In this document: positions 1-64,000 of the stretch, in pieces
How the letters are laid out: each line of letters begins with the position of its first letter
Numbering within the stretch: the stretch's first letter is position 1
Origin: a virus
IMG/VR virus record: IMGVR_UViG_3300020195_000410
Location: 1-64,000 of that record
Length of the DNA: 64,000 nt
Reading direction: 5' to 3' (one strand)
Notes under the pieces: model-generated
Told to the model about the DNA's origin: nothing
Database searches by the model: none
The model's input: only the letters and a program-made list of their open reading frames with translations
Program-made: the position numbers and the translations under genes

Positions 1-110
1 ATGAAGGATTGAGGATCAGAACTCTCGGAACGAGAGGGATAGCTGCTTGCCCTGATGTAAGACCCGCTATAAGTGGGCTATTGGTTGGAGCGGAAGCCCC
101 GCCCCTTTAG
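1..110 (+). CDS. TnpB transposase/nuclease, C-terminal fragment (cut by window edge)
   Basis: An open frame enters from the left edge and stops at TAG 108-110. Its 35 visible residues include GTRGIAACPDVRP and end in GAEAPPL. This resembles the low-complexity tails of IS605/IS607-family TnpB proteins, where the gene's 3' end overlaps its guide RNA. TnpB is an RNA-guided DNA nuclease carried by small transposons. No catalytic domain lies in the window, so the identity rests on the tail and the adjoining right-end hairpin. Whether the full gene is intact cannot be seen. Confidence 0.55.
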   Translation, partial: EGLRIRTLGTRGIAACPDVRPAISGLLVGAEAPPL

Positions 111-127
111 GGGCGTGGGTAGTTCAC
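1..127 (+). ncRNA. TnpB guide RNA (omega/reRNA) scaffold, 3' part, at transposon right end
   Basis: The segment carries the usual 3' end of a TnpB-associated RNA. A GC-rich hairpin (CGCCCC 100-105, loop TTTA, GGGGCG 110-115) is preceded by GGAAGCCC and followed by GGGTAGTTCAC. In this family the transposon right end lies just after this motif, and the bases that follow act as the guide. Here the guide would begin at about 127-128. The assignment is from motif recognition; the upstream scaffold lies outside the window. Confidence 0.55.
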
Positions 128-369
128 ACCAACAGAGGTCGGCTGTCAGCCAATAGCTGGGCCGCTTCCTTGATGCCCACATACCTCTCGAATGTGAACT
201 GTGGGCATCCACAGTGGCCAGAGCAGCAATTACCGTCGCTATGCTCTCTGACCATCAGGCTTTTGAATTTGTGCAATAAACTCCCATGGTGTCTCTTCAG
301 ATGCCCACAGGAGCACATTTCATCAACAACGTAGTCGTTGAGTTGTCGTGAGAAAAACAGCTTTTTCAT
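124..369 (-). CDS. Small Cys/His-rich protein, probable zinc binder
   Basis: An 81-residue basic protein with CSCGH near residue 19 and CCSGHCGC near residue 48, a pattern typical of small zinc-binding proteins. No function is recognised. It is the last gene of a minus-strand run (gp13-like, unknown, Dam, Nudix, this). Its stop codon (124-126) is made from the TTCA bases of the TnpB element's right end. The original C-terminus was therefore probably longer or different before the transposon inserted. Confidence 0.55.
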   Translation of the reverse strand: MKKLFFSRQLNDYVVDEMCSCGHLKRHHGSLLHKFKSLMVREHSDGNCCSGHCGCPQFTFERYVGIKEAAQLLADSRPLLV

Positions 370-390
370 TTGAGCGTCTCCATAAACGAC

Positions 391-442
391 AGAAGCCAGT
401 GTGATTGGATGCTACGACGTGCATCCATTCACGCTGGCTTCT
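391..442. repeat. Long imperfect inverted repeat between two minus-strand genes
   Basis: AGAAGCCAG (391-399) pairs with CTGGCTTCT (434-442), and an inner GGATGC/GCATCC stem closes on an 8-base loop. Only a few mismatches interrupt about 50 bases. It has no T-run, so it is not a classical terminator. It may be an RNA processing or stability structure. Confidence 0.5.
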
Positions 443-496
443 AGCCTTCTCAAAATGCGTGCCAAAAATGGCCCTCACAGAGTTCATTATAACCAT

Positions 497-521
497 AAAA
501 CCCTATGAATTATAGGGTTTT
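497..521 (-). terminator. Intrinsic terminator-like hairpin after the Nudix gene
   Basis: AAAACCCTAT (497-506) and ATAGGGTTTT (512-521) form a 10-bp stem with a 5-base loop just beyond the Nudix stop codon. The symmetric A/T flanks could allow function on both strands. Confidence 0.5.
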
Positions 522-523
522 GA

Positions 524-997
524 TCAAAAAATCATTGATTCTCGAAATTCTTCCCATTCACTGAACGATTGAATCTTCCGGCTGATCTCTCGCATGTACT
601 GTGGGATCTGCTCTTTGAACTTTGGATGTAACTCTTTTGATTTCAAGTCTTTAAGACTTACCCATTCCCAGTCTGTGTGTTCATGGCTGATTTTAATATC
701 AAAAGGTGTTGATACTTTGTAAACGAAACCTGTGAATCGTTGGCGACCATTGTGGCTCATTACCGAGCAGAGTCGGTAGCCGGGAATTGATCCGAGGCCG
801 GTCTCTTCCTTTGTCTCTCGGATGGCTGTATTGATGTCAGTTTCGCCATCTTTGCTCTTGCCGCCCGGCAATGCCCAAGTTTCTGAGTGATCGCCCTCAT
901 CAGATCGTTTCAAGAGCAGTACGCTCTTCCCGTCTGTGAAGAAGATACCAGCGGCTTTCTTGCCGTGAACAGGACTTCCGCCGCTTCCAATTCTCAT
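524..997 (-). CDS. Nudix hydrolase (MutT-like)
   Basis: A 157-residue protein with a complete Nudix box GX5EX7REXXEEXG at residues 46-67 (G46, E52, R60-E61, E64-E65, G67). Nudix enzymes hydrolyse nucleoside diphosphate-X compounds such as oxidised dNTPs, NADH or ADP-ribose. The substrate cannot be read from the box. T4-like phages often carry such enzymes (for example NudE in T4). Its ATG overlaps the Dam stop codon (ATGA), so the two are probably translationally coupled. All acidic metal ligands are present and it should be active. Confidence 0.9.
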   Translation of the reverse strand: MRIGSGGSPVHGKKAAGIFFTDGKSVLLLKRSDEGDHSETWALPGGKSKDGETDINTAIRETKEETGLGSIPGYRLCSVMSHNGRQRFTGFVYKVSTPFDIKISHEHTDWEWVSLKDLKSKELHPKFKEQIPQYMREISRKIQSFSEWEEFRESMIF

Positions 998-1818
998 GCT
1001 GCCACCATGACTTTGATATAAAGGCTATCTTGGGCAACTACGTGATTGTGTTGCATTTGGTCGAATTTATTTAGGCCGTTTGCAATCAATTCGTGTGAAT
1101 CGTAAAGATCAGTTGGAAAGTCTACACGACAATCCTTGTTCCCTTTGAATCCATTTAATGAAACCAGATATGAGCTTTGTTGACATCTGAGCCAATTCCA
1201 GAATGACTCAAAATCAAAAGCCCCCAAAAAGTACATGTTGAATGTGGTTGAGCGAGCGTATGGAGGATCAAGATACAACAGATCTCCTGCTTTTGATTTG
1301 ACATCTTTGTAATCACGAACAGTGAATTTGACATCATGTTCGATCAACTTATTGTGCCAATCCATAACAGTTTCTTCCAATTGATCTGGATTTACACCTC
1401 GTCTGCCGTGATGGAAAGCACTGTTGAACTTTTTGTATTTGTTGTAACGCACCAATCCGTTTCGACATGTCCTGAGAAGGAAAAAGAACTTGCGAGGGTC
1501 TGGAGAATCATTGTGTTCTGAGCGAATCCTATCATAAACTTCACGAGAGACTTGTTGCCAGTTGGATTTGTAAAAATCTATTATTGATCTTGGATCTTCT
1601 TTAATTGTCTTCCAGACATCAATGAGATCTGCGTTCAGATCGCTGCATTCAAATTTTCCAACTTCAATATCGCTGTTCATTAGCACATAAAGCATTGAAC
1701 CACCGCCAAGAAACGGTTCGTAGTAAGTGCTGATTGATTTAGGAAAGTGCTTTATAATGCTGGGGGCCTGTATTCTCTTGCTTCCCGTCCATTTGACAAG
1801 GACATCCTTGGATCTCAT
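994..1818 (-). CDS. dam: DNA adenine-N6 methyltransferase, Dam/D12 class
   Basis: A 274-residue protein. The N-terminal KWTGSKR and EPFLGGGS (residues 34-41, S-adenosylmethionine-binding FxGxG type) and the catalytic DPPY (184-187) identify the D12 class of adenine methylases. Members usually methylate GATC or related sites, and phages use them to resist restriction and mark their own DNA. Length is close to E. coli and T4 Dam (259-278 residues). The gene overlaps both neighbours by 4 bases within a minus-strand operon. Confidence 0.92.
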   Translation of the reverse strand: MRSKDVLVKWTGSKRIQAPSIIKHFPKSISTYYEPFLGGGSMLYVLMNSDIEVGKFECSDLNADLIDVWKTIKEDPRSIIDFYKSNWQQVSREVYDRIRSEHNDSPDPRKFFFLLRTCRNGLVRYNKYKKFNSAFHHGRRGVNPDQLEETVMDWHNKLIEHDVKFTVRDYKDVKSKAGDLLYLDPPYARSTTFNMYFLGAFDFESFWNWLRCQQSSYLVSLNGFKGNKDCRVDFPTDLYDSHELIANGLNKFDQMQHNHVVAQDSLYIKVMVAA

Positions 1819-2282
1819 CTAGGGCCTCTTTTCAATGGAACTTTCTTCAGCTTCTGGATGTGACGATCAGGAACGTCCTTGAGATTGTGCATCATGTTCC
1901 TGATTTCGGACGTAATTTGAGCAGCACTCTCTGCCTCACACTTTTTTGACTCTTGGATAGAAACTGTGTTGCGATCTTTGTTGTAGAAGCCACGTGACAC
2001 GACATAGCAAGCCTCGTGTGGATTCCAAGAAGCGACACAGACCCATTCTCCGTCATCCCAGTTGCGATTGGATACGAGGATGCGATAAGGTTCTTCCTCG
2101 AAGACCTGCTTGACGTGAAAGTCCGCCTTCTTGAGAGCGGCGGACGCATATCCCAGAGATACTTTGGCGGCATGGTTCAAAACCTCTTTTACAGTGGAGC
2201 GGTAATTCACCTCAACACTGTAACGAGTATCACTTTCCACCAAAGCTGATTTGGCTTTTAGCCAGCCTACGAATGTTTCCAT
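1815..2282 (-). CDS. Unknown protein, 155 residues
   Basis: Not recognised. The sequence is soluble, with a mid-section rich in aromatic residues (NRNWDDGEWVCVASWNP) followed by a Lys-rich C-terminus. It overlaps dam by 4 bases and lies 15 bases after the gp13-like gene, in the same minus-strand run. TATATAAAGC sits directly before the ATG. Confidence 0.7.
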   Translation of the reverse strand: METFVGWLKAKSALVESDTRYSVEVNYRSTVKEVLNHAAKVSLGYASAALKKADFHVKQVFEEEPYRILVSNRNWDDGEWVCVASWNPHEACYVVSRGFYNKDRNTVSIQESKKCEAESAAQITSEIRNMMHNLKDVPDRHIQKLKKVPLKRGPR

Positions 2283-2297
2283 GCTTTATATAGCAAA

Positions 2298-3206
2298 TCA
2301 GTCCATTGTTATGGCAGGGATGTCGCCAAACTTATAGATCAGATCTTCTTTCCATTTATCGAATAACTCTCGACCTGTAGTCCTCATGTACTCACCGTCA
2401 AGCTGCATACCGCCACCGGGTCCGGGAGGAGATGAGTATTTTCCTCTAATGTTTCCCAATATGATCATAGAATACGCCACAGCACCTTCGATCATCGCCT
2501 GATTGACTTCTTTCCAGTCCTTGCATTTTTGGAGGTAGTGGACCATGGCAGTGTTACAACCACATGGGGCGGGATACAACTTGATATATCCAAGATCAGA
2601 AACCCATTCCCAGCCGCCAATCTGACTTGAAGTTCTGGCGTACATGTTCTCATATTGCTTGAACAACACCCATTCGCCCATGTTGCCCCACATTGGCTGA
2701 ACTGGGTTGATCATGCCAGTCGATCCACCGGCAGATCCGGGATAGAAGTATTCCAACGGAAGCACTCCACCAAGATCCTGAGAGTTGAATGCAAAATTTG
2801 CACCTTGTTCACGGTAGAAGACATTCCTAATAATTCCAACATCATCTGGCATCTTGTAGACGCTCTTGCCGGGGACTGTGCGAAACGTGTAATAGTCGAA
2901 GAATTCACGACCTGCATATTCCTCGAAAATTTTCAAGATGTAGTTCACAACAAAGTCTAACTGTTGTGTGTCTAGCTCTATTTTAATGACTGGTGCTCCT
3001 AGAGTTAAAAGCACAGCATCCTTGATATCTTCTCGAACTTTCTCTCTATGCTTCCTTGGACCGATTGTTCTGTCGTGAGCGGATACATACTTACAAGCGT
3101 CTGAGTCGCATGTAGCGGCCATCGACTTGGTGGTTGTTCCACAAGAATGATTGAATTGAGCTTGTGATGGTCTGTTAATTGCCAGTGTTTGATTTCCGCA
3201 AGACAT
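2298..3206 (-). CDS. Neck protein, T4 gp13-like
   Basis: A 302-residue protein from the ATG at 3206, which has GGAG 9 bases upstream; a TTG 30 bases earlier is less likely. Residues LGAPVIKIELDTQQLDFVV introduce a helical region, followed by a YTF..VPG segment and a C-terminal block with EGAVAYSMIILGNIRGKY. This matches the layout of T4-type gp13 neck proteins, which cap the filled head before tail joining. The gp14- and gp15-like genes follow at 9165 and 9991, supporting the call. The N-terminus is Cys-rich (CGN, SCG, CDSDAC), which is not usual for T4. Confidence 0.6.
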   Translation of the reverse strand: MSCGNQTLAINRPSQAQFNHSCGTTTKSMAATCDSDACKYVSAHDRTIGPRKHREKVREDIKDAVLLTLGAPVIKIELDTQQLDFVVNYILKIFEEYAGREFFDYYTFRTVPGKSVYKMPDDVGIIRNVFYREQGANFAFNSQDLGGVLPLEYFYPGSAGGSTGMINPVQPMWGNMGEWVLFKQYENMYARTSSQIGGWEWVSDLGYIKLYPAPCGCNTAMVHYLQKCKDWKEVNQAMIEGAVAYSMIILGNIRGKYSSPPGPGGGMQLDGEYMRTTGRELFDKWKEDLIYKFGDIPAITMD

Positions 3207-3236
3207 TTTTGATACTCCAGATTGATTCGCCAACAA

Positions 3237-3243
3237 TATATAT
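3237..3243 (+). promoter_or_regulatory. Late-promoter-like TATATAT box before the 1177-aa gene
   Basis: TATATAT at 3237-3243 lies about 30 bases before the ATG at 3272. Transcription starting about 6 bases after the box would leave a short leader carrying the ribosome site GAGGAAC (3262-3268). T4 late promoters are single -10 boxes (TATAAATA) read by the gp55 sigma factor, a homolog of which is at 16311. Confidence 0.4.
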
Positions 3244-3271
3244 GACTATGAGTAGAAACATGAGGAACATA

Positions 3272-6200
3272 ATGAGATTCAGGGACCATTGCAAAAACGT
3301 ACCAGTGGTATTGATGGAATCAAAAAAATTCATGGCACAGAACGCCACGTTAAGACGTGAGAACACGCCTCTTCCCGGACCAATGGATTTCAGTAGTGGG
3401 AGAATGCCAGAGAATCTTAAGGTTTGTGTGGCGAACGTATTGAATAAAGTTCCTACAACAAAAAGAGCGGCTGTATTGCAATGGATCATGGGATCTGCTG
3501 CCGTTCATGCGTCGTCTGCCAGAGTTAAAATCGCCAATTGGGTCAGACAAGAATTGTGGAATAGATTTCAATTCAATCCAAATTGGAGCGATGAAACATG
3601 GGAAGAAGCTGTTTTCAACAAGCAAGCATACAAAGAAGTTCCACAGCTTGGACAAATGGCTGATGAGATTGAAGAAAAATGGTTTTCTGATCCAGAAAAC
3701 GAACCCGATATCATTCCGATCAGAGATTCAAAAAATTCTACAAGCGAACGAGGAGCCATTAGTCTGCATCATATCAACGCCATGCTTCTCAGAGATGGCA
3801 TGACTCCGTTGGTTTTTGGTGGTCCAGACGGATATCTTTCGTACATGGAGAAAGGACACTGGAACGACAAGAAAATAAGCAGAGGGACTAATTTCGGCAA
3901 TCAGGGGCATGACATGAGCCTTCGTAGATCACGAGATTATCAGGGATACAAAACAGACCCGCTTACTAACACTCAATTTCCTAGTTTGGGGAATGCGAAA
4001 AAAATATTCGATCCAAAAGATCTTGAGTTGACAGGAGAAAAACATCAAGGAGGTTATAACCCACTCAATAATCTATCGACAATAGATTCTGCAATCTTTC
4101 GATCAGAAAGAAACACCAGAAGCATGTTGGATAAAATCGCTGGACAAATAGAATCTGGAGTTAAAGTTAAAGAACTTGATCATCCAGACATGGCTTTTTT
4201 GAAGTCAATGATCAGAGATGGGAAACTTAACCCAGAAGTTGTCAATGATGAAGAAGAGTTGCTTGCTCAAATTGCCGGTATCTCAAATAAAGATGCTGTC
4301 AAGGAAATCGACGATGAGACAGGTAAAAATGTTCCTTGGGTTCGTGTTGGTGGCAATGACGAACAATACACCATGATGAAGGCATCAGCTAAAGCTTCTC
4401 TGGAATATCTCTTGCAATTACCTCCGGGTGAAAAAAACCCCGGAAACGGACTTGGAAATGACCATAGTGCAAATCCATGGCCATGGGCTTCAATAAGAAT
4501 TTCAGGCCAGACACCAATTGATCTGAATCCAGAGAATCCGAACACAGATGTTGACAAACCAGAGGTTCGAAAAAATGTAGTCGATAAATTGATGAATTTG
4601 ATTTTCAATGATTCAGAAAGAACATGTCTAAAAACCATTGCGTCTATAAGAAACGGCGAACGTGGGATCAAGAGATACTCAAAAGTTCAGAAATACAACA
4701 CTAGAATTCCTGTTTCAAGTCTTATGATTGGCAAAAATGGAACGGGACATGAAGCATTGCGTTTCAGGAAAGACGTGCCTGTTTCTGTGTCAATTGATGG
4801 CAAGAATGTGGAAATTGATCCAAAAGAAATTCTCGGCAATGATAAAGGGGCAAGAAAATTCATAAATCGAAAATTCAAATTCGGCGGAGAGTTCGCTCCT
4901 ACATTTCAACAATCTGAATTGGACAAATCTTACACACGAGAGCAAGTGCAGAAGTTAATTGATGACAACAATTATAAAGTAGGTGGAAACGGAACAACTT
5001 TCATTACATTGTGGTTCAATGGATCTTCTGATATTAGAAAATTTGTAAAACTCGCTGATGGAAATTGGGGAGAAATTGTGACATCTCCCGGACAGCCAAT
5101 AAATCCATCAACAAGCTTGAAGCCTCTTGACAAGCACAACACTGTGGCATTGGCAATGTTGAATGGCAAAGAAATTCTCGTAAGAAAGATAAAGACGCCT
5201 GATGGACATGACCAATGGGTGCAAATGCCACCGGGAGTTAAAACAGATGACATCCGACCAATTCTTGGATCAATTAGACCAAGCTTCAACGTCGCTGGTG
5301 GTGTTCGTGATAAAATGGAGTTTGATCCAGAGAGACAAACAAAGGAATGGGATTATTTCATGAATAATCTGGAAAAATTCAATGACATCTACAACAAAGA
5401 ATTCAATACAGCACAGAGCATTGTTCATGGAGTTAAATCAGCCAATCAAGTTGGAAGAAAAGGATTTGATGCTAGTAAGTACATTGGCGATGCAATAATG
5501 GATGTTCAGGCACACATTGCGAATCAATCATTCAGATATGGCACTCCAGAAATTCTTAAAATGGAGCTTGCAAAAAGATCTAAATCTGTAGATCCAACAT
5601 CAATTGAAAGACCAGATGTCGGGAGCACACATGGCACACAATCATTGGGGCAAGATTCAGATCCAACATCAATTGAAAGACCAAATGTCGGGAGCACACA
5701 TGGCACTGACGATGCTGATGCTGCAAAACTTGCAAGAATCAAAGCTCAACGTGATTTGTTAAGATCTTCACTTGGACAACCAGTTGATGAGACAGATCCC
5801 GACGCCGCAAAAAAACTTGCAAGAATCAAAGCTCAACGTGATTTGTTAAGATCACTTGGAGAATCCGTAAGAGTCCATGAATCAAATGAAGATGGCGACG
5901 AACAAAGTTCAATAATCAAATTTTACAAGCATGTGGTTTTTGACCTAGCTGGAGATGTAGAAGCACATGATGGCCCACCAAAAATCGTCAACAAAACGCT
6001 TTATGTAAACCCAGAAATGTTAGACGCTATTTTGCAAAGTGGATATATTTGGAGAAAAAGAAAAGCTGCAAACGCAGCGGTCAATTCTTACAAAGCAGAT
6101 CCTAAAGCTCAATCCACAGGCACTGGAGGCGGAGGTGGCGGAGACGATGAAATGGATCATTGGGCCAACGTCGCCGACAACGATGAAGATGATGAACTAG

Positions 6201-6805
6201 AAAAACAAGCGGCAATTGACTCTGGAGAAGCCGATTATGATGACAACAACAGAGGAAGACACTCTAGGGGAAGTTATGATTCAGACACCTCTGATTTTTC
6301 TTCTTTTGACATCGGACAAGGAGAAACAGATAGTGTAGATGATGAAATCGCCAGACTGGAAGCTGAAAAAGCCAAAGCCAAGAAAGGTGAATTTACACAA
6401 TCATCTCCTCAACAACAGTTTGGTCAAGCGGCAACAACAAGATCGTCTCTCGCAAGAGGATATTCCTCTAGCCCAAATTTGCCGATGAAACAAGCAACAG
6501 ATAGAAGATCGGCAAACCTTGATTCTCTAAGGGCGGCAGGTAATTCGGGACCAGTTGATACGAATAAATTGAATAACATTTTCGGTACGCAAGAAAATGC
6601 TTCTCTCAAAGGATATGCACAGTGGCTTATTGAAAATGAAGCAATTCATGATCCTAAAGTCAAAATCAAAGATGGATGTGGATTCAATTGGTGGGGGGCC
6701 GCTGGCGATCCATTAGGCGTTTCTATCTCCGGCAAGGCAGACTCATCAAAGTCTGATCCTACAGGAAAGGGAAAAGTTGGAAAATCAAGAACACCAAGAA
6801 AATAA
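3272..6805 (+). CDS. Very large unknown protein (1177 aa), probable virion or head-associated
   Basis: The start at ATG 3272 is chosen for GAGGAAC 4 bases upstream; the frame is open from 3179. The protein is hydrophilic with no membrane segments. The middle (about residues 770-870) has two direct repeat pairs: a DPTSIERP(D/N)VGSTHGT unit and an ARIKAQRDLLRS unit. After that comes a Gly run, acidic stretches and a Ser/Gln-rich linker. The C-terminus has an ordered patch (GYAQWLIENEAIHDP) and ends very basic. The N-terminal MRFRDHCKN resembles the starts of the unknown proteins at 48677 and 35947. No enzyme motif is seen. Its place between gp13- and gp14-like genes suggests a structural or packaged protein. 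Confidence 0.75.
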   Translation: MRFRDHCKNVPVVLMESKKFMAQNATLRRENTPLPGPMDFSSGRMPENLKVCVANVLNKVPTTKRAAVLQWIMGSAAVHASSARVKIANWVRQELWNRFQFNPNWSDETWEEAVFNKQAYKEVPQLGQMADEIEEKWFSDPENEPDIIPIRDSKNSTSERGAISLHHINAMLLRDGMTPLVFGGPDGYLSYMEKGHWNDKKISRGTNFGNQGHDMSLRRSRDYQGYKTDPLTNTQFPSLGNAKKIFDPKDLELTGEKHQGGYNPLNNLSTIDSAIFRSERNTRSMLDKIAGQIESGVKVKELDHPDMAFLKSMIRDGKLNPEVVNDEEELLAQIAGISNKDAVKEIDDETGKNVPWVRVGGNDEQYTMMKASAKASLEYLLQLPPGEKNPGNGLGNDHSANPWPWASIRISGQTPIDLNPENPNTDVDKPEVRKNVVDKLMNLIFNDSERTCLKTIASIRNGERGIKRYSKVQKYNTRIPVSSLMIGKNGTGHEALRFRKDVPVSVSIDGKNVEIDPKEILGNDKGARKFINRKFKFGGEFAPTFQQSELDKSYTREQVQKLIDDNNYKVGGNGTTFITLWFNGSSDIRKFVKLADGNWGEIVTSPGQPINPSTSLKPLDKHNTVALAMLNGKEILVRKIKTPDGHDQWVQMPPGVKTDDIRPILGSIRPSFNVAGGVRDKMEFDPERQTKEWDYFMNNLEKFNDIYNKEFNTAQSIVHGVKSANQVGRKGFDASKYIGDAIMDVQAHIANQSFRYGTPEILKMELAKRSKSVDPTSIERPDVGSTHGTQSLGQDSDPTSIERPNVGSTHGTDDADAAKLARIKAQRDLLRSSLGQPVDETDPDAAKKLARIKAQRDLLRSLGESVRVHESNEDGDEQSSIIKFYKHVVFDLAGDVEAHDGPPKIVNKTLYVNPEMLDAILQSGYIWRKRKAANAAVNSYKADPKAQSTGTGGGGGGDDEMDHWANVADNDEDDELEKQAAIDSGEADYDDNNRGRHSRGSYDSDTSDFSSFDIGQGETDSVDDEIARLEAEKAKAKKGEFTQSSPQQQFGQAATTRSSLARGYSSSPNLPMKQATDRRSANLDSLRAAGNSGPVDTNKLNNIFGTQENASLKGYAQWLIENEAIHDPKVKIKDGCGFNWWGAAGDPLGVSISGKADSSKSDPTGKGKVGKSRTPRK
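5591..5853 (+). repeat. Two pairs of direct repeats inside the 1177-aa gene
   Basis: A 47-base unit at 5591-5637 recurs at 5660-5706 with one difference. A 41-base unit at 5726-5766 recurs exactly at 5813-5853. Near identity at DNA level points to recent tandem duplication in a disordered linker. Confidence 0.9.
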
Positions 6806-7073
6806 AAGCAACTTCGTAAAGTACATGTCGAACCCACGATGCTTCACATTGAAGAAGTGGTTCTCAGAGTTGCTTAATGCAGACTATGCACAACACGATG
6901 AGATTGTCGAACGAATCTCCACGTCTATGTTAACAGACGCAGACGTGGCGAAGTTCGGCAAACTCATTATGAACATCTATGAGACTGCTTACAAAAAAGC
7001 AGTCGCAGACTACAAAACGGAATTTGAAAAAATGGGAGTCAAAATTTCCATTGGGACTCAAGAGCTTAGCTAA
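6777..7073 (+). CDS. Unknown small protein, 98 aa
   Basis: The TTG start at 6777 is preceded by AGGAAAGGG at good spacing. An ATG at 6825 would give 82 residues but lacks a ribosome site. The protein is helical and charged (KKWFSELLNADYAQHDEIVERI). It overlaps the 3' end of the large gene by 29 bases, which suggests coupling. It meets the next gene tail to tail with an 8-base overlap. Function unknown. Confidence 0.6.
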   Translation: MENQEHQENKSNFVKYMSNPRCFTLKKWFSELLNADYAQHDEIVERISTSMLTDADVAKFGKLIMNIYETAYKKAVADYKTEFEKMGVKISIGTQELS

Positions 7074-7728
7074 AATCAGGATTGGAGTCTGAGGTAATCG
7101 CCTTGGCCAACCAGCCACCAGTCTTTTGTTCTACGTCTTTGATTCTCCACCATCTTTCACCGCCCTGCTTTACTTTCCTGTAAACGACAGATTGGGCTGT
7201 GACTGGCTTGATGCACCAGAATTGTAGCTCAAGATCCGATTGGTCTATGATCACAGCATCAAACACAAACTTCTCCCCGTATTCGATAGTGTCGTATGTG
7301 CTTCCGTAGAAGTCATCTGTGAATGTCTTACGTCCTATGGCCGGAGCACAGTAATACTCGACGCCTCGTTCTTTGAGAATTCGAGCCATCTTTGGATCGA
7401 CGTTTAACACAGGTGTTTCCGGTTCTGGCATTCTGAAGATTTGTGGAGGCTCTTCTTTGGGCATCTCCCGAATCTCTTCAATGAACTTCCTCGGTTCAAT
7501 TGTTTTGGCCCTCTTCTCTTTGGCCTTCAATTTAAGATCTTGTCCGATGTCAACCACTGTGGCATTGAAAGCTTCTACAGGATTCCTCAAATCTGTTACA
7601 ACTTCTTCGTGTCGAACTCTCATGTTGAATAGTTTGATTCTGCTTTTGTCCCACTCTTGTTGAGTCTTCATCAGAGGGTTTGGACCTCGGAGAGTGTAAA
7701 CCTTCCCGTCTTTGTCCTTAATTGCCAT
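7066..7728 (-). CDS. Unknown protein, 220 aa
   Basis: Not recognised. The N-terminus (MAIKDKDGKVYTLRGPNPLM) is phage-like, with a proline/glutamate-rich centre (about residues 90-115). The C-terminal part is rich in beta-type residues and has GERWWRIKDVEQKTGGW. The ATG overlaps the stop of the upstream HTH gene by 11 bases, so it is probably co-translated with it. Confidence 0.7.
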   Translation of the reverse strand: MAIKDKDGKVYTLRGPNPLMKTQQEWDKSRIKLFNMRVRHEEVVTDLRNPVEAFNATVVDIGQDLKLKAKEKRAKTIEPRKFIEEIREMPKEEPPQIFRMPEPETPVLNVDPKMARILKERGVEYYCAPAIGRKTFTDDFYGSTYDTIEYGEKFVFDAVIIDQSDLELQFWCIKPVTAQSVVYRKVKQGGERWWRIKDVEQKTGGWLAKAITSDSNPDFS

Positions 7729-7930
7729 GCTTGTACCCTATCCTTACCTCGGCTTCGCCAGAAAATTTGATGCTACTGTATCTATGGATGTAGTTGTTTA
7801 TGATCTTACAGATTGTGGACTGGCTCAACTCGAATCTCTTCGCAAGTTCTTGCTGTGTAAGATCTCCTTCAGAGTACATCGTTCTGATTTGTTCAACAAG
7901 CTGTTTGTCAACCTGTTTGGGTCGAGCCAT
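7718..7930 (-). CDS. Small helix-turn-helix DNA-binding protein
   Basis: A 70-residue protein from ATG 7930 (GGAG 8 bases upstream; a GTG three codons earlier is possible). Residues MARPKQVDKQLVEQIRTMY then LTQQELAKRFELSQSTICKI form a resolvase/Hin-type helix-turn-helix. There is no catalytic domain, so it is probably a regulator or the DNA-binding remnant of a homing endonuclease. It overlaps the downstream 220-aa gene. Confidence 0.7.
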   Translation of the reverse strand: MARPKQVDKQLVEQIRTMYSEGDLTQQELAKRFELSQSTICKIINNYIHRYSSIKFSGEAEVRIGYKHGN

Positions 7931-7997
7931 ATTATTCACTCCAATTGTTCGTATTCACTCTATATAAGGTAGCCCACTTAATAAAGGAATCAAAAAT

Positions 7998-8399
7998 ATG
8001 GCCCTCGTAGTCCCAGATCAAAAAGGCGAAATTCTTCTTCTTCAATACATTGTTGGAATGGTAAATGCCGACAACCCTGTGTTGCATCTGTTCCGCAATG
8101 ACGTAACGCCCTCTGACTCAACAGTTATTGGCGATCTAACAGAAGTTGGCGGATCGACAGGATACAACGCAATCACGTTGGTTTCAGCGAATTGGACAAC
8201 AACACAATCTGCCGGTGTCACAACTGCTGTATATTCAGAACAGACATTTGCGTTTGGTACAGATGCAGTAGCTTACGGATACTATGTCACAAATGAAACA
8301 GGATCTCTGCTTTGGCTGGAAAGATTCAGCGGTGCTCCGTTTGATATTCCAGATGGCGGCGGAACAATCTCGATTACAGCGAAGATCACGTTGTCCTAA
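7998..8399 (+). CDS. Small virion-type protein, 133 aa
   Basis: A Thr/Ser/Gly-rich beta-type protein without Cys, with a composition like capsid decoration, tail or fibre proteins. It begins MALVVPDQKGEILLLQ and ends FDIPDGGGTISITAKITLS. Upstream are AAGGAA before the ATG and TATATAAGG about 35 bases before it, which would fit a late promoter. No family is recognised. Confidence 0.6.
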   Translation: MALVVPDQKGEILLLQYIVGMVNADNPVLHLFRNDVTPSDSTVIGDLTEVGGSTGYNAITLVSANWTTTQSAGVTTAVYSEQTFAFGTDAVAYGYYVTNETGSLLWLERFSGAPFDIPDGGGTISITAKITLS

Positions 8400-8668
8400 C
8401 AGGAAGTAAAAATCCCGTCAGTCAGATAGCCGTGCCAATTACAACCACCCACAAAGCGAATGCTTGGGGTGGTTGTTGGTTTTTCCAGATCTCCGTTCCA
8501 GCCCCAAGCGTGTTCTCCTTTGACAAGCACGCCTCCAAAAGCACCACAACCGCAAGGACAAGCAAATGTCATGCGGTCTGGTATTCCTTCGTTGAAGTGC
8601 CACATGAAATCTCCGGGAGACTTCATGTTTTCAAACGCTTCTACTTTAGTTGCTTTAACTTCGCTCAT
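8396..8668 (-). CDS. DUF6527-like small phage protein
   Basis: A 90-residue protein with FACPCGCGAFGG, GWNGDLEKPTTTPSI and a closing C-W-H-G-Y-L-T-D-G pattern. The Cys pair, the PTxxPSI motif and the terminal C..H..LT.G segment are typical of the DUF6527 family, probable metal binders common in phages. Its role is unknown. It overlaps the preceding gene by 4 bases tail to tail. Confidence 0.65.
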   Translation of the reverse strand: MSEVKATKVEAFENMKSPGDFMWHFNEGIPDRMTFACPCGCGAFGGVLVKGEHAWGWNGDLEKPTTTPSIRFVGGCNWHGYLTDGIFTSC

Positions 8669-8670
8669 GA

Positions 8671-9132
8671 TTAAGAAGGGCGATGATCGCCCGGAACTCC
8701 AAACAATTGTGCAACAACTTCTGGATCTTTTTTGTTCCAGCTACCTTCCCGGTATTTTGTAACAAAGAAGTCAATTGCCGCTGGAATAATTTGGCCAATA
8801 ACAATGGTTCTGATAAGCGGCGAAAAAGGCTTCAACCAAATTGGCATTGCTTGATAAATGATCTTATCATAGATGCGAGTGAGAGCATCTAAAACTGTAG
8901 CCTTTTTGTCGATGCCGCTTGCAACCAAGCTGTCAACATAAGACACCAAATCATCCATTCTTGACAACAAGAAATTAGTGATGGCCACGAAGCTTACTTT
9001 CTTCCAAACCTGCCACCACTTAGAAGCAGTTTTGCTTTCATCCCACTTAACTGCCATTGTTTCGATATAATTTTCGATCCCTGAATCAGCAACAGCTTTG
9101 CCGACCGGACCAGTAACATGAATGTCGCTCAT
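8671..9132 (-). CDS. Unknown protein, 153 aa
   Basis: The ATG at 9132 is fixed by a strong GGAGGAAAAAT ribosome site. Starts MSDIHVTGPVGKAVADSGIE. The middle contains a moderately hydrophobic stretch (IWLKPFSPLIRTIVIGQIIPAAIDFFVT) that could be a membrane or amphipathic segment. No family recognised. It is divergent from the gp14-like gene with only a short gap. Confidence 0.7.
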   Translation of the reverse strand: MSDIHVTGPVGKAVADSGIENYIETMAVKWDESKTASKWWQVWKKVSFVAITNFLLSRMDDLVSYVDSLVASGIDKKATVLDALTRIYDKIIYQAMPIWLKPFSPLIRTIVIGQIIPAAIDFFVTKYREGSWNKKDPEVVAQLFGVPGDHRPS

Positions 9133-9164
9133 ATTTTTCCTCCATGGATAACGATATATATGGT

Positions 9165-9761
9165 ATGGCAATCAAGAATCCAGATGGCAGCACTTACAAC
9201 GTATCAGGCTCAATGCAGCAGTTTGATCCAGATAATCCAGAGTTTGATTTGTTCAACGTCTGGGATCAAGAGGTCATTCAGATCGGCGGCACGCCGTTGT
9301 ACTACTATGAGCTTTTCATCAATGTAAACAACATTGATCAGCTTTACGTTGAAGCCAGAGACAAATTGTGGTCTCAACAACCAATTTGTCTGTATGGATA
9401 CTATGATCCTATACCTTCACAAAACGCTTTAGGCACATTCGGAATTGATTCTCCAGACGAGATGATGTTCGAATTTAACTACAGAAGCGTGTTGGCGACT
9501 CTTGGCCATGCTCCCAAGATTGGTGCTCGCATTTTCACACCTCATAAGCGAGAGAACTGGGTCGTCAAACAAAGAAATGTAGAGGTCTTCAAGTTGTGGG
9601 GCGAGCTTCGTCTTCAAGTCATGTGCGATAGATTCCAAGAATCTCTCACGACAGGTGAAGGCAAGGTCACTCAACGACAGCCAGACTTCAAAGTCAACAG
9701 TGTTAAAGACCTTGGCCAGAACAAGATGAATCTGGCTGGTGGTCAATCCGGTCCTCAATAA
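9165..9761 (+). CDS. Neck protein, T4 gp14-like
   Basis: A 198-residue protein from ATG 9165; an in-frame ATG at 9144 would add 7 residues and neither has a clear ribosome site. The order GGTPLYYYELFIN, a short helix, LGTFGIDSPDEMMFEFNY, then PKIGARIFTPH and QRNVEVFKLWGELRLQVMC follows the layout of T4 gp14 (YYI..FVDLD, SKFG..I.D, P..GD.IYFP, L..I..V). gp14 joins gp13 in sealing the head. The gp15-like gene follows. Confidence 0.6.
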   Translation: MAIKNPDGSTYNVSGSMQQFDPDNPEFDLFNVWDQEVIQIGGTPLYYYELFINVNNIDQLYVEARDKLWSQQPICLYGYYDPIPSQNALGTFGIDSPDEMMFEFNYRSVLATLGHAPKIGARIFTPHKRENWVVKQRNVEVFKLWGELRLQVMCDRFQESLTTGEGKVTQRQPDFKVNSVKDLGQNKMNLAGGQSGPQ

Positions 9762-9990
9762 TTTTCCAAACCAACTCAACCCTCATCGGAGGGTGAATCA
9801 TTTTGAAAAACCTCAATGGTACTTTAGGCTCTTTGAGTTCTGAGACTATTCTGAGTTTTTTCTGCAATGGGTTGCTGTTGTTCTTAAAGATTTTGTAGGG
9901 CTTCATAACTTATACAATAGGGATCTCGAAATGAAAAATTACTGGCTTGCCAGAAACGGTTATAAACACATAGATAAAGAAAGAGGCATA

Positions 9991-11004
9991 ATGTCAGAAC
10001 CAACTTTAGTCCCATGTAATGAACCCGGTTTTATCCAAGACCTAAACATCGACGGACCTCCTCCGTATTGTCGAGTTGGGGAATCTGATAAATCATCTGG
10101 CACGATTGACCACAAAGATTTTCTTGATAATCAAAAAGACGTTGCAGGTCGTGACATCTCGTGGCTCGAAGATGCGACTCAAAGAAAGATGGGACAAGGA
10201 GCATCTGCTCTCTGCGATCCTCAGCAGACCGGGCACATCATTAACGAACAAGGCATGAGTCCTCCAAACAGGAACGCCGTCTATCGTTATTCTAAATCAA
10301 TTCGTGGAACAGATGAAGCTTGCATGGATTTGTTCAAAGACATCATTGTCTTAGATGAATCTGGAAAAGCTCATCAAATTCCAATTATTTGGGCCACACA
10401 AGAAAAGGCAGTTGCCTACATACTTCAAGAGAATGTAAGAAAAGATGAGAGTCTTGTAGTTGATAGAATTCGATTGCCTATGTTGGCGATCCATGCTTCC
10501 AACTACAACTATAATCAAGGTCGATACACGTATCACAAAGCAATTGATTATTTGCGGGACTTCAAAGATAAGAGACCGGGATTCACAACAAGTGAACGAT
10601 ATCAAAGAGACACAGTGTTTGGGGTGAGCCGTGGCATTCCAATTGATATCAGCTACACATTGTACGCTTGGACATTGTACGAAGAAGATATGAATCAGAT
10701 TCTGACTCAGATCGTTACAAAATTCAGTCCGATGGCATACATACGAGTAAGAGGAATCTCGTGGGAGATAGGTGTCAAGCTCGACTCAATCGCTAATAAC
10801 GTAAATGTTGAGCCGGGAGACAAGCAGGTCAGAGTCTTTAAGTATCAGTTTACTTTCACAGCCGAGTCATTCGTGTCTCAGCCAATTGTTAGGAAGAAAG
10901 CCGTGTTGAAGACGAGGATAGAGGTCACTGACTCGACCATAGAAGATGACGTAACCGAAGTCTTGAGTAGGTTGGAACAAGCAGTAAAGGAATTGGAAGA
11001 ATGA
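9991..11004 (+). CDS. Tail sheath stabiliser/terminator, T4 gp15-like
   Basis: A 337-residue protein from ATG 9991 (AAGAGG upstream); an ATG at 9931 is also possible. The segment IPIIWATQEKAVAYIL, then RLPMLAIHASNYNYNQ, then IPIDISYTLYAWTLYEEDMNQIL and a final beta-rich block (RVFKYQFTFTAESFVSQPIVRK) parallels T4 gp15 (VPITYASKEHF, YELSIFTRYEDDMFQI, WSLTFEVNGWMYPPV). gp15 caps the tail end that meets the neck. It lies directly before the sheath gene. Overlaps the next gene by ATGA. Confidence 0.75.
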   Translation: MSEPTLVPCNEPGFIQDLNIDGPPPYCRVGESDKSSGTIDHKDFLDNQKDVAGRDISWLEDATQRKMGQGASALCDPQQTGHIINEQGMSPPNRNAVYRYSKSIRGTDEACMDLFKDIIVLDESGKAHQIPIIWATQEKAVAYILQENVRKDESLVVDRIRLPMLAIHASNYNYNQGRYTYHKAIDYLRDFKDKRPGFTTSERYQRDTVFGVSRGIPIDISYTLYAWTLYEEDMNQILTQIVTKFSPMAYIRVRGISWEIGVKLDSIANNVNVEPGDKQVRVFKYQFTFTAESFVSQPIVRKKAVLKTRIEVTDSTIEDDVTEVLSRLEQAVKELEE

Positions 11005-11225
11005 TTGAGATCAAAAACAAACAGAAAAGTCCAGTACAACTTATTGTGAGATCGAGGACGGCTCCTCGTGCTTTCACCACCCTAATCATTCCGGGCATCG
11101 GCAAGGGTAAGAACATCAGGCTTATAGAAGACGAACAAACAACAGATATTATCGAACGTGTGGAGAAGATGGGCCTGATCTCCACTAGATACATTCCAAA
11201 CTCTGAGATTCGCAAGGGAGATTAA
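11001..11225 (+). CDS. Unknown small protein between gp15- and sheath-like genes
   Basis: A 74-residue basic protein (MIEIKNKQKSPVQLIVRSRTAPRAF...). It overlaps the gp15-like stop by ATGA and ends 3 bases before the sheath start, so it is co-expressed with tail genes. It could be a small tail or chaperone-like protein. No motif is seen. Confidence 0.7.
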   Translation: MIEIKNKQKSPVQLIVRSRTAPRAFTTLIIPGIGKGKNIRLIEDEQTTDIIERVEKMGLISTRYIPNSEIRKGD

Positions 11226-11228
11226 GAC

Positions 11229-13577
11229 ATGGCTATTCTAAGGGGATTTCCACCATCTAACACGATTTCGCCGAGCGTAAGGATCACCGAAAAGGATCTG
11301 AGCTTTGTGGCTCCACAACAATCCTTTCACCGGGCTGGACTCATTGGGTTTGCGAGCAAAGGTCCGATCAATGTGCCGACTCTGGTCTCTAGCCAGAATC
11401 AGTTGACCACACTGTTCGGCTATCCGCACCCAGAATCCGGCGATCCTTACCTCATCTACGCTGCACAGGCATATTTGACAGTTGCTAATGAACTGTACAT
11501 TGTCCGTGTTGCTGACGACGACGCTGTTAGCGATGAAGCTGCTTTGACAGCAGAAGTTGACATTCCATCCGCAGGTGGACAGATCCAGATTCTGTCTGAC
11601 ACGGCTGGAGACTACGTTTTCGGAACAGACATGTTCTTCCGATGGAAACTCAATGGAGTTCTTCATTCCAAGACATTGGTTGTTCTCGCAGGAACATACA
11701 CAGCCGCACAACTTGCTGAAGACTTGAATCTCCAGTTGGTTGGCGACATCGACGGCATTGAATTCATTACACATACGAGCGATACAAAAGTCGGACTCCA
11801 GACCACATTCTCCTACGGCCCAGATGCCGAATTGGAATTGGTTTCAATCCAAGACTCAATGTACGGTGGTCCGGTTGGAGTAACCAATCCATGCGGCCTC
11901 GGACTCGATATGACTCAGGCCAGCATCACAGGATCGCTTGATCGTTATCCAGCAACATACCAGACAGCCGGTGAATATGACTTCACTGCCCTGACCGACA
12001 TGAACCTTCAGGTTGTTGTCGATGGAACTGACAACGTGTTGATCGACAATGTGGTTCAGGTCATCGACCTCGCCGCCTTGGAAGGTGCCGAATACACAAC
12101 AGCAGAATGCGTTGATGAAATCAACTTGCAAATTGAATCTCTTCCGGGTGGATTTGAAGCTTTCGCAGACGGCGATAACATCGCACTGAGAACGCTGCAC
12201 TTCGGACGTGATGCAAGATTGCTCGTTAAGCCAGACAGCACAGCAGACGGAATCTTCGGACTCGCCAACGTAACAGTTGTCGGTGCCAGCCCAATCGGTA
12301 CATCCGGCGACGGATCGACATACGATTATGGCCGTGTCAACGGAGATGCCAACAGCACTGGTGCAGTCACATTCACGATCACGGCTGATAGTGCCGGTAT
12401 CGACGGAAACGCAACACAAGTTGTGATCCAGAATAACGTCCGTGAAGGAAACTTTGTTGTTCAGGTTTACAACGGCGGAGCACAAGTAGAAAGCTGGGGT
12501 GGTCTGACAAAAGACGAAACCAGCACCTTCTATGTGGAAACATTCTTGTCCTTGGTATCTGATTGGATTCGAGTCTCAGACAACTTGGACAATGCAGCAT
12601 CTCCGCTTGATGGAACATACACACTGGTTGGCGGATCTGATGGAATTCCATCTGACCCAGACCTACAAGACGCCCTGATCGTTGGAAACCAGCTTGCCTA
12701 CACAGGCATGTATGGACTCAGCGAGCCAGAACAGATTGACATCGACTTGGTTGCCGTTCCGGGCCACGCCAGCACGACTGTAGTAACAGCCTTGTTGGAC
12801 CTCTGCCAGAACATTCGTATGGATTGCTTGGCAATCATCGACGCACCATTCGGACTCACAGTGCGTGAAATCGTGGAATGGCAGAATGGTAGCCATCCTC
12901 TCAACACCACGAGATTCGACTCTGACTTCGGTGCTCTCTACTGGCCATGGGTTAAGATTCGAGACAATTACAACAGAGTTGACATTTGGGCACCGCCATC
13001 CGGTTCGGTTATGGCAACCATCGCTCAGAGCGATAACTTGTCGGCACCTTGGTTTGCACCAGCCGGTACAAACCGTGGTATCGTCCACAACATCACAGAC
13101 GTTTTCTCCAGACCAACTCTGGAAGAAAGAGACCTGATGTATGGATATCGCAATGCGATCAACCCAATTGTGCAATTCGTGGACTTCCAAGGATTCGTAA
13201 TCTGGGGTCAGAAGACACTACAAAGACTGCCAACGGCTTTGGACCGTGTGAACGTCAGACGATTGATGTTCGTGCTGGAAAAACAAATCCGAGTCGCAGC
13301 CCGTCAGTTGCTGTTCGATCCACATGATTCAATCCTCGAAGCCAAGTTTGTGAGAATCGCTACGGCAATTCTCTCACAAGTACAGGTTGGACGAGGTATT
13401 GAAGACTTCCGAGTTATCTGTGATGCCACATTGAACACACCCGATGTCATCGACAGAAACGAACTGCGAGCAAGAATCGGAGTCATTCCAGTTCGAGCAG
13501 CGGAATTCATCTTCATCGAATTCTCAATCCACAGAACGGGTTCAGACTTCTCTGATTCCGACACAACCACGTTCTAA
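11229..13577 (+). CDS. Contractile tail sheath protein, gp18-like
   Basis: A 782-residue protein. The N-terminal region (PSNTISPSVRITEKD, GLIGFASKGPINVP, YLTVANELYIVRVAD) and the conserved C-terminal sheath domain (VIWGQKTLQ, LDRVNVRRLMFVLEKQIRVAARQ, then RIGVIPVRAAEFIFIEFSIHR) are diagnostic of T4-type sheath. About 400 middle residues are beta-rich insertions facing outward. It is longer than T4 gp18 (659 aa). Its subunits form the contracting outer cylinder around the tube. A terminator hairpin follows before the tube genes. Confidence 0.95.
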   Translation: MAILRGFPPSNTISPSVRITEKDLSFVAPQQSFHRAGLIGFASKGPINVPTLVSSQNQLTTLFGYPHPESGDPYLIYAAQAYLTVANELYIVRVADDDAVSDEAALTAEVDIPSAGGQIQILSDTAGDYVFGTDMFFRWKLNGVLHSKTLVVLAGTYTAAQLAEDLNLQLVGDIDGIEFITHTSDTKVGLQTTFSYGPDAELELVSIQDSMYGGPVGVTNPCGLGLDMTQASITGSLDRYPATYQTAGEYDFTALTDMNLQVVVDGTDNVLIDNVVQVIDLAALEGAEYTTAECVDEINLQIESLPGGFEAFADGDNIALRTLHFGRDARLLVKPDSTADGIFGLANVTVVGASPIGTSGDGSTYDYGRVNGDANSTGAVTFTITADSAGIDGNATQVVIQNNVREGNFVVQVYNGGAQVESWGGLTKDETSTFYVETFLSLVSDWIRVSDNLDNAASPLDGTYTLVGGSDGIPSDPDLQDALIVGNQLAYTGMYGLSEPEQIDIDLVAVPGHASTTVVTALLDLCQNIRMDCLAIIDAPFGLTVREIVEWQNGSHPLNTTRFDSDFGALYWPWVKIRDNYNRVDIWAPPSGSVMATIAQSDNLSAPWFAPAGTNRGIVHNITDVFSRPTLEERDLMYGYRNAINPIVQFVDFQGFVIWGQKTLQRLPTALDRVNVRRLMFVLEKQIRVAARQLLFDPHDSILEAKFVRIATAILSQVQVGRGIEDFRVICDATLNTPDVIDRNELRARIGVIPVRAAEFIFIEFSIHRTGSDFSDSDTTTF

Positions 13578-13588
13578 TTTTTATGGTT

Positions 13589-13625
13589 CTCAGGGCCGGG
13601 CCTTCCGGCCCTGAGAATTGTTTTA
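13589..13625 (+). terminator. Intrinsic terminator after sheath gene
   Basis: CTCAGGGCCGG (13589-13599) and CCGGCCCTGAG (13605-13615) form an 11-bp GC-rich stem, followed by AATTGTTTT. The imperfect T-run suggests partial termination, which would set the sheath-to-tube ratio. Confidence 0.7.
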
Positions 13626-13640
13626 GCAAGGGGTCTCAAT

Positions 13641-14207
13641 ATGGCTCAACCAATGGGCATCGGTCATGTGGGCTTGCCCGGAACAATCATCAAACGCAAA
13701 TTTAGATATACCATTCAGTTCTCTGGCCCATGGGGTTTCGTTCCTGAACATTATGTCAAAGTAGCGGCACGTCCTCAATTAGAAATCGACGAACTTGAAG
13801 TTCAATTTCTGAATGCGAGCACATGGATTCCGGGAAAGGGTCGCTGGCAACCGCTTAATATCACATATATAGATGTAACCGGCAAAGAGATGCAAGATCT
13901 TTATGATTGGGCGGCTACGATATATGACTTCCAAGAATATGGCAAAAATGAAATTGATCTGAAACAATCTGAAAAACAAGGTTGGACAGGAGTAGGACTT
14001 CTTTCGCTTTATGATGGATGTGGAACTCCAGTAGAAAAATGGACACTGAAAGGTTGTTTTATTCAAGCAATCAATTTCGGAGATCTGGATTATTCATCAA
14101 ATGATGAATGTAATATCGAAGTAACAATCAGATATGACAAAGCAAACTTGGAAGACGTTGGTTCGTGTGGCATCGTGCCAAAGGGATATCCTATATGTTG
14201 TCAATAA
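13641..14207 (+). CDS. Tail tube protein paralog 1 (gp19-like)
   Basis: A 188-residue protein starting MAQPMGIGHVG. It shares with the next three genes the pattern KRKFRYTIQF...VPEHYVK.AARPQLEIDE, then FLNASTWIPGKGRW, YDF, LYDGCG..EKW, and INFGDLDYSSN.EC.I..TIRYD. This is the beta-barrel layout of T4-family tail tube proteins, where stacked hexamers line the DNA channel. The C-terminus is Cys-rich (SCG, ICCQ). Placement after the sheath gene mirrors the T4 order 18-19. It is the first of four tandem copies. Confidence 0.82.
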   Translation: MAQPMGIGHVGLPGTIIKRKFRYTIQFSGPWGFVPEHYVKVAARPQLEIDELEVQFLNASTWIPGKGRWQPLNITYIDVTGKEMQDLYDWAATIYDFQEYGKNEIDLKQSEKQGWTGVGLLSLYDGCGTPVEKWTLKGCFIQAINFGDLDYSSNDECNIEVTIRYDKANLEDVGSCGIVPKGYPICCQ

Positions 14208-14222
14208 CAGGAGTAAATAAAA

Positions 14223-14795
14223 ATGGCTAGTCTAAAACCAATGGGCATCGGTGTCATTGGACAACCAGATGTTGTATTCAAAAGAAAGTTCCGCTGGACA
14301 TTCGAAATTCAAGGATTTTGCAACAACCAGAAGAACGTAGTTCCAGAATACTTCGTCAAGTTGGCCTCTCGCCCGAACCTTGAAATCGAAGAAACAGAAA
14401 TCAATCACTTGAACGCAAAGATGTGGATTCCGGGTAAGGCATCTTGGCAGACGATTTCTGTAACATACATGGACGTGGCACACACAGAGATGCAGAGTCT
14501 CTGGAACTGGCTCGCTACAGTCTATGACTTTACAGACCCGGTAAACCTCAAGATGGGAAACCGTCGTGACTGGGACGCCACAGGCGTTCTCAGCATGTAT
14601 GACGGTTGCGGTGTACTGCTAGAACAATGGCAGCTTCAGCACTGCTGGCCAACAGGCATCAACTTTGGAGAACTGGACTACTCTTCCTCAGAAGAAGCAA
14701 CTATCGAACTGACGCTCCGTTATTGGGACGTTGTTTACAGAAGCTACTGCCCAGACTTTATCCCAACTGGTTGCTGCTCAGGTTGCGGAAACTAA
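14223..14795 (+). CDS. Tail tube protein paralog 2 (gp19-like)
   Basis: A 190-residue protein with the tube signature: KRKFRWTFEI, VPEYFVKLASRPNLEIEE, LNAKMWIPGKASW, LMYDGCG-type motif and INFGELDYSSSEEATIELTLRYW. The C-terminal tail has CPDF..TGCCSGCGN. It is most like paralog 3. AACAGGAGTAAATAAAA precedes the ATG by 15 bases, giving both a ribosome site and a TAAATA box. Confidence 0.82.
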   Translation: MASLKPMGIGVIGQPDVVFKRKFRWTFEIQGFCNNQKNVVPEYFVKLASRPNLEIEETEINHLNAKMWIPGKASWQTISVTYMDVAHTEMQSLWNWLATVYDFTDPVNLKMGNRRDWDATGVLSMYDGCGVLLEQWQLQHCWPTGINFGELDYSSSEEATIELTLRYWDVVYRSYCPDFIPTGCCSGCGN

Positions 14796-14813
14796 CCAGA
14801 ATAGGAGAACAGT

Positions 14814-15395
14814 ATGGCACAACCAATGGGTATTGGAGCACTTGGCTTCAATAACACAATATTCAAGAGGAAGTTTAGATACACCTTCACAATTACCAAT
14901 ATCTGTGGTAATGCAAATAGGTCTGTACCTGAATCTTACGTCAAGACAGCGGCCCGTCCGAATCTTGCAATCGAAGAAACAGAAATCAACTTCTTGAACG
15001 CAAAGATGTTTATTCCGGGAAAAGCTACTTGGGAAACAATTACAGTAAACTACATTGATGCAGTCAACGCATCCAACATCGCCTCATTCAAACCGTTGTG
15101 GGATTGGATGGCATCATTGTACGACTTCAGAGATCCAATCAACCTAAAAATGGGATCAAGTCGTCGTGCCTATTCGGCCACCGGAATTCTCAATCTGTAT
15201 GATGGTTGCGGAACTCTTCTGGAAACATGGACAATGGACAACATGTGGCCAACTGCAATCGACTTCGGAGAATTAGATTATTCTTCATCAGAAGAATGTA
15301 CAATCGCACTGACATTACGATACCACGATGTCATCTACACTCCTGTATGTCCAGCATTCGCCATTGAACCTTGCTGCTTTCCTTGTGGTAGTTAA
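14814..15395 (+). CDS. Tail tube protein paralog 3 (gp19-like)
   Basis: A 193-residue protein: KRKFRYTFTITNICG, VPESYVKTAARPNLAIEE, FLNAKMFIPGKATW, LNLYDGCGTLLETW, IDFGELDYSSSEECTIALTLRYHD. A short insertion (ASNIASF) sits in the middle. The C-terminus has EPCCFPCGS. It follows paralog 2 with an AGGAGAAC ribosome site. A run of CCCCC..GGGGG bases follows (15417-15441), a likely weak terminator. Confidence 0.82.
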   Translation: MAQPMGIGALGFNNTIFKRKFRYTFTITNICGNANRSVPESYVKTAARPNLAIEETEINFLNAKMFIPGKATWETITVNYIDAVNASNIASFKPLWDWMASLYDFRDPINLKMGSSRRAYSATGILNLYDGCGTLLETWTMDNMWPTAIDFGELDYSSSEECTIALTLRYHDVIYTPVCPAFAIEPCCFPCGS

Positions 15396-15460
15396 GTTTG
15401 TAATGACTATGATAAGGGGGTGGGATTTAGATCCGCCCCCTTATTTTTTTGGAGAAGACT

Positions 15461-16021
15461 ATGGCAAAAATGGGTATGCAAATGGGACTGGAAGGCGATG
15501 GCCGCTTCTGCAAAAGACAGTTCCGTTGGATGTTCACAGTTGATAACATAATTGGAGATCTAAGCTCTAGTGGCAGTATGCAATGTTTGCCGCCAGAAAA
15601 GAGTGCTAGACCAAATCTGTCATTCAAAGAAATGAATGTACAACACTTGATTGAAGAAGTATTTTATCCTGCCAAGCCAGATTGGAAGCCAATTACGGTG
15701 ACATTATTTGACTTAAAGAAAAGTTCGCACCCAATTTGGAAGTGGCTAAACGAATTGTATTTTGTCGATGCACAGACTGCTACATTCGTTGAACCCAACG
15801 CAAAGCCGGGTCCAACTGTAGGTTTCATCAGACAATGCACACTGCAATTATTCGACGGTTGCGGCGAAGTCGTCGAGACTTGGATCTACGACGACTGTTG
15901 GCCACAATCTGTGAATTTTCAACCACTTGATATGACTCAAGGTGGTCTTGTCATGTGTGAGGTTACGCTACGATACGCAAGAGCTTATATCCAAGAAGAT
16001 AGAGGAAGATCGCAACTTTAA
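15461..16021 (+). CDS. Tail tube protein paralog 4, divergent (gp19-like)
   Basis: A 186-residue protein from ATG 15461 (GGAG 7 bases upstream). It keeps MQMGLEGDGRFCKRQFRWMFTVD, SARPNLSFKEMNVQHL, VFYPAKPDWKP, LQLFDGCGEVVETW and VNFQPLDMTQGG, but lacks the IEETEINFLNAK wording and the Cys-rich tail. Divergence suggests a special ring, such as the tube cap, tail terminator or the baseplate end (compare T4 gp48/gp54). It meets the late sigma operon tail to tail. Confidence 0.75.
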   Translation: MAKMGMQMGLEGDGRFCKRQFRWMFTVDNIIGDLSSSGSMQCLPPEKSARPNLSFKEMNVQHLIEEVFYPAKPDWKPITVTLFDLKKSSHPIWKWLNELYFVDAQTATFVEPNAKPGPTVGFIRQCTLQLFDGCGEVVETWIYDDCWPQSVNFQPLDMTQGGLVMCEVTLRYARAYIQEDRGRSQL

Positions 16022-16317
16022 TCTTCGTCATCTTCTTCATCTTCGTCTATCTCAAACAATTGGAATTCTCCATTAAGGATCTCTCTCATTCCTTCGAGAG
16101 CATCTTCCAGTTGCTTGCTTTTCCAGCCGAGCTTACGAATGGTGGCACTCTTATTAAGCCGCCCTCGCTTGGTGTAACACTCGTTGTCATCATCTAAGAG
16201 ACATTCGAGCAATTCACCATACCCGTTCTTACGAAGCTTGTCTATGATTTCTTGCATTTCGATAGCGTAAACAGGATTGGTTACACTAGCTTTGTTCATA
16301 TAATTACAATCTACCAT
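16018..16317 (-). CDS. Unknown acidic-tailed protein next to the late sigma factor
   Basis: A 99-residue protein, or 93 from the second Met. It contains a putative winged-helix-like stretch (KSATIRKLGWKSKQLEDALEGMREIL) and ends in a run of Asp/Glu. It overlaps the gp55-like gene by 7 bases, so it is made with it. In T4 the late co-activator gp33 works with gp55; position and size would fit such a partner, but sequence likeness is not visible. Confidence 0.65.
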   Translation of the reverse strand: MVDCNYMNKASVTNPVYAIEMQEIIDKLRKNGYGELLECLLDDDNECYTKRGRLNKSATIRKLGWKSKQLEDALEGMREILNGEFQLFEIDEDEEDDED

Positions 16318-16871
16318 GAAGTTGAATCCCTGTCAAGATAGCTTCTGCTATTTTGTGATCTTTCTTTGCCATTTCTCATAACAACACTGTCAAATTTGTC
16401 TGACAGGTACACCATGTATTTCTTTTTCAGTTCATTATAGTTTCTGGCACTTCTGTAAAGTTGTCTGTAATGATTCAAAATGCAAGTTGTCATGTAATTG
16501 AACGCTTTGCCTTTTCTTGGATCGAACCTGTCAATCTTTTCGAAGCAGATCAACACACCTTCTTGAATGGCGTCATCCACGTCGATCCCGCTAAACTTGG
16601 CATAATTCGTAATGTTCTGTGCAAGAATGTAGAAAGCGTATGCCAGTTGATTCTGAAAATCCTTGAAGTTCACACAGGACTCGTTGTACTTGCCGACAAC
16701 GGCGTCCAAACGGTCTTTTTTAACTTCATCTTTGTACTTGATCAATCTGCGATTGTAAGTTTCTTGACAATCACTAACCATCATGTGGTATCGTTCTTTT
16801 TCTCTTTTATGGAATTGGAATGATTGAATGATGGATTCAAACGTCTTGTTGTTAAGGTATTCGTTGGCCAT
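16311..16871 (-). CDS. Late-transcription sigma factor, T4 gp55-like
   Basis: A 186-residue protein from ATG 16871, set by a GGAGGAAA ribosome site. The core AYAFYILAQNITNYAKFSGIDVDDAIQEG followed by FDPRKGKAFNYMTTCILNHYRQLYR matches the sigma region 2-like part of gp55 ([42 protein letters not shown]). gp55 directs host RNA polymerase to single-box late promoters (TATAAATA in T4). Related boxes occur before many genes here. A TATATA box lies about 28 bases before its own start. Confidence 0.82.
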   Translation of the reverse strand: MANEYLNNKTFESIIQSFQFHKREKERYHMMVSDCQETYNRRLIKYKDEVKKDRLDAVVGKYNESCVNFKDFQNQLAYAFYILAQNITNYAKFSGIDVDDAIQEGVLICFEKIDRFDPRKGKAFNYMTTCILNHYRQLYRSARNYNELKKKYMVYLSDKFDSVVMRNGKERSQNSRSYLDRDSTSW

Positions 16872-16968
16872 TTTCCTCCGACCGAGCATTTAAGGGTATC
16901 TATATATCTGCATCACGGCTCACAATCTGCAAGGAAAATTCCCTTTTTCCACTATCATTAAGAGTAGT

Positions 16969-17169
16969 ATGGAAATAATAAAGTTGTATGCTGAATTGCT
17001 GTCTAATCCCAGAAGTTTGGTGGCATATCATGCCTTGCTGACCAAATACAAAAATTGCAATATGAGCAATGAAGCCAAGGCAATTGAGGATCTAATCCGA
17101 AGGAAGTTCGATGCTGACTGTCCACATATTGACCAAGAACAACGCCAAAACAATCCAGAAGGCTCTTGA
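16969..17169 (+). CDS. Small unknown protein, 66 aa
   Basis: A short helical protein (MEIIKLYAELLSNPRSLVAY) reminiscent of a TPR helix pair. It overlaps the glycosyltransferase start by 59 bases in another frame, so translation may be coupled. Function unknown. Confidence 0.5.
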   Translation: MEIIKLYAELLSNPRSLVAYHALLTKYKNCNMSNEAKAIEDLIRRKFDADCPHIDQEQRQNNPEGS

Positions 17170-18031
17170 CTCAGTTCAATGGGCAGATCGGATCATGGTG
17201 GCAGATCTGGGAAGCACAGACGGCACGATCCAGATTGCGGAACAATCGGCGGAGGTCTACAGAATGGATTGTCTCAGGAATGACGCCAGAAACAAGCTGA
17301 TTGAGATGACTACAGGGCCAACATTGTCATTGGAGCCTTGGGAAGCTGTCGCTCAAGGACATCACACACTAAGCAACGTGTCCAAACAAACCTATGCCAC
17401 AATACTACAGAACAAGACATTGACAAAGGATATTAGGGCTTGGTGCGGCAAACCAAAGTTCATTAACCCTGTCTATGAGATGATTGAAGGAGATGGATCT
17501 GAATCAGACATATTGATCTATTCAACAGGTCGTACAGATCATTCGGAATTGTTGAGTGCAATCAACGATTGGAAGTTGGAAGCCCCGACAGCCATAGCCC
17601 CATACTATTACGAAGCCTGTACGTTGCTTTCTTTGGGAAAATGGAAAGAGTTCCTTGCAGTGTCTGAACATTACATGTTCTTAGATAAAACGAAATCAAT
17701 TTCGTCTGTAATGAACCACTATTACTTCTCAATGGTTCAATTGGTATACATGAAGAAAGTTGTTCCTACATTGCAGAATCTGTCTATATGCTTGGCCGCT
17801 AAGCCGTTGATGGCTGAATTCTGGTGTCTTGCAGGAGACGTTCACTACCATCTAACGAAGAGATTCAATGTGGCCAAGGATCTCTATGAGAATGCGATTA
17901 TGCTAGGCGGCAAAAGGCTTAAGAGCGACAAATGGCCAATGGATCTCGCAAAGTACAGATCTTACCCGATGAAGATGATTGAGAGTTGTGACAAACTCAT
18001 GGAGAGCAAATCTCTGTATCTCAAATCCTAG
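17111..18031 (+). CDS. Glycosyltransferase, family 2 type with helical C-terminal half
   Basis: A 306-residue protein. The N-terminal MLTVHILTKNNAKTIQKALD..VQWADRIMVADLGSTDGT is a GT-A nucleotide-sugar fold start. It is followed by ARNKLIEMTTGPTLSLEPWE, typical of LPS-type family 2 transferases. The C-terminal half (from about 175) is helical and TPR-like. Likely it glycosylates phage or host surface molecules, or DNA bases. Another glycosyltransferase-like gene is at 31273. Confidence 0.75.
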   Translation: MLTVHILTKNNAKTIQKALDSVQWADRIMVADLGSTDGTIQIAEQSAEVYRMDCLRNDARNKLIEMTTGPTLSLEPWEAVAQGHHTLSNVSKQTYATILQNKTLTKDIRAWCGKPKFINPVYEMIEGDGSESDILIYSTGRTDHSELLSAINDWKLEAPTAIAPYYYEACTLLSLGKWKEFLAVSEHYMFLDKTKSISSVMNHYYFSMVQLVYMKKVVPTLQNLSICLAAKPLMAEFWCLAGDVHYHLTKRFNVAKDLYENAIMLGGKRLKSDKWPMDLAKYRSYPMKMIESCDKLMESKSLYLKS

Positions 18032-18417
18032 AACACATCTTCAATGTGATTAACCACAACAGTCACTTGATCTTCCCAGCGAGCCACATCCAATTGCTTC
18101 CGACCCGGTGGTAGCTTCCTGAGTTCGGCTGTGAGTTCGTGGATGCTGCAATTGATCACTTGCCACTCGTTCTTGGCGAATCTCTCTAGGCTCTTCTCCA
18201 TCTCCTCGGCAGGCGGCGTGTCCTTCATTGGGAAATAGTTGGCGATTTCCTTGCCAGCCTTACGCATGACGCTCATGTAAATTGGATGGTTGCAAGCACA
18301 TCCGGGATTCTTCAAAAACTTTTGAACATCTTCTGTAAGTGTGTCTGGCAGAGACGATCTAAATCGTTCATCAAGTAATGCTTGCTTGATGTCATGAATG
18401 TTTACTTTTTTCTTCAT
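18028..18417 (-). CDS. Unknown protein, 129 aa
   Basis: A soluble charged protein with CACNHPIYM near residue 41 and a closing KQLDVARWEDQVTVVVNHIEDVF. No family recognised. Its stop overlaps the glycosyltransferase 3' end by 4 bases. Confidence 0.65.
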   Translation of the reverse strand: MKKKVNIHDIKQALLDERFRSSLPDTLTEDVQKFLKNPGCACNHPIYMSVMRKAGKEIANYFPMKDTPPAEEMEKSLERFAKNEWQVINCSIHELTAELRKLPPGRKQLDVARWEDQVTVVVNHIEDVF

Positions 18418-18418
18418 C

Positions 18419-18931
18419 TTATCCTAAGAATTCAGGTGGTTTATATTTGATCGGGGTTCCATCCTCGATCCTCTTTTTCTTTTCCATGTCTTCCTTTGCT
18501 TTTTGCTCTCTCTTGTCGATCTCGTCATACGACTTAGAGTAAACATCAGGAAGAGATTTGACAACAACGCCTCTGCCACAGTCTGGGCATTTCACCTTGG
18601 ACTTCTGTTGAACAACAGGGATGTTGATTACAGATTCTTTCCACTCATTGCTTTGAAAGACTAGAGTTTTAGTCTGACCGTTCAATTCAAAGATCAGACT
18701 TCTCTTTCCGTCTCCATCTACTTTTTTCCAGCCTTGAGCGGTAAGCGTGTCGATATCGACTACACCTGTTGTTTTGATGCTGGGATTGTTTAGTGTTGGG
18801 ATTTTTGTGGGCACAGCAGACACTTTGATTTGAGTTAGGCCATCTGGCTTATCTGTATCAAAGATCTTCTTGTACGAGCAAATCTCGCAATACACTAAAA
18901 AACGCTTAATCTTCTCTGGTTGTCGGTTCAT
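18419..18931 (-). CDS. Unknown protein with two Cys pairs, 170 aa
   Basis: The start is taken at MNRQPEK (18931); upstream ATGs at 18934 and 18946 are possible. CEIC near the N-terminus and CPDCGRG near residue 120 could form a zinc site. The C-terminal third is a charged coiled coil ending IKYKPPEFLG. Such Cys-pair/coiled-coil proteins occur in T4-like structural regions, but no function can be given. Confidence 0.65.
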   Translation of the reverse strand: MNRQPEKIKRFLVYCEICSYKKIFDTDKPDGLTQIKVSAVPTKIPTLNNPSIKTTGVVDIDTLTAQGWKKVDGDGKRSLIFELNGQTKTLVFQSNEWKESVINIPVVQQKSKVKCPDCGRGVVVKSLPDVYSKSYDEIDKREQKAKEDMEKKKRIEDGTPIKYKPPEFLG

Positions 18932-19256
18932 CATGATCTGCCTCATCTACCTCGAATTCAATTTTGCTCCTAAGTAGATATGTCAAATCTGTGAATGTTT
19001 GGGCAATTACACTTCCTGCGAACCCGCATGTCAGAATAAGCCACCATTGATTAGAGACAATCAACCAGCCACAAATTAGACCGGCCCAGAACCCAGTGCA
19101 TTCATAGCACTCAAACAATTGCTTTGACCAATCTGCTGATTGCATCCACTCTCGAATGCTCTTGCCAGAGATCTTGATCAAATCAAAGATCCTGCCATGC
19201 ACAACAATGTTGGTCAGGCCAATCGTGGCCAACGCAAAAAACACTAATGTAATCAT
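18906..19256 (-). CDS. Membrane protein, DUF1360-like
   Basis: A 116-residue protein with three hydrophobic segments (residues 1-20, 57-75, 77-95) and the motif ECYECTGFWAGLICGWL, typical of DUF1360-type inner-membrane proteins. The C-terminus is acidic. It overlaps both neighbours. Role unknown. Confidence 0.65.
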   Translation of the reverse strand: MITLVFFALATIGLTNIVVHGRIFDLIKISGKSIREWMQSADWSKQLFECYECTGFWAGLICGWLIVSNQWWLILTCGFAGSVIAQTFTDLTYLLRSKIEFEVDEADHDEPTTRED

Positions 19257-19525
19257 TACTCTCTCTTCTTTCTCTTAATGTCGTTTTCTTCATCATCTTG
19301 ATCTTTTTCTTCTGCCTTCGTGTCGTTGATGAAATTTCTTTTCTCAACACGACAAGCTTCGTCAAAGCATGGCACAAACACGCACAGATATCCTTCTTCG
19401 GCCATCGCATCAACCGCAACTTGATTCTGAGCTTTGACCAAGTTGACGTATTCATCCACGCCTAGATGTTTGTTTTGCTCACAGACGTTGAGGAAAAATG
19501 TCACAAATCCTTTTTTAGCTGTCAT
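19256..19525 (-). CDS. Unknown small protein, 89 aa
   Basis: Contains CVFVPCFDEACRVE and a highly charged Lys/Asp/Glu C-terminus. GGAGC and an ATAAATTT box lie just upstream of the ATG. Its stop overlaps the start of the membrane protein gene by one base. Confidence 0.6.
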   Translation of the reverse strand: MTAKKGFVTFFLNVCEQNKHLGVDEYVNLVKAQNQVAVDAMAEEGYLCVFVPCFDEACRVEKRNFINDTKAEEKDQDDEENDIKRKKRE

Positions 19526-19539
19526 AATGCTCCTTAAAT

Positions 19540-19950
19540 TTATCGCCAGAAACTAATATAGAGGAACTCTTTGTCCCGCCAAGTGCTGAAGTAATTGAAG
19601 TCTGTCACACGACAAAGCTCGTCACAGACCTCAGTTGAGTTGGCAAGCGGAACTTTAAGATTGTGATTGACACTGTAATTTAGTCTTTCGACTATGATCT
19701 TGTCGCCAAAATATGTTTCCAGCATCCGCACTTCATCTTCTGTCAAAGCATTCAGTAAATCTAAGACAGCTTGTTTGCCGATACTGCCAAGCATCGGCAA
19801 CCTCTTGGCAATACGCCACTGCTCGAAAAGACTAAAGTAACTTGGCGGAAGCATTTTTTGTGCTTCTTTGTCGTGAAATACAAGTTCTTCGATGTTGGAG
19901 AAATTAAGATCAATCATACTCTTATACCACACTGAGTCCAAATTCATCAT
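19540..19950 (-). CDS. Unknown protein, 136 aa
   Basis: A soluble mixed alpha/beta protein (LPPSYFSLFEQWRIAKRLPMLG... ending STWRDKEFLYISFWR). No family recognised. It is divergent from the gp26-like gene with a gap of only a few bases, so control elements must overlap coding sequence. Confidence 0.65.
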   Translation of the reverse strand: MMNLDSVWYKSMIDLNFSNIEELVFHDKEAQKMLPPSYFSLFEQWRIAKRLPMLGSIGKQAVLDLLNALTEDEVRMLETYFGDKIIVERLNYSVNHNLKVPLANSTEVCDELCRVTDFNYFSTWRDKEFLYISFWR

Positions 19951-19968
19951 AGTATGAAGGAGATGATT

Positions 19969-21135
19969 ATGACAGATGATGTTTACCGCCCAAGGAAGAA
20001 AATCAGTTCACAAGACTTGCAAGATGATCTCGTAGATGAATCTCCGACGAGCGATGATAATGATCCTTTGGCTGCTATTCGAAAAATTCAACAAGCAGCA
20101 GGAAATGAAGTCGGCAGAGATGTGTCCGATCAGCCGCTCGCCAAGAAGGACATGCCATTTGAGGTTAGTGGCCAGATGCCATCAGCTTTCAAGGAAGCAA
20201 TGGCACGAAAGGCTGCTGCCAGCGGCAACCCAGCCCCGGCCCCAGCAGATGAAGAGGACGATCTGCCTCCATTCATCAGGGAGACCAGACAGGCCGCTCC
20301 CAAGAAGCCAAAAGCAACTTCAGATTCTAAGATCAGAGTCACGGGGAGTGACAGCTTTGAAGCGGCTTTGGCAAAGTTGTCAGACCCAAATCAATGGGAA
20401 GAGTTTGAGTTCCCGTCCAAGGGTCGCTTCTACAGCGAGATCCCTCCAGTAATCCATGTTCGCCCCATGACTGGAGAAGAAGAGCAGATCTTGGCAACTC
20501 CAAGATTCGTCAAGAAGGGCAAGGCCATTGATATGATCTTCGACAGATGTATCCGTGAGAAGATTAACACAGAAGATCTTCTGTCAGTTGACAGAACTCA
20601 CTTGTTGATTTACTTGCGTGGTATTTCATACACGCCAGAGTATGACGTAGAAATCAAGTGCCCAGAATGCGGCATCAAGTTCCAGACAGTCATCGACTTG
20701 AACGGATTGGAAGTTGAAGACTGCCCTGTGGACTTTGGCCCGGATGATTTGGAAGGCACATTGCCAATGAGCGGGTTCAAGTATCGTTACCGACTATCGT
20801 TGGGCAAAGACGAACAACAAATCTCTCAGTACAGAGACAAGAAGATTCAAGACTGGGGCGACCAGAGCGAAGACGACACTCTTCTGTATAGAACAGCTTT
20901 GTTGTTGGAAGAACTTGAAGGCGTGAGGATGTTGAAGGAAATCCAGTTCTTGTTAAAGAAACTGCCGATTGCCGACGTGGCTTATCTCAGAAATGAGATC
21001 AACCAGCCACCATTTGGGGTGAAGACTGAAGTTCCAATGCTGTGCCCATCTTGCACTGAAGAGTTCAAGATCGACTTGCCGCTAGAAACAAGTTTTTTCT
21101 TCCCAAGGAAGAAGGAGGAAAATCGCCAAGCGTAG
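19969..21135 (+). CDS. Baseplate hub protein, T4 gp26-like
   Basis: A 388-residue protein from ATG 19969 (AAGGAG 6 bases upstream; ATGs at 19954 and 19963 precede it). Residues 1-110 are a disordered Asp/Ala/Pro-rich extension. The rest has FPSKGRFYSEIPPVIHVRPMT, then KAIDMIFDRCIREKIN, then EIKCPECGIKFQ and CPSCTEEFKIDLP, which together form a four-Cys zinc site. This matches the T4 gp26 family, needed for baseplate hub assembly. T4 gp26 is 208 residues, so the N-terminal extension is additional. A frameshift signal lies at its 3' end. Confidence 0.75.
   Translation: MTDDVYRPRKKISSQDLQDDLVDESPTSDDNDPLAAIRKIQQAAGNEVGRDVSDQPLAKKDMPFEVSGQMPSAFKEAMARKAAASGNPAPAPADEEDDLPPFIRETRQAAPKKPKATSDSKIRVTGSDSFEAALAKLSDPNQWEEFEFPSKGRFYSEIPPVIHVRPMTGEEEQILATPRFVKKGKAIDMIFDRCIREKINTEDLLSVDRTHLLIYLRGISYTPEYDVEIKCPECGIKFQTVIDLNGLEVEDCPVDFGPDDLEGTLPMSGFKYRYRLSLGKDEQQISQYRDKKIQDWGDQSEDDTLLYRTALLLEELEGVRMLKEIQFLLKKLPIADVAYLRNEINQPPFGVKTEVPMLCPSCTEEFKIDLPLETSFFFPRKKEENRQA
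21093..21099 (+). promoter_or_regulatory. Programmed -1 ribosomal frameshift heptamer T TTT TTC
   Basis: The bases TTTTTTC are in the correct phase (AGT TTT TTC in frame 0) for a canonical X XXY YYZ slippery site. Slipping -1 enters a frame that is open to 21311. Purine-rich GGAAGAAGGAGG follows 6 bases later and could act as an internal ribosome-pausing site. Confidence 0.7.
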
Positions 21136-21311
21136 AGCTATGGCGTAACCTCATGGAAGAACTCTTCTTCTTCCAATATCACATGCACATGTCAAAACAA
21201 GATTGCATGACAATTCCTATTCACGAAAGAAAATGGTTGATCCAAAGGTTCATCGAGCAAAAAAAGAAGGAATCTGAAGCAATTGAAAGAATGAAGAAAC
21301 AAAAGAAGTGA
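21093..21311 (+). CDS. -1 frameshift extension of the gp26-like protein (tail assembly chaperone-like)
   Basis: In the -1 frame the coding continues as ...GGKSPSVELWRNLMEELFFFQYHMHMSKQ, then IPIHERKWLIQRFIEQKKKE, ending at TGA 21311. Protein-like content begins before the only ATG (21153), so fusion by frameshift is more likely than a separate 52-residue gene. Many tailed phages make G/GT-type tail assembly chaperones this way. It ends shortly before the HNH endonuclease insertion. Confidence 0.7.
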   Translation, partial: FFLPKEEGGKSPSVELWRNLMEELFFFQYHMHMSKQDCMTIPIHERKWLIQRFIEQKKKESEAIERMKKQKK

Positions 21312-21395
21312 TCTTCAGCCTAAAAATCACAATTTCCTTTCTAAAATTACTAAATTACACTAGATAGAAAGTAGTTCATTATTTTAGGAGGACAA

Positions 21396-22082
21396 ATGGA
21401 TGAGAAGAAATATTGCCAATGTGGATGCGGTGGCGAAGTAAAGGTCTGGAAAAATGGAAGATACAGTCCTTTTTTACGTGGACACCACATGCGTAAAAAA
21501 GGATACGATCCAGCAATCACAGAAACAAAATATTGTGAATGTGGTTGCGGAACTGAATTGAAAAGACTCAAAAATGGCTGTATCCCAAGATACATCAAAG
21601 GACATCATCTAAAAGGCACAACTCTTAGTCTTGAGTACAGATTAGAGAGAACAAGAAATAGATGGGGCAGAGAACCGGATTTAAGCCCTTATCTTGAAGA
21701 AACATTTATATCATTTGATAAAAAAATGAAAAGATGGATAGCGTGTGTTAAAGATTCAAATGGAAAATCCAAAGGAGCCATGCACGCAAATGCTGTTTAC
21801 AAAAAGCATTTTGGCAACATCCCAGAAGGATATGTGGTTCATCATAAAAATGGGAAACACGAAAAAGTTGAAGATGACAAACCAAGTAATCTTATGTTGC
21901 TTCCAGACAAATGGAATTTGAGATTCTTTCCTGTATTAGCAAACGGATTCGGAGTGGATGAAAACATTGTCACAGACATTTATCTAAACATATTTGATAA
22001 TCATAAGTCTGAGAGACAATTGTTTTGTGAGTTGTGCGAACAACTCGGAAGTTTAGTAAATCTAAAAAATCATAATGGATGA
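21396..22082 (+). CDS. HNH homing endonuclease with duplicated Cys-rich N-terminal motifs
   Basis: A 228-residue protein with a strong ribosome site (AGGAGGACAA). Two repeats of YC(Q/E)CGCG....KxxxNG...(F/I)..GHH at residues 7-31 and 46-72 form zinc-like DNA-binding units. An HNH core follows: GYVVHHKNGKHEKVEDDKPSNLMLL (from about 146). It is A/T-richer than its neighbours and probably a recent free-standing homing endonuclease that spread between structural genes. Confidence 0.85.
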   Translation: MDEKKYCQCGCGGEVKVWKNGRYSPFLRGHHMRKKGYDPAITETKYCECGCGTELKRLKNGCIPRYIKGHHLKGTTLSLEYRLERTRNRWGREPDLSPYLEETFISFDKKMKRWIACVKDSNGKSKGAMHANAVYKKHFGNIPEGYVVHHKNGKHEKVEDDKPSNLMLLPDKWNLRFFPVLANGFGVDENIVTDIYLNIFDNHKSERQLFCELCEQLGSLVNLKNHNG

Positions 22083-22120
22083 ATTTGCGGAGCTTTGTTT
22101 AGTATCACATAGATAAATTT

Positions 22121-22264
22121 ATGAAGAATTTTTGGATTGATAGACACAACAAAAAAGAAACAGAAAAACGACGAAAGGCTGTCGCAGATGTTGTTGATGC
22201 GGTCAAAGCAGCCGTGCGTAAAAAGCTGTTCGCTAAGTATTTCAACCCATACAGAAAACCATAA
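22121..22264 (+). CDS. Small basic protein, 47 aa
   Basis: The frame MKNFWIDRHNKKETEKRRKA... is short but its stop TAA overlaps the next ATG (TAATG), a sign of coupling. AGATAAATTT lies directly before the start, resembling a late box. Highly basic and helical. Function unknown. Confidence 0.5.
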   Translation: MKNFWIDRHNKKETEKRRKAVADVVDAVKAAVRKKLFAKYFNPYRKP

Positions 22265-23004
22265 TGGCACTCAAAGAACGCTATCAAAATCCGGCCATAG
22301 GCGACTCAATCAATTTGAGATTGTTCACCTACAACAGCAACAACCTTGCTGATCTATCAAGCATCACCAAGGTTGACATCTATTATCTGGACAGAGAAGA
22401 AGTTTCTGACACTAATCCAGATGGCCGGAGATTGGTTGAATCGTATGATGGGTCGGCTGTAACCATTGAGGATACAGGCACGCATTCGCTTGAGATTGAC
22501 GCACAGGAAGCTCTGTACGTGATCGGCAGATATCTTGACATCTGGACTGTGAGAGTGTCAGACTCGCAGCCAGCAGAAAGCATTGAACAGGTTTTTGAGA
22601 TTTACCCAAATCTCTGGTACACAACACCAATCCCGGTGGTGTACGACTTTAGTTTTCACTTCCAACCAAACAAGTTTCGTAAAGGATCAAAGCAATTTCT
22701 AATCATTGAGATTGTTCCCAATGTGCCAACGGCGGGAGACCTTAGAAAATACTACGAAAACTTGGCGATTGTATCTGACCTTAAGATATCAATCTCTCAA
22801 AACTGCGGCAATTGCGTGCCAGCGGAAGAAGATCTACGTCTGATCGTTGATGAAGTTTCTGTAGACTACCGTGAGAAACGGTACGCATATTACAGAATCG
22901 ACACAACAGACATGGATTGCGGCATCTACGATGTCTGGTTCCGTCTTGACTTCGGTGGCAACACGTACATAAGCGACCGCTACAACATTCAGATCTATGA
23001 CTAG
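22264..23004 (+). CDS. Probable virion structural protein, 246 aa
   Basis: A beta-rich protein with repeated Tyr-containing strands (KVDIYYLDREEV, VVYDFSFHFQPNKFRKG, KRYAYYRIDTTDMDCGIYDVWFRLDFGG). It suggests immunoglobulin-like or carbohydrate-binding domains of tail or baseplate proteins. One Cys pair CGNC. It sits in a structural gene run. No T4 counterpart is recognised. Confidence 0.6.
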   Translation: MALKERYQNPAIGDSINLRLFTYNSNNLADLSSITKVDIYYLDREEVSDTNPDGRRLVESYDGSAVTIEDTGTHSLEIDAQEALYVIGRYLDIWTVRVSDSQPAESIEQVFEIYPNLWYTTPIPVVYDFSFHFQPNKFRKGSKQFLIIEIVPNVPTAGDLRKYYENLAIVSDLKISISQNCGNCVPAEEDLRLIVDEVSVDYREKRYAYYRIDTTDMDCGIYDVWFRLDFGGNTYISDRYNIQIYD

Positions 23005-23021
23005 CCGTCATAAGGAGTAAT

Positions 23022-23888
23022 ATGGACGACATTCAAGAATCCCTACTAGGGGACACGCAACCGGTGTCTCGTCACTCAATGGGAATGGGCAAGCTTTCTG
23101 ATCCGTCAATTGTTTTTGTCAGACAATTTAGATGGACTCTGGGCAGCAAGGTTTTAGATGAACACTTCGTAAAGAACGTGAAGTTTGATTTCAAGTCACA
23201 GACATTACATCTGGAAGCTTATGAGGTCGTCTGTAATGACACGATCAACATTCATGATTGGCTTGAAAGTGATCTTAGCAAAGAGACATTGTTCTTCACA
23301 ACTTATGATGGTTGTGGCCACCCAATTTACACATACGAAATTTCAGACATCGCTCTTGAATCAGACACTGCTGTCTATGATTATGCGGCCTCTGATGAAG
23401 TCACAAGAAAATTGTCTTTAACATATGGAAACATCAAAAGGATATTTCACTCCAAAGGAAACAAAGATGTAATTTACAAGAAAAAATTTGATTGGACAAT
23501 GAGTGTCGATAATGGAGTTGCCAAGAAAGTAAAGCTTGTAAGCAGACCAAATTTGACGATTGAAGAAACAGAAATCAACTTCCTCAACGCCAAAACGTGG
23601 ATTCCGGGCAAGGCCAATTGGCAAGATCTATGCGTAGAACTAGATCGACAGTCTCGATGCCTTCTTCAACCGCTGATGAATGGCAAAGACCGCTCCGTTC
23701 AATTGAACTTGTTAGATGGATGTGGTGATGTTTTGGAAACTTGGCACTTGAAAAATGTCCGAGTATCAAAAATGAAAGATGAAGAAGAAAAAGTTCACCT
23801 CACACTCAAATATGATGAGGTCCGATACGAATCAGCGAGCAAGCCGGAAGTATCTACCGTAATAAACACAGAGGTTCCACATGTCTAA
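23022..23888 (+). CDS. Double tail-tube-domain protein
   Basis: A 288-residue protein with AAGGAG before the ATG. It carries two tube-like units. Unit 1 is MGMGKLSDPSIVFVRQFRWTL...TTYDGCGHPIYTYE...RKLSLTYGN; it lacks the RPNLxIEE motif. Unit 2 is KKKFDWTMSVD...VSRPNLTIEETEINFLNAK, WIPGKANW, LNLLDGCGDVLETW, VHLTLKYDEV. Unit 2 is close to paralogs 2 and 3. A fused dimer would give pseudo-hexameric trimers, as in baseplate hub or tube-start proteins. It is therefore a candidate for the tube's first ring. Confidence 0.75.
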   Translation: MDDIQESLLGDTQPVSRHSMGMGKLSDPSIVFVRQFRWTLGSKVLDEHFVKNVKFDFKSQTLHLEAYEVVCNDTINIHDWLESDLSKETLFFTTYDGCGHPIYTYEISDIALESDTAVYDYAASDEVTRKLSLTYGNIKRIFHSKGNKDVIYKKKFDWTMSVDNGVAKKVKLVSRPNLTIEETEINFLNAKTWIPGKANWQDLCVELDRQSRCLLQPLMNGKDRSVQLNLLDGCGDVLETWHLKNVRVSKMKDEEEKVHLTLKYDEVRYESASKPEVSTVINTEVPHV

Positions 23889-24480
23889 AGTAGAAAAAGT
23901 TAGAATTGATTTGCCGAACAGAAATCCACCTGTAAAGCAGTGCAAGGTTCAGAACCAGAGGCCAGTGTCTGGGAACTTCAAGCTCGTGCCCAAATATATG
24001 CCTTTTTTGACGCAGTTTGTTTCGGATGTATCTTGGAATTGCCAAGCAAGAACATTGGAATTCAACATCACAGAAACAGCTAGATTTGATGCCTTCAACT
24101 GGTTTGGCGGCATCAACAAGAGAGTTGCAGAATCACAGAAGAGTTCCTTTGTGGATCTGGAGCAAGATAGCTTGCTTTTGGTATTGATGGATGAGTGCGA
24201 CAAAGAAGTTGTAACAATCAAGTTCCGTGGTCTGGGTCTGATAGATCATCATTGTTTCTTCGCCAGAGACACACTTGGGAGTTTCGGCGTCGATTCGCCC
24301 AACGATCCTTTGGCACACTTCGTGCGTCTCATGTATTCCGATAGTGAAACAATCGCTCCGGCTCATGTTGAAGACGAATTTGAACTCAAGATCATGTCGC
24401 CAGAACAAAAGAATGAATTTGTTGATGAGGAGTGGCAAGAAGCTTCTTGTCACTGCGATGAAGATGTCGCTGTAAGCTAA
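23881..24480 (+). CDS. Structural protein, possibly a remote tube-fold member, 199 aa
   Basis: Starts in an 8-base overlap with the double tube gene. It has SGNFKLVPKYMPFLTQFVSDVSWNCQARTLEFNI..TARFDAFNWF, LLLVLMDECDKEVVTIKF and an acidic C-terminus. The block order (beta strand, residue pair, LMDECD in place of LYDGCG) hints at a degenerate tube domain. This is inference; by context it is a tail or baseplate protein. Confidence 0.55.
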   Translation: MSKVEKVRIDLPNRNPPVKQCKVQNQRPVSGNFKLVPKYMPFLTQFVSDVSWNCQARTLEFNITETARFDAFNWFGGINKRVAESQKSSFVDLEQDSLLLVLMDECDKEVVTIKFRGLGLIDHHCFFARDTLGSFGVDSPNDPLAHFVRLMYSDSETIAPAHVEDEFELKIMSPEQKNEFVDEEWQEASCHCDEDVAVS

Positions 24481-24483
24481 ACA

Positions 24484-24516
24484 AAACCCCGCACTGCAAT
24501 GTAGTGCGGGGTTTTT
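24484..24516 (+). terminator. Intrinsic terminator
   Basis: AAACCCCGCACT (24484-24495) and AGTGCGGGGTTT (24503-24514) flank a 7-base loop, with a T-run after. It ends the structural transcript. Confidence 0.88.
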
Positions 24517-24529
24517 CTGTAAAATGCTC

Positions 24530-24558
24530 TTGCAAAATTCTTACAGACATGATACTAT
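24530..24558 (+). promoter_or_regulatory. Sigma70-type promoter TTGCAA-17-TACTAT
   Basis: TTGCAA (24530-24535), 17-base spacer, TACTAT (24553-24558). It lies after a terminator and about 100 bases before the His-rich protein gene. The same hexamers with the same spacer occur at 50142 before the tRNA operon, indicating early transcription by unmodified host polymerase. Confidence 0.75.
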
Positions 24559-24660
24559 ACATTAAGACTGGAAACATTCCTTGGGAGTATGACTTAGCTC
24601 CCGAAGCAAATTTGCAATGCCCAATTGAGGATGAGGGTTTCCCAGTGATAGGAGGATAAG

Positions 24661-25665
24661 TTGGTGTACTCAAATCATTTCGTGATGTGCGTCCTCGTAG
24701 ATGGACAGCCCACACAAGAACTCGCCAATGGCGTAGTTACTCTGCCCTTTGGAACCGAATATGCTTTACGGTTCCGCAACAAGAACAACCGTCGAGCAGT
24801 CGTCAAGATTTACATTGACGGTGAAAATGTCTCAGGAGACGGATACATCGTTCGGGCCAACGACCATATCGACATCAAGCGTCATCATGACGTTGATAGA
24901 TCGTTCAAGTTCGTGTCGCTGGACAGCCCTGACGCCGTGGATCACGGCAAAAACGGCCCTAACGCCGACAAGGTGAAAGGCACAATCGAAGCCAGATTCT
25001 ATCTGGAAAAAGAAGTGCCGCCAGCACCTGTGATCGTGGATCATCACCACCATCACCATCATGACCATCACCACGATTGGTATCGTCCACGTCCGTTGCC
25101 ATTTCCATACAGGCCATACTATACCTGTACCGGGAATATGTCTGCACCGCCATCTGGAGGTGCTACATTCAGCACTCTTGCGTCCAAACGGTCCAGTGGT
25201 CCGGGAGGATCATCTGTTCGTGGCATGTCCATGAAGTCCATGAACTGTTCTGCTGCTCCAGAAGCCACATTGGGATTCTCTGAAGAATCCAGTTACACTG
25301 CTGCACCAAGCACTCCAGATCCAATCCTGAAGGATGGTTGTACTGTCGAAGGCAATGTCACAGGACAGAGCTTCCACACAGTCTACATTGATCTGGAAGA
25401 GACTTACACGAGCCTCAAGTTGTTCCTGCAAGGACACGAGGCAGAAATTCAAACAGCAGCCCCAAAGAAGACACGGAAGACAAATAAAGACAACCGTGTA
25501 GAAGATTTGGAGTCGGAGAACGAAGAACTCAGACGTAAGCTCGCAGAACTTGAGAATGCAGAACTCAAGGCGAAGTTGACAGCTTCTCAAAAGCCGGTAA
25601 CTGGCGGAAAAACAAAGCCAAAGGCAAAAGCAAAGCCTAAAGCGAAAGCCAAGCCAGCCGAATAA
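24661..25665 (+). CDS. Multi-part protein: N-terminal beta domain, His tract, coiled coil, Lys/Pro/Ala tail
   Basis: Starts at TTG 24661 or GTG 24664 behind GGAGGATAAG. About 334 residues. Residues 1-115 form a beta-rich domain (PFGTEYALRFRNKNNRRAVVKIYIDGENV). Near 127-140 is a stretch of ten His broken by Asp, a likely metal site. A Ser/Gly region follows, then a beta segment (VTGQSFHTVYIDLEETYTSLKLFLQG). A coiled coil (VEDLESENEELRRKLAELE) and a histone H1-like KPKAKAKPKAKAK tail close it. The basic tail suggests nucleic acid binding. It is the only gene between two terminators and has its own early promoter. Function unknown. Confidence 0.75.
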   Translation: MVYSNHFVMCVLVDGQPTQELANGVVTLPFGTEYALRFRNKNNRRAVVKIYIDGENVSGDGYIVRANDHIDIKRHHDVDRSFKFVSLDSPDAVDHGKNGPNADKVKGTIEARFYLEKEVPPAPVIVDHHHHHHHDHHHDWYRPRPLPFPYRPYYTCTGNMSAPPSGGATFSTLASKRSSGPGGSSVRGMSMKSMNCSAAPEATLGFSEESSYTAAPSTPDPILKDGCTVEGNVTGQSFHTVYIDLEETYTSLKLFLQGHEAEIQTAAPKKTRKTNKDNRVEDLESENEELRRKLAELENAELKAKLTASQKPVTGGKTKPKAKAKPKAKAKPAE

Positions 25666-25668
25666 ACA

Positions 25669-25704
25669 AAAAGGCCCGGCAGGATCACTCCTGCCGGGCC
25701 TTTT
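25669..25704. terminator. Bidirectional intrinsic terminator
   Basis: AAAAGGCCCGGCAGGA (25669-25684), loop TCAC, and TCCTGCCGGGCCTTTT (25689-25704) form a 16-bp stem with T-runs on both strands. It serves the His-rich gene (+) and the AAA ATPase gene (-). Confidence 0.9.
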
Positions 25705-25717
25705 CTATTGAATCCGA

Positions 25718-27463
25718 TCAGTTGTTGCTGAACGGGCTATCTGGCCGTTGCCGACGCTTGGACTGCTTGACGATGATCTTTTCCAGCGTCTTCGGGTTGG
25801 CGATCTTGTTGATCAGATGGAACGCAAACTGGTCCATCAGCAAGTCGCCAGCCAACTTCATCGGATCGAGGACTTGATCACCTTCTTCGATCTCCATGCC
25901 AGCTTCTGGGCAGACCATCTTGATGTGCGTCTGCATCGAAGCCACTGCCACAGAGATGTCTTCGGGACGAATAACCATCTTGTCTTCGGAATTCCCGATG
26001 GCACTCAACTTGGCCCGTTCAACCGCTTCCTGAACGAAAGCTGCATTGGAACCTTTCAGTCCCTTGACGGCGGTAATGATTTCGGCATCAGTGCCTTCGA
26101 CGATTGCAACGCCGTCTTTGGTCTTGCCGTAGTGACGGACCAATCGCAGCATTGCTCCATCATCAGGAGCCAAAATCGGAATCACGGTGTCGATTCGACC
26201 GGGACGCAAGAACCCAGAATGAATGCCGCCGACATGATTGGTCGTCAGAACGGTCATCACTTCCAGATGCTTGCTTTCCACGCCGTCGAGCGTGTTGAGA
26301 ATCTTGTCGATCTCCGGTGTACGAGGCCCGTTCGGCATCGTGCGATCCACGTCTTCAGCGAACAGCACGCATGGTTGATAGAGCTTGGCGAAAGCCACAG
26401 CCATATCAAGGTCACGCACATCTTCGACGTACAGGAACGTCCACCCGTGTTGCACACAGATCTGAGCCAGCCGATGAGCGGTCAGAGTCTTGCCAGTGCC
26501 GTAACGGCCTTCGAGGAGAATACCACGTTTCAGAGGCACGCCGTTCTTCCGGCAGCGATCCGTGAATCGCACAGGGTTGAACAAGTTCGTCTCGATCATC
26601 CGCTCGGTGTCGGCGGCATAGACGATCTGTTGGTTGGCGTACTTCTTGAGGTCGATAAACCGTGGTGCAAAAGTTGGACTGAAGGAACTTTGACGATCAC
26701 CATCGGTGTCACGGAAATTGAGCTTCACCGCTTGTCCACGATAGATGGATTCAGAGGCGACGATCTCCCGCACACGTTTGGCGATTTCAGCCACGGTCTT
26801 TTCATGTCGGCGTTTGACGGTCGCCGTCAGATTGAAGATGGGCATCCCATTGTCTTCTTTCCAACCGGTTGCCAAATGTCCGTTGACCTTGGGAACAATG
26901 CAACGTCCCCAAGGGATTTGCAATGTCTGGCCGAAGGCGATCTCGACGCCGATCATTTGCGGCGGCGATGGGCCGAAGAAGCCCGGCGTGGGAATCAGAT
27001 TCGCCCAGCCGTACTTTTCTTTCAGAGCCTTCTGGAAGGCGACAGCACCATCCAGCGGGAAGGCGTTGACGGCCTCCTGCACGGAAACATCCGTGTTCTC
27101 TTCATCACGTTGACGGACCAATGCGTCGATGGCCTCATCATAGTCCATGTCCATCGGGATCACGAACTTGTCACCGTGGAACTCCACGTCAATTTTACGT
27201 GGTGGTTCCTTCTCTTCCGTTTTTGCTGCCGCAGTCATGCTTGTCTCCTTGATTTTGGCACGTCTTATAAGCCTAGCAAAGTCTTCTTTGGTCGGCACAG
27301 GCAAGTTCCCGCCGATCATTGTAAGGACTGGTTTTGTGGTTGTAAAGGTGACGCTGCCTTTTTCCTTGTCGCTGTCGAAAGTCAGACCCATAATTTCTGT
27401 TCCAAATTTTGGACTACAAGTCGAATCCGTCTTTTTTGTGGATGAACCCTCCGAATCCATCAT
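25718..27463 (-). CDS. AAA+ ATPase, FtsH/CDC48-type module
   Basis: A 581-residue protein (581 from ATG 27463; ATG 27391 is an alternative). Walker A GRYGTGKT is at 319-326. Walker B-like CVLFAEDVDR and the second-region motif TTNH..GFLRPGRID follow. There is no protease domain. The N-terminal 300 residues are unknown and may select substrates. Such ATPases unfold or remodel proteins. Base composition is more G/C-rich than that of the neighbours, suggesting more recent acquisition. It overlaps the MBL gene by 50 bases. Confidence 0.88.
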   Translation of the reverse strand: MMDSEGSSTKKTDSTCSPKFGTEIMGLTFDSDKEKGSVTFTTTKPVLTMIGGNLPVPTKEDFARLIRRAKIKETSMTAAAKTEEKEPPRKIDVEFHGDKFVIPMDMDYDEAIDALVRQRDEENTDVSVQEAVNAFPLDGAVAFQKALKEKYGWANLIPTPGFFGPSPPQMIGVEIAFGQTLQIPWGRCIVPKVNGHLATGWKEDNGMPIFNLTATVKRRHEKTVAEIAKRVREIVASESIYRGQAVKLNFRDTDGDRQSSFSPTFAPRFIDLKKYANQQIVYAADTERMIETNLFNPVRFTDRCRKNGVPLKRGILLEGRYGTGKTLTAHRLAQICVQHGWTFLYVEDVRDLDMAVAFAKLYQPCVLFAEDVDRTMPNGPRTPEIDKILNTLDGVESKHLEVMTVLTTNHVGGIHSGFLRPGRIDTVIPILAPDDGAMLRLVRHYGKTKDGVAIVEGTDAEIITAVKGLKGSNAAFVQEAVERAKLSAIGNSEDKMVIRPEDISVAVASMQTHIKMVCPEAGMEIEEGDQVLDPMKLAGDLLMDQFAFHLINKIANPKTLEKIIVKQSKRRQRPDSPFSNN

Positions 27464-28166
27464 CCCCCGGTTCTTGTGGCGGATTTGGCTGGTAGTGATA
27501 GAGCCACATCTTGTATTTCACATCAGCTTCTAAGGTTCTGAGATCATCGTAATGGGCATGGACCCCGCTGCGATAAGGAGCGGTCTCGCAATCTTGGAAA
27601 ATGAGGTCGGCTTTGCGGTAGAATTTTTCGATCTGCCGAGGACAAAATTGCGTGTCTGTTGTCAGGAAGGTGTTGCGAGCACCTCTCTCGATCATCAGCC
27701 CGTAGCTGTGAACGATCTCGTATCCGTTCATAACATGCACGGTTTGAACAGGATAGAACTTTGCATCTCCGAATGCAAACGAATTGTTGATTTTGATTGG
27801 AACCACATCAAAAAATGACTCCAGAGTCAGCACCAGACCTTCATGGGATTGCATCCCAGCTTTGAGACTTCCCCACAAGTCATCAATGAGTTCTTCGACA
27901 ATAAACATCTTCGGTCGTGGACATTCTGGGTCGAAGTAAGTGCAGAACCCCAGCCATTCCAAGCCGCCAATGTGGTCGGCATGGAGATGCGATATGTAAA
28001 CAGCGTTGATGTTCTTGTGTGTCAGTCCGAGTTCTCTGAGAGAAAATCTTGCGTCTCCGCCGCAGTCAATCAATAGACGTTGATCTCCCGCCGTGACGAC
28101 CATGTTGGACTGCCAGTAATCTTGTGTGGTGAATGCACTTCCCACGCCTGCGAATTGAATGTTCAT
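27414..28166 (-). CDS. Metallo-beta-lactamase-fold hydrolase (RNase Z-like group)
   Basis: A 250-residue protein with GGAGGAAAAC before the ATG. It has HLHADH (H60, H62, D64, H65) plus downstream His (VHVMN, HAHYDD) and LTTDTQF, giving a two-metal site. The overall order resembles RNase Z/phosphodiesterase-type enzymes. It could process tRNA 3' ends, fitting the large tRNA array, but the long exosite arm of true RNase Z is not seen. Substrate uncertain. Confidence 0.8.
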   Translation of the reverse strand: MNIQFAGVGSAFTTQDYWQSNMVVTAGDQRLLIDCGGDARFSLRELGLTHKNINAVYISHLHADHIGGLEWLGFCTYFDPECPRPKMFIVEELIDDLWGSLKAGMQSHEGLVLTLESFFDVVPIKINNSFAFGDAKFYPVQTVHVMNGYEIVHSYGLMIERGARNTFLTTDTQFCPRQIEKFYRKADLIFQDCETAPYRSGVHAHYDDLRTLEADVKYKMWLYHYQPNPPQEPGDDGFGGFIHKKDGFDL

Positions 28167-28274
28167 GTTTTCCTCCGAACCACTTTATGGCACATCTTGT
28201 GCCAAATAGAATTACCTGAAAAACGCACAGTCCGATGTCGTCAGACTGACTTCGCAGACATCAATTTGACCAGC

Positions 28275-28281
28275 ATAAATA
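28275..28281 (+). promoter_or_regulatory. Late-type box ATAAATA upstream of the radical SAM gene
   Basis: ATAAATA (28275-28281) lies 4 bases before the ATG at 28286. If used as a -10 element the message would be nearly leaderless, so this assignment is tentative. TTGACC just upstream is also present. Confidence 0.3.
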
Positions 28282-28285
28282 AAGC

Positions 28286-29098
28286 ATGGAACATTTGGTA
28301 GATCATTTGCGAAAGAAATCCGTCCACATCGTCATCACGAACGTCTGCAATTTATCTTGCGGCGGATGCACGCAACACTGCGGATTGTTCTCGAAAGAAA
28401 AATTATTCTTCATCACCAAGGAGCAATTTCTCATCAATGTCAATGTGGCCTCAAAAATGAATAAATTGGTTCATTTGTTTGGAGGTGAAGCGTGTTTGCA
28501 TCCAGACATTGAAGACTTTTTATCTGTGTCTTGCGAATATCCAGATCATACATTTTTTCTATGGACTAATGGACGATACAAAAATCACACAGATGAAATC
28601 GTAAAAACTCGTAACATAGGAATCAGTTATAAACACACTGTATACAAAAATGTGATCATACAAGTTGACTACCCAAAAGAAGGCAGAAGATTTATTCCAA
28701 CTCTGGTCGCTCCACAAGATGTTTATCCACTTCCTGAGAAAGAACAGTATTTCACACAATATGCTTACAATAACTGTCCACAATGGAAGTCTTGTCAAAT
28801 TTTGTTCTATGACCATTATGCGTATGCTTGTGAGTGTGCTGGATCATTCGACAAGATCGCCAACTTCAATAATGGCTGGGAAATTAAAGAAAATTTCCTA
28901 GACGAACTAACAGATAAGGATGTGATCAAACAATTGACCAACTTCTGTTATCGGTGTGCCTTATGCTTGCCGAAAGACATTCGGGACAACTTTGTCCAGA
29001 AAACTGAAGATCCGCCATTGTATTCGCTGACCAACCTCGAACTCTTGCCAAAGCACAAAATTGTCGGAAACCCACAGGGCACAACGAAATTTTTGTAG
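28286..29098 (+). CDS. Radical SAM protein with C-terminal cysteine cluster (SPASM-like)
   Basis: A 270-residue protein. CNLSCGGC (C21, C25, C28) is the radical SAM iron-sulfur motif; FGGEACLHPDIEDF is the usual second motif. The C-terminal half has CPQWKSC, CECAGS and CYRCALCLP, like an auxiliary cluster domain. Enzymes of this kind modify peptides, sugars or cofactors. No precursor peptide gene is obvious nearby. An RNA ligase follows after a short gap. Confidence 0.85.
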   Translation: MEHLVDHLRKKSVHIVITNVCNLSCGGCTQHCGLFSKEKLFFITKEQFLINVNVASKMNKLVHLFGGEACLHPDIEDFLSVSCEYPDHTFFLWTNGRYKNHTDEIVKTRNIGISYKHTVYKNVIIQVDYPKEGRRFIPTLVAPQDVYPLPEKEQYFTQYAYNNCPQWKSCQILFYDHYAYACECAGSFDKIANFNNGWEIKENFLDELTDKDVIKQLTNFCYRCALCLPKDIRDNFVQKTEDPPLYSLTNLELLPKHKIVGNPQGTTKFL

Positions 29099-29174
29099 CG
29101 AACCTGTCTGCGAAAAATGTGTCTTCCCCATAGATACCAATTCTGATAATCTGATTTCCGTCAAGGAAGACACA

Positions 29175-29819
29175 ATGAAAACCTATTTAGAAATCCCCGG
29201 CCCAGCCGGTGGACACCACAAACCATGTTATGCTTTCGTCAAATACGACGGGAGCAATATGCGTTTTGAATGGAGCCGTAAGCGTGGCTGGTACAAGTTC
29301 GGCACACGCAAAACAATGATCGACGAGAACACTCCAATTTTTGGAACGGCGATCCCGATGTTCCTCCAGAAATACGGGGACGATCTGGCCAAAGTGTTCA
29401 AGACAGAAAAGCACTTTCACGGTGTTCAGAATGTCGTTGTGTTCGCAGAATGGTACGGGAAGCTCTCCTTTGCCGGACAGCACTACCCATGGGACACAGA
29501 TTATGATATCGTATTGTTCGATGTCAATCCCATGAAAAAGGGAATGCTGGGTCCAAAACAATTTTTGGACATGTTTGGTCATTTGAATGTTGCCGAACTT
29601 GTTTACACCGGAAACTTTGGCGACTGGCTAGTCGAATCAGTTCGTAAAGAAACAATCGACATCACATCCAAATACAAAGTTCAGGTCGATTTCCCCGAAG
29701 GCGTTATCTGCAAAGGTGGAACTGGGCACGACCTTTGGATGTGCAAAATCAAAACCGAGCGTTACAAAGAAGCTTTGAAGGCTCTGTATGAAGGCAATTG
29801 GGAAAAACACTGGGAGTAA
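29175..29819 (+). CDS. RNA ligase-type nucleotidyltransferase
   Basis: A 214-residue protein from ATG 29175 (AAGGAAG upstream). The adenylation motif KYDGS is at 23-27 (Lys23 is the nucleophile); FAEWYGK is motif III-like; PEGVICKGG and MCKIKT are motifs IV and V. It is a core nucleotidyltransferase domain without an added C-terminal domain, like minimal RNA ligases. T4 uses RNA ligases to repair tRNA cut by host anticodon nucleases. With the tRNA-rich island at 50-58 kb, a tRNA repair role is plausible but unproved. No polynucleotide kinase is seen in the window. Confidence 0.82.
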   Translation: MKTYLEIPGPAGGHHKPCYAFVKYDGSNMRFEWSRKRGWYKFGTRKTMIDENTPIFGTAIPMFLQKYGDDLAKVFKTEKHFHGVQNVVVFAEWYGKLSFAGQHYPWDTDYDIVLFDVNPMKKGMLGPKQFLDMFGHLNVAELVYTGNFGDWLVESVRKETIDITSKYKVQVDFPEGVICKGGTGHDLWMCKIKTERYKEALKALYEGNWEKHWE

Positions 29820-29821
29820 CT

Positions 29822-30148
29822 ATGAAATGTTTCGGATGCAGTGCAGAGAAGGATATGGCTGTTTTGGAGCCGTACCCTTATCCAGAAGATGAAAGACTGT
29901 GCGAAGGCCCAATCGAACCACTGTTCGTCTTAGAGGTTCAGCCTGACGGTGATGGAGAATGGAAAGTGGCTGTTGTTTGCCACGAGTGTTTCAAGAAGCT
30001 TGACCCAGATATGTGGATCGGCGAACGCTGCTGGATCAACATCAATCCTGTGATCCCATTTGATAAGTTGCCGCTGAATGACCTTCCTCTTGAAACAGAT
30101 GAAGATGCTGCGGCCAAGTGGAATCCAGAGAGCTACGTGCTTCCCTAA
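29822..30148 (+). CDS. Small zinc-binding protein, 108 aa
   Basis: Start at ATG 29822 with GGGAG upstream, 2 bases after the ligase stop. MKCFGCSAEKD and CHECFKK form a probable CxxC/CxxC zinc site. The C-terminal part is Pro-rich (FDKLPLNDLPLE). Function unknown; probably co-expressed with the RNA ligase. Confidence 0.65.
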   Translation: MKCFGCSAEKDMAVLEPYPYPEDERLCEGPIEPLFVLEVQPDGDGEWKVAVVCHECFKKLDPDMWIGERCWININPVIPFDKLPLNDLPLETDEDAAAKWNPESYVLP

Positions 30149-30582
30149 GAGTATTCTTTCAGCTTCTCTTCGAGATTGATTGCAACTTCTTTTAATTGAC
30201 TCAGAATCAATTCTTGATCAAGCCCCACTCTCTGCAAAGCTATGAAATAGTCAGATTCAATCGACTCAATTGTGAGCCAGTTGATTCTGAACTCGCTTCC
30301 GTCTTTTTTGTAATTGACGGTGCCTCCTTCAAACTTCATGTTTGCCTTGAGATTCACCTTAAGTCTATCTAAGGTTTCTCGGCAACTGCTCGGCCCCTGC
30401 AATATTCTGGGCGTCTTCCCGATCACTTCTTCACTAGAATATCCGGTAAGATCTTGCCAATTCTTATTAACATAAAGAATGTGCGGACCCGGAAAATCTA
30501 ACATTTTATCTGTGACAACAACACAGACATCTGGGTTGGCTATTTCAATCAACTCAAGGATTTTTATCAGTCTTTGTTCCAT
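30145..30582 (-). CDS. PAS-domain protein, LOV-like but lacking the photoactive Cys
   Basis: A 145-residue protein from ATG 30582. One PAS fold: VCVVVTDKMLDFPGPHILYVNKNW, LTGYSSEEVIGKTPRILQGP, then FEGGTVNYKKDGSEFRINWLTI. It is closest in wording to PAS_9/LOV sequences. LOV photosensors have NCRFLQ; here TPRILQ replaces it, so covalent flavin photochemistry is not expected. There is no output domain, only a short C-terminal coiled coil. It may bind a ligand or a host histidine kinase. Confidence 0.8.
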   Translation of the reverse strand: MEQRLIKILELIEIANPDVCVVVTDKMLDFPGPHILYVNKNWQDLTGYSSEEVIGKTPRILQGPSSCRETLDRLKVNLKANMKFEGGTVNYKKDGSEFRINWLTIESIESDYFIALQRVGLDQELILSQLKEVAINLEEKLKEYS

Positions 30583-30625
30583 ACTCTTATATATCTCTCT
30601 AAATAGGAATAGAAAGGAAGAGCAA

Positions 30626-31273
30626 ATGCTAACACACAAAATTTCATATGATACAGAGCGGTTTGATTTCAAACGACTTGTACAAGACCACTATGGGGTA
30701 GAAGATCTAACTCAGTTAGACAAATGGCTCAATGAAGAAGTCCCATTCTTTGAGGACAAAACATTCGACCAAAGCACTGGCATCCACAAACACTTCTATA
30801 AGATCTACGACGATGACAAATTCTTGTCTGTTTACAGATCATTCTTGAAAGAAGTGATTCAACCGGGATATGGAGAGCCACTGGTCTATCAGGCCAAGCC
30901 GACATTCAGAGTTCATTTGCCAAACAACGTCGCTGTTGGTGAATGGCACAAAGATGGTGATTACAATCATCAACGATCTGAGGTCAACTACTGGATGCCA
31001 TTCACAAAGGCGTTCGGCAACAATAGCATCTGGATTGAATCAGAAGAAGATAAGGGAGATTACCAGCCATACGATGTTGAGTGTGGCGAGGTGCTGATCT
31101 TCAATGGTGCTTTCTTGAAGCACGGCAACAAACCAAACGATACCGGAGTGTGTCGAGTGAGTGTTGACTTCAGAATCATCCCGTATTCTCAGTATCAGGC
31201 TCTTCAGGCCCAATCATCTCACTTGAAGCTAAAGTTTGAAATTGGCGGTTACTACAATTTGCTAGAGGTATAA
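30626..31273 (+). CDS. Fe(II)/2-oxoglutarate-type oxygenase, StrG/phytanoyl-like
   Basis: A 215-residue protein from ATG 30626 (AGGAAGAG upstream, TAAATA box at 30600-30605). WHKDGDYNH supplies the H-x-D pair and FLKHGNKPND the distal His of the iron site; CRVSVDFRIIP provides the Arg. The HQRSEVNYWMPF segment resembles StrG-like hydroxylases. It may hydroxylate a sugar or small molecule. Its stop codon overlaps the start of the next gene by one base, so the two may act on one pathway. Confidence 0.78.
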   Translation: MLTHKISYDTERFDFKRLVQDHYGVEDLTQLDKWLNEEVPFFEDKTFDQSTGIHKHFYKIYDDDKFLSVYRSFLKEVIQPGYGEPLVYQAKPTFRVHLPNNVAVGEWHKDGDYNHQRSEVNYWMPFTKAFGNNSIWIESEEDKGDYQPYDVECGEVLIFNGAFLKHGNKPNDTGVCRVSVDFRIIPYSQYQALQAQSSHLKLKFEIGGYYNLLEV

Positions 31274-32082
31274 TGTCGCCATCTGTTTTGTACACAATAG
31301 CTTCTTGGAGCGGATCAAGATCTGGTGTAAATTTCGACGACACCTATCTTGAGAAACACATCGAGCAACTCAAGAAAGTCAAATGCAATCTGACACAGAT
31401 CTCGATTGGCAATCCAGAAAATCCTTCTAAAAGAGCCGAGTTTGAAGAGTACCTCGAATCTCTAACAGATGTGAATGGCGTGCCTGTTGTAGTTCATGAT
31501 ATGCCAAATATTGGCAGGTCATACGGACAATGGGCACGCATTTATGAAGAGTATAGAACAAAATTCGACTACTACATTTTCATAGAAGATGACTACCAGC
31601 CAGTGTTGGACAATTTCGATTCAACACTAATCAAAATGTATCAAGAAAAAGATTGCGGGTTTTTGTGCGGCATGATCCTGAATAAAACAGGTCGTTATGG
31701 AATTCGATGCCAAGAAGAGCACGCCGGAGTAACAAATGGCATTGCTTCTTCTGATGCACTAGAAGAAGTCAGAGAACGCTTTTGCTGTCTGCCGCATGAC
31801 ATGGGCGAATACAACAATGGCCAGATTTTGTTCTCCAAGGGGTTTCTTGATGTTGGCTTAACCCTTGGAGAATACATTGACACTGGAGAGTACAGATGTT
31901 TGTACTACCAACACGATGAGTCAATCAGAATATATGGGCCTAACAAGGACGCCAAAGACATCTTCTCTCCCAAACAAGTTGTCGGGAGAGAAGACCAATT
32001 CGATTACGTCCATTACAAAGAATCAGACAGACCAAAAACATCAAGAAAGGTTGGCAAATCAAGAGTCATTGGCAGACGTTAA
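31273..32082 (+). CDS. Glycosyltransferase-like protein (GT-A type), 269 aa
   Basis: YYIFIEDDYQPVLDNFD is a DxD-like EDD metal site after a Rossmann-like start (VLYTIASWSGSRSGV). Also GFLCGMIL and a C-terminal basic tail (RKVGKSRVIGRR). Likely transfers a sugar. The one-base overlap with the oxygenase gene and the cupin gene that follows on the other strand suggest a surface-decoration set. Confidence 0.65.
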   Translation: MSPSVLYTIASWSGSRSGVNFDDTYLEKHIEQLKKVKCNLTQISIGNPENPSKRAEFEEYLESLTDVNGVPVVVHDMPNIGRSYGQWARIYEEYRTKFDYYIFIEDDYQPVLDNFDSTLIKMYQEKDCGFLCGMILNKTGRYGIRCQEEHAGVTNGIASSDALEEVRERFCCLPHDMGEYNNGQILFSKGFLDVGLTLGEYIDTGEYRCLYYQHDESIRIYGPNKDAKDIFSPKQVVGREDQFDYVHYKESDRPKTSRKVGKSRVIGRR

Positions 32083-32682
32083 TGTCCATGTACGTTGATC
32101 TGTGATCACAGTGCCATTGATGACTCTTCCGCTGGTGCCATCAGTTGACATCATGTATTCAGGTCTGCTCATCATATAGTTGTTGAGAAGCACCAAAAAT
32201 TCATCCATGTGTTCACGCAGTTCGTCCGGCTGCATCTTGTCGAGATCCTTGCCTTTCGTGGTCCGCACATTGGCATGAGCGTTTTCCCACGGATCTCCAT
32301 TGACCATAATCGTGTAGGTTCGCTCCAGAGGCTGGACGGTGTGCCATGTGCGACGGTCAACAATCTCATAAGTTGAGTACGGTCGCACAATCTCTCTGAA
32401 GTGAAAGACAGGCTCTGATTGGAGATCTTGCGAGAAGCCAATTCGATGGACGTAAGACCCTTTGAGCATCAGGAATGCTCCGGGCCACGGATGAGGATGA
32501 GCAAATGACTCTTCCGTCGAGCATGGATCAAAAGCGTGCAAGCAAACTCGGAAATCTCCAAATTTGCGAAACACACGATAGGTCCACGGCTTTCGACGAT
32601 TGACGATCAAGCTGTCCCAATCGTCGCCACGATTGAGACTAGCGAAAATTTCCGGGATCAATTTTTGTAATGTTTCGATCAT
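32059..32682 (-). CDS. Cupin-type protein, 207 aa
   Basis: Start ATG 32682 (GAGG upstream), overlapping the nuclease stop as ATGA. A cupin core has CLHAFDP, AHPHPWPGAFLMLKGSYVHRIG, YEIVDRRTWHTVQPLERTYTIMVNG; the His residues could bind metal. A related smaller cupin-like gene is at 48241. Enzymatic or binding role unknown. Confidence 0.7.
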   Translation of the reverse strand: MIETLQKLIPEIFASLNRGDDWDSLIVNRRKPWTYRVFRKFGDFRVCLHAFDPCSTEESFAHPHPWPGAFLMLKGSYVHRIGFSQDLQSEPVFHFREIVRPYSTYEIVDRRTWHTVQPLERTYTIMVNGDPWENAHANVRTTKGKDLDKMQPDELREHMDEFLVLLNNYMMSRPEYMMSTDGTSGRVINGTVITDQRTWTLTSANDS

Positions 32683-33242
32683 TTTGCTGCCTCGTACCAG
32701 AAGCCCTTGTCGGTGATTGCAAGGAGTTTCTCCAAGCAAATCAGAACCCATTCACCGTAAATTATACGGCATGGGAACTCTTTATCAAGGTCTACGCCAG
32801 CCAGATCTGTTAGCTTTATGCCAGCCACCCACGGCTTACGGTTTCGCTTCCAACAAAGAAGAGGCTTACGTTTGGTGAACTCTGCGTCACGACTGACCTG
32901 ATCAATGAACTTGTCGAGTTGTGTTAGCTGGCCATCGACAATGTTCCAAGCATCCATGTCATCTTCATATCCGCCCTTGCATTCGATGATCCACTTGAAG
33001 AACTCAGGCACACAAATGTCGCCAGATAAAGCCTTCTTGGCATGATCTGGAAGATTCACTTGTTTGTCACGACTTCCAGACCCTAGTGCTCGACTGAACG
33101 CTTCTCCAAAGTGACCTTCCAGAAGTTTGCAAAGATGCAACTCCGTTCTATCGCCTTTGGACTTGCCATCAACTTTTTTCTTCTTTTTCTTACTGTTTTG
33201 AGACAGATCATCTACTTGCATATCATCTTCAAAGTCATCCAT
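32679..33242 (-). CDS. PD-(D/E)XK nuclease, Holliday-junction-resolvase-like
   Basis: A 187-residue protein. After an acidic and poly-Lys N-terminus, KGDRTELHLCKLLEGHFGEAFSRALGSGSRD, GDICVPEF and WIIECKGG give the E...GD...ExK arrangement of archaeal-type resolvases and related nucleases. It could resolve branched phage DNA before packaging, the role of T4 gp49. The call is from motif order only. Confidence 0.65.
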   Translation of the reverse strand: MDDFEDDMQVDDLSQNSKKKKKKVDGKSKGDRTELHLCKLLEGHFGEAFSRALGSGSRDKQVNLPDHAKKALSGDICVPEFFKWIIECKGGYEDDMDAWNIVDGQLTQLDKFIDQVSRDAEFTKRKPLLCWKRNRKPWVAGIKLTDLAGVDLDKEFPCRIIYGEWVLICLEKLLAITDKGFWYEAAK

Positions 33243-33250
33243 ATTCCTCC

Positions 33251-34474
33251 TTAGTCAACCAAATGCAGTGTTCCCTGCAAATCAGCTTTTGTACCCTGTA
33301 ATGATTCAATGGCACTTTGGTATAAGTGTGATTGAATCGTGCCTTCGAGACAAGAATTTGTCGCTGTTGTTTTAATGTTTTGAACAAGTTTGATGATTTC
33401 ATCACACAAAACTTCATGCTCTGTTCCGCCATGATCATAGTCCATGTTGAATGGTTCATCATAACGATCTGTTTGATCTTTGCGTTGTTTGTGATGAGGC
33501 TTCGGCGGCAAATTAGGAGCTATGATGAGAGCATTTTGCGGTTTCAACTCTTCATCTTGAAGCATTTCTGTAACAACAGAAATTTTAGATTTTGGAGCCT
33601 GCATGTGGAAGAATTCATCTTCATCCCAGTTCTTGCCAGTATTCTTGACTTCCATCTCGAATCTGTAGAACTGTCCTTGATGGCCAATACTTGGATTCGT
33701 GTCATCAACATGCAGCACCCAAACTTCGCTCGGAGGAATCTCAATCAACTTCTGATCTTTGACCAGAGCCTTCACTCCTTCGGCACAAGCTCCCATTGCA
33801 CGATACCAAATATCTGGCGATGAGAAGAAAAAGACCTGACCAAGACTGTCTCTTAGATCAGCCAACCACAACGGTCGTTGATCATTCCTGAACAAGAACA
33901 GGTTCCTTTGAGAGTCGTCTTCACGCTCTCCAAGAGCGACAGCCATAGCACCTTCTGTAATCGTGGCCCAAACATCCTTGATGCCGCCCAAGCGATGAGA
34001 GATGCGATCTGGAATCTCTTCCAGTTCCATCTTGTCTTCCATCCCCTTCTCAAAAATCCTCAAGATCACTTCCGAATCAGTTTCGGAGAAACATTGATAC
34101 TTCTTGCTCAGGAATGTGGCTTCATCAATTGTGCCATTGTGGACCATGCCAATTCGCTTGTCTAAACTCACGAATGGATGGTTGTTGCTGTTTGTGCTGG
34201 CGTGGCCATTGCCTTTAGACGTGGCTCTAGCATGGGCCAAAAGCAGATTGATCTTTGGCCGACGAATCTTTTTCCAAAATTCTTTCTTAATAAACTCACT
34301 CGATTTGATCGGTTCTTTGTGATAGAAGACTCGACCATTCTTGCCAGCTTCTGTAGCCCAAACACCGCTTGCGTCGGTTCCCCTGAATTCAAGGAAATCG
34401 AACAAGTTGGTCATGATTTCATGAGTTGCTTTCGGTTTTTTAGACAAACCGATAAAACCTGCAATGCCGCACAT
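33251..34474 (-). CDS. Class II glutamine amidotransferase domain protein
   Basis: A 407-residue protein starting MCGIAGFIG; after Met removal Cys2 is the Ntn nucleophile. RGTDASG, HARATSKG, NNHPF and MVHNGTI follow the GlmS/PurF amidotransferase pattern. Residues beyond about 250 do not match a sugar isomerase or phosphoribosyl domain, so the ammonia acceptor is unknown. Similar single-domain proteins are common in large phages. The C-terminus is helical. Confidence 0.85.
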   Translation of the reverse strand: MCGIAGFIGLSKKPKATHEIMTNLFDFLEFRGTDASGVWATEAGKNGRVFYHKEPIKSSEFIKKEFWKKIRRPKINLLLAHARATSKGNGHASTNSNNHPFVSLDKRIGMVHNGTIDEATFLSKKYQCFSETDSEVILRIFEKGMEDKMELEEIPDRISHRLGGIKDVWATITEGAMAVALGEREDDSQRNLFLFRNDQRPLWLADLRDSLGQVFFFSSPDIWYRAMGACAEGVKALVKDQKLIEIPPSEVWVLHVDDTNPSIGHQGQFYRFEMEVKNTGKNWDEDEFFHMQAPKSKISVVTEMLQDEELKPQNALIIAPNLPPKPHHKQRKDQTDRYDEPFNMDYDHGGTEHEVLCDEIIKLVQNIKTTATNSCLEGTIQSHLYQSAIESLQGTKADLQGTLHLVD

Positions 34475-34557
34475 ATATGATTACTCCACTCCTACATTAT
34501 AACAGTAAGACAAATTATGATCAAGGTCTCCTAAATACAGCAAACAGAGGTATTCGC

Positions 34558-35232
34558 ATGGCATTGGCAGATTTCAATAGATGGATCGACAACAAAAGGC
34601 TTATTCAAGAAGCTACAGACAACCCGTTGCTTGATATGACGCAGCAAGTGGGTGACAAAGTGTACTTTGGGATTCACGATCTGGACCGTTATTACAAAAC
34701 ACATGGCGGCATTCCATCACTAGAATTTGCTGACATTATGGATAAGTCAGGTGAAATAACTGACACAGATTCTGTAGAATCCGATGTTTATGTTTCTGTA
34801 GCCAAAGATCCATTCCATTTTGGATACCATGCTTTGGAAAACAAGTCACAAAGAGACAAAAGAAAAAAGCGTGGAGAGAATGTCAAAATCCCGGCGAGTT
34901 CTCTGATTGACATCTCTCATTTGATTGATGGAGAACACAAAGTCTGGCTGGTTGTGGATGGTAAGACCAAATACCAATCTGGTCTAATGAAACAGATACG
35001 CAAGAAAGAGATGAAGTCTTACATGGACAAGGAAATCGCCGATACAAATTTTGTACTAGACGATGAAGACAACCCTCTGGATCTGGGCATCGAGGTTGGG
35101 TACAAATTTATGAACAGAGAAGTTGAACCATTCTATCAGTTCAAATCTAGTTTCGACCCAAGTATTCAGAAACACGAGAGTAGCTGGAAATATCACCTTG
35201 ACAGCAAGAAATACGACTACTACCCTGAGTAG
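34558..35232 (+). CDS. Unknown protein, 224 aa
   Basis: Start ATG 34558 (AGAGG upstream; TAAATA at 34532-34537). Begins MALADFNRWIDNKRLIQEA and is rich in charged and aromatic residues. The N-terminal pattern is common in T4-like virion-associated small proteins. Its last 86 bases overlap the cyanophycinase-like gene on the other strand. No function recognised. Confidence 0.65.
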   Translation: MALADFNRWIDNKRLIQEATDNPLLDMTQQVGDKVYFGIHDLDRYYKTHGGIPSLEFADIMDKSGEITDTDSVESDVYVSVAKDPFHFGYHALENKSQRDKRKKRGENVKIPASSLIDISHLIDGEHKVWLVVDGKTKYQSGLMKQIRKKEMKSYMDKEIADTNFVLDDEDNPLDLGIEVGYKFMNREVEPFYQFKSSFDPSIQKHESSWKYHLDSKKYDYYPE

Positions 35233-35935
35233 TCTTGACGATGAAATGGACGCCGCCCTCTCCAATTACGTCAATTTGATTTCTGTGAATACACAAAGCT
35301 GTTGATTCGTCGATGCCGATTCCCTTGAACAAGCCCTTATCTCTGCCTTTATCAAGGAACACATGCAGCCTGCCTTCTCGTTCTCTTTCAGAGTAATGAG
35401 AATCAACCAATGTGTTCCTCAACACTCGTATCTTTAGAAAATCAGATCCGATACAAACACGTTGTTCATTTGGGTTGGCTTCTGCTTCTTCTGATGTTAT
35501 GCCACCATGCTCGGCAGAGAAATAGAATTCTCCAAGGATCATGGCACCAGCACTTGTGCCCAAAATGAGAACACCGCTCTCGTGAGCGGTTTGAAGAACT
35601 TGTGGATTGAATCGAGAGAGATAGTTGTATTGATTGCCGCCATCTATAAAAATGGCACTGATTCCAAGTAGTGAAGCTTCTGTAAGTTGTTCTGGTTGTA
35701 TTACGCCAACTCGTTCGCCCAAGGCAAACAAATCTTTCCACTTTTTGCCAATCTTGTCGTCAGAAGAAACAAGAACAAACTTCCCATCTGGTTTTATGTC
35801 AGCGATCCACTGAATCAAGCCAACAGGCATTGGGCCTCCGCCTACCAATATGATGTCTCCAGCTTCATATTTACGGGTGAATAGTCCCGTAGAAAGCAAA
35901 GACAATAAAAGTAAAGCACATAAAATCTTCTTCAA
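35147..35935 (-). CDS. Secreted peptidase S51 family protein, cyanophycinase-like
   Basis: A 262-residue protein with a clear signal peptide (MKKILCALLLLSLLSTGLF). GTSAGA (126-131, Ser128 nucleophile), FIDGGNQ (97-102), VDSHYSERER and GIDESTAL are the conserved S51 blocks, in cyanophycinase order. Family members cut after Asp or hydrolyse beta-Asp-Arg storage polymer. Export suggests action in the periplasm or outside the cell. A possible role is degrading a host polymer or releasing amino acids. Confidence 0.85.
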   Translation of the reverse strand: MKKILCALLLLSLLSTGLFTRKYEAGDIILVGGGPMPVGLIQWIADIKPDGKFVLVSSDDKIGKKWKDLFALGERVGVIQPEQLTEASLLGISAIFIDGGNQYNYLSRFNPQVLQTAHESGVLILGTSAGAMILGEFYFSAEHGGITSEEAEANPNEQRVCIGSDFLKIRVLRNTLVDSHYSEREREGRLHVFLDKGRDKGLFKGIGIDESTALCIHRNQIDVIGEGGVHFIVKTTQGSSRISCCQGDISSYSRVSEYLGRN

Positions 35936-35946
35936 TAAAGACCTGT

Positions 35947-36432
35947 TTATTGCAGAGGTGGCATCCCTTGCCCCATTGGTTGTGGTTGGGGCATTGCACC
36001 GGGTGGTTGTTGAGGCTGTGCTGGTCCATCTCCGGTCTCTTCAAAATCATCTTGAGAGACTGGCTCGCCAGCTTGCATCTCTGGCCCTTGAAGGTTATTG
36101 ACCTTAACCCCAAGTTTTCCAGAAAGAGTTTGCAAAGATTGAGTGGCGGAAGGAATGATCTCACGCAGATCTCCTTTCTCATCTATCGTCTTTTGGATTG
36201 CAACACCGATCTTCTGAAGTTCTTTCAGATGCTTTTGTTGCTGTTGCTCCCAATGACCATGCAGAATCTTGCGGATATCATTGACAAGCTTCTCCGCAGT
36301 GCGGATGAGATGCCTAGCCCCCATGTTCTGCATATCGTCTTGAAGCTCCTGCATGGGAGTCAAAACGCCAGCTACCTTTCTTCCAAGGTAGCTTTTCTCT
36401 TCATTAAACAAAAATACTTTGAACTTATCCAT
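35947..36432 (-). CDS. Unknown protein with helical core and Gln/Pro/Gly-rich tail, 161 aa
   Basis: Starts MDKFKVFLFNEEKSYLGRKVAGVL, then a coiled region (EQQQQKHLKELQKIGVAIQKTI), then PQQPPGAMPQPQPMGQGMPPLQ. N-terminus and tail style recall the gene at 48677 and the start of the 1177-aa protein, so these may share a virion-targeting or core role. TAAATA (36439-36444, minus sense) is just before the ATG, which overlaps pyrG by 8 bases. Confidence 0.6.
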   Translation of the reverse strand: MDKFKVFLFNEEKSYLGRKVAGVLTPMQELQDDMQNMGARHLIRTAEKLVNDIRKILHGHWEQQQQKHLKELQKIGVAIQKTIDEKGDLREIIPSATQSLQTLSGKLGVKVNNLQGPEMQAGEPVSQDDFEETGDGPAQPQQPPGAMPQPQPMGQGMPPLQ

Positions 36433-38041
36433 TGTCTTTATTTAGCTGCTCCGCCGCAGCTTTTATCAACCCATTGAATAATGGGGCTGGATCTCCCAGA
36501 CGACTCTTAAATTCTGGATGTGCTTGCGTCCCCACAAAGTACGGGTGGATATCACGCTTAAGCTCCATCATCTCGACCAGTTGTGTTTGTGGGTTCCTCC
36601 CAGACACAACAAAACCCTTCTCGGCATAACCGGCGATGAATTTATCATTCACTTCCAGTCGATGCCTGTGACGCTCACTGATCAACTTCTTTTTGTAAAG
36701 CTCACGAACGAGCGAATCCTTTTCCAATTCGCAGTCATAAGCCCCAAGACGCATAGTAGCAGACTTCTTGATGTTCGCTGTTTGGCCTTGGACGAAATGA
36801 ATGACTGGGATTTCACATTTTCCATCGAATTCCTGACTTGTTGCACCGTTAAGGTCCATGACATTTCTGGCGAATTCAATCACAGCACATTGTAGGCCGA
36901 GACAAATGCCAAGGAATGGCACCTTATTCTCTCTACAATAGCGAATGGCTTGAATTTTTCCTTCAACTCCACGAGAGTCGAATCCGCCCGGAACAATTAC
37001 TCCAGAGACATCTTCCAGATGTTTTGTGCCTTCCGCTTCGATGTCTTTGACAGACACCCATTTGATGGATAACTTGACGTTGTTCTCTACAGCGGCGTGC
37101 GTGAGAGCTTCCTTAAGAGAGATGTATGCCTCATCACAGTTCTCATATTTGCCAACGATCCCAATCGTTACGTGCGGCAAATCATGCCCATTGACGTACT
37201 TCTCAACAAGATCACGGAACTTGTGGATTCGCACGCCTCGACGGACTAGATGGAACCGGTCGGCGACCAGATCGTCAATGTGCCTTTCATAGAATTCGAT
37301 GGGCACTTGATAGATTGTTTGTACGTCAGGGGCCTCAAATACAGCAGCCCTTGGAACTCCACACATCTTAGAAACTTTGTCCAAGATGTGGTTGGGGATC
37401 TCTCTGTCACATCGACAGAGCAACATTTCTGGGGTCAACCCATCATGTCTTAAACAACGGATCGCATTTTGCAGAGGCTTTGTCTTGAATTCTTTAACAG
37501 TGTTGTTCCAGATGACGGGAGCCACCATCACGATCATCACGTCATCTGGACAACGATGTTTGAATTGGCTAATTGCTTCATAGAAGCAACCGCTTTCAAA
37601 GTCTCCGACTGTACCGCCAATTTCGGCGATCACGATATCAACGTCTTTGCCGATCTCATCCAGACGGGCTTGAATTTTGTCTGTAACATGAGGAACGATT
37701 TGAACCGTGTCCCCAAGGAACTTGCCTTGTTCTTCTTCCTGAAGAATCTCTTTGTAGAGAGTTCCACTTGTGAAGATGTTCATTTTGGAGACGGTGATTC
37801 CGGCCAGACGTTCATAATGGCCAAGATCGAGATCTGTTTCCGAACCATCATCACACAGAAACACTTCTCCGTGTTGACGGGGGTTCATGGTCCCTGCATT
37901 TACATTGAGGTACGGATCACACTTGATTAAAGTGACGTTCGCCCCTCGCATTTTCAAGAGAAGCCCCAGAGAAGCGGCACTGATTCCCTTGCCGGTTCCG
38001 CTGTAAACGCCGCCCACTACCACAATATACTTGCAAGACAT
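36425..38041 (-). CDS. pyrG: CTP synthase
   Basis: A 538-residue, full-length enzyme (E. coli 545). N-terminal synthetase: GGVYSGTGKGISAASLGLLLK, DPYLNVNAGTMNPRQHGEVF. C-terminal class I amidotransferase: GICLGLQCAVIEFARN with the catalytic Cys and HPEF with the catalytic His. It converts UTP to CTP using glutamine, boosting pyrimidine supply with the ribonucleotide reductase next door. ATAAATAA (38063-38068) lies about 22 bases before the ATG and AAGGAC is the ribosome site. Confidence 0.96.
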   Translation of the reverse strand: MSCKYIVVVGGVYSGTGKGISAASLGLLLKMRGANVTLIKCDPYLNVNAGTMNPRQHGEVFLCDDGSETDLDLGHYERLAGITVSKMNIFTSGTLYKEILQEEEQGKFLGDTVQIVPHVTDKIQARLDEIGKDVDIVIAEIGGTVGDFESGCFYEAISQFKHRCPDDVMIVMVAPVIWNNTVKEFKTKPLQNAIRCLRHDGLTPEMLLCRCDREIPNHILDKVSKMCGVPRAAVFEAPDVQTIYQVPIEFYERHIDDLVADRFHLVRRGVRIHKFRDLVEKYVNGHDLPHVTIGIVGKYENCDEAYISLKEALTHAAVENNVKLSIKWVSVKDIEAEGTKHLEDVSGVIVPGGFDSRGVEGKIQAIRYCRENKVPFLGICLGLQCAVIEFARNVMDLNGATSQEFDGKCEIPVIHFVQGQTANIKKSATMRLGAYDCELEKDSLVRELYKKKLISERHRHRLEVNDKFIAGYAEKGFVVSGRNPQTQLVEMMELKRDIHPYFVGTQAHPEFKSRLGDPAPLFNGLIKAAAEQLNKDNG

Positions 38042-38081
38042 TTCTAGTCCTTTCGATGGAATTATTTATCCATCTCAAGCA

Positions 38082-38282
38082 TTAGTTCTTCTTGATTTGG
38101 AACCTAATTCCGTGAAACACTGTCATTAACCAAATTACCGCAGCCCATGTCTGAAAATTGATTGGAATTTGCATTCCAAAAAGTGTATTCAGACTCCAGA
38201 TCGTGAACATTGGCCCCAGAAAAATCAATGCCACCAGCAGCAGCAAGAGCACTAAGACAACAATAATTTTGGTTGAGTCCAT
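38082..38282 (-). CDS. Small membrane protein, 66 aa
   Basis: Two hydrophobic segments (IIVVLVLLLLLVALIFLG and TWAAVIWLMTVFHGI) with a basic C-terminus. The ribosome site GGAG lies inside the 3' arm of the hairpin at 38289-38321, so its translation may be masked on read-through messages. Function unknown. Confidence 0.6.
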   Translation of the reverse strand: MDSTKIIVVLVLLLLLVALIFLGPMFTIWSLNTLFGMQIPINFQTWAAVIWLMTVFHGIRFQIKKN

Positions 38283-38288
38283 CGAGGT

Positions 38289-38321
38289 CCATCTCCGTTA
38301 AGAACATCCTAACGGAGATGG
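38289..38321 (-). promoter_or_regulatory. Hairpin covering the ribosome site of the small membrane protein
   Basis: CCATCTCCGTTA (38289-38300) pairs with TAACGGAGATGG (38310-38321) around a 9-base loop. On the minus-strand RNA the 3' arm contains GGAGATGG just before the membrane protein ATG. It also follows the reductase stop. Confidence 0.6.
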
Positions 38322-38337
38322 AATCGAATGGTCAAGA

Positions 38338-39375
38338 TCAAGCGTAACTCAGGTGACACGAACCACCGGCACATGCGGATTCGAGAGTTGCGTTCTTGGT
38401 GTTATCTTCTTCTTCAATCATCGTCGTGAAATCGACATCCACGTATTCTCTCTTGAGATCACACCAGTATTTCCAGTTGTTCACATCCTTCAGACAGTAT
38501 GTCATCTTGCGAACATCGTCCTCGAAATACCGCTCGGCAAACTGCTTGGCCCGACGCACCCAGTCAGCTTTCTGACTGTATTCAACAAGATCACGATCAT
38601 ACTTCTGAGATTCTTGAAGATTGATCATGCCTGTTGTCTTAGGAGGCACAGGCTCAACGACTGGTTCCCCTTGTCCGAGAGCCGCATCACAAGCCTTCCA
38701 GAGATTATCTCCAAAAGCGTGAAGACCATCAACGATCAATCCAGACGCCATGACCGAACCATCCCCATACATGGAGACAAGTTCCTTTGGTGTGTAGATG
38801 GCCGTGAACGGAGCCTGCGGATAATCCTTGTCGCCAGAGATCGGTAACAAGCTGATTCCACAGAACCATTGACGATTCTCGTAGATGTAATCTGTGACAG
38901 CATCCCATTCATCGTCACGTACAGAGATTGTGTTAGACACATTGTGAACCAACCAATCATGAACGCAACGATCTTTACGTGTGCCAGCCGCCACCCAGTT
39001 TTGTTGTGTAAGCTTTACACAATCCAACAAAGTGATGGCGTCGATATCGTTCTTTGTCTTCGCTCCCTTTGGAACGTCGATACAGAAGGCAATGACTTCA
39101 TCTGTCCCATTGACATTCCAAACAGATTTCTCGACAGCGAGTGGATTGAACCGCTTGAAGTGTCGCATTGGTGGCTCAAGATGATTGGCTTGAGACCGTC
39201 GAATGTACCGCATGGCGTGATGAGGATGAATTCCAGACGCTGTACCGAGAATACATGATGTTGTGTTGTGAGATATCACACCATTTGCCAACTGATAAGT
39301 ATGTGTTTTTTCGGTTTCTATATCTAAAGTTAAACATTTGTCTTTGGATAAAATCGGCTTATTTGTTACTTTAAT
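38338..39375 (-). CDS. nrdJ: Ribonucleotide reductase, C-terminal part behind a split-intein C half
   Basis: The frame opens at ATT 39373-39375 directly after a TAA; no ATG, GTG or TTG lies upstream of the intein motifs. The first 37 residues are an intein C half (KVTNKPILSKDK..., ending QLANGVISHN). From 39264 the extein reads TTSCILGTASGIHPHHAMRYIRR and continues to a C-terminal CAGGSC redox pair. Joined after KPAG of the N part it restores the class II reductase motif KPAGTTS. GGAGG upstream sits 6 bases before ATT. A TTG at 39291 would give an intact extein tail but no splicing. Confidence 0.85.
   Translation of the reverse strand: MKVTNKPILSKDKCLTLDIETEKTHTYQLANGVISHNTTSCILGTASGIHPHHAMRYIRRSQANHLEPPMRHFKRFNPLAVEKSVWNVNGTDEVIAFCIDVPKGAKTKNDIDAITLLDCVKLTQQNWVAAGTRKDRCVHDWLVHNVSNTISVRDDEWDAVTDYIYENRQWFCGISLLPISGDKDYPQAPFTAIYTPKELVSMYGDGSVMASGLIVDGLHAFGDNLWKACDAALGQGEPVVEPVPPKTTGMINLQESQKYDRDLVEYSQKADWVRRAKQFAERYFEDDVRKMTYCLKDVNNWKYWCDLKREYVDVDFTTMIEEEDNTKNATLESACAGGSCHLSYA
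39265..39375 (-). other. Split intein, C-terminal half (37 aa)
   Basis: The half has the block F pattern LTLDIETEKTHTYQLANG and block G VISHN, with Thr as the first extein residue. Length and layout match C halves of natural split inteins such as Npu DnaE (36 aa). Confidence 0.85.
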
Positions 39376-40417
39376 TTAATGCCTCCTTGATGTTAAAATT
39401 ATTTTTTTTAATTTCGTTTTCCCACAACACAACCACATTGTAGCCTTGAGATTGTATGTTCTCTGTACGAATCTTGTCTTTTTCCCATTTTTCTTGAGCT
39501 GTCATGTGCAGTGTTTTGTTATATTCTGTTGAACTCCAGTTGATCGGATTGCAATGCCAATAGTCTCCAAAAACTTCTATAACTAAATTTTCGCTAGGAA
39601 CAAAAATATCCACCACATATCTTCCCAAAGTATGGGCACTTTGAGAATCTTTGTATATTTTTAAAACACTGGAAAATATTTGGTTTTCTAATTTAGAGAC
39701 ATTTGTTCCTCTAGTTGCAGAAATTCTTTTTGAGTTAAAGTTTCTGTAGCGATCATTGCCTTCTTTGTCGCCGTATTTTTTTATAAAATAATTCAAGTCT
39801 CTTGTTTGTAATCCAGAAATTATTTTTTTTGATTCATCTTCAGAAAATCCTTTCTTAATCCAATAAGAAGATTTCCAATGAGTAACTCGATTTTCTATCA
39901 TTTCATTATATTTTTTATTGCCTAAATTTTCTCCATATTTACTTATGCAGTTGTCCAATGTTAGAGCAGATTTTTTTGAATGAGTGTTCCTGATTTCATT
40001 TATTTCTTTTTCAGAGAACCCGTTCATAGCAAGACTTTCAACTGACACCGATAGTTTTTTATTCTTTTCAAAATACTTCGCACTACCGTCAGTTTCTCCG
40101 TATCGCTCTATAAATCCTGCTAATGTGTTCTTGCGACGATCATTTTCTAATCTTTGTTCATATCTCTGACGACCATTTTCCTCTCCGTATTTTCTTATAA
40201 GAAAATTCAAACCACGATCTTTGTTTGGTTTTATGTCATCTACACTGTATGATTCACTAAGAAATTGTAAATAAAATTCCCAGCACGGGCCACGATCTTG
40301 TCTGCCAAAAACTTCTTCTTTAAATGTCTTTCTAGCTTTTTGCATTTCTCGTTTGGACTTAAATGGAAGGTCCAATTCAAATTCATTTACTGTGTCTTTT
40401 GCCAATACAACCTTCAT
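39371..40417 (-). CDS. Free-standing Vsr-like homing endonuclease between the split-intein halves
   Basis: 348 residues from ATG 40417 (AGGTGG upstream). Four copies of an (F/L)I.(K/R)YG(E/D)..G...Y unit (about residues 75-240) look like DNA-binding repeats. The C-terminal domain VVDIFVPSENLVIEVFGDYWHCNP ... WEKDKIRTENIQSQGYNVVVLWENEI is the very-short-patch-repair-like nuclease fold (EDxHD type). Dassa and colleagues described this family in fractured genes with split inteins from environmental DNA. Its stop overlaps the start of the intein C half. A/T-rich relative to its surroundings. Confidence 0.88.
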   Translation of the reverse strand: MKVVLAKDTVNEFELDLPFKSKREMQKARKTFKEEVFGRQDRGPCWEFYLQFLSESYSVDDIKPNKDRGLNFLIRKYGEENGRQRYEQRLENDRRKNTLAGFIERYGETDGSAKYFEKNKKLSVSVESLAMNGFSEKEINEIRNTHSKKSALTLDNCISKYGENLGNKKYNEMIENRVTHWKSSYWIKKGFSEDESKKIISGLQTRDLNYFIKKYGDKEGNDRYRNFNSKRISATRGTNVSKLENQIFSSVLKIYKDSQSAHTLGRYVVDIFVPSENLVIEVFGDYWHCNPINWSSTEYNKTLHMTAQEKWEKDKIRTENIQSQGYNVVVLWENEIKKNNFNIKEALN

Positions 40418-40424
40418 ATAACCA

Positions 40425-40465
40425 CCTGTGTTAAACCATATACGATATATATGGTTTAACACAGG
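40425..40465. repeat. Near-perfect 18-bp inverted repeat masking the endonuclease ribosome site
   Basis: CCTGTGTTAAACCATATA (40425-40442), loop CGA, and TATATATGGTTTAACACAGG (40446-40465). On the minus RNA the downstream arm includes the AGG of the endonuclease ribosome site. The centre contains TATATAT, a late-promoter-like box that would start a transcript lacking the upstream arm. Confidence 0.8.
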
Positions 40466-40479
40466 TTTTTCAAATAAAT

Positions 40480-43400
40480 CTAATAAGAGAGGATATCATC
40501 ACCTTCGCTTAGTTCGTCTGCTCTTTTCCAAGTTTCATCAGTTAATTTAAACTTGTGCCAAGGTGTGCATTTGACAACAGATCCATCATCCAATGGTATT
40601 TCATAAGTTTGAATTTCTCCATTTACATACAATCTTGTAACATTTTCTATTTCATTGTTTTCGTTTAAAATCAAAAGAGGTTTTTTTAATTCCAGCCATT
40701 CTTTATTCATGTTTTTAATTTCATCAAACGAATATCCTTGGTCTTCAAATATTTCCAAAAGTGTAAATGAGCCTTCAGATGTTTTTATTTTTGTGTTGAA
40801 TTCAAGACATCCTGCTGGCTTAACACATGTGGCACGGGCCGTTGGATTGATGCCGATCTTCAGGGCAATCTCTTCATTGACATCCAAGATCAGTTTGGCC
40901 ATCTTCTGTTGAAGATGTGAATCAAACAGAACGCCGGGATTATCCATCATCCCCGTGATGGAGACGCCTAACAATGCTTCACGGCAGAGAATCTTTCTGG
41001 TTGTTGGTCCGAGATAATCCAGATCAACATATCCAGCTTGACATGTACCAATGATCGCAGCAGCCTTGGATGCAACTGCGTAATCTTCTTCGCTCTTGCA
41101 GTAACGCCCATTGATCTCACAGAGATTGCACGCTTCCCAGCCTGTGGCTCCAGTCTCAATATCGACAGGATACAAACCGATTTCAACGCAATTATGTGCA
41201 TACACGCCATTTGCATCAAACGCATGAACTTCATCAATTGTGCAATCGTAAACTGGCAAACGACCTATCAGTTTTTTGTTGATTATCTTGTCTGTGAATT
41301 TGGATCGGTTTGGAGTTCTAGCATATCCATCAACAATTTGTTGAATTTTTTGTATCTTATCTTTGTTTCGAATTGGAATCATTTTTTGAAATTCTTGGAT
41401 ATTATCACAAGAAATACACAATTCATGAGTTGCTTGACAATGATACAACTTCATTCCACCTTGACCATCAGGCATAAGGCGATCACCTTCTGGATAACGA
41501 TCATTATAAATTTTGGAAAACACTCCAAAACTATTAAGAATGATTTGTAGGTTTTTAAGGTTGTTTTTGTTTATTGATGTTATTCTTAAAGAACAGCCTT
41601 TTTGATGATTTACACAGACTGTGCCATCGGCATCGAAATAGCCTGCCACCAATCCGGCCAAATACCGCCAATCACCAGCCAGTGCTTTTACGTCAAGATG
41701 TTTGCCGTCTTTAAGGCAATTTTTAGACTCAGCAAATTTACTTAACTGTGTAGATTGTAAACAACTATAAACAGAAGAATTTTCTTGTGCGTCCTTATGG
41801 TGTGGCGATCTCCATCCTGCGTTTTCCAACAAAGACAAAGCATCAGACCGATATTCTTCTCTGTTTTCTCCCCACCACTTCATCTCAGATGTGTTATCGA
41901 CTAGATTTCCATCAGAAAGTAAATGCCCTAAACAATAGCCCCTTGCAAAGCTCTCTCGATCTGCTTCAAGCCATTTAACCTTTCGCTCTGTACTTGCACG
42001 CCATTCACCAGAACGATGGTTATGAATCACCACGTCGTCTTCAAATGTAATATCTCCAGATTCCTTCCACCCATCAGTTGTTAACAACTTGTGGTTTGTC
42101 GTCAATTTAAGAGTTCTTCCTGAATCAAACTCTAATTCAATTACATCTTTTACATCAGTTTTCCAAAAACCATTTATTGATGATTTGTGTGGTTTTCCAT
42201 CTACTAAAGCAATGAATTGTTTAGAAATCAAATTCTCTACTAATTGAAGTCCGTCGTGAGTTGATACAACTGTATCAGCCGTAACGCATGGATTTACCAC
42301 GAGTTCTGTGCTATCTGACCAGACGAATCCGGGTTCTCCGAACTCACGAACGTAGCCCATCAACTTCTGGAAATCTTCCTTGCTGGTCTTGCCACGCAAT
42401 AGAAGTGCTGAGTTGTTTGAACGACCACGCTGTGGGTTCTCAATGAACCAATTGCCGATCTTGGCTGTAGCCATCTCTTCATCATCTGGAGAGAACAAGC
42501 AGATTGTGGCCGAACGACGGACGCCGCCAGACAACACGGCATCTGAAGCGTGCATCACGATGTCGTATGCGTCAATTGGACGCAGGGCCTTCTGGCCATT
42601 CATGACACACTTGTTGAGTACATCACGAATCTTCTCCAATGCTCTCATCAACGGTTTTGGGCCGGGAGCCTTGCCAGATGATGAACCCAATGGAGCACCT
42701 TCCGGTCGGATCAAACTGTAATCGAACACAACTTCTGTGCCTTGGTATTCTGGAAACTCTCCGTCCTCAAAATACGCACTCAACAGGACGCCGAGAGAAT
42801 CAGACCAACCCTCAATGGAGTCTGGAATGATGTATACCTTCTTTGTTGTTTGAGATGTTTCTTTTGCCCAAATAGAATCAAATTTTGGCAATTTTGCAAT
42901 GTGATGCTTCTGTACAGAGAAGCCAGTCCCGCAACCGCACAACAATAACCAAAAACACTCTTGAAAGAATCTCGATCGATCACAATATGATGCAATACAA
43001 TTTCCAGTCGGTAATCCAAACGGCAACATGAATGATTGATCATCTTCAACTTCAAGACACCAAACAGAATCAACACGAGAATGTTCGATACTTTCAACAC
43101 GGAATGACTTTGCTGTCTTGCCAAATGCCGTGACGATATTGAATTTAATTGTTATATCTGATCGGAAGCCAAAGTTTGTTTCTTGTCCTGTCAGATCTGT
43201 TTCGGAAACGATATAAACTCCAGCAATTGGAAAACATTTCCTGATGAAATCTACAGATTTCTGCCCAGTAGCTTGGATTGAATCATAAGGCGACAATTTG
43301 CCATGTGATGCACCAACTTTATAACTACGACTCTTTGTCCCATCTGCGGTTAAATAACCACTCACAAACGCTCGTATCATCTCTGGAGAGTCAACGCTTG

Positions 43401-44187
43401 GATCAGGCAAAGTCTTTAGATATTTGCCAGTGTAGGCGATAACATCTCCTTCTAATGAAGCAGAAGAGCTGCTAATAAAACCATGTTCCAAAAATCTGTC
43501 TTCGTATTTTTCTTCTGCACCACACAATCTAACCCCAGACCAACGATGTTCTCCGTTCTGGTCTTTGTAGAGAGTTCCATCGCCATAAGTGTAGCCATAA
43601 CACCAATACAATCTCTCCATTGGATTGGCATTTTCATAAACAAAATCAGAAAATACTGTTGGCCCAAAAGTAAGCTGGTCTTCTTCTTGCAAATTATCAG
43701 TAATTTCTTGATTTTTCAAAATCCAACGATGATTTTTCGTGGCATAAATATCATAAGGATCTCCGCCACGAACAACAGATATCTTATAAAGACAATCTTC
43801 CCCATAACATCTTACAATCGCTTTTTTCCAATTCCCTAAATGAGACATGACAGTGACTTTATCACCATCTTGGAAATCACAAAAACTTTTCACACCTTCA
43901 GATGTAATAAACTCTGTTTCCCTACCCAAACAATTGTAGATTCTGGCATTCTTCTTGAGGATCGGATCACCGCCAAATTGTAAGGCTCTCTGCGAACCAA
44001 GAACCTTGCGTTGTTTCACTTGTTCAAAAGCCCAAGTGATGTCCCGCTCGATTTGCGGATACCTTTTGATGTGCATATCTCGCACACGATCAACAGCCTC
44101 TGCCCACGTTTCTCTTCTTTTCTGTTCCGGCAAGTAGCGGGCGTACTTACTGGCAAATGTGTAATCTTGTAATGCTTTAACCGACAT
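40480..44187 (-). CDS. nrdJ: Ribonucleotide reductase class II, N-terminal part with two inteins and a split-intein N half
   Basis: A 1235-residue precursor. Extein segments are residues 1-85, 397-633 and 1000-1126. They carry ARIYN/CIASYCD, LLCGCGTGFSVQ, SGGVRRSATICLFS, VVNP/CVEIGLYP and ATCVKPAG. Together with the 308-residue C part the spliced enzyme is about 757 residues, like the monomeric adenosylcobalamin-dependent enzyme of Lactobacillus (739). It makes deoxyribonucleotides for phage replication without oxygen need but with host B12. Inteins sit exactly before the redox Cys, the active-site Cys of NPC.E, and the TTS after KPAG. AAGGAC precedes the ATG. Confidence 0.93.
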   Translation of the reverse strand: MSVKALQDYTFASKYARYLPEQKRRETWAEAVDRVRDMHIKRYPQIERDITWAFEQVKQRKVLGSQRALQFGGDPILKKNARIYNCLGRETEFITSEGVKSFCDFQDGDKVTVMSHLGNWKKAIVRCYGEDCLYKISVVRGGDPYDIYATKNHRWILKNQEITDNLQEEDQLTFGPTVFSDFVYENANPMERLYWCYGYTYGDGTLYKDQNGEHRWSGVRLCGAEEKYEDRFLEHGFISSSSASLEGDVIAYTGKYLKTLPDPSVDSPEMIRAFVSGYLTADGTKSRSYKVGASHGKLSPYDSIQATGQKSVDFIRKCFPIAGVYIVSETDLTGQETNFGFRSDITIKFNIVTAFGKTAKSFRVESIEHSRVDSVWCLEVEDDQSFMLPFGLPTGNCIASYCDRSRFFQECFWLLLCGCGTGFSVQKHHIAKLPKFDSIWAKETSQTTKKVYIIPDSIEGWSDSLGVLLSAYFEDGEFPEYQGTEVVFDYSLIRPEGAPLGSSSGKAPGPKPLMRALEKIRDVLNKCVMNGQKALRPIDAYDIVMHASDAVLSGGVRRSATICLFSPDDEEMATAKIGNWFIENPQRGRSNNSALLLRGKTSKEDFQKLMGYVREFGEPGFVWSDSTELVVNPCVTADTVVSTHDGLQLVENLISKQFIALVDGKPHKSSINGFWKTDVKDVIELEFDSGRTLKLTTNHKLLTTDGWKESGDITFEDDVVIHNHRSGEWRASTERKVKWLEADRESFARGYCLGHLLSDGNLVDNTSEMKWWGENREEYRSDALSLLENAGWRSPHHKDAQENSSVYSCLQSTQLSKFAESKNCLKDGKHLDVKALAGDWRYLAGLVAGYFDADGTVCVNHQKGCSLRITSINKNNLKNLQIILNSFGVFSKIYNDRYPEGDRLMPDGQGGMKLYHCQATHELCISCDNIQEFQKMIPIRNKDKIQKIQQIVDGYARTPNRSKFTDKIINKKLIGRLPVYDCTIDEVHAFDANGVYAHNCVEIGLYPVDIETGATGWEACNLCEINGRYCKSEEDYAVASKAAAIIGTCQAGYVDLDYLGPTTRKILCREALLGVSITGMMDNPGVLFDSHLQQKMAKLILDVNEEIALKIGINPTARATCVKPAGCLEFNTKIKTSEGSFTLLEIFEDQGYSFDEIKNMNKEWLELKKPLLILNENNEIENVTRLYVNGEIQTYEIPLDDGSVVKCTPWHKFKLTDETWKRADELSEGDDILSY
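40483..40809 (-). other. Split intein, N-terminal half (109 aa), at KPAG
   Basis: Residues 1127-1235. Starts CLEFNTKIKTSEG and has YEIPLDDGSVVKCTPWHKFKL (block B, TxxH). It ends ELSEGDDILSY at a stop, where a contiguous intein would continue. This is the length of known split-intein N halves. Its partner lies beyond the endonuclease gene. Confidence 0.92.
41191..42288 (-). other. Intein 2 (366 aa) with LAGLIDADG endonuclease, in the NP/C motif
   Basis: Residues 634-999. Starts CVTADTVVSTHDG, has LKLTTNHKLLT (block B), YCLGHLLSDGNL and LVAGYFDADGTV (LAGLIDADG motifs) and ends VHAFDANGVYAHN before CVEIG. Endonuclease and splicing domains both look intact. Confidence 0.92.
43000..43932 (-). other. 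Intein 1 (311 aa) with LAGLIDADG endonuclease, in the YN/C motif
   Basis: Residues 86-396 of the precursor. Starts CLGRETEFITSEG, has block B DIYATKNHRWIL, two LAGLIDADG-like helices (CYGYTYGDGTL and FVSGYLTADGTK) and ends FGLPTGN before Cys. All splicing residues (Cys1, Asn, Cys+1) are present. Confidence 0.92.
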
Positions 44188-44291
44188 GGTTTGTTCTAGT
44201 CCTTTCTTATAGGTGGAAGGTAGCTAAGCTTAACAGCTACAAAAAAATCCACCTCAATTGATTGAAAATCAGTATTAACTACTGCGATGGA

Positions 44292-46310
44292 TTATGAGGA
44301 AAGAACAGTGACATCGTTGTGTTTTTTCAATGTCAAAGTCTCACATCCATGCAGCATTGACATCAGATTTTCGTTGTGTGTGGTAACGAAAACTTGCCGT
44401 TCTTTAGCAAGTTCAAATATCATGTTGAAGATGCCAACAACACCAGCTTTGTCGATGCCCCCGCCAGTGATTTCATCAAGAAACACCAAGCTTGGGCAAC
44501 AGCCAGAGTTAAGCATCATCACATACGCAAAAGCTTGTGACACAGCCAGATTGATCCTTCTTCTCTCTCCATTCGACATGGAGTAATAGAAAGCAGGATT
44601 CCCGCTGCGAGTGATTGTTTCTTCAAGCTCGTTGTTGAATTTGAGTTCGATCTTACTGTCAATCAAATATGACAGCCAATAAGCGATACGGGCGTTGAGA
44701 GCGGGGATGATTCCATCTACCACATATCTACGAATGCCTTTGTCGCCGAACGCTTCAACCCAAAATTGATAATAAGGAAGCCGCTCCTCTGCCTGATACA
44801 TCTCTTCGGCTTTCTTATCAGACCGTTCTTTGGTGTCGGTCTTCTCAGCTTGTGCTTCAACAATGATTTCTGCGTATGGCGTTTTGCCAGTCAATTCTTC
44901 TTTAAGAACTGCACCCTGCTTACGCAACTCAGTAATCTCTGCTTCAAGCACTTGCTCTCTGGAGCTACCTTCAGGCTTGCTAATTGCAGCCAGCTTGGTG
45001 ATCTCCTTACGATATTCACGGATTTCACCTTCAAACAAAGCGATTGAACCTTCAGCAGTGCTGATGCTCTTTTGACTTGCCGCAACAGCCTGAACCCTCT
45101 TGTCCAATTCGATTGAATGTTGATCAATCGCAGCCTTCTCTTTATGGATTGTGCTGCGTTGTTCTTCCGCTGTCGTATGGCTATGCAGAAGAACTTTACC
45201 GTAACTATCCTTCTTAATAGTCCCCAAACACACTGGGCATTGGGCACCATCTTCGAGTTTGTCCAACTTCTCGATCTGCTTGAGTTGCTTATCCAACTCA
45301 AGTTGTGCTGATTTGATGGACATGTTGTGTTGTTGGATCACAGATGTAATCGCATCTCTGTGTTCCTTAGAAGATTCAAGTGTTTCACGAGCCGCAGCCA
45401 ATGGCCCTTTGACATTCTTGATCTTCTGTTCTTTGTCTTCGATCTTAGCGGTCAGTTCTGTGATTCGATCCTGACCTTTCTGCCAGTTCGTCAACTGCTC
45501 GCCAGCATCGGTGTTTTGCAACGCCGCTTGCTTCTCTTTGACACGGGCCACAAGACTCAAGAAGTCATCCTTCTTTTTCTTCTTCCACGTAGCTTCCTGC
45601 TGTTCCAAAGTTTGTATTCTTCGATCACACGCTTCCAAGTTGTTGAGCAACAGTTCGTATTCGCTGCCCAATGATTCAATCACCTTCTTGCGATCCTTCA
45701 ACAACGACTTGGCATTGTCGTGATACTTCCGATACTGATCCAAACCCAACAAGTTCTCAACGAACTCTCGCTTTGTTGGCGTGTCAGATTCAAGGAAGGA
45801 ATAGAAACTGGAATCATCGAAGATCACGATGTTGCAGAATGCGTGATGATTCATGCCCAGCTTTTCATCAATCCAATGCTGGGTCACAGTAGGCGTTCCG
45901 CCCTTGGTGACTTCAGAACTTTCATCCCAGATGTGGTCTTTGCTCTCCCACACCTGAATCTTGCCAGCAATTGATCCAGTCGATGACTTCTTGTATGTCC
46001 TCAAGACACGATAGTCATCCCACTGAATCTCAATTGTGCCTTTGTTCGCAAGAGTGTTAAGAAACTCTTTGCCTTTAAGTTTGGTCGGGCTTTTGACAGC
46101 TTTTCCGAACAAACCAATGGACAAAATTTCTTGAACAGAACTCTTCCCAGAGCCATTGCTGGCGGGGCAGTCTTTTGTGCCGGGATTGTCAAGATTGACG
46201 CCCCTGACCTGAATCACTTGACCGTAATCGGAGAAGTGAAAATGCACCCCTTCAGGGCCAAAGCACAGGATATTTTCTGCGTGTGCAGAGTGAAATTTCA
46301 GGTTTCTCAT
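44292..46310 (-). CDS. Recombination endonuclease subunit, T4 gp46-like (SbcC/Rad50 type)
   Basis: A 672-residue SMC-like ATPase. Walker A SNGSGKSS is near residue 52; long coiled coils flank a zinc hook QCPVCLG at the centre. The C-terminal MSNGERRRINLAVSQAF signature and LVFLDEI..G Walker B close the head. With gp47 it resects DNA ends for recombination-dependent replication. The glycosyltransferase-like gene separates it from gp47, unlike T4. Confidence 0.92.
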   Translation of the reverse strand: MRNLKFHSAHAENILCFGPEGVHFHFSDYGQVIQVRGVNLDNPGTKDCPASNGSGKSSVQEILSIGLFGKAVKSPTKLKGKEFLNTLANKGTIEIQWDDYRVLRTYKKSSTGSIAGKIQVWESKDHIWDESSEVTKGGTPTVTQHWIDEKLGMNHHAFCNIVIFDDSSFYSFLESDTPTKREFVENLLGLDQYRKYHDNAKSLLKDRKKVIESLGSEYELLLNNLEACDRRIQTLEQQEATWKKKKKDDFLSLVARVKEKQAALQNTDAGEQLTNWQKGQDRITELTAKIEDKEQKIKNVKGPLAAARETLESSKEHRDAITSVIQQHNMSIKSAQLELDKQLKQIEKLDKLEDGAQCPVCLGTIKKDSYGKVLLHSHTTAEEQRSTIHKEKAAIDQHSIELDKRVQAVAASQKSISTAEGSIALFEGEIREYRKEITKLAAISKPEGSSREQVLEAEITELRKQGAVLKEELTGKTPYAEIIVEAQAEKTDTKERSDKKAEEMYQAEERLPYYQFWVEAFGDKGIRRYVVDGIIPALNARIAYWLSYLIDSKIELKFNNELEETITRSGNPAFYYSMSNGERRRINLAVSQAFAYVMMLNSGCCPSLVFLDEITGGGIDKAGVVGIFNMIFELAKERQVFVTTHNENLMSMLHGCETLTLKKHNDVTVLSS

Positions 46311-46344
46311 GCCAACTCCATTCTAGGACAGCCATCTTAAAGCA

Positions 46345-47187
46345 TCAGTCGAGATGCGACAAGAGAGATTGTCTTAAAGAATCATCCAGCCTATCCCATT
46401 GGTGAATTACAGCATACGGTTGTCCTTGAGGATTCTTTAAGACACCATCTTCATGCTGCGGCTGAACAACGCCTTCTTTGACGCCTTCTCCAGTTAAACA
46501 AAGCCAATCGTGTTGCGGATAGGAAACAGAGTACGAAGCGTCTTCATTCAGAATTGTCATAAGATAATTGATGGCAGATTGATCTGTGCATCGACCACGA
46601 GTCTTTAACATTGTGGCCCAAATCAAAAGGTGGAAATTCATAAGAGCTTGAGGAGTTCCTAAAGAAACACCTCCATTAACAACCCGTTTATCTTTGATGT
46701 CTTTAAGATGCACTGCTGGAACATCACTTTGGAACTCAAAGTTATCAATACAGGCAAATCCACTTTGTGAAACCTTGAATCCTTCTGATGTTAGAACAAC
46801 AAAATGATCCAAGAAGTCCTTGTTGCCATGAACGCTGCCAAACCTTGCTTTCCAAGCATCAACCCATTCAAAAGGACTTTGTTGAAACAGCACATCTCGG
46901 CAATCTGTAATAATGGCACAACGATACTTATGGCCATGATCATTCAGATAGTTCCAATAAGCAAGATGCCTGTCACGGAATAGATTCGTTAACTCCGTGA
47001 CAGGCACATAAGCAATCTCATAGAAGTCCAATTTGTCGAGAACTTCTTCGGAAAGGTTGTCGTCTGTAAGAAGTACAACATCTGCTTCTGGAACTCGTTT
47101 GGTTGATTGGATATACGACCAAAAGCATGGATCGTTTAGGACCGGACCATTACCAAAGGTTAAGATGAGATTAGGTCTTCTAAGCAT
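46345..47187 (-). CDS. Glycosyltransferase-like protein inserted between gp46 and gp47 genes
   Basis: A 280-residue protein with ADVVLLTDDN, CAIITDCRDVLFQ (DxD-like), NGGVSLGTPQALM and CTDQSAINYL, the order seen in GT-A transferases such as plant-like and LPS family 8/77-like enzymes. Overlaps gp47-like gene by 28 bases. The placement inside a recombination operon suggests late acquisition. Substrate unknown. Confidence 0.65.
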   Translation of the reverse strand: MLRRPNLILTFGNGPVLNDPCFWSYIQSTKRVPEADVVLLTDDNLSEEVLDKLDFYEIAYVPVTELTNLFRDRHLAYWNYLNDHGHKYRCAIITDCRDVLFQQSPFEWVDAWKARFGSVHGNKDFLDHFVVLTSEGFKVSQSGFACIDNFEFQSDVPAVHLKDIKDKRVVNGGVSLGTPQALMNFHLLIWATMLKTRGRCTDQSAINYLMTILNEDASYSVSYPQHDWLCLTGEGVKEGVVQPQHEDGVLKNPQGQPYAVIHQWDRLDDSLRQSLLSHLD

Positions 47188-48248
47188 TCTTCTCCGGCAG
47201 CAAGCAGCAGTTTTTCGTCCAGCCCATCTGGAACGCCCTTGTCTTTGATGTACTTTTCCAGCATCTGCTTGGTATCCATCAAGATTGATCGTGCTTCTTC
47301 TATAACAGAAGAGTCCTGATCCTCGATTTTCTTGTCGTTCTGTTTCACATCGACCGTCAGAGGCTTATATTCACGGGCAATTTTTCTTTGAAGATCAATC
47401 AGATCTTTCTTGCCCATATCGTCGGATGTGATCCTTACGAATTGATTAGTCAGATTGTAAGCCTCATTTTCAACATCTTGTTCTGAAACAATCAGATGTT
47501 TGGGGCTGAAATCATTGACAACGTATTCCTTCTCCATCGTCTCCAGATCGAGGATGATCAGATGTTTCTTCTGGAATGCTTCACCATAAGTCAATTGAAG
47601 TGGTGAACCAACATATTCAGCCTTTGCCGTAAGCGGCTGTGCTCCATGATAGTGGCCAAGCATGGTCATTTCCCATGGCTCAAACAGCGATGCGTCCACA
47701 TGGATCATCTCTCTGTCATGTTCCACGATCACATCAGACCTGACTCCATAGAATGTGTTGGTCTGTGCTCCGCTGACAGCCATGTGGCCGAGCAAAATGT
47801 CTCCCACGCCATTCTTCTTGAAGTTGTTCAAGTCGCCAATGGGGTTCTCGCTGTATGGAAGCCAGTCGATCTTCCTGCCTCCGAGTTCCATTGAAGTTGG
47901 ACTTTGGACAATCGAGATTCTTGGAATCGCCGACAATGGTTTCACAGAGTTGATGTCACAACTCTCTTTGTGGTACATGTCATGATTTCCAACCAACAGA
48001 AACATCTGTCTGGTGGATGCGTCATTCAACATGTGCTTCATGAAGACATCGAATGTCATCAAGTAGTTCTTGGTGTCGATCTTGGATCGTTCGTGGAACA
48101 GATCGCCAAGGAAGAAGATGTAATCAACATTCCTTTCTCCGGCAGTCTGGAAGATCCACTCCAGAACGTCGAGACAATCCTTGAGACGTTCAACCCTGTC
48201 CTTGTGGTCGTGAAGATGCAGGTCACTAAAAACAAGTGCTTTAGCCAT
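47160..48248 (-). CDS. Recombination endonuclease subunit, T4 gp47-like (SbcD/Mre11 type)
   Basis: A 362-residue metallophosphatase. FSDLHLHDH, FFLGDLFHERS, LLVGNHDMYH and GHYHGAQ carry the metal ligands of the Mre11/SbcD family. The C-terminal 100 residues are helical and should bind gp46. Partner of the 44292 gene. The ATG overlaps the upstream cupin gene by 8 bases. Confidence 0.92.
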   Translation of the reverse strand: MAKALVFSDLHLHDHKDRVERLKDCLDVLEWIFQTAGERNVDYIFFLGDLFHERSKIDTKNYLMTFDVFMKHMLNDASTRQMFLLVGNHDMYHKESCDINSVKPLSAIPRISIVQSPTSMELGGRKIDWLPYSENPIGDLNNFKKNGVGDILLGHMAVSGAQTNTFYGVRSDVIVEHDREMIHVDASLFEPWEMTMLGHYHGAQPLTAKAEYVGSPLQLTYGEAFQKKHLIILDLETMEKEYVVNDFSPKHLIVSEQDVENEAYNLTNQFVRITSDDMGKKDLIDLQRKIAREYKPLTVDVKQNDKKIEDQDSSVIEEARSILMDTKQMLEKYIKDKGVPDGLDEKLLLAAGEECLEDLISS

Positions 48249-48636
48249 GTGGTTTCCTTTGAATTTCTTTCCTGCCCCAAGTCAGAGTACGAATATATTG
48301 ATCGTTCTCTTCTGTCCAAGTTTTGGACCAAGGCCCTGTAAAGAGAATAGAGAGCGTGTTCGGCTTTGATTTCAAAAGCCGATGGTTGTAGGCACGAGGA
48401 ATGAAGCGAATGCTGGGACCGATCCATTTTCTGTAAGTTTCGGACCCTTCTTTAACTTCTTCTTCGTAGCCGCCAGAAAGCAAGATGGCGATACCATCAA
48501 AGGCGTGCGTGTGGAACCGGTCTTGCTCGACCGTATTGAAGATGTGGAAGTAGATGCTGAAAAACCGCTTCCACTCAAAAATGGTGTAGCGTTCCAGAAA
48601 ACCTTCGCCGAGAGCTATCCTTGCTTTCTTAAACAT
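48241..48636 (-). CDS. Small cupin-like protein, 131 aa
   Basis: RFHTHAFDGIAILLSGGYEEEV and IRFIPRAYNHRLL provide a His pattern of a single-domain cupin; TLSILFTGPWSKTW recalls the larger cupin at 32059. It precedes and overlaps gp47. Role unknown. Confidence 0.65.
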   Translation of the reverse strand: MFKKARIALGEGFLERYTIFEWKRFFSIYFHIFNTVEQDRFHTHAFDGIAILLSGGYEEEVKEGSETYRKWIGPSIRFIPRAYNHRLLKSKPNTLSILFTGPWSKTWTEENDQYIRTLTWGRKEIQRKPHG

Positions 48637-48676
48637 CGAGGCATTCTAACAGAACACCTTTCTGTAAGTAAAGGCA

Positions 48677-49069
48677 TCAACTCAATAAAGCACCGTCTGA
48701 TGGAGGACCACCAGATCCCATTCCCGGAGGAGGTCCGCCACCCGGAGGACCGCCCGGTGGTGGGTTTTGGGCAGAAAGTTCTGCCTTCTGAGACTTATAC
48801 TTCTTCAGTTGCTTCTCTTGTTCTATGGGTTGATGTCCCAAGATTGAGTCCAAAACATCCCAGACATCCGCATGTTGTGGGATTGGCTGCGGCTCTGGTG
48901 GAGTTGGTGCTGCACCGCCCGGAGGAGGTCCGCCCATACCGCCACCCATAGGATCGCCACCCGGAGGTCCGCCCATTCCACCGGCCATTGGGTCCATCGG
49001 CGGTGCCCCCGGTGGGCCACCGCCCATACCCGGATCTTGCTCTAATAAGATGAAGTGTCTGAAACGCAT
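48677..49069 (-). CDS. Gly/Pro/Met-rich low-complexity protein, 130 aa
   Basis: From ATG 49069: MRFRHFILLEQDPGMGGG, then repeated GGPPG/GGMGGP units, a helical segment (DVWDVLDSILGHQPIEQEKQLKKY), and again Gly-Pro runs. The central helix and the N-terminus are the only ordered parts. Similar in style to the gene at 35947. TAAATA (49075-49080, minus sense) is just upstream. Function unknown; possibly a virion scaffold or core component. Confidence 0.6.
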   Translation of the reverse strand: MRFRHFILLEQDPGMGGGPPGAPPMDPMAGGMGGPPGGDPMGGGMGGPPPGGAAPTPPEPQPIPQHADVWDVLDSILGHQPIEQEKQLKKYKSQKAELSAQNPPPGGPPGGGPPPGMGSGGPPSDGALLS

Positions 49070-49121
49070 ACATCTATTTAGAACTTTGCAGTGCAAAAAT
49101 TGGGTTGAAAACAAATTGGAC

Positions 49122-49150
49122 TTGGCAAACTCAATTCCAGCCATTACAAT
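49122..49150 (+). promoter_or_regulatory. Sigma70-type promoter TTGGCA-17-TACAAT
   Basis: TTGGCA (49122-49127), 17-base spacer, TACAAT (49145-49150), about 75 bases before the membrane protein ATG at 49225, with AAGGAG as ribosome site. Confidence 0.7.
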
Positions 49151-49224
49151 TGGGTCCGCACTGGCAGCAATGTGGCTGCAAAACGCATGAGAATCCCGTT
49201 GGAACCCGTTTCAAGGAGTGAAAG

Positions 49225-49899
49225 ATGAATCAGATTGGCGAATTTCTAGGGCAGTACGCCACCAAGGAAGTGCTCACCGTAATGGGAGCACTCGTCACCG
49301 CTTGGCTGGGATGGAAAGCTGCAAAGGGCAGTTACGGCATGGTCGCCAGCATCGCCAAAAAGGCGAGCTTCATGGGTCTGGCTTCTGCTGCAATGCTCGC
49401 TGTTGGCCTCGGTGCGGCAGGACTTGGGATCGGCGAACTCAACAGCCGCCCACCGGTGAAAGAAGAGACCAATGTTGTTGGTCTCAGCAATCACGATCTT
49501 CTGAAGATCGTTGGAAACGAGAAGGCTTCGCCAGAACTCGTGAAGGCAATTCTGGAATACGCCAAGGCTCGTGACAAGAGCGACAACAAGCCTGCACCGA
49601 AGATCGAGCAGGCCAGCACGAAGGTTGCCTACAGGATCGAAGACAACAAGTTGATCCCTGTCTCACTGGAAGAGCCTGTTCTCAAAACTCCCTACGAAGA
49701 GATCACTATCGACCCTGTGAAGGAGTCTGTCGCTTCGGCGGAAGAGTCCATTGTGTCGCTGCCAATGGCATGGGCACTCATCGGAATGGGCATCGCTACC
49801 TCGATCTCCGGCATCGCCGTGTTTGCCAACCGGCACAACAAACGCAACACTGATGACCCGAACCACCCGAACTTCGAGTCTCAGTTCAAGCGTGCTTGA
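49225..49899 (+). CDS. Membrane protein with two hydrophobic segments, 224 aa
   Basis: Segments at about residues 17-31 and 47-68 near the N-terminus, and SLPMAWALIGMGIATSISGIAVFA near 177-200. A charged loop lies between, with PVSLEEPVLKTPYEEITIDPVKESV. It has its own early promoter and terminator, so it is a separately controlled early gene. No family recognised. G/C-richer than its neighbours. Confidence 0.7.
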   Translation: MNQIGEFLGQYATKEVLTVMGALVTAWLGWKAAKGSYGMVASIAKKASFMGLASAAMLAVGLGAAGLGIGELNSRPPVKEETNVVGLSNHDLLKIVGNEKASPELVKAILEYAKARDKSDNKPAPKIEQASTKVAYRIEDNKLIPVSLEEPVLKTPYEEITIDPVKESVASAEESIVSLPMAWALIGMGIATSISGIAVFANRHNKRNTDDPNHPNFESQFKRA

Positions 49900-50010
49900 A
49901 AACTGATCCGAAGCTGGGTGTAGGATCAGCAAGGAAGGTGTGTGAGGGTGGAACCCAGCAACCACCGCACTCAAAGTAGATCTGGAAAATGATCTCGCCT
50001 GCTTTACCAG

Positions 50011-50044
50011 CCCCGGACGACTTTGCAGTCGTCCGGGGTTTTTT
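50011..50044 (+). terminator. Intrinsic terminator after the membrane protein gene
   Basis: CCCCGGACGAC (50011-50021), loop TTTGCA, GTCGTCCGGGG (50028-50038), then six T. It insulates the following tRNA operon, which has its own promoter. Confidence 0.9.
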
Positions 50045-50141
50045 CTTTTGAAAAGATTCAGAATCCTGTGAACCTTTCCTGAACCAACTGCGTCTATTAT
50101 TCTGTGCGAGCAACGATCTCAAAAATTTTTGAGAATAGGGC

Positions 50142-50170
50142 TTGCAAAATTTGTTCGAGACGACTACTAT
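50142..50170 (+). promoter_or_regulatory. Sigma70-type promoter of the tRNA operon, TTGCAA-17-TACTAT
   Basis: TTGCAA (50142-50147), 17-base spacer, TACTAT (50165-50170). The expected start is near 50177, directly before a GTGAGC/GCTCAC hairpin (50181-50197) that could protect the 5' end. Identical hexamers and spacing to the promoter at 24530. Confidence 0.82.
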
Positions 50171-50221
50171 ATCATTACACGTGAGCGAAGTGCTCACACA
50201 ACGAGAGAAAAAGAGTTCATC

Positions 50222-50278
50222 ATGCGATCCTTGCTAAGTTCATTGTCGAGTCTGTTTTATTCCCTTACAAGGGGATAA
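50222..50278 (+). CDS. Leader peptide of the tRNA operon, rich in Leu/Ser/Phe/Tyr codons
   Basis: An 18-codon frame, MRSLLSSLSSLFYSLTRG, stop TAA 50276-50278. Thirteen of 18 residues are Leu, Ser, Phe or Tyr. Codons used are TCC, TTG, CTA, AGT, TCA, TTG, TCG, AGT, CTG, TTT, TAT, TCC, CTT. These need ten of the eleven anticodons found in the downstream array (only TAA for TTA is missing). It lies between promoter and intrinsic terminator, the layout of amino-acid attenuators such as those of trp, his and leu operons. The ribosome site (AAGAG, 7 bases upstream) is modest. Expression is inferred, not shown. Confidence 0.78.
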   Translation: MRSLLSSLSSLFYSLTRG

Positions 50279-50279
50279 C

Positions 50280-50350
50280 GCAACCGCTATGGACTATGCT
50301 CAGGGAAAAAAGCCCGGCAACCCAAGTGGTTGCCGGGCTTTTTTGTTTTT
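50280..50350 (+). terminator. Attenuator terminator with possible competing stem
   Basis: AGCCCGGCAACC (50311-50322), loop CAAGT, GGTTGCCGGGCT (50328-50339) and a T-run form a strong terminator before the first tRNA. GCAACCGCT at 50280-50288, right after the leader stop, can pair with AGTGGTTGC at 50325-50333 (nine pairs, one G-U) and so compete for the terminator's second arm. A ribosome finishing the leader would cover it; one stalled on an earlier codon would not. Confidence 0.75.
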
Positions 50351-50384
50351 GTCGCTAATGTGAAAGAAGGAAAAGAACGAAGAC

Positions 50385-50458
50385 GGTGATGTAGACCAAT
50401 GGCAGGAGTCGCCAGCATGAGAGGCTGGACAGTGTGGGTTCGAATCCCACCATCACCA
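50385..50458 (+). tRNA. tRNA-Leu(GAG), short variable arm
   Basis: Acceptor GGTGATG/CATCACC, anticodon loop ATGAGAG on stem CCAGC/GCTGG, variable region ACAGT (5 bases), T-arm GTGGG TTCGAAT CCCAC, discriminator A. D-loop AATGGCAGG resembles the type II Leu tRNAs here (AACGGCAGA). Confidence 0.85.
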
Positions 50459-50464
50459 CTAGAT

Positions 50465-50538
50465 GCCCAAGTAGACCAACGGCAGGAGTCGTCAGTTTCA
50501 AAAACTGAACAGTGTGAGTTCGAGTCTCACCTTGGGTA
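50465..50538 (+). tRNA. tRNA-Leu(CAA), short variable arm
   Basis: Acceptor GCCCAAG/CTTGGGT (G-U at the end), anticodon loop TTCAAAA, variable ACAGT, T-arm GTGAG TTCGAGT CTCAC, discriminator A. Confidence 0.85.
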
Positions 50539-50541
50539 TAT

Positions 50542-50615
50542 GGCACCGTAGACCAACGGCAGGAGTCGCCAGCATCAGAGGCTGGATAGTGTGGGTTCGA
50601 ATCCCACCGGTGCTA
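50542..50615 (+). tRNA. tRNA-Leu(CAG), short variable arm
   Basis: Acceptor GGCACCG/CGGTGCT, anticodon loop ATCAGAG, variable ATAGT, T-arm GTGGG TTCGAAT CCCAC, discriminator A. Confidence 0.85.
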
Positions 50616-50626
50616 CTACAAATTTT

Positions 50627-50706
50627 GGAAGTGCTGCTGTGTGGGAACAGGCCGTCGCTGTAACCGACGTGTCTCTGACTAGGGGGTTCGATTCCTCACA
50701 CTTCCA
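50627..50706 (+). tRNA. tRNA-Tyr(GTA) 1
   Basis: Acceptor GGAAGTG/CACTTCC, anticodon loop CTGTAAC on CGTCG/CGACG, long variable arm as expected for bacterial Tyr, T-loop TTCGATT, discriminator A. Confidence 0.85.
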
Positions 50707-50715
50707 CTGATGATT

Positions 50716-50799
50716 GCCCATGTGGTGAAACAGGTAAACGCACATGTTTCAAAAACATGCCTCTTAAGTGAGTTGCAGGTTCGATTCCTGCCATGGGCA
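50716..50799 (+). tRNA. tRNA-Leu(CAA), type II, copy 1
   Basis: Acceptor GCCCATG/CATGGGC, anticodon loop TTCAAAA on CATGT/ACATG, long variable arm (CCTCTTAAGTGAGT), T-loop TTCGATT, discriminator A. Confidence 0.92.
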
Positions 50800-50803
50800 C
50801 TAT

Positions 50804-50891
50804 GGATTAGTAACTCGACCGGCGTCGGGCACTGTTTTGAAAACAGTTGGAGCTATGAGAATAGCTTGGGGATCGACACCTCACTTCTCCG
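50804..50891 (+). tRNA. tRNA-Ser(TGA), aberrant acceptor and T-loop
   Basis: Acceptor GGATTAG/CTTCTCC has two adjacent mismatches. Anticodon loop TTTGAAA on ACTGT/ACAGT, long variable arm, T-loop ATCGACA (A in place of T54), discriminator G. A regular tRNA-Ser(TGA) is at 51472. Confidence 0.7.
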
Positions 50892-50923
50892 CTTGTTGAT
50901 CTTTGACAACTTGGATATGATAC

Positions 50924-50997
50924 GGCACTGTGATGCAATTGGCAGACATCTTCGACTTAAAATCGGGGTTCTGTGGGTTCGATGCCCACCGGTGCTA
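50924..50997 (+). tRNA. tRNA-Leu(TAA), short variable arm
   Basis: Acceptor GGCACTG/CGGTGCT, D-arm ATGCAATTGGCAGACAT as in true Leu tRNAs, anticodon loop CTTAAAA, variable GTTCT (5 bases), T-arm GTGGG TTCGATG CCCAC, discriminator A. Confidence 0.85.
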
Positions 50998-51001
50998 CTT
51001 T

Positions 51002-51086
51002 GGAAGATAAACTGGCTAGGTCGGCCAGCACGGTTTGCTAAACCGTTGGTCCCTTCGGGGATGAGAATCGTGTTCTCTGTCTTCCG
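51002..51086 (+). tRNA. tRNA-Ser(GCT), variant T-loop
   Basis: Acceptor GGAAGAT/GTCTTCC, anticodon loop TTGCTAA on ACGGT/ACCGT, long variable arm, but T-arm GAGA ATCGTGT TCTC, so the TTCRANY loop is lost (A54, T58). Discriminator G. A regular Ser(GCT) is at 53413. Confidence 0.75.
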
Positions 51087-51093
51087 CTTGATT

Positions 51094-51178
51094 GGAGGAA
51101 TAACCTGACAGGCGTCAGGCACCGTTTCGAAAACGGTTGGAGCTATAATGGCTTGGGGTTCGAGACCTCATTCCTCCG
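51094..51178 (+). tRNA. tRNA-Ser(CGA)
   Basis: Acceptor GGAGGAA/TTCCTCC, anticodon loop TTCGAAA on ACCGT/ACGGT, long variable arm, T-loop TTCGAGA, discriminator G. Only CGA copy. Confidence 0.9.
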
Positions 51179-51184
51179 CTTAAT

Positions 51185-51268
51185 GTCCAAGTGGCGTAAT
51201 TGGTAGCCGCAACAGGTTGAGAGCCTGTCGCCGTCATAGGCGTGGAGGTTCGACTCCTCTCTTGGACA
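51185..51268 (+). tRNA. tRNA-Leu(GAG), type II, copy 1
   Basis: Acceptor GTCCAAG/CTTGGAC, anticodon loop TTGAGAG on ACAGG/CCTGT, long variable arm CGCCGTCATAGGCG, T-loop TTCGACT, discriminator A. Confidence 0.92.
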
Positions 51269-51271
51269 CTT

Positions 51272-51358
51272 GGAAGATGAACTGGCTAGGTCGGCCAGCA
51301 CTGCTTGGAAAGCAGTTGGTGCCCTGTGTGGCATGGGAATCGTGTTCTCCGTCTTCCG
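51272..51358 (+). tRNA. tRNA-Ser(GGA), variant T-loop
   Basis: Acceptor GGAAGAT/GTCTTCC, anticodon loop TTGGAAA on ACTGC/GCAGT, long variable arm, T-arm GGGA ATCGTGT TCTC as in Ser(GCT) at 51002, discriminator G. A regular Ser(GGA) is at 51569. Confidence 0.75.
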
Positions 51359-51361
51359 CTT

Positions 51362-51466
51362 GCAACTTGTTCTCCCTAACAACTATGGGACCGGGGGAGC
51401 GTGAATACAGGTTCGAAGTCTGGCCTGCGGCTGCACAAGCTAATGGCGAGTCCCAGACAAGTTGCA
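51362..51466 (+). ncRNA. Structured element A in the tRNA array, not a recognisable tRNA
   Basis: Ends GCAACTTG/CAAGTTGC pair over 8 bp like a long acceptor stem. Inside, TCTCCC pairs with GGGGGA, GGGAC with GTCCC, and TCTGG with CCAGA next to the outer stem. A TTCGAAG loop on CAGG/TCTG is present. At 105 bases it does not fold as a standard tRNA and no coding is evident. Confidence 0.5.
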
Positions 51467-51471
51467 AAATT

Positions 51472-51558
51472 GGAACAATGGCAGAGTGGCTTAATGCACC
51501 GGTCTTGAAAACCGGAGATCTCGCAAGGGGTCCGTGGGTTCAAATCCTACTTGTTCCG
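51472..51558 (+). tRNA. tRNA-Ser(TGA)
   Basis: Acceptor GGAACAA/TTGTTCC, anticodon loop CTTGAAA on CCGGT/ACCGG, long variable arm, T-loop TTCAAAT, discriminator G. Confidence 0.93.
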
Positions 51559-51568
51559 CTGAAAAATT

Positions 51569-51655
51569 GGAGTGATGGCAGAGCGGCTTATTGCACTCGC
51601 TTGGAAAGCGAGAGTCCCCGAAAGGGGACCGGGGATTCGAATTCCTCTCACTCCG
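51569..51655 (+). tRNA. tRNA-Ser(GGA)
   Basis: Acceptor GGAGTGA/TCACTCC, anticodon loop TTGGAAA on CTCGC/GCGAG, variable arm GTCCCCGAAAGGGGAC, T-loop TTCGAAT, discriminator G. Confidence 0.93.
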
Positions 51656-51659
51656 CTTG

Positions 51660-51950
51660 ATGGAATATAACTTTGACAACTTTTTCATAGAAACTGTTGC
51701 CAACTTTACTCGATGCGAATTACCAGATCGAGACCCAGACTTCTTTTCGTTCAGCGGATCGACATACTGGGACTGCGGTGATAAAGTAATACGCTGGAGT
51801 AATCACTGGGGAAAGAACATCAGCACTTGTTGCTGGTATCTGGACTTCAAAGAATTGAAGTTACAGAACTCCTTGGCTGGCTGCTGTTACTACGAAGATT
51901 TTCGACACAAAAGGAATTTACTAGATGGATACGAAAGTAGTTCAGATTGA
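51660..51950 (+). CDS. Small unknown protein, 96 aa
   Basis: Starts at ATG 51660 a few bases after a tRNA-Ser. Aromatic and acidic, with CCWYLDF and GCCYYEDF. It overlaps the next small frame by 26 bases. No family recognised. No ribosome site apart from tRNA trailer bases. Confidence 0.5.
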   Translation: MEYNFDNFFIETVANFTRCELPDRDPDFFSFSGSTYWDCGDKVIRWSNHWGKNISTCCWYLDFKELKLQNSLAGCCYYEDFRHKRNLLDGYESSSD

Positions 51951-52065
51951 GCTTACAGAAAGCGACATCAAACGAATTCGTGCGAACCTTGTAGTAGATT
52001 GTTTTGTCACTCTGGACAATGGCCAAAAGGTACTTGTCAGGATGACTAAAGAGGACAAGAAGTAA
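51925..52065 (+). CDS. Small unknown protein, 46 aa
   Basis: MDTKVVQIELTESDIKRIRANLVVDC... ending MTKEDKK. Protein-like, charged. AAGGAA lies 10 bases upstream. Coupled by overlap with the previous frame. Function unknown. Confidence 0.5.
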   Translation: MDTKVVQIELTESDIKRIRANLVVDCFVTLDNGQKVLVRMTKEDKK

Positions 52066-52122
52066 TGATGAACTGGATTTTGATTCGTGATGGTCCGTGG
52101 ACCTCCTATTCGGAGGTATTTC

Positions 52123-52398
52123 ATGGACATCACAAAGATCTGGTTGTCGCAGAGGAATCTGCGTCGTGCTGGGCAGATCCCGGCAATGATTGAAACTTTG
52201 TGTGAAGGCGGCGTACTGCCACCAATCACACTGGCTCGATGCGAGGATGGAGAAATCCAAGTCGAGGACGGCCACCACCGCTTGACTGCCATTTGGCTGT
52301 CAGGCAGAACTGATCTGGACGATCACGAGTATTTCGTGGTAGAAAAAGATCAGTGGAAGCCAAGAGTCGGAAGACTCTCAGTACAAAAATTGGAATGA
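52123..52398 (+). CDS. ParB/sulfiredoxin-like small protein, 91 aa
   Basis: Start ATG 52123 behind GGAGG. RRAGQIPAMIETLCEGGVLPPITLARCEDGEIQVEDGHHRLTA is the ParB N-terminal nuclease-like fold with the GHHR motif (GxxR in ParB). There is no DNA-binding domain. Such stand-alone domains can be nucleotide-binding switches (CTP in ParB) or nucleases. Its place in the tRNA operon is unusual. Confidence 0.7.
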   Translation: MDITKIWLSQRNLRRAGQIPAMIETLCEGGVLPPITLARCEDGEIQVEDGHHRLTAIWLSGRTDLDDHEYFVVEKDQWKPRVGRLSVQKLE

Positions 52399-52399
52399 C

Positions 52400-52472
52400 G
52401 GGTCGTAAGCTAATCTGGTGAAAGCGATTGCCTGAAGAGCAATAGAGGTTGGCTCGAAACCAACACGACCCA
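52400..52472 (+). tRNA. tRNA-Phe(GAA) 1
   Basis: Acceptor GGGTCGT/ACGACCC, anticodon loop CTGAAGA on ATTGC/GCAAT, T-arm GTTGG CTCGAAA CCAAC, discriminator A. Confidence 0.9.
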
Positions 52473-52474
52473 CT

Positions 52475-52553
52475 GGTTGCTCGATAATAGCTAAGTATCC
52501 CTACTGTCGATTGGTGATGGGGTGAAAACGGCTACCAATCTTGTCGAGCAACC
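52475..52553 (+). ncRNA. Structured element B between two Phe tRNAs
   Basis: A 10-bp outer stem GGTTGCTCGA/TCGAGCAACC and an inner 7-bp stem GATTGGT/ACCAATC around an 18-base segment. It is tRNA-sized (79 bases) but has no T-loop or anticodon arm on either strand. Confidence 0.5.
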
Positions 52554-52558
52554 TTTAT

Positions 52559-52633
52559 GGTCAGTGAGCTAGTACGGTTATTCAGCGTATGCCTGAAGAG
52601 CATAAGAACTCGGTTCGACTCCGAGACTGACCA
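52559..52633 (+). tRNA. tRNA-Phe(GAA) 2
   Basis: Acceptor GGTCAGT/ACTGACC, anticodon loop CTGAAGA on TATGC/GCATA, T-loop TTCGACT on CTCGG/CCGAG, discriminator A. Confidence 0.9.
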
Positions 52634-52849
52634 CTGTGGCTAAATGCCACAAACTTTTCTCGTTCATTTGGAATCACGGTGATTCCTTTTGTCCGCTTCG
52701 GCGGAATGCAAAATGCGAAGTGTGGAACCTTGTAGGGGAAGCATGGGAGAGGAAATACATCATGATTCTTTTCAGACATGAGGAGCGATAATGAAATATC
52801 GACCGCAATTCTTTCCGTAACGCAATAGTGCGTTTTTGGAGAGAACAAC
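52634..52849. other. Gene-free stretch with small hairpins
   Basis: About 215 bases with GGAATCACGGTGATTCC and GTCCGCTTCGGCGGA hairpins and only frames under 10 codons. No tRNA or gene is seen. Confidence 0.5.
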
Positions 52850-53182
52850 ATGGGAAGGTATCGTCAACATCGACGCCCAAGAACAACTCAAGAGCGTCGT
52901 GAGAACGGGAAACGCAACTCCATCGACTTCGATGGATACAAGGTGAAGATCAGAGCAAGCCGCAACATGAGCAATCTTGTTGAAGCTTGGGATGACATCA
53001 ACAGGAGCAGTTCTGAGGATCGCTCTTGGAAGAAGTTCAGGAAAGAACAGTACAGACCAAGAGATGTTCTCGAAGGGAAGACTGTTGGTCAATTGCTGAT
53101 TGAAGGTCTTGAAGAATTCCTTAAAGATCTGAAGTCTGGAATTGATTTGGACACAAAGTATCGAATCACGAGATTCGAGTAG
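52850..53182 (+). CDS. Basic unknown protein, 110 aa
   Basis: ATG 52850 with TTGGAGAG upstream. The N-terminus is very basic (MGRYRQHRRPRTTQERRENGKR), then DGYKVKIRASRNMSNLVEAWDDI and a C-terminal helix. Probable RNA or DNA binder. A GGGCC-GAAA-GGCCC hairpin follows before the next tRNA. Confidence 0.65.
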   Translation: MGRYRQHRRPRTTQERRENGKRNSIDFDGYKVKIRASRNMSNLVEAWDDINRSSSEDRSWKKFRKEQYRPRDVLEGKTVGQLLIEGLEEFLKDLKSGIDLDTKYRITRFE

Positions 53183-53204
53183 GCAGGGGCCGAAAGGCCC
53201 AAAT

Positions 53205-53277
53205 CGGGCGTAAGCAACTGTGGTCAATGCGTCGGTCTGAAAAACCGAAGAATCTGGTTCGATCCCAGAACGTCCGG
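53205..53277 (+). tRNA. tRNA-Phe(GAA) 3, unusual ends
   Basis: Acceptor CGGGCGT/ACGTCCG, anticodon loop CTGAAAA on TCGGT/ACCGA, T-arm TCTGG TTCGATC CCAGA. The C first base and discriminator G are unlike normal Phe tRNAs. Confidence 0.78.
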
Positions 53278-53280
53278 CTT

Positions 53281-53406
53281 GTGAGAATGTAGAACGGATT
53301 ACATCTGGATAAAGCGACTTTTCCGAAAGGATTGGTTTCGAGGCAGGTTCAAATCCCGCCAATCAGGAGCAATCCTGAAAACGTATCTGTTCAATTCTTG
53401 TCTCAC
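53281..53406 (+). ncRNA. Structured element C in the tRNA array
   Basis: Bounded by GTGAGA/TCTCAC. Contains ATGTA/TACAT, GATTGG/CCAATC enclosing a T-arm-like GCAGG TTCAAAT CCCGC, and a CAGGA-GCAA-TCCTG hairpin. 126 bases; not foldable as one standard tRNA. May be a degenerate tRNA pair or a novel RNA. Confidence 0.45.
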
Positions 53407-53412
53407 AAAATT

Positions 53413-53501
53413 GGAAGCGAGTAGAAGAGGCTATCTTACCCGGTTTGCTAAACCGGCAGGCGGTGAATGCCGCCTTGCGAGTTCGACGCTCGCCGCTTCC
53501 G
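53413..53501 (+). tRNA. tRNA-Ser(GCT)
   Basis: Acceptor GGAAGCG/CGCTTCC, anticodon loop TTGCTAA on CCGGT/ACCGG, variable arm GGCGGTGAATGCCGCC, T-arm GCGAG TTCGACG CTCGC, discriminator G. Confidence 0.93.
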
Positions 53502-53513
53502 CTAGGTGATATT

Positions 53514-53765
53514 ATGAGCAAGAAAACTTTTTACAGACAGTGCCGTCTTCAAAGACACAACACCGAAACAGTCAGTTGGATTCCCTCTGAATTCGCCAAA
53601 GTTGGTTGGGTGTTGAGTTTGAAGGACAAAGAAGATTGGACACACGATTGGAAAGTCCTTTCTGCTGGTTCTGAACATGAAGGTAAGCTTGTAGAAAACC
53701 AAGCTCATAATTCAGGAAACATCTGGGAGCCGAGTGCCTTACTTACTACCAGAGGAAACAAGTAA
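53514..53765 (+). CDS. Small unknown protein, 83 aa
   Basis: ATG 53514 with AGGTG upstream. MSKKTFYRQCRLQRHNTETVSWIPSEFAKVGWVLSLKD has the look of a small beta (SH3-like) protein common in phages. It precedes a run of tiny zinc proteins. Function unknown. Confidence 0.65.
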   Translation: MSKKTFYRQCRLQRHNTETVSWIPSEFAKVGWVLSLKDKEDWTHDWKVLSAGSEHEGKLVENQAHNSGNIWEPSALLTTRGNK

Positions 53766-53766
53766 C

Positions 53767-53883
53767 TTGGAACAAGAAATCAAATGTCCTTTTTGTGGTC
53801 GAAAGAAAGCTGTCGTGAAGCAAGATGACTATGTTTATCTCTGCACTCATTGTGACAAGCTGTTCGATCCCAGAGAGGATTAA
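53767..53883 (+). CDS. Zinc-ribbon mini-protein, 38 aa (TTG start)
   Basis: TTG 53767 preceded by GAGGAAAC. CPFCGRK and CTHCDK are 15 residues apart, a classic zinc ribbon. It starts just after the stop of the previous gene. Confidence 0.65.
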
Positions 53884-53896
53884 CAAGGAGGATATC

Positions 53897-53956
53897 ATGC
53901 GATACGAACACGAAGAACAACCGAACGAACAGTCCTGCTTTCGAAACGATGAGTAA
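53897..53956 (+). CDS. Tiny peptide, 19 aa, with strong ribosome site
   Basis: AAGGAGGATATC then [19 protein letters not shown]. The strong site and the overlap of its end with the SEC-C gene suggest a translation-coupling leader rather than a functional protein. Confidence 0.4.
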
Positions 53957-54116
53957 GAGACGTAAAGGTTTCCCATCAGAAACGAAGGTCAAACGTGGCG
54001 TGAGAATCGTTCACGGAACAAAAGAACTATACGAGAAGCTCGGACGTAATGATTTGTGTCCGTGCGGAAGCAACAAGATCTACAAGAAGTGCTGTCTACA
54101 GTCAGGCCGGTTTTGA
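53949..54116 (+). CDS. SEC-C motif zinc protein, 55 aa
   Basis: Ends [19 protein letters not shown], the full SEC-C zinc motif (CxCx8CC) found at the C-terminus of SecA and in many small proteins, where it can bind ribosomes or SecB. The rest is basic. Start at ATG 53949 within the preceding mini-frame. In an operon for translation factors a ribosome-binding role is worth testing. Confidence 0.75.
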
Positions 54117-54178
54117 TGGCGTACTCAGACATGACTTTTTTTAGGGAATAAACTTCCAGAGGGTTTCGGCCCTCAAAT

Positions 54179-54262
54179 GCCGTCGTGGTGTAACTGGTAG
54201 CCACGCTAGACTCAGAATCTGGTGCCCGTAAGGGCGTGGAGGTTCGACTCCTCTCGACGGCA
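54179..54262 (+). tRNA. tRNA-Leu(CAG), type II
   Basis: Acceptor GCCGTCG/CGACGGC, anticodon loop CTCAGAA on CTAGA/TCTGG, variable arm GCCCGTAAGGGC, T-loop TTCGACT, discriminator A. A GAGGG-TTTCGG-CCCTC hairpin is just upstream. Confidence 0.92.
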
Positions 54263-54277
54263 CTTGGAGACAATGTA

Positions 54278-54538
54278 ATGAATGATGTTGAATTCATGGA
54301 TCGAGTTCAGCTAAAAGCCGAAGTTAGAAGACTTCGGCAAGAGCAAACAGAAGTTCGTCAGATAACGCAAGAATGGTTGAATCAGCAAGGACACAATCGT
54401 TGCTGGTATTACCCAGAACTATTTGCTAAACTGGCGGAGACTTTGGGACTTCAAATTACGGTCGATCCGGCTTTGCCGCCGAGACCAGAATTTGAAGAAG
54501 GTTGTCGGAAATTCCAGAACGAGGAATTCGGATCATGA
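54278..54538 (+). CDS. Unknown helical protein, 86 aa
   Basis: ATG 54278 follows the tRNA-Leu. MNDVEFMDRVQLKAEVRRLRQEQTEVRQITQEWL is a coiled coil, then WYYPELFAKLAETLGLQ and a Pro-rich end. Its stop overlaps the next ATG. Function unknown. Confidence 0.65.
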   Translation: MNDVEFMDRVQLKAEVRRLRQEQTEVRQITQEWLNQQGHNRCWYYPELFAKLAETLGLQITVDPALPPRPEFEEGCRKFQNEEFGS

Positions 54539-54708
54539 GAAAGAAATATCGGGACTACTGCATCAGTTGTAGCCCATCGCAGTGTCGGCCTTGCATGGTC
54601 GCTGCGGTGGGAGCAACTTACCATGCAGGAGTCCAAGATGAAACGATGGCACGAAGAGTATTCTCGCACTCACCGAGAATGGAAGAAGCACTACCTTGTT
54701 CATGTTGA
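54535..54708 (+). CDS. Small Cys-rich frame, 57 aa
   Basis: MRKKYRDYCISCSPSQCRPCMV has two Cys pairs and the ATG overlaps the previous stop (ATGA). The C-terminal half overlaps the next gene by 71 bases, which lowers confidence. Confidence 0.4.
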   Translation: MRKKYRDYCISCSPSQCRPCMVAAVGATYHAGVQDETMARRVFSHSPRMEEALPCSC

Positions 54709-54925
54709 AAGCAACATCAACTACAATCGTGATCCCTTCAAGATCGACTGTATTTGTGATCAACAAAAAGGTCGCTTCAGGAAGATCAAGAATTTAGACT
54801 GTGGCGTTCCTCAATGTTGGTTGTGTCACAGCGACAAATTCCCTGTGAGAGAAAAGACAAGAAAAGAACTGATTGCTGATCTCAAGTTGGAAGAAGGAAT
54901 CTCAGAACTGAAGGGAATCGAGTGA
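54638..54925 (+). CDS. Zinc-binding protein, 95 aa
   Basis: ATG 54638 with AGGAG upstream. Basic helix MKRWHEEYSRTHREWKKHYLVH, then DCICDQ and CGVPQCWLCHSDKFPV (Cys/His cluster), then a helical end. Stop overlaps the next ATG by one base. Function unknown. Confidence 0.65.
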   Translation: MKRWHEEYSRTHREWKKHYLVHVESNINYNRDPFKIDCICDQQKGRFRKIKNLDCGVPQCWLCHSDKFPVREKTRKELIADLKLEEGISELKGIE

Positions 54926-55089
54926 TGTCAATCAAATACGTTGTGATGAAGGTGAAAGTATCTGGCGACTTTGAGGTCGCCAGATTTGACACCGAAGAGA
55001 AGGCTGAGGAAAAAGCCAAGAGTCTGGCGTCAGCCGATGTGTCTGGAACTGTTGAGTTCTACATTCGGAAGACATGGACAAACAAATAA
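54925..55089 (+). CDS. Small unknown protein, 54 aa
   Basis: MSIKYVVMKVKVSGDFEVARFDTEEKAEEKAKSL... has a ferredoxin-like beta-alpha-beta look. Overlaps the previous stop (TGATG). Confidence 0.6.
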   Translation: MSIKYVVMKVKVSGDFEVARFDTEEKAEEKAKSLASADVSGTVEFYIRKTWTNK

Positions 55090-55094
55090 CAAAC

Positions 55095-55176
55095 GGGTCG
55101 GTATGCAAGTGGCTAAAGCAGCCAGACTGTAAATCTGGTCTCTCCGAGTTCGGGGGTTCGAATCCCTCCCGGCCCA
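55095..55176 (+). tRNA. tRNA-Tyr(GTA) 2
   Basis: Acceptor GGGTCGG/CCGGCCC, anticodon loop CTGTAAA on CCAGA/TCTGG, long variable arm, T-loop TTCGAAT, discriminator A. Confidence 0.93.
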
Positions 55177-55186
55177 CTGTTTGTAA

Positions 55187-55276
55187 GGGGAAGTCTGCTG
55201 AGTGGGATCAGCACCTTGGGTCGTAACCCAAGGCGTCATTGATCAAGACTAGGAGGTTCAATTCCTCGCTGCCCCA
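55187..55276 (+). tRNA. tRNA-Tyr-like, irregular anticodon loop
   Basis: Acceptor GGGGAAG/CTGCCCC (one mismatch), D-arm like Tyr copy 1, T-loop TTCAATT, long variable arm. The anticodon stem is CCTTGG/CCAAGG with loop GTCGTAAC (8 bases), or 6 bases if the end G-C pairs. GTA is present but the loop is not 7. Confidence 0.65.
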
Positions 55277-55291
55277 TTTGAAAGACATGAA

Positions 55292-55519
55292 ATGAGCAAA
55301 GCATCTGACCTTCTTGACGACTATGTTCTTTTCATTCCTGATTGCTACAAAGCACCATGGACTAAAGTTGGTCCGGGAGGAATGATTGAAAAGATGTCTC
55401 CTGAAAAAAGAGAGATCTTGAAGACTTTGAAGTCAGAAGATTTGCAAAATGTGCGGCCTGATTCGACGTGGATTTATCAAAAGCCACAAGGAAAAGGTCG
55501 CTGGGGAACTAGAAGATAA
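55292..55519 (+). CDS. Small unknown protein, 75 aa
   Basis: MSKASDLLDDYVLFIPDCYKAPWTKVGPGGMIEKM..., basic C-terminus GKGRWGTRR. Start 16 bases after the Tyr-like tRNA. No family recognised. Confidence 0.6.
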   Translation: MSKASDLLDDYVLFIPDCYKAPWTKVGPGGMIEKMSPEKREILKTLKSEDLQNVRPDSTWIYQKPQGKGRWGTRR

Positions 55520-55542
55520 TTGAAGATGTGTAGTCTTCAAAT

Positions 55543-55623
55543 GCTCGTGTGGTGAAACGGCAGACACGCCAGACTTAGGATCTGGTGCCGAAAGGCGTGT
55601 GGGTTCAAGTCCCTCCATGAGCA
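55543..55623 (+). tRNA. tRNA-Leu(TAG), type II
   Basis: Acceptor GCTCGTG/CATGAGC, anticodon loop CTTAGGA on CCAGA/TCTGG, variable arm GCCGAAAGGC, T-loop TTCAAGT, discriminator A. Confidence 0.92.
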
Positions 55624-55700
55624 CTAAGGATTGAACGGCTCCAAAAATTGTACCAACCTTCTTTGTCACAGCAAGGAGGTACAACCAAAAGGATAGTGAG

Positions 55701-56897
<1,197 letters not shown>

Positions 56898-56992
56898 ACC
56901 AATCGAACAAAGACGTTAAAAAGTTGACGATAATTTCAGAGGCGTCATCTACGTTGGCCGAAGTACAAGGCGTCATCTTTGTTCGATTTCAT

Positions 56993-57065
56993 GGCTCGGT
57001 AGGCAAAGGCAGACCACAAACATTTAGAATGTTTGATGCTGTGGGTTCGAGTCCCACCTGAGCTA
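56993..57065 (+). tRNA. tRNA-Leu(TAG), short variable arm
   Basis: Acceptor GGCTCGG/CTGAGCT, anticodon loop TTTAGAA on AAACA/TGTTT, variable GATGCT (5-6 bases), T-arm GTGGG TTCGAGT CCCAC, discriminator A. Confidence 0.85.
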
Positions 57066-57079
57066 CTTTGGAGAAAAAC

Positions 57080-57325
57080 GTGAACTATTTCAACACGATG
57101 ATGTCGCTCAACAACTTGCAAATTTTGTTGAACACATTTCAATTGGGGTTCTTGTACAACGCTCTTGTGCGAAGATTGAGTGTTGTTCCACATCCACCGG
57201 ATACAATTTATCCAGTGATATTGGCGTGTATCGGCATTGTTCTTTACATTCCGCTATTTGTAACAAGACAACAATTGTTGCGTCGAAAGAACAAAGATGA
57301 TACATCACAGATTGGCCACAAATAA
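57080..57325 (+). CDS. Small membrane protein, 81 aa (GTG start)
   Basis: GTG 57080 with GGAG 8 bases upstream. An amphipathic N-terminus, then TIYPVILACIGIVLYIPLFVT as one membrane segment and a basic end. Function unknown. Confidence 0.6.
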   Translation: MNYFNTMMSLNNLQILLNTFQLGFLYNALVRRLSVVPHPPDTIYPVILACIGIVLYIPLFVTRQQLLRRKNKDDTSQIGHK

Positions 57326-57506
57326 CGAACAACATTTTGGGGTCAATGTGAACCATGAAAAGACTCGTGTTTTGCTTCAGCTAGGAGACGGGATGGAGCA
57401 AGTGCGAGTGCAGTTGACGGCAGATGAGGTTGATCAAGTCATCACTCATCTGCAACAACGAAGAGAAGAGATTAGGCCCAGCGAACAGCTTGGCCAAGAA
57501 GATTGA
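57297..57506 (+). CDS. Unknown protein, 69 aa
   Basis: MIHHRLATNNEQHFGVNVNHEKTRVLLQLGDGMEQVRVQL then a helix TADEVDQVITHLQQRREEI. Overlaps the membrane gene by 29 bases; ends just before a tRNA. Confidence 0.6.
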   Translation: MIHHRLATNNEQHFGVNVNHEKTRVLLQLGDGMEQVRVQLTADEVDQVITHLQQRREEIRPSEQLGQED

Positions 57507-57508
57507 TT

Positions 57509-57589
57509 GTCCAAGTGGTGAAATGGCAGACACGCCAGCTTGAGGGGCTGGTGCCGCAAGGTGTGGAGGTTCGAGTCCTCTCTTGGACA
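57509..57589 (+). tRNA. tRNA-Leu(GAG), type II, copy 2
   Basis: Acceptor GTCCAAG/CTTGGAC, anticodon loop TTGAGGG on CCAGC/GCTGG, variable arm, T-loop TTCGAGT, discriminator A. Same acceptor as copy 1 at 51185 but a different body. Confidence 0.92.
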
Positions 57590-57591
57590 CT

Positions 57592-57675
57592 ATGTTGACG
57601 AGTGTGTTGGTACAAGTGGCAGCAAGCCTCATTGGAGTAATTGCATTATATGTCTACCACAACTGGAAGAGATAA
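57592..57675 (+). CDS. Membrane mini-protein, 27 aa
   Basis: MLTSVLVQVAASLIGVIALY then VYHNWKR: one membrane span and a basic end. Starts 3 bases after a tRNA. The short length makes this tentative. Confidence 0.4.
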   Translation: MLTSVLVQVAASLIGVIALYVYHNWKR

Positions 57676-58033
57676 TGGATTGCTTCCATGCGGACATGAA
57701 AAGAAGTATTCCTATTTTCATCCAGCTTTGGTAGGATCTTCTAGGTTTCGCTGTGGCAAGTGCGATGATCCAAACAGGAATACAAGAGCAATGCAAGAAC
57801 TAGAACCAGAACAACAGCAATTGCCAAAGAAACCGTGTGTGATATGCGGAACAGAGTTGGAGTGTGCGGTTCAAGATTGGACCACTTACCAGCCATACAA
57901 GGGTGGTGAAATTCAGTTGTTGTTTGGATATGGCTCTTGCAAGTTTGATCTGAACTTGCATGGCACGGTGTTCCGTGGAATCATCTGTGATGATTGTTCA
58001 GAGAAGTTGGTCCAGAAGATGGACCCAAAATAA
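57650..58033 (+). CDS. Zinc-cluster protein, 127 aa
   Basis: ATG 57650; a TTG at 57641 sits nearer a GGAG. Contains LLPCGHEKKYSYFH..., FRCGKC, CVICGTELEC and IICDDCSEK: two probable zinc sites. Another of the small Cys-rich proteins of this operon. Function unknown. Confidence 0.65.
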   Translation: MSTTTGRDNGLLPCGHEKKYSYFHPALVGSSRFRCGKCDDPNRNTRAMQELEPEQQQLPKKPCVICGTELECAVQDWTTYQPYKGGEIQLLFGYGSCKFDLNLHGTVFRGIICDDCSEKLVQKMDPK

Positions 58034-58036
58034 TCT

Positions 58037-58118
58037 GGCCTCGTGGTGAAACTGGCAGACACGCATGACTCAAAATCATGTGCCGCAAGGCGTGAGGGTT
58101 CGACTCCCTCCGAGGCCA
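58037..58118 (+). tRNA. tRNA-Leu(CAA), type II, copy 2
   Basis: Acceptor GGCCTCG/CGAGGCC, anticodon loop CTCAAAA on CATGA/TCATG, variable arm GCCGCAAGGC, T-loop TTCGACT, discriminator A. Followed by CC rather than CT. Confidence 0.93.
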
Positions 58119-58121
58119 CCT

Positions 58122-58433
58122 ATGAGTAAAATCGAAATCCCCGGATTCTATCGCTTCCTCAGAAGGCGAACAAGAACCAAAATTCTCAACAAGCAACGTC
58201 ATGGTTATCGAGGCGTCAAGCAACGATATTCTGTTTGGCGAGCGGAATACAACCAGAAATGGGAAAAGTCCGACAAAGATCTTGTTGAGAGAATCTGCCG
58301 TGACAACGAACTGAATCTCTGTGATTACTTCGTTGGAGACGAAAACGAAAGAACTCCTTGGGAGAAGACACTAAATAAACTCAGATCCGCTGGGTTCGGA
58401 TTGTCCAAGTCACCGATCAAGGAGTTATCATGA
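58122..58433 (+). CDS. Basic unknown protein, 103 aa
   Basis: ATG 58122, 3 bases after a tRNA. MSKIEIPGFYRFLRRRTRTKILNKQRHGYRG is strongly basic, with a charged helical rest. Stop overlaps the next ATG. Possible RNA binder. Confidence 0.65.
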   Translation: MSKIEIPGFYRFLRRRTRTKILNKQRHGYRGVKQRYSVWRAEYNQKWEKSDKDLVERICRDNELNLCDYFVGDENERTPWEKTLNKLRSAGFGLSKSPIKELS

Positions 58434-58525
58434 TGAAAGTTTTAGATGAATGTATGTGTGCGGTTTGTCAGGCAGAGCGTCAGTTAATCGAACTGATGAA
58501 ACAGCTAGAAGCAACAAATAGCTAA
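58430..58525 (+). CDS. Cys-pair mini-protein, 31 aa
   Basis: AAGGAG 5 bases upstream. MMKVLDECMCAVCQAERQLI then a helix. CMCAVC may bind metal. Overlaps the preceding gene by 4 bases (ATGA). Confidence 0.5.
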   Translation: MMKVLDECMCAVCQAERQLIELMKQLEATNS

Positions 58526-58528
58526 TAA

Positions 58529-58738
58529 ATGACAGAAGAATGTCCCAAAAGAGAATGTTTCCATTGGATTCCTCCCGGTGGAGCCGCAGACATGTCTAGG
58601 AAGACTCACAAATCCGTTCAGGATGCGTTCAAAGACGGCAAGTGGGTGAGTTTCCCAGAAGGCGGTTGTTCATGCACATGGGGGTCATGCAATCGAATTG
58701 ACCCAGCTAGTGAAGATGATTTTTTTGAACCATGCTAA
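58529..58738 (+). CDS. Cys-rich protein, 69 aa
   Basis: MTEECPKRECFHWIPPGG, then SFPEGGCSCTWGSCNRI and a terminal Cys. Starts 3 bases after the previous stop and ends just before the last tRNA. Probable metal binder; function unknown. Confidence 0.6.
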   Translation: MTEECPKRECFHWIPPGGAADMSRKTHKSVQDAFKDGKWVSFPEGGCSCTWGSCNRIDPASEDDFFEPC

Positions 58739-58740
58739 AT

Positions 58741-58824
58741 GGCCTCGTGGCGTAATTGGTAGCCGCACAGAGCTTAAGCCTCTGTATCCTTGGTGATGTG
58801 AGGGTTCGACTCCCTCCGAGGCCA
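58741..58824 (+). tRNA. tRNA-Leu(TAA), type II
   Basis: Acceptor GGCCTCG/CGAGGCC, anticodon loop CTTAAGC on CAGAG/CTCTG, variable arm, T-loop TTCGACT, discriminator A. Last tRNA of the array. Confidence 0.92.
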
Positions 58825-58826
58825 CC

Positions 58827-58855
58827 TTGAATAAAAGTCCACTTTCCATTATCAT
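58827..58855 (+). promoter_or_regulatory. Sigma70-type promoter TTGAAT-17-TATCAT
   Basis: TTGAAT (58827-58832), 17-base spacer, TATCAT (58850-58855), 26 bases before the lipoprotein ATG. It separates the lipoprotein from the tRNA operon. Confidence 0.6.
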
Positions 58856-58881
58856 GGCTCCAACCTTTAGGAGAAATGATC

Positions 58882-59151
58882 ATGAGAAAGTGGACTTTTT
58901 TGTTGCTGGTGTTAGCACTCGCTGGATGCACAGAGTCAGCCAAACCGGTCGAGAAGATGAATTCCAAGAACGGCTGGCTGGTCGAACTGTGCTTTGAGAA
59001 GGATGACTTCAAAGTCTATCGCTTCAGCGATGGCCATTCAGAATGGCGGTACTATGTTGTCCCAGTGGGGGAAATGATCGACCATGTGACGACTTCAGAC
59101 GATGAAGGAAATGAGACGCATCATCCACGGAACACAAGAACTCTCAAGTAA
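58882..59151 (+). CDS. Small lipoprotein, 89 aa
   Basis: MRKWTFLLLVLALAGC: signal with lipobox LAGC, so the protein is lipidated at Cys16. The mature part (VELCFEKDDFKVYRFSDGHSEWRYYVVP) is a small beta domain. T4-like phages use surface lipoproteins for superinfection exclusion or host envelope changes; role here not known. AGGAG precedes; ATG 58876 is an alternative. Confidence 0.75.
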   Translation: MRKWTFLLLVLALAGCTESAKPVEKMNSKNGWLVELCFEKDDFKVYRFSDGHSEWRYYVVPVGEMIDHVTTSDDEGNETHHPRNTRTLK

Positions 59152-59737
59152 GCACTAGAGGTTCTCTGTCTTTTCGTTCCTTGACGATCATCAAAGCTTC
59201 TCGCACCTGATTCAAATTGGTCCCATCATAGCGGATCACATTCGGGTGTGAGAAGCTTTGGTTATAATGATGGGCTGGCATGATTGCCAATCCTCTGGGT
59301 CGATGCTTGAGCCATTCTTCGACATACGGCGGGTAGTCGTCGCACAGGAAGGCCCCGTAGTACCTCTTCTTCGTCTTTCCGACGATGTTCGGGACCACTT
59401 CCTCCCCGAAGTGCCGCATGATGCACTCAACCTTCTCAGCCCACGCCTGCGGCTTGCTACGTGGCCCCTTGGTCAAGATGTCGATGCAGAATCCAAGCTC
59501 TACAGCGATCTCGTAGACATCCCAGCCGAGCTTGAACTTGGGCAGTTCTCTCCACCAGCCGGGCTGAGATTTGATGAGGTGCATCCGTGCTTTGATCCAC
59601 GGGATGCTCTCATCGAAAATGTTTTCTGGCATAACTTCGTTTGGAGACATCAACGTCTCCAGATCTCTGCGAAGTTGTCCGTCGTAATCGAACAGCGTTC
59701 CGTCCATGTCGAATAGACCGACCATTTCGGATGGCAT
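59144..59737 (-). CDS. 5'-deoxyribonucleotidase-like HAD phosphatase
   Basis: A 197-residue protein with LFDMDGTLFDYD (HAD motif I, two Asp), ILTKGPRSKPQAWAEKVE (motif II/III region) and FLCDDYPPYVEEWL (motif IV). This layout fits NT5C-type 5'(3')-deoxyribonucleotidases, which tune dNMP pools. Related genes are frequent in T4-like phages. Confidence 0.82.
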   Translation of the reverse strand: MPSEMVGLFDMDGTLFDYDGQLRRDLETLMSPNEVMPENIFDESIPWIKARMHLIKSQPGWWRELPKFKLGWDVYEIAVELGFCIDILTKGPRSKPQAWAEKVECIMRHFGEEVVPNIVGKTKKRYYGAFLCDDYPPYVEEWLKHRPRGLAIMPAHHYNQSFSHPNVIRYDGTNLNQVREALMIVKERKDREPLVLT

Positions 59738-59738
59738 G

Positions 59739-60044
59739 TTATCCCTTTGCTATGGCTCCCAGAGTTTCACCAAGATTTTTGAGAGCCTCGTCAATTGTTA
59801 AACCTGTGACCTCGCATGACTTTTGTCCCTTGGTGGCGACAACTTTCCATTTGAGGACTGTTCTCAGGGCTGGATCTGGATTGCTCCTTTTGATCGGAAC
59901 CTCCAGTATCTTCCACCCCAGTCCTTGTATTCTAGCACGAATCGAGCTTGTGTCCACATTCCTCCTTATCCGATTGTGTGGATGTTCCAAAATTTGCACT
60001 TCTGGTTTGCGTGGCCTCCACAGATCGGTTATCCATTTCCACAT
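59739..60044 (-). CDS. Unknown protein, 101 aa
   Basis: Basic, with IRARIQGLGWKILEVPIKR and WKVVATKGQKSCEVTGLTIDEALKNLGETLGAIAKG. The last part resembles dsRBD-like or small regulatory folds but is not assigned. The stop is one base from the HAD start. Confidence 0.65.
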   Translation of the reverse strand: MWKWITDLWRPRKPEVQILEHPHNRIRRNVDTSSIRARIQGLGWKILEVPIKRSNPDPALRTVLKWKVVATKGQKSCEVTGLTIDEALKNLGETLGAIAKG

Positions 60045-60058
60045 TACCTATAAGAGTG

Positions 60059-60592
60059 TCACTTTCTGGGTTCGCCAATTAAAGTCTTTTTGTCGTACCA
60101 CTTTGCGGAGAAGTTCATGATATCTTGCGGAGAACGGTTGCATGGGTTGTCCCGAATATCCATTCCGCCAGCAATCATGGCCCTTGTGGTCATTTCTGCA
60201 CAGTGAATCCCTTTGACCGGTTTGCCAGACAAGTAACTGGAGATCCTGTACTTCCGGCCCATTTGTCGAACGCAATAATCTTTCATCTTGTCTGCGTCGG
60301 ACGCTTTGAGATCTTTGGGTTTTCTAATCCAAAGTTTCATCTGTTTCTTCTTTTTGGCGTTATCAGCCTCAATCTCTTTGATGTAGTCTTCAAGCGACAC
60401 CTTCCTGCAAACAGGGCGGACGGCCTCAAAGACGTGTGGTTTGCCATCTTCATTGAAGATGATTGCTACGTGCGAATAAGGGCTGTCGGTGTAATCCATG
60501 ACAATCTCACTGCCGCCCTCGACGAATAACAGTGTGCCATCTGGGATCTGTGGCTCTGCAAAAAGAAAAGCCAACAACATAAATGCGTACAT
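60059..60592 (-). CDS. Exported YiiX-like permuted papain-fold amidase
   Basis: 177 residues, N-terminal hydrophobic signal (MYAFMLLAFLFAEP). YSHVAIIF carries the His and KGIHCAEM the Cys of permuted NlpC/P60 (YiiX/YebB) enzymes; Cys-Ala-Glu is typical. Substrates may be peptidoglycan or acyl groups. It could assist lysis or envelope modification. ATAAATA (60597-60603, minus) is immediately upstream. Confidence 0.75.
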   Translation of the reverse strand: MYAFMLLAFLFAEPQIPDGTLLFVEGGSEIVMDYTDSPYSHVAIIFNEDGKPHVFEAVRPVCRKVSLEDYIKEIEADNAKKKKQMKLWIRKPKDLKASDADKMKDYCVRQMGRKYRISSYLSGKPVKGIHCAEMTTRAMIAGGMDIRDNPCNRSPQDIMNFSAKWYDKKTLIGEPRK

Positions 60593-60613
60593 GTTGTATT
60601 TATGTGTGGGTGC

Positions 60614-60647
60614 AAAAAATAAGCCCGGCCTTTTCAGGCCGGGCTTA
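60614..60647 (-). terminator. Intrinsic terminator (minus strand)
   Basis: TAAGCCCGGCCT (60620-60631) and AGGCCGGGCTTA (60636-60647) with a 4-base loop. On the minus strand it is followed by six T. It ends the 61457-60674 transcript. Confidence 0.88.
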
Positions 60648-60673
60648 AAGAGATCGGTTAGGGCTGCTCGTTT

Positions 60674-60991
60674 TCACGCCTGACCCGGTTCCCGACCCGG
60701 AACTTCAGTTTGAGGATTGCTCCCTACGCCGACAGTTCCTTTTCTTCGTTGCATCGCTTTAGAAATGTTTTCGGAGAAGTCGGTGTCTTGAATCACCTCC
60801 TTTAGACGGACTTCTACTTCCACGATACCGCACGAGCGGCAGCAAGGTTTGTACTTCCTAAGAGCTTCCACTGATGGGAAAACTTTGTTCCCATCAATGG
60901 CTTCGCCCAACTCATGGTCGAAGTCAACCTTGTCCATGTAACCGATAACAGTTCTTTTTTTCATCTTCTCTCGGCTTGTTTTACTTGGCAT
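60674..60991 (-). CDS. Unknown protein, 105 aa
   Basis: From ATG 60991; ATG 60964 is an alternative. VIGYMDKVDFDHELGEAIDGNKVFPSVEALRKYKPCCRSCGIVEVEVRL: a CCxxC pair in an alpha/beta protein, with a Gly/Pro-rich tail. Not recognised. Confidence 0.65.
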   Translation of the reverse strand: MPSKTSREKMKKRTVIGYMDKVDFDHELGEAIDGNKVFPSVEALRKYKPCCRSCGIVEVEVRLKEVIQDTDFSENISKAMQRRKGTVGVGSNPQTEVPGREPGQA

Positions 60992-61028
60992 TTCGCCGGT
61001 TTCCAAGGGTTCTTCGGGTTGTGAAAAT

Positions 61029-61457
61029 TCACCTACCGCAGATAACCATTATAACGCCTGCGAAGATTATCACAACCCCAAAAATGGACATCAAACTCAT
61101 CGTCTGTCCAAACAGCAAGAAGGCAATGACCATGCACCAGAAGGGGTATGTGATCTCCAAAGATGCCGCCAGAGAAGCGTTTGATGTCTCGATGGCCATG
61201 ATCGACATATATGTGCCGATGCAAGAAGCTGCCAAAGCGGCAACCAGCCAAATCGAGACATTGTTGGTGTTCTCTGTGATTTTTGGCAAATCCTCCAAGA
61301 ACTTGTTTCGACCAACAATTCCACAGATCAACAATAGGATAATTGAAGAAATTGTGATGTAGGTCAATTTATCAACAGTTTTGATGACTTGTTCTACTGA
61401 TGTATAGCAGATAGCCCAGAGAATGGCCGTAAACACGGCGTAGAATATCCAGTTCAT
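61029..61457 (-). CDS. EamA/DMT-type membrane transporter, half-size
   Basis: 142 residues with about four or five membrane spans (AVFTAILWAICYTSVEQ, TYITISSIILLLICGIVG, WLVAALAASCIGTYMSIMAIE, MVIAFLLFGQTMSLMSIFGVVIIFAGVIMV). One EamA repeat, where full drug/metabolite transporters have two. It may act as a dimer, like small multidrug exporters. Confidence 0.75.
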   Translation of the reverse strand: MNWIFYAVFTAILWAICYTSVEQVIKTVDKLTYITISSIILLLICGIVGRNKFLEDLPKITENTNNVSIWLVAALAASCIGTYMSIMAIETSNASLAASLEITYPFWCMVIAFLLFGQTMSLMSIFGVVIIFAGVIMVICGR

Positions 61458-61518
61458 GGCCTTCTTTCTTAAATCGAGCTACATAACTAATATAACAGAG
61501 AAGAGCTAGGAGAACAAT

Positions 61519-62370
61519 ATGTCTTTCTTTCAAAACCCATTCACACAAGACTTTATCGCCCCATGGCTGTTGAGCGACCGTCAATACAACCCAGATTTCA
61601 AGTGCCCTCGGAATGCAGGCAGAGGCGATGAGATGGTTGCGTCTTTTGGCGTGGCCCCATTCAACTTGTCTGGGAACGATTCTGATGGCAATTCAAAAGC
61701 TGTTTTGACTATCAGCTTTGCGTTAAACGACACAAAGAACTGGGCAGATCTGGCTGTTACAATTACTGGATCATCGCTGTCGGCGATCACTCTCAATGAA
61801 GTAGTGACTTCGTTACAAGCAAATGCTGTGTTTGGAGATTTCTTCACAGCCAGAGTCCGAACTGACAACAAGGTTGAAATCAAACAGATCAAGCCAATCA
61901 CCAGCATGAAGTTCTTTATTAAGAACGGTCGTGCAGAATCGGTTCTGTTGTTCAACAAGTTGGCTGGCGTTGCAGAAATGCCATCATTCTTCGAGAGGCA
62001 CTCAATTGCCAACAGATTCACTTACACAGATAGTCAGAACGCATTGATTGTTCTGAATACTGGATTGAATGTAGATTCTTCTGTTATCGACAATGCCGTG
62101 GATCACAAGGGAATTTCTCTTGGATTTGATCACACGTCTGTCAAAGCTGATTGGCAATTGATCAAAGGCAAATCTGGAATCTTCAACTTCCAGAAAATCA
62201 CTGTTGATGGAAGCGACAGAATCACTCAGATCATTGAGTATTCGGCAGGGTCCGTGGCTGGCGACTTGGCAAGAAAGATCGCCCACGCTTACACTGGAGC
62301 CAACAAAAACCCAAACCAAATTACAGAAATTCCTTATACGTTGCAAATCGTCGATATGATCAATCCGTAA
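61519..62370 (+). CDS. Probable virion structural protein, 283 aa
   Basis: Strong ribosome site (AGGAGAAC). Beta-rich: AVLTISFALNDTKNWADLAVTITGSSLSAITLNEVV, QNALIVLNTGLNVDSSVIDNAVDHKGISLGF. Composition and C-terminus (IPYTLQIVDMINP) suggest a tail, collar or capsid component. The homing nuclease on the other strand overlaps its last 11 bases. No T4 homolog is recognised. Confidence 0.65.
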   Translation: MSFFQNPFTQDFIAPWLLSDRQYNPDFKCPRNAGRGDEMVASFGVAPFNLSGNDSDGNSKAVLTISFALNDTKNWADLAVTITGSSLSAITLNEVVTSLQANAVFGDFFTARVRTDNKVEIKQIKPITSMKFFIKNGRAESVLLFNKLAGVAEMPSFFERHSIANRFTYTDSQNALIVLNTGLNVDSSVIDNAVDHKGISLGFDHTSVKADWQLIKGKSGIFNFQKITVDGSDRITQIIEYSAGSVAGDLARKIAHAYTGANKNPNQITEIPYTLQIVDMINP

Positions 62371-63511
62371 CAAATTTCTCAACAAAATCAGTTAAATTTG
62401 ATGTCCAATACGGAATTACTAACAATGGAATATTGTTTTGCGAGCAAAAATCGAATTTTATTTTATCTCGCATTTTAGTTTTTTCAAGAATAATTTTAGA
62501 GTCAGTAAATCTCATTAGTTTATAATGTTGCTCTCCTTGGTATTCTATTAGTTTTAACAATGTATTGTTTTTCAGTATGGCAAAATCAAATGGCAAAGAT
62601 CTTTTGTTTTTACATTCTTTAATCTTAAATTGTCTTTTAAAATCAATATTAAGCAATTTTAATGTATCACAAATAATTCTTTCACCTTTAGATTCGAAGT
62701 TACATTGCGGGCAACCGCTTTTTGTTTTCCCGGTTCTGTTGCTTATAATTGATTGCCACTCATGTCCTTGATGACACGTCCACCAAACTTTTTTATGACT
62801 GTAATTTGTTACACTGGATGGAATTAAATTTTCATTTTTAGTTGGATGCCATTCTTTTGCAATATCTGGACTAAGTTTATTTAAACAATTTGACTCGCAC
62901 ACTCTATGTCCAGAACAAAATGGACATCCGTAATTATTGACTCTATCTATAACTTTTGCCTGCCATTCATGATTGCATTTTCCTATCCACCAAACTTTTT
63001 TAACGCTTTTAGCAACAATATCAGTAGGAGAAATTTTATTTTTGATTGGATGCCATTCTTTTGCAATATCTGGATATTTTGTCAACAAACAATTGGAAAA
63101 ACAAGCTTTTTGATTTGCACAATAAGGACAATTTCTTTTATTTGAACCTGTTCTATTATTTATTGAGGATTCCCATTCATGTCCACACGCACCTAACCAC
63201 CAAGCTTTTTTATTGCTATGTCCTGTAATCATTTGTGGCGAGATTGTATTTTTTGTCGGATGCCATTCTTTTGAAATATCTGGAAATTGTGTTAGCAAAC
63301 AATTTTCTGAATTAACTCTTTTTCCTGAACAAAATGGACACCCATTATTTGCAAGAGTTCTTTCTTTTATAACCATATCAAATTCATGTCCACATTCAGC
63401 AATCCACCACACACGTTTATGACTTCCACGTGAAACATCATTGGGATAAATATTATTAAGAGGGTGCCATTCTTTGACAAGACATGGATGAGTTTCAAGT
63501 AAAGTTTTCAT
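62360..63511 (-). CDS. Zinc-ribbon repeat homing endonuclease
   Basis: 383 residues, A/T-rich. Four or five repeats of (K/A)EWHP..N....P......S.(K/H)K.WW...(C).HEW....(N)R.....CP.C fill residues 10-270: treble-clef zinc units that bind DNA. The C-terminal part KGERIICDTLKLLNIDFKRQFK ... LPFDFAIL..LIEYQGEQHY is a PD-(D/E)XK/Vsr-like nuclease. A selfish element at the end of a structural gene. Confidence 0.85.
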   Translation of the reverse strand: MKTLLETHPCLVKEWHPLNNIYPNDVSRGSHKRVWWIAECGHEFDMVIKERTLANNGCPFCSGKRVNSENCLLTQFPDISKEWHPTKNTISPQMITGHSNKKAWWLGACGHEWESSINNRTGSNKRNCPYCANQKACFSNCLLTKYPDIAKEWHPIKNKISPTDIVAKSVKKVWWIGKCNHEWQAKVIDRVNNYGCPFCSGHRVCESNCLNKLSPDIAKEWHPTKNENLIPSSVTNYSHKKVWWTCHQGHEWQSIISNRTGKTKSGCPQCNFESKGERIICDTLKLLNIDFKRQFKIKECKNKRSLPFDFAILKNNTLLKLIEYQGEQHYKLMRFTDSKIILEKTKMRDKIKFDFCSQNNIPLLVIPYWTSNLTDFVEKFVTD

Positions 63512-63554
63512 ATAAATTATATAGTGATTGCGTGGCTGATTTATATAATTAAAT

Positions 63555-63746
63555 TTACAGAATTACTTGCTCCTTAATCTTTGTACTCAAACATTTCTGG
63601 CTCAAACATTTCTGGCACAAACATTCTTTGTGATCATTATGTGAAACGACTGATGGCAAAGACATGCACCAACAATGGCTTCGTCCTAGAGAAATCTCAC
63701 AGACGAAGCCATTATTACATTGAGGACATATGTTTGTTTTACTCAT
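63555..63746 (-). CDS. Cysteine-rich CWC-type protein, 63 aa
   Basis: From MSKTNICPQCNNGFVCEISLGRSHCWCMSLP: the CPxC..F.C......CWC pattern is the CWC zinc family. The tail has repeated CLCQKCLSQKCLS. ATG overlaps the upstream stop. Function unknown. Confidence 0.7.
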   Translation of the reverse strand: MSKTNICPQCNNGFVCEISLGRSHCWCMSLPSVVSHNDHKECLCQKCLSQKCLSTKIKEQVIL

Positions 63747-64000
63747 CATCAGAGTCTTCAGAAGCATCAGAGTCTTCAGTATCTTTTGATTTGTTAGCAA
63801 AAGCATCAACAAGAGCCTTTGCTTCATCTCGCCACAACCCATGGCGACGTACAATGCAGGAGAATTCAACCAAATCTGGCGATTCAATGGAAATCTTCAC
63901 TGGATCAGCTTCGTCATCATCTTCTTTCTGGTTCGCTTCGGCATAGGCGTAGCACAAATAGTGGTCTACGAGAGCCGTTCTACCATCAAGAGACAGAGCC
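63739..64000 (-). CDS. Unknown protein, C-terminal part (cut by window edge)
   Basis: The frame runs off the right edge (ALSLDGRTALVDHYLCYAYAEANQ...) so the start is not seen. ESPDLVEFSCIVRRHGLWRDEAKALVDAFANK is followed by an acidic Ser/Asp/Glu tail. Overlaps the CWC gene. Not recognised. Confidence 0.6.
   Translation of the reverse strand, partial: ALSLDGRTALVDHYLCYAYAEANQKEDDDEADPVKISIESPDLVEFSCIVRRHGLWRDEAKALVDAFANKSKDTEDSDASEDSDDE

Follow-up and report, generated by a model that had tools for sequence, protein, structure and literature searches.

We propose that the tRNA genes of a huge phage are very probably controlled by a ribosome-mediated transcription attenuator of the trp/his type, a conclusion that we draw without any experiment and that builds on an observed gene order, an observed conservation of the leader and of its alternative RNA pairings, and an observed diversity of leader codons. 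The stretch of DNA that we analyzed, referred to here as the window, spans positions 1-64000 of a virus record that is 65,971 bases long, and its genes include a contractile tail sheath, a baseplate hub, ribonucleotide reductase and SbcCD. Its closest relative in annotated collections is LR756511.1, an uncultured 595-kb phage, with identities of 44% for SbcD and 66% for a CTP-synthase-like protein (gene at 36425-38041), and the window most likely represents part of a huge-phage genome. Matches of the window to actinophage DNA were set aside as ordinary tRNA similarity. Note also that relatives match the 1235-aa ribonucleotide reductase (40480-44187) in separated pieces, which suggests that it contains an intein.

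The features of the locus are collected in Table 1. An initial sequence-only reading of this DNA had described the promoter, the 18-codon leader frame and, within it, 13 codons for Leu, Ser, Phe or Tyr, and all three were recovered in our analysis, the last by codon count. The leader codons run ATG CGA TCC TTG CTA AGT TCA TTG TCG AGT CTG TTT TAT TCC CTT ACA AGG GGA TAA and, as had also been claimed, sample 10 of the 11 isoacceptor classes, the sole missing class being UAA. The terminator reported there is present as well, with a stem of 17 bp and not of 12 bp. The RNA from leader to terminator folds far better than its shuffles (z of -5.5), and the small hairpin near the 5' end has a counterpart in phage L011 (GTGGGCAAAGTGCTCAC). 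Since 17 other phages show this layout too, it is confirmed, as judged from the sequences, that the arrangement in the window is not due to chance.

Table 1. Features of the leader locus and of the tRNA operon in the window
Feature	Position	Strand	Basis or remark
sigma70-type promoter, TTGCAA-17-TACTAT	50142..50170	+	sequence
small hairpin GTGAGCGAAGTGCTCAC near the 5' end of the transcript	50181..50197	+	RNA fold; role unassigned
leader ORF MRSLLSSLSSLFYSLTRG and stop, putative control codons	50222..50278	+	sequence; 17 other phages have homologous leaders
region 1, early leader codons predicted to pair with region 2	50228..50260	+	duplex prediction, permutation, synonymous shuffle
region 2, at and past the stop codon, predicted partner of region 1 or 3	50274..50305	+	duplex prediction
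region 3, 5' arm of the terminator; with the loop, putative antiterminator partner (50313-50327)	50306..50322	+	stem search, duplex permutation
intrinsic terminator (regions 3:4), 17 bp, 5-nt loop, T-run	50306..50344	+	sequence, RNA fold
tRNA array, Leu/Ser/Phe/Tyr only, 11 anticodons	50385..58826	+	21 by ARAGORN, some 25 if weak ones are counted
phage elongation factor Tu, 398 aa, within the array	55701..56897	+	Pfam, NCBIfam

In the mechanism that we infer, RNA polymerase would start at the sigma70 promoter and a ribosome would follow on the leader. With all eleven Leu/Ser/Phe/Tyr isoacceptors charged, the ribosome would reach the stop codon and cover region 2, whereupon the terminator 3:4 would form and the array would be off. 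Were any one of these aminoacyl-tRNAs scarce, the ribosome would stall on its codon and cover region 1, the 2:3 antiterminator would form, and transcription would enter the tRNAs and, in several phages, a gene for EF-Tu or a LeuRS-like protein. Without translation, 1:2 would be expected to form, and with it the terminator by default. Because nearly every isoacceptor is sampled about once, the leader would work as an OR-gate on tRNA supply and not as a sensor of a single amino acid, and the products of the operon would close a feedback loop. Stalling, read-through, feedback and the inducing signal are all inferences, as there are no transcript, ribosome-profiling or reporter data; attenuation would, moreover, require coupled transcription and translation, for which there are no data in these phages. 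The attenuator features that can be judged from the DNA, namely the leader ORF, the control codons, the terminator and the mutually exclusive pairings, are all present, and the switch by ribosome position is supported by computation only.

Relatives were sought with queries blind to the leader, namely ribonucleotide reductase, SbcC and SbcD, and in addition through LR756511. This gave 17 further distinct huge-phage records with a tRNA array restricted to Leu, Ser, Tyr and, mostly, Phe, usually located upstream of SbcD on the opposite strand; the exception is L180, with single stray tRNA calls (Thr, Pro) located upstream of the leader. The case that had been named as refuting the sequence-only reading, a homologous phage bearing the array and lacking a leader rich in these codons, was sought among them: in 17 of the 17, a short Leu/Ser/Phe/Tyr-rich ORF and then a strong terminator stand directly before the array. 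The SbcD proteins of these phages are only 38-77% identical to that of the window, and the leaders are therefore not copies of each other. In fact, residues and codons are reshuffled among them and the composition is kept (for example, MKTLFSSYLLSLSLLSQGT, MTFSFSSSLLYLYSLSREHDTVMD, MRTLLSSLFSLSLLSSLYSDGIGGSV, MNFFSLSLSLFSSSSLFSYSAEGGCTV and MLLSLLSLFSFSSLLYSNLSIGGIS), the share of Leu/Ser/Phe/Tyr codons being 54-76% over the 18 phages. The leader ORF is found in all 18, with a Shine-Dalgarno-like site in about 14 and a weak one in the window, L011, L089 and L129. A promoter of the form TTGNAA/TTGACA-16/17-TANNNT lies 5' of most of the leaders (identified by eye in L011, L102 and L124), and no clear promoter was seen upstream of that of L107. 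The RNA after the leader folds with energies of -24 to -44 kcal/mol, and the strong terminator hairpin that follows every leader ends in a T-run in all except L124, where the T-run is poor.

How specific is this arrangement? A strict scan, requiring at least 13 Leu/Ser/Phe/Tyr codons at a share of at least 54% and then a stem of at least 12 bp, was applied to the fetched strand sequence (6.28 Mb, counting redundant copies) and returned no hits other than 12 of the 18 leaders; the six leaders outside it have interior mismatches or larger loops in the terminator, or a composition slightly below the limit. Scans of viral contigs with the 224-aa ORF of the window, and with its SbcD alone, gave no relatives, nor did a scan of genome contigs, and leader DNA patterns used as queries returned only phages already identified. 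In LR756511 (L079-L083) and G021 (L178), the tRNAs are segregated by amino acid, those for the remaining amino acids lying in separate operons with almost no Leu, Ser or Tyr. These separate operons provide an internal control: no leader of the Leu/Ser/Phe/Tyr type was found before them, and a search of the remaining runs of tRNA genes in the fetched DNA, those of G016 among them, found none either. In L083, a promoter leads straight into the first tRNA-like gene. At 14500-15450 of L083 (minus strand), a repeated element, GGATACGAAAGTGTCCC...CTTACAAAC, interrupts several tRNA-like genes and may represent small introns or a processing element. Stop-codon-reading tRNAs (cta, tta) were called in L079, L178 and L183.

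The pairings were assessed by comparing duplex energies between regions of the same phage (own) with those between regions of different phages (cross), over the 18 phages and with 5000 permutations. Helix 1:2, joining the early codons to the segment around the stop codon, has an energy of -19.0 kcal/mol for own versus -15.3 kcal/mol for cross pairs (0/5000), and helix 2:3, joining the latter segment to the 5' arm of the terminator, -12.4 versus -10.6 kcal/mol (4/5000). For three control pairings among these regions, no own-versus-cross effect was seen, which argues against an artefact of base composition. What is more, of the 13 region-2 bases that pair in the antiterminator, 9 also belong to the 1:2 helix, and the two helices therefore exclude each other. 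Helix 1:2 is weakened when synonymous codons are permuted within the leaders (-261.7, sd 14.3, as against -341.9 observed); in L011, L129, L145 and L182, it does not surpass the synonymous shuffles, and under full folding it is weak in L139, L143 and L145. The effect of a ribosome was approximated by folding the nascent RNA without the 3' arm of the terminator, using a simple ribosome of +/-15 nt and equilibrium energies. In such folds, the mean number of antiterminator pairs is 13.6 with the ribosome on the Leu/Ser/Phe/Tyr codons versus 4.6 with the ribosome at the stop, with the same sign in 18 of 18 phages; for the window alone the contrast is modest (approximately 11 versus 8 pairs). The block of Leu/Ser/Phe/Tyr codons ends approximately where stalling stops helping (rho of 0.61, p of 0.007), and the leader tail, free of such codons, acts as a spacer. 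The full-length terminator is always the more stable structure, so the decision must be a kinetic one.

Is the choice of codons also unusual? Each peptide was kept and synonymous codons were drawn at random in 20,000 simulations. The 18 leaders contain 142 distinct Leu and Ser isoacceptor classes, as compared with an expectation of 117.5 (sd 4.0) for uniform codons and of 108.6 (sd 4.0) for the phages' own codon usage; 142 was reached in 0 of 20,000 simulations. Note that the leaders share ancestry, so that the P-values of both these simulations and the permutations are optimistic, although the leaders are largely unalignable. In L089, all 11 classes are covered with 13 Leu/Ser/Phe/Tyr codons. 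The window and L011 differ at 7 nucleotides in codons 3-15, and every one of these differences stays within the four amino acids, as against 44% of random changes. The leaders also follow the arrays: in L139, whose array is limited to tRNAs for Tyr, Ser-UGA and Phe, the leader has one Leu codon (4-8 in all others), 10 Ser and 3 Tyr codons, and in LR756511, L105 and L111, whose arrays are without Phe, the leaders have no Phe codon beyond codon 4. The match is imperfect, however: these last three leaders do have one early Phe codon, and L145 has seven Ser codons and no Ser tRNA found, where its sister L143 has four. Taken with the position of the codons and the RNA pairings, their diversity fits and supports the trp-type attenuation proposed in the sequence-only reading, the function itself being inferred.

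As to the operon itself, ARAGORN called 21 tRNAs in the window array, every one of them for Leu, Ser, Phe or Tyr, in agreement with the claim that the array holds these alone, with 11 anticodons. A total of 25 genes had been given, and this is plausible: Rfam at a relaxed threshold adds two (50804-50890 and 55187-55275), and Ser-like genes near 51001-51089 and 51273-51360 were added by eye. A tRNA-like sequence at 51361-51470, lying between tRNAs and rearranged in appearance, has no ARAGORN call. Four Leu tRNAs (50385-50459, 50464-50539, 50542-50616 and 50924-50998) are only approximately 75 nt long, with a short variable loop in place of the long arm normal for Leu, and their type of D-arm sequence, GTAGACCAACGGCAGGAGTCG, is found again in Leu tRNAs on six further viral contigs. 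The EF-Tu encoded in the window array is full-length. An EF-Tu gene also lies within the arrays of 6 of the 17 other phages (L011, L102, L107, L143, L145 and L180), and in all seven phages found to have EF-Tu it is positioned within this array. In two arrays, those of L104 and L124, a LeuRS-like gene stands among the tRNAs in place of EF-Tu. An array together with EF-Tu, which delivers tRNA, or with a LeuRS-like enzyme, which charges it, fits a response to a shortage of charged tRNA. Short LeuRS-like proteins without much of the LeuRS middle are encoded within Leu/Ser/Tyr/Phe arrays in L185 (9397-10692, 431 aa) and G008 (112891-114204), and in G001 (24728-24919, minus strand; the start of L011), a 96-aa frame in the array beside EF-Tu matches just the C-terminal end of TyrRS.

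Could the same observations be accounted for differently? The sequence-only reading had placed the antiterminator elsewhere, in a nine-pair competitor joining 50280-50288 to the terminator loop and 3' arm (50325-50333). This duplex does exist, at -18.5 kcal/mol, and has equivalents of 6-7 bp in L089 and L132; however, over the 18 phages, pairings of this class are not own-specific (480/5000), whereas 2:3 is, and we consider it unlikely that it is the antiterminator and do not regard it as a conserved one. The conserved antiterminator is, as predicted from the duplexes, the segment around the stop codon paired with the 5' arm of the terminator (50286-50305 with 50313-50327 in the window). One could also imagine an attenuator that depends on translation but senses its general speed, or the availability of EF-Tu or ribosomes, with the leader codons merely matching the array. 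Indeed, slow movement of a ribosome through the leader, whatever its cause, would be enough to open the operon, and seven of the phages have EF-Tu in it. It is not obvious, however, why such a device would have its codons limited to the amino acids of the array and ending where stalling no longer matters, and we see only a slim chance that it is correct.

Two further explanations dispense with tRNA charging altogether. The ORF might encode a functional small hydrophobic peptide with a terminator of its own, the array downstream being transcribed independently; the peptides are in fact hydrophobic or Ser-rich, most have a Shine-Dalgarno site, and a strong terminator closes the ORF. Against this stand the lack of positional sequence conservation beyond composition, the synonymous-level excess of distinct isoacceptors and constraint on RNA pairing, the near disappearance of Leu codons from the leader where the array has no Leu tRNA, and the fact that, on the scanned strands, the ORF was never found away from a Leu/Ser/Tyr/Phe array, and we hold this explanation to be very improbable. 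The general layout of leader ORF and terminator is shared, too, by attenuators in which a nascent peptide of the TnaC or Erm kind halts translation when a small molecule or drug is present, and drug-inducible leaders are known. Arrest peptides need conserved residues, however, and across these leaders no conserved peptide sequence was met, only a composition: residues shuffle within Leu/Ser/Phe/Tyr and isoacceptor coverage is kept, which makes such an arrest barely credible here. Finally, a T-box riboswitch was rejected, as Rfam gave no match to this class in 50100-59500, also when the threshold was relaxed.

Attenuation of the trp/his type, the reading that we prefer, shares with the enterobacterial trp, his, leu, thr, ilv and pheA systems the promoter, the leader ORF with control codons, the mutually exclusive pairings 1:2, 2:3 and 3:4, and a terminator before the structural genes. 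Unlike in those operons, the output consists not of biosynthetic enzymes but of tRNA genes, joined in some phages by EF-Tu or a LeuRS-like gene, and the leader covers four amino acids at once. In bacteria, leader-peptide attenuation also precedes pheST, encoding phenylalanyl-tRNA synthetase, which resembles the phage operon in that a gene for charged-tRNA supply is attenuated by a leader peptide, and differs from it in that a synthetase is controlled, for one amino acid and in a bacterium, and not the tRNAs themselves. T-box riboswitches likewise respond to tRNA charging and control termination in tRNA-charging operons, but they bind uncharged tRNA directly, without a leader peptide. Codon usage is strongly biased in known attenuation leaders (Elf & Ehrenberg, PMC1183508); by comparison, the codons of the phage leaders are unusually diverse. 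Phage tRNAs are known to counter tRNA-cleaving host defences (PMC10264068, PMC11555353), presumably by replacing depleted host tRNAs; we found no sensing or regulation of the phage tRNA array in PMC10264068, whereas in the present operon supply appears to be coupled to shortage. Huge phages of the same kind, LR756511 included, carry many tRNAs, translation factors and synthetases (PMC7162821), and the main text of that study makes no mention of attenuation or leaders.

A more far-reaching version, which we advance only tentatively and would not call probable, is that loss of any single tRNA species opens an emergency operon resupplying all of them, together with EF-Tu or a LeuRS-like protein in some phages, the trigger being, for example, an anticodon nuclease or another defence acting on tRNAs with a long variable arm. 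In bacteria, such an arm is found in the tRNAs for Leu, Ser and Tyr. An attack on these tRNAs is a possible trigger, but nothing here shows such an attack, and Phe does not fit. Vertebrate Schlafen nucleases are reported to cut tRNAs of this long-armed type (PMC13245857). The more cautious interpretation is that the operon simply regulates tRNA supply autogenously. If the bolder one were true, the attenuator would be a phage-encoded sensor of, and counter-measure against, tRNA-depleting immunity.

What is new here is that the controlled genes are tRNAs, that the genome is that of a phage, and that the leader surveys isoacceptors. We know of no other tRNA operon under leader-peptide control of this kind, and a literature search for attenuated tRNA operons or arrays returned nothing relevant. 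If our reading is true, this would be, as far as the searched literature shows, the first known case of a tRNA operon attenuated through a leader peptide and also of a leader that samples isoacceptors instead of favouring one codon. It would also predict that transcription and translation are coupled in these giant phages. Why phages carry tRNA arrays, and when these are expressed, is an old open question, and here the sequence itself would state the condition: expression of the array is expected when its own tRNAs are short. The ideas of codon compensation and of anti-defence would thereby become directly testable in a reporter.
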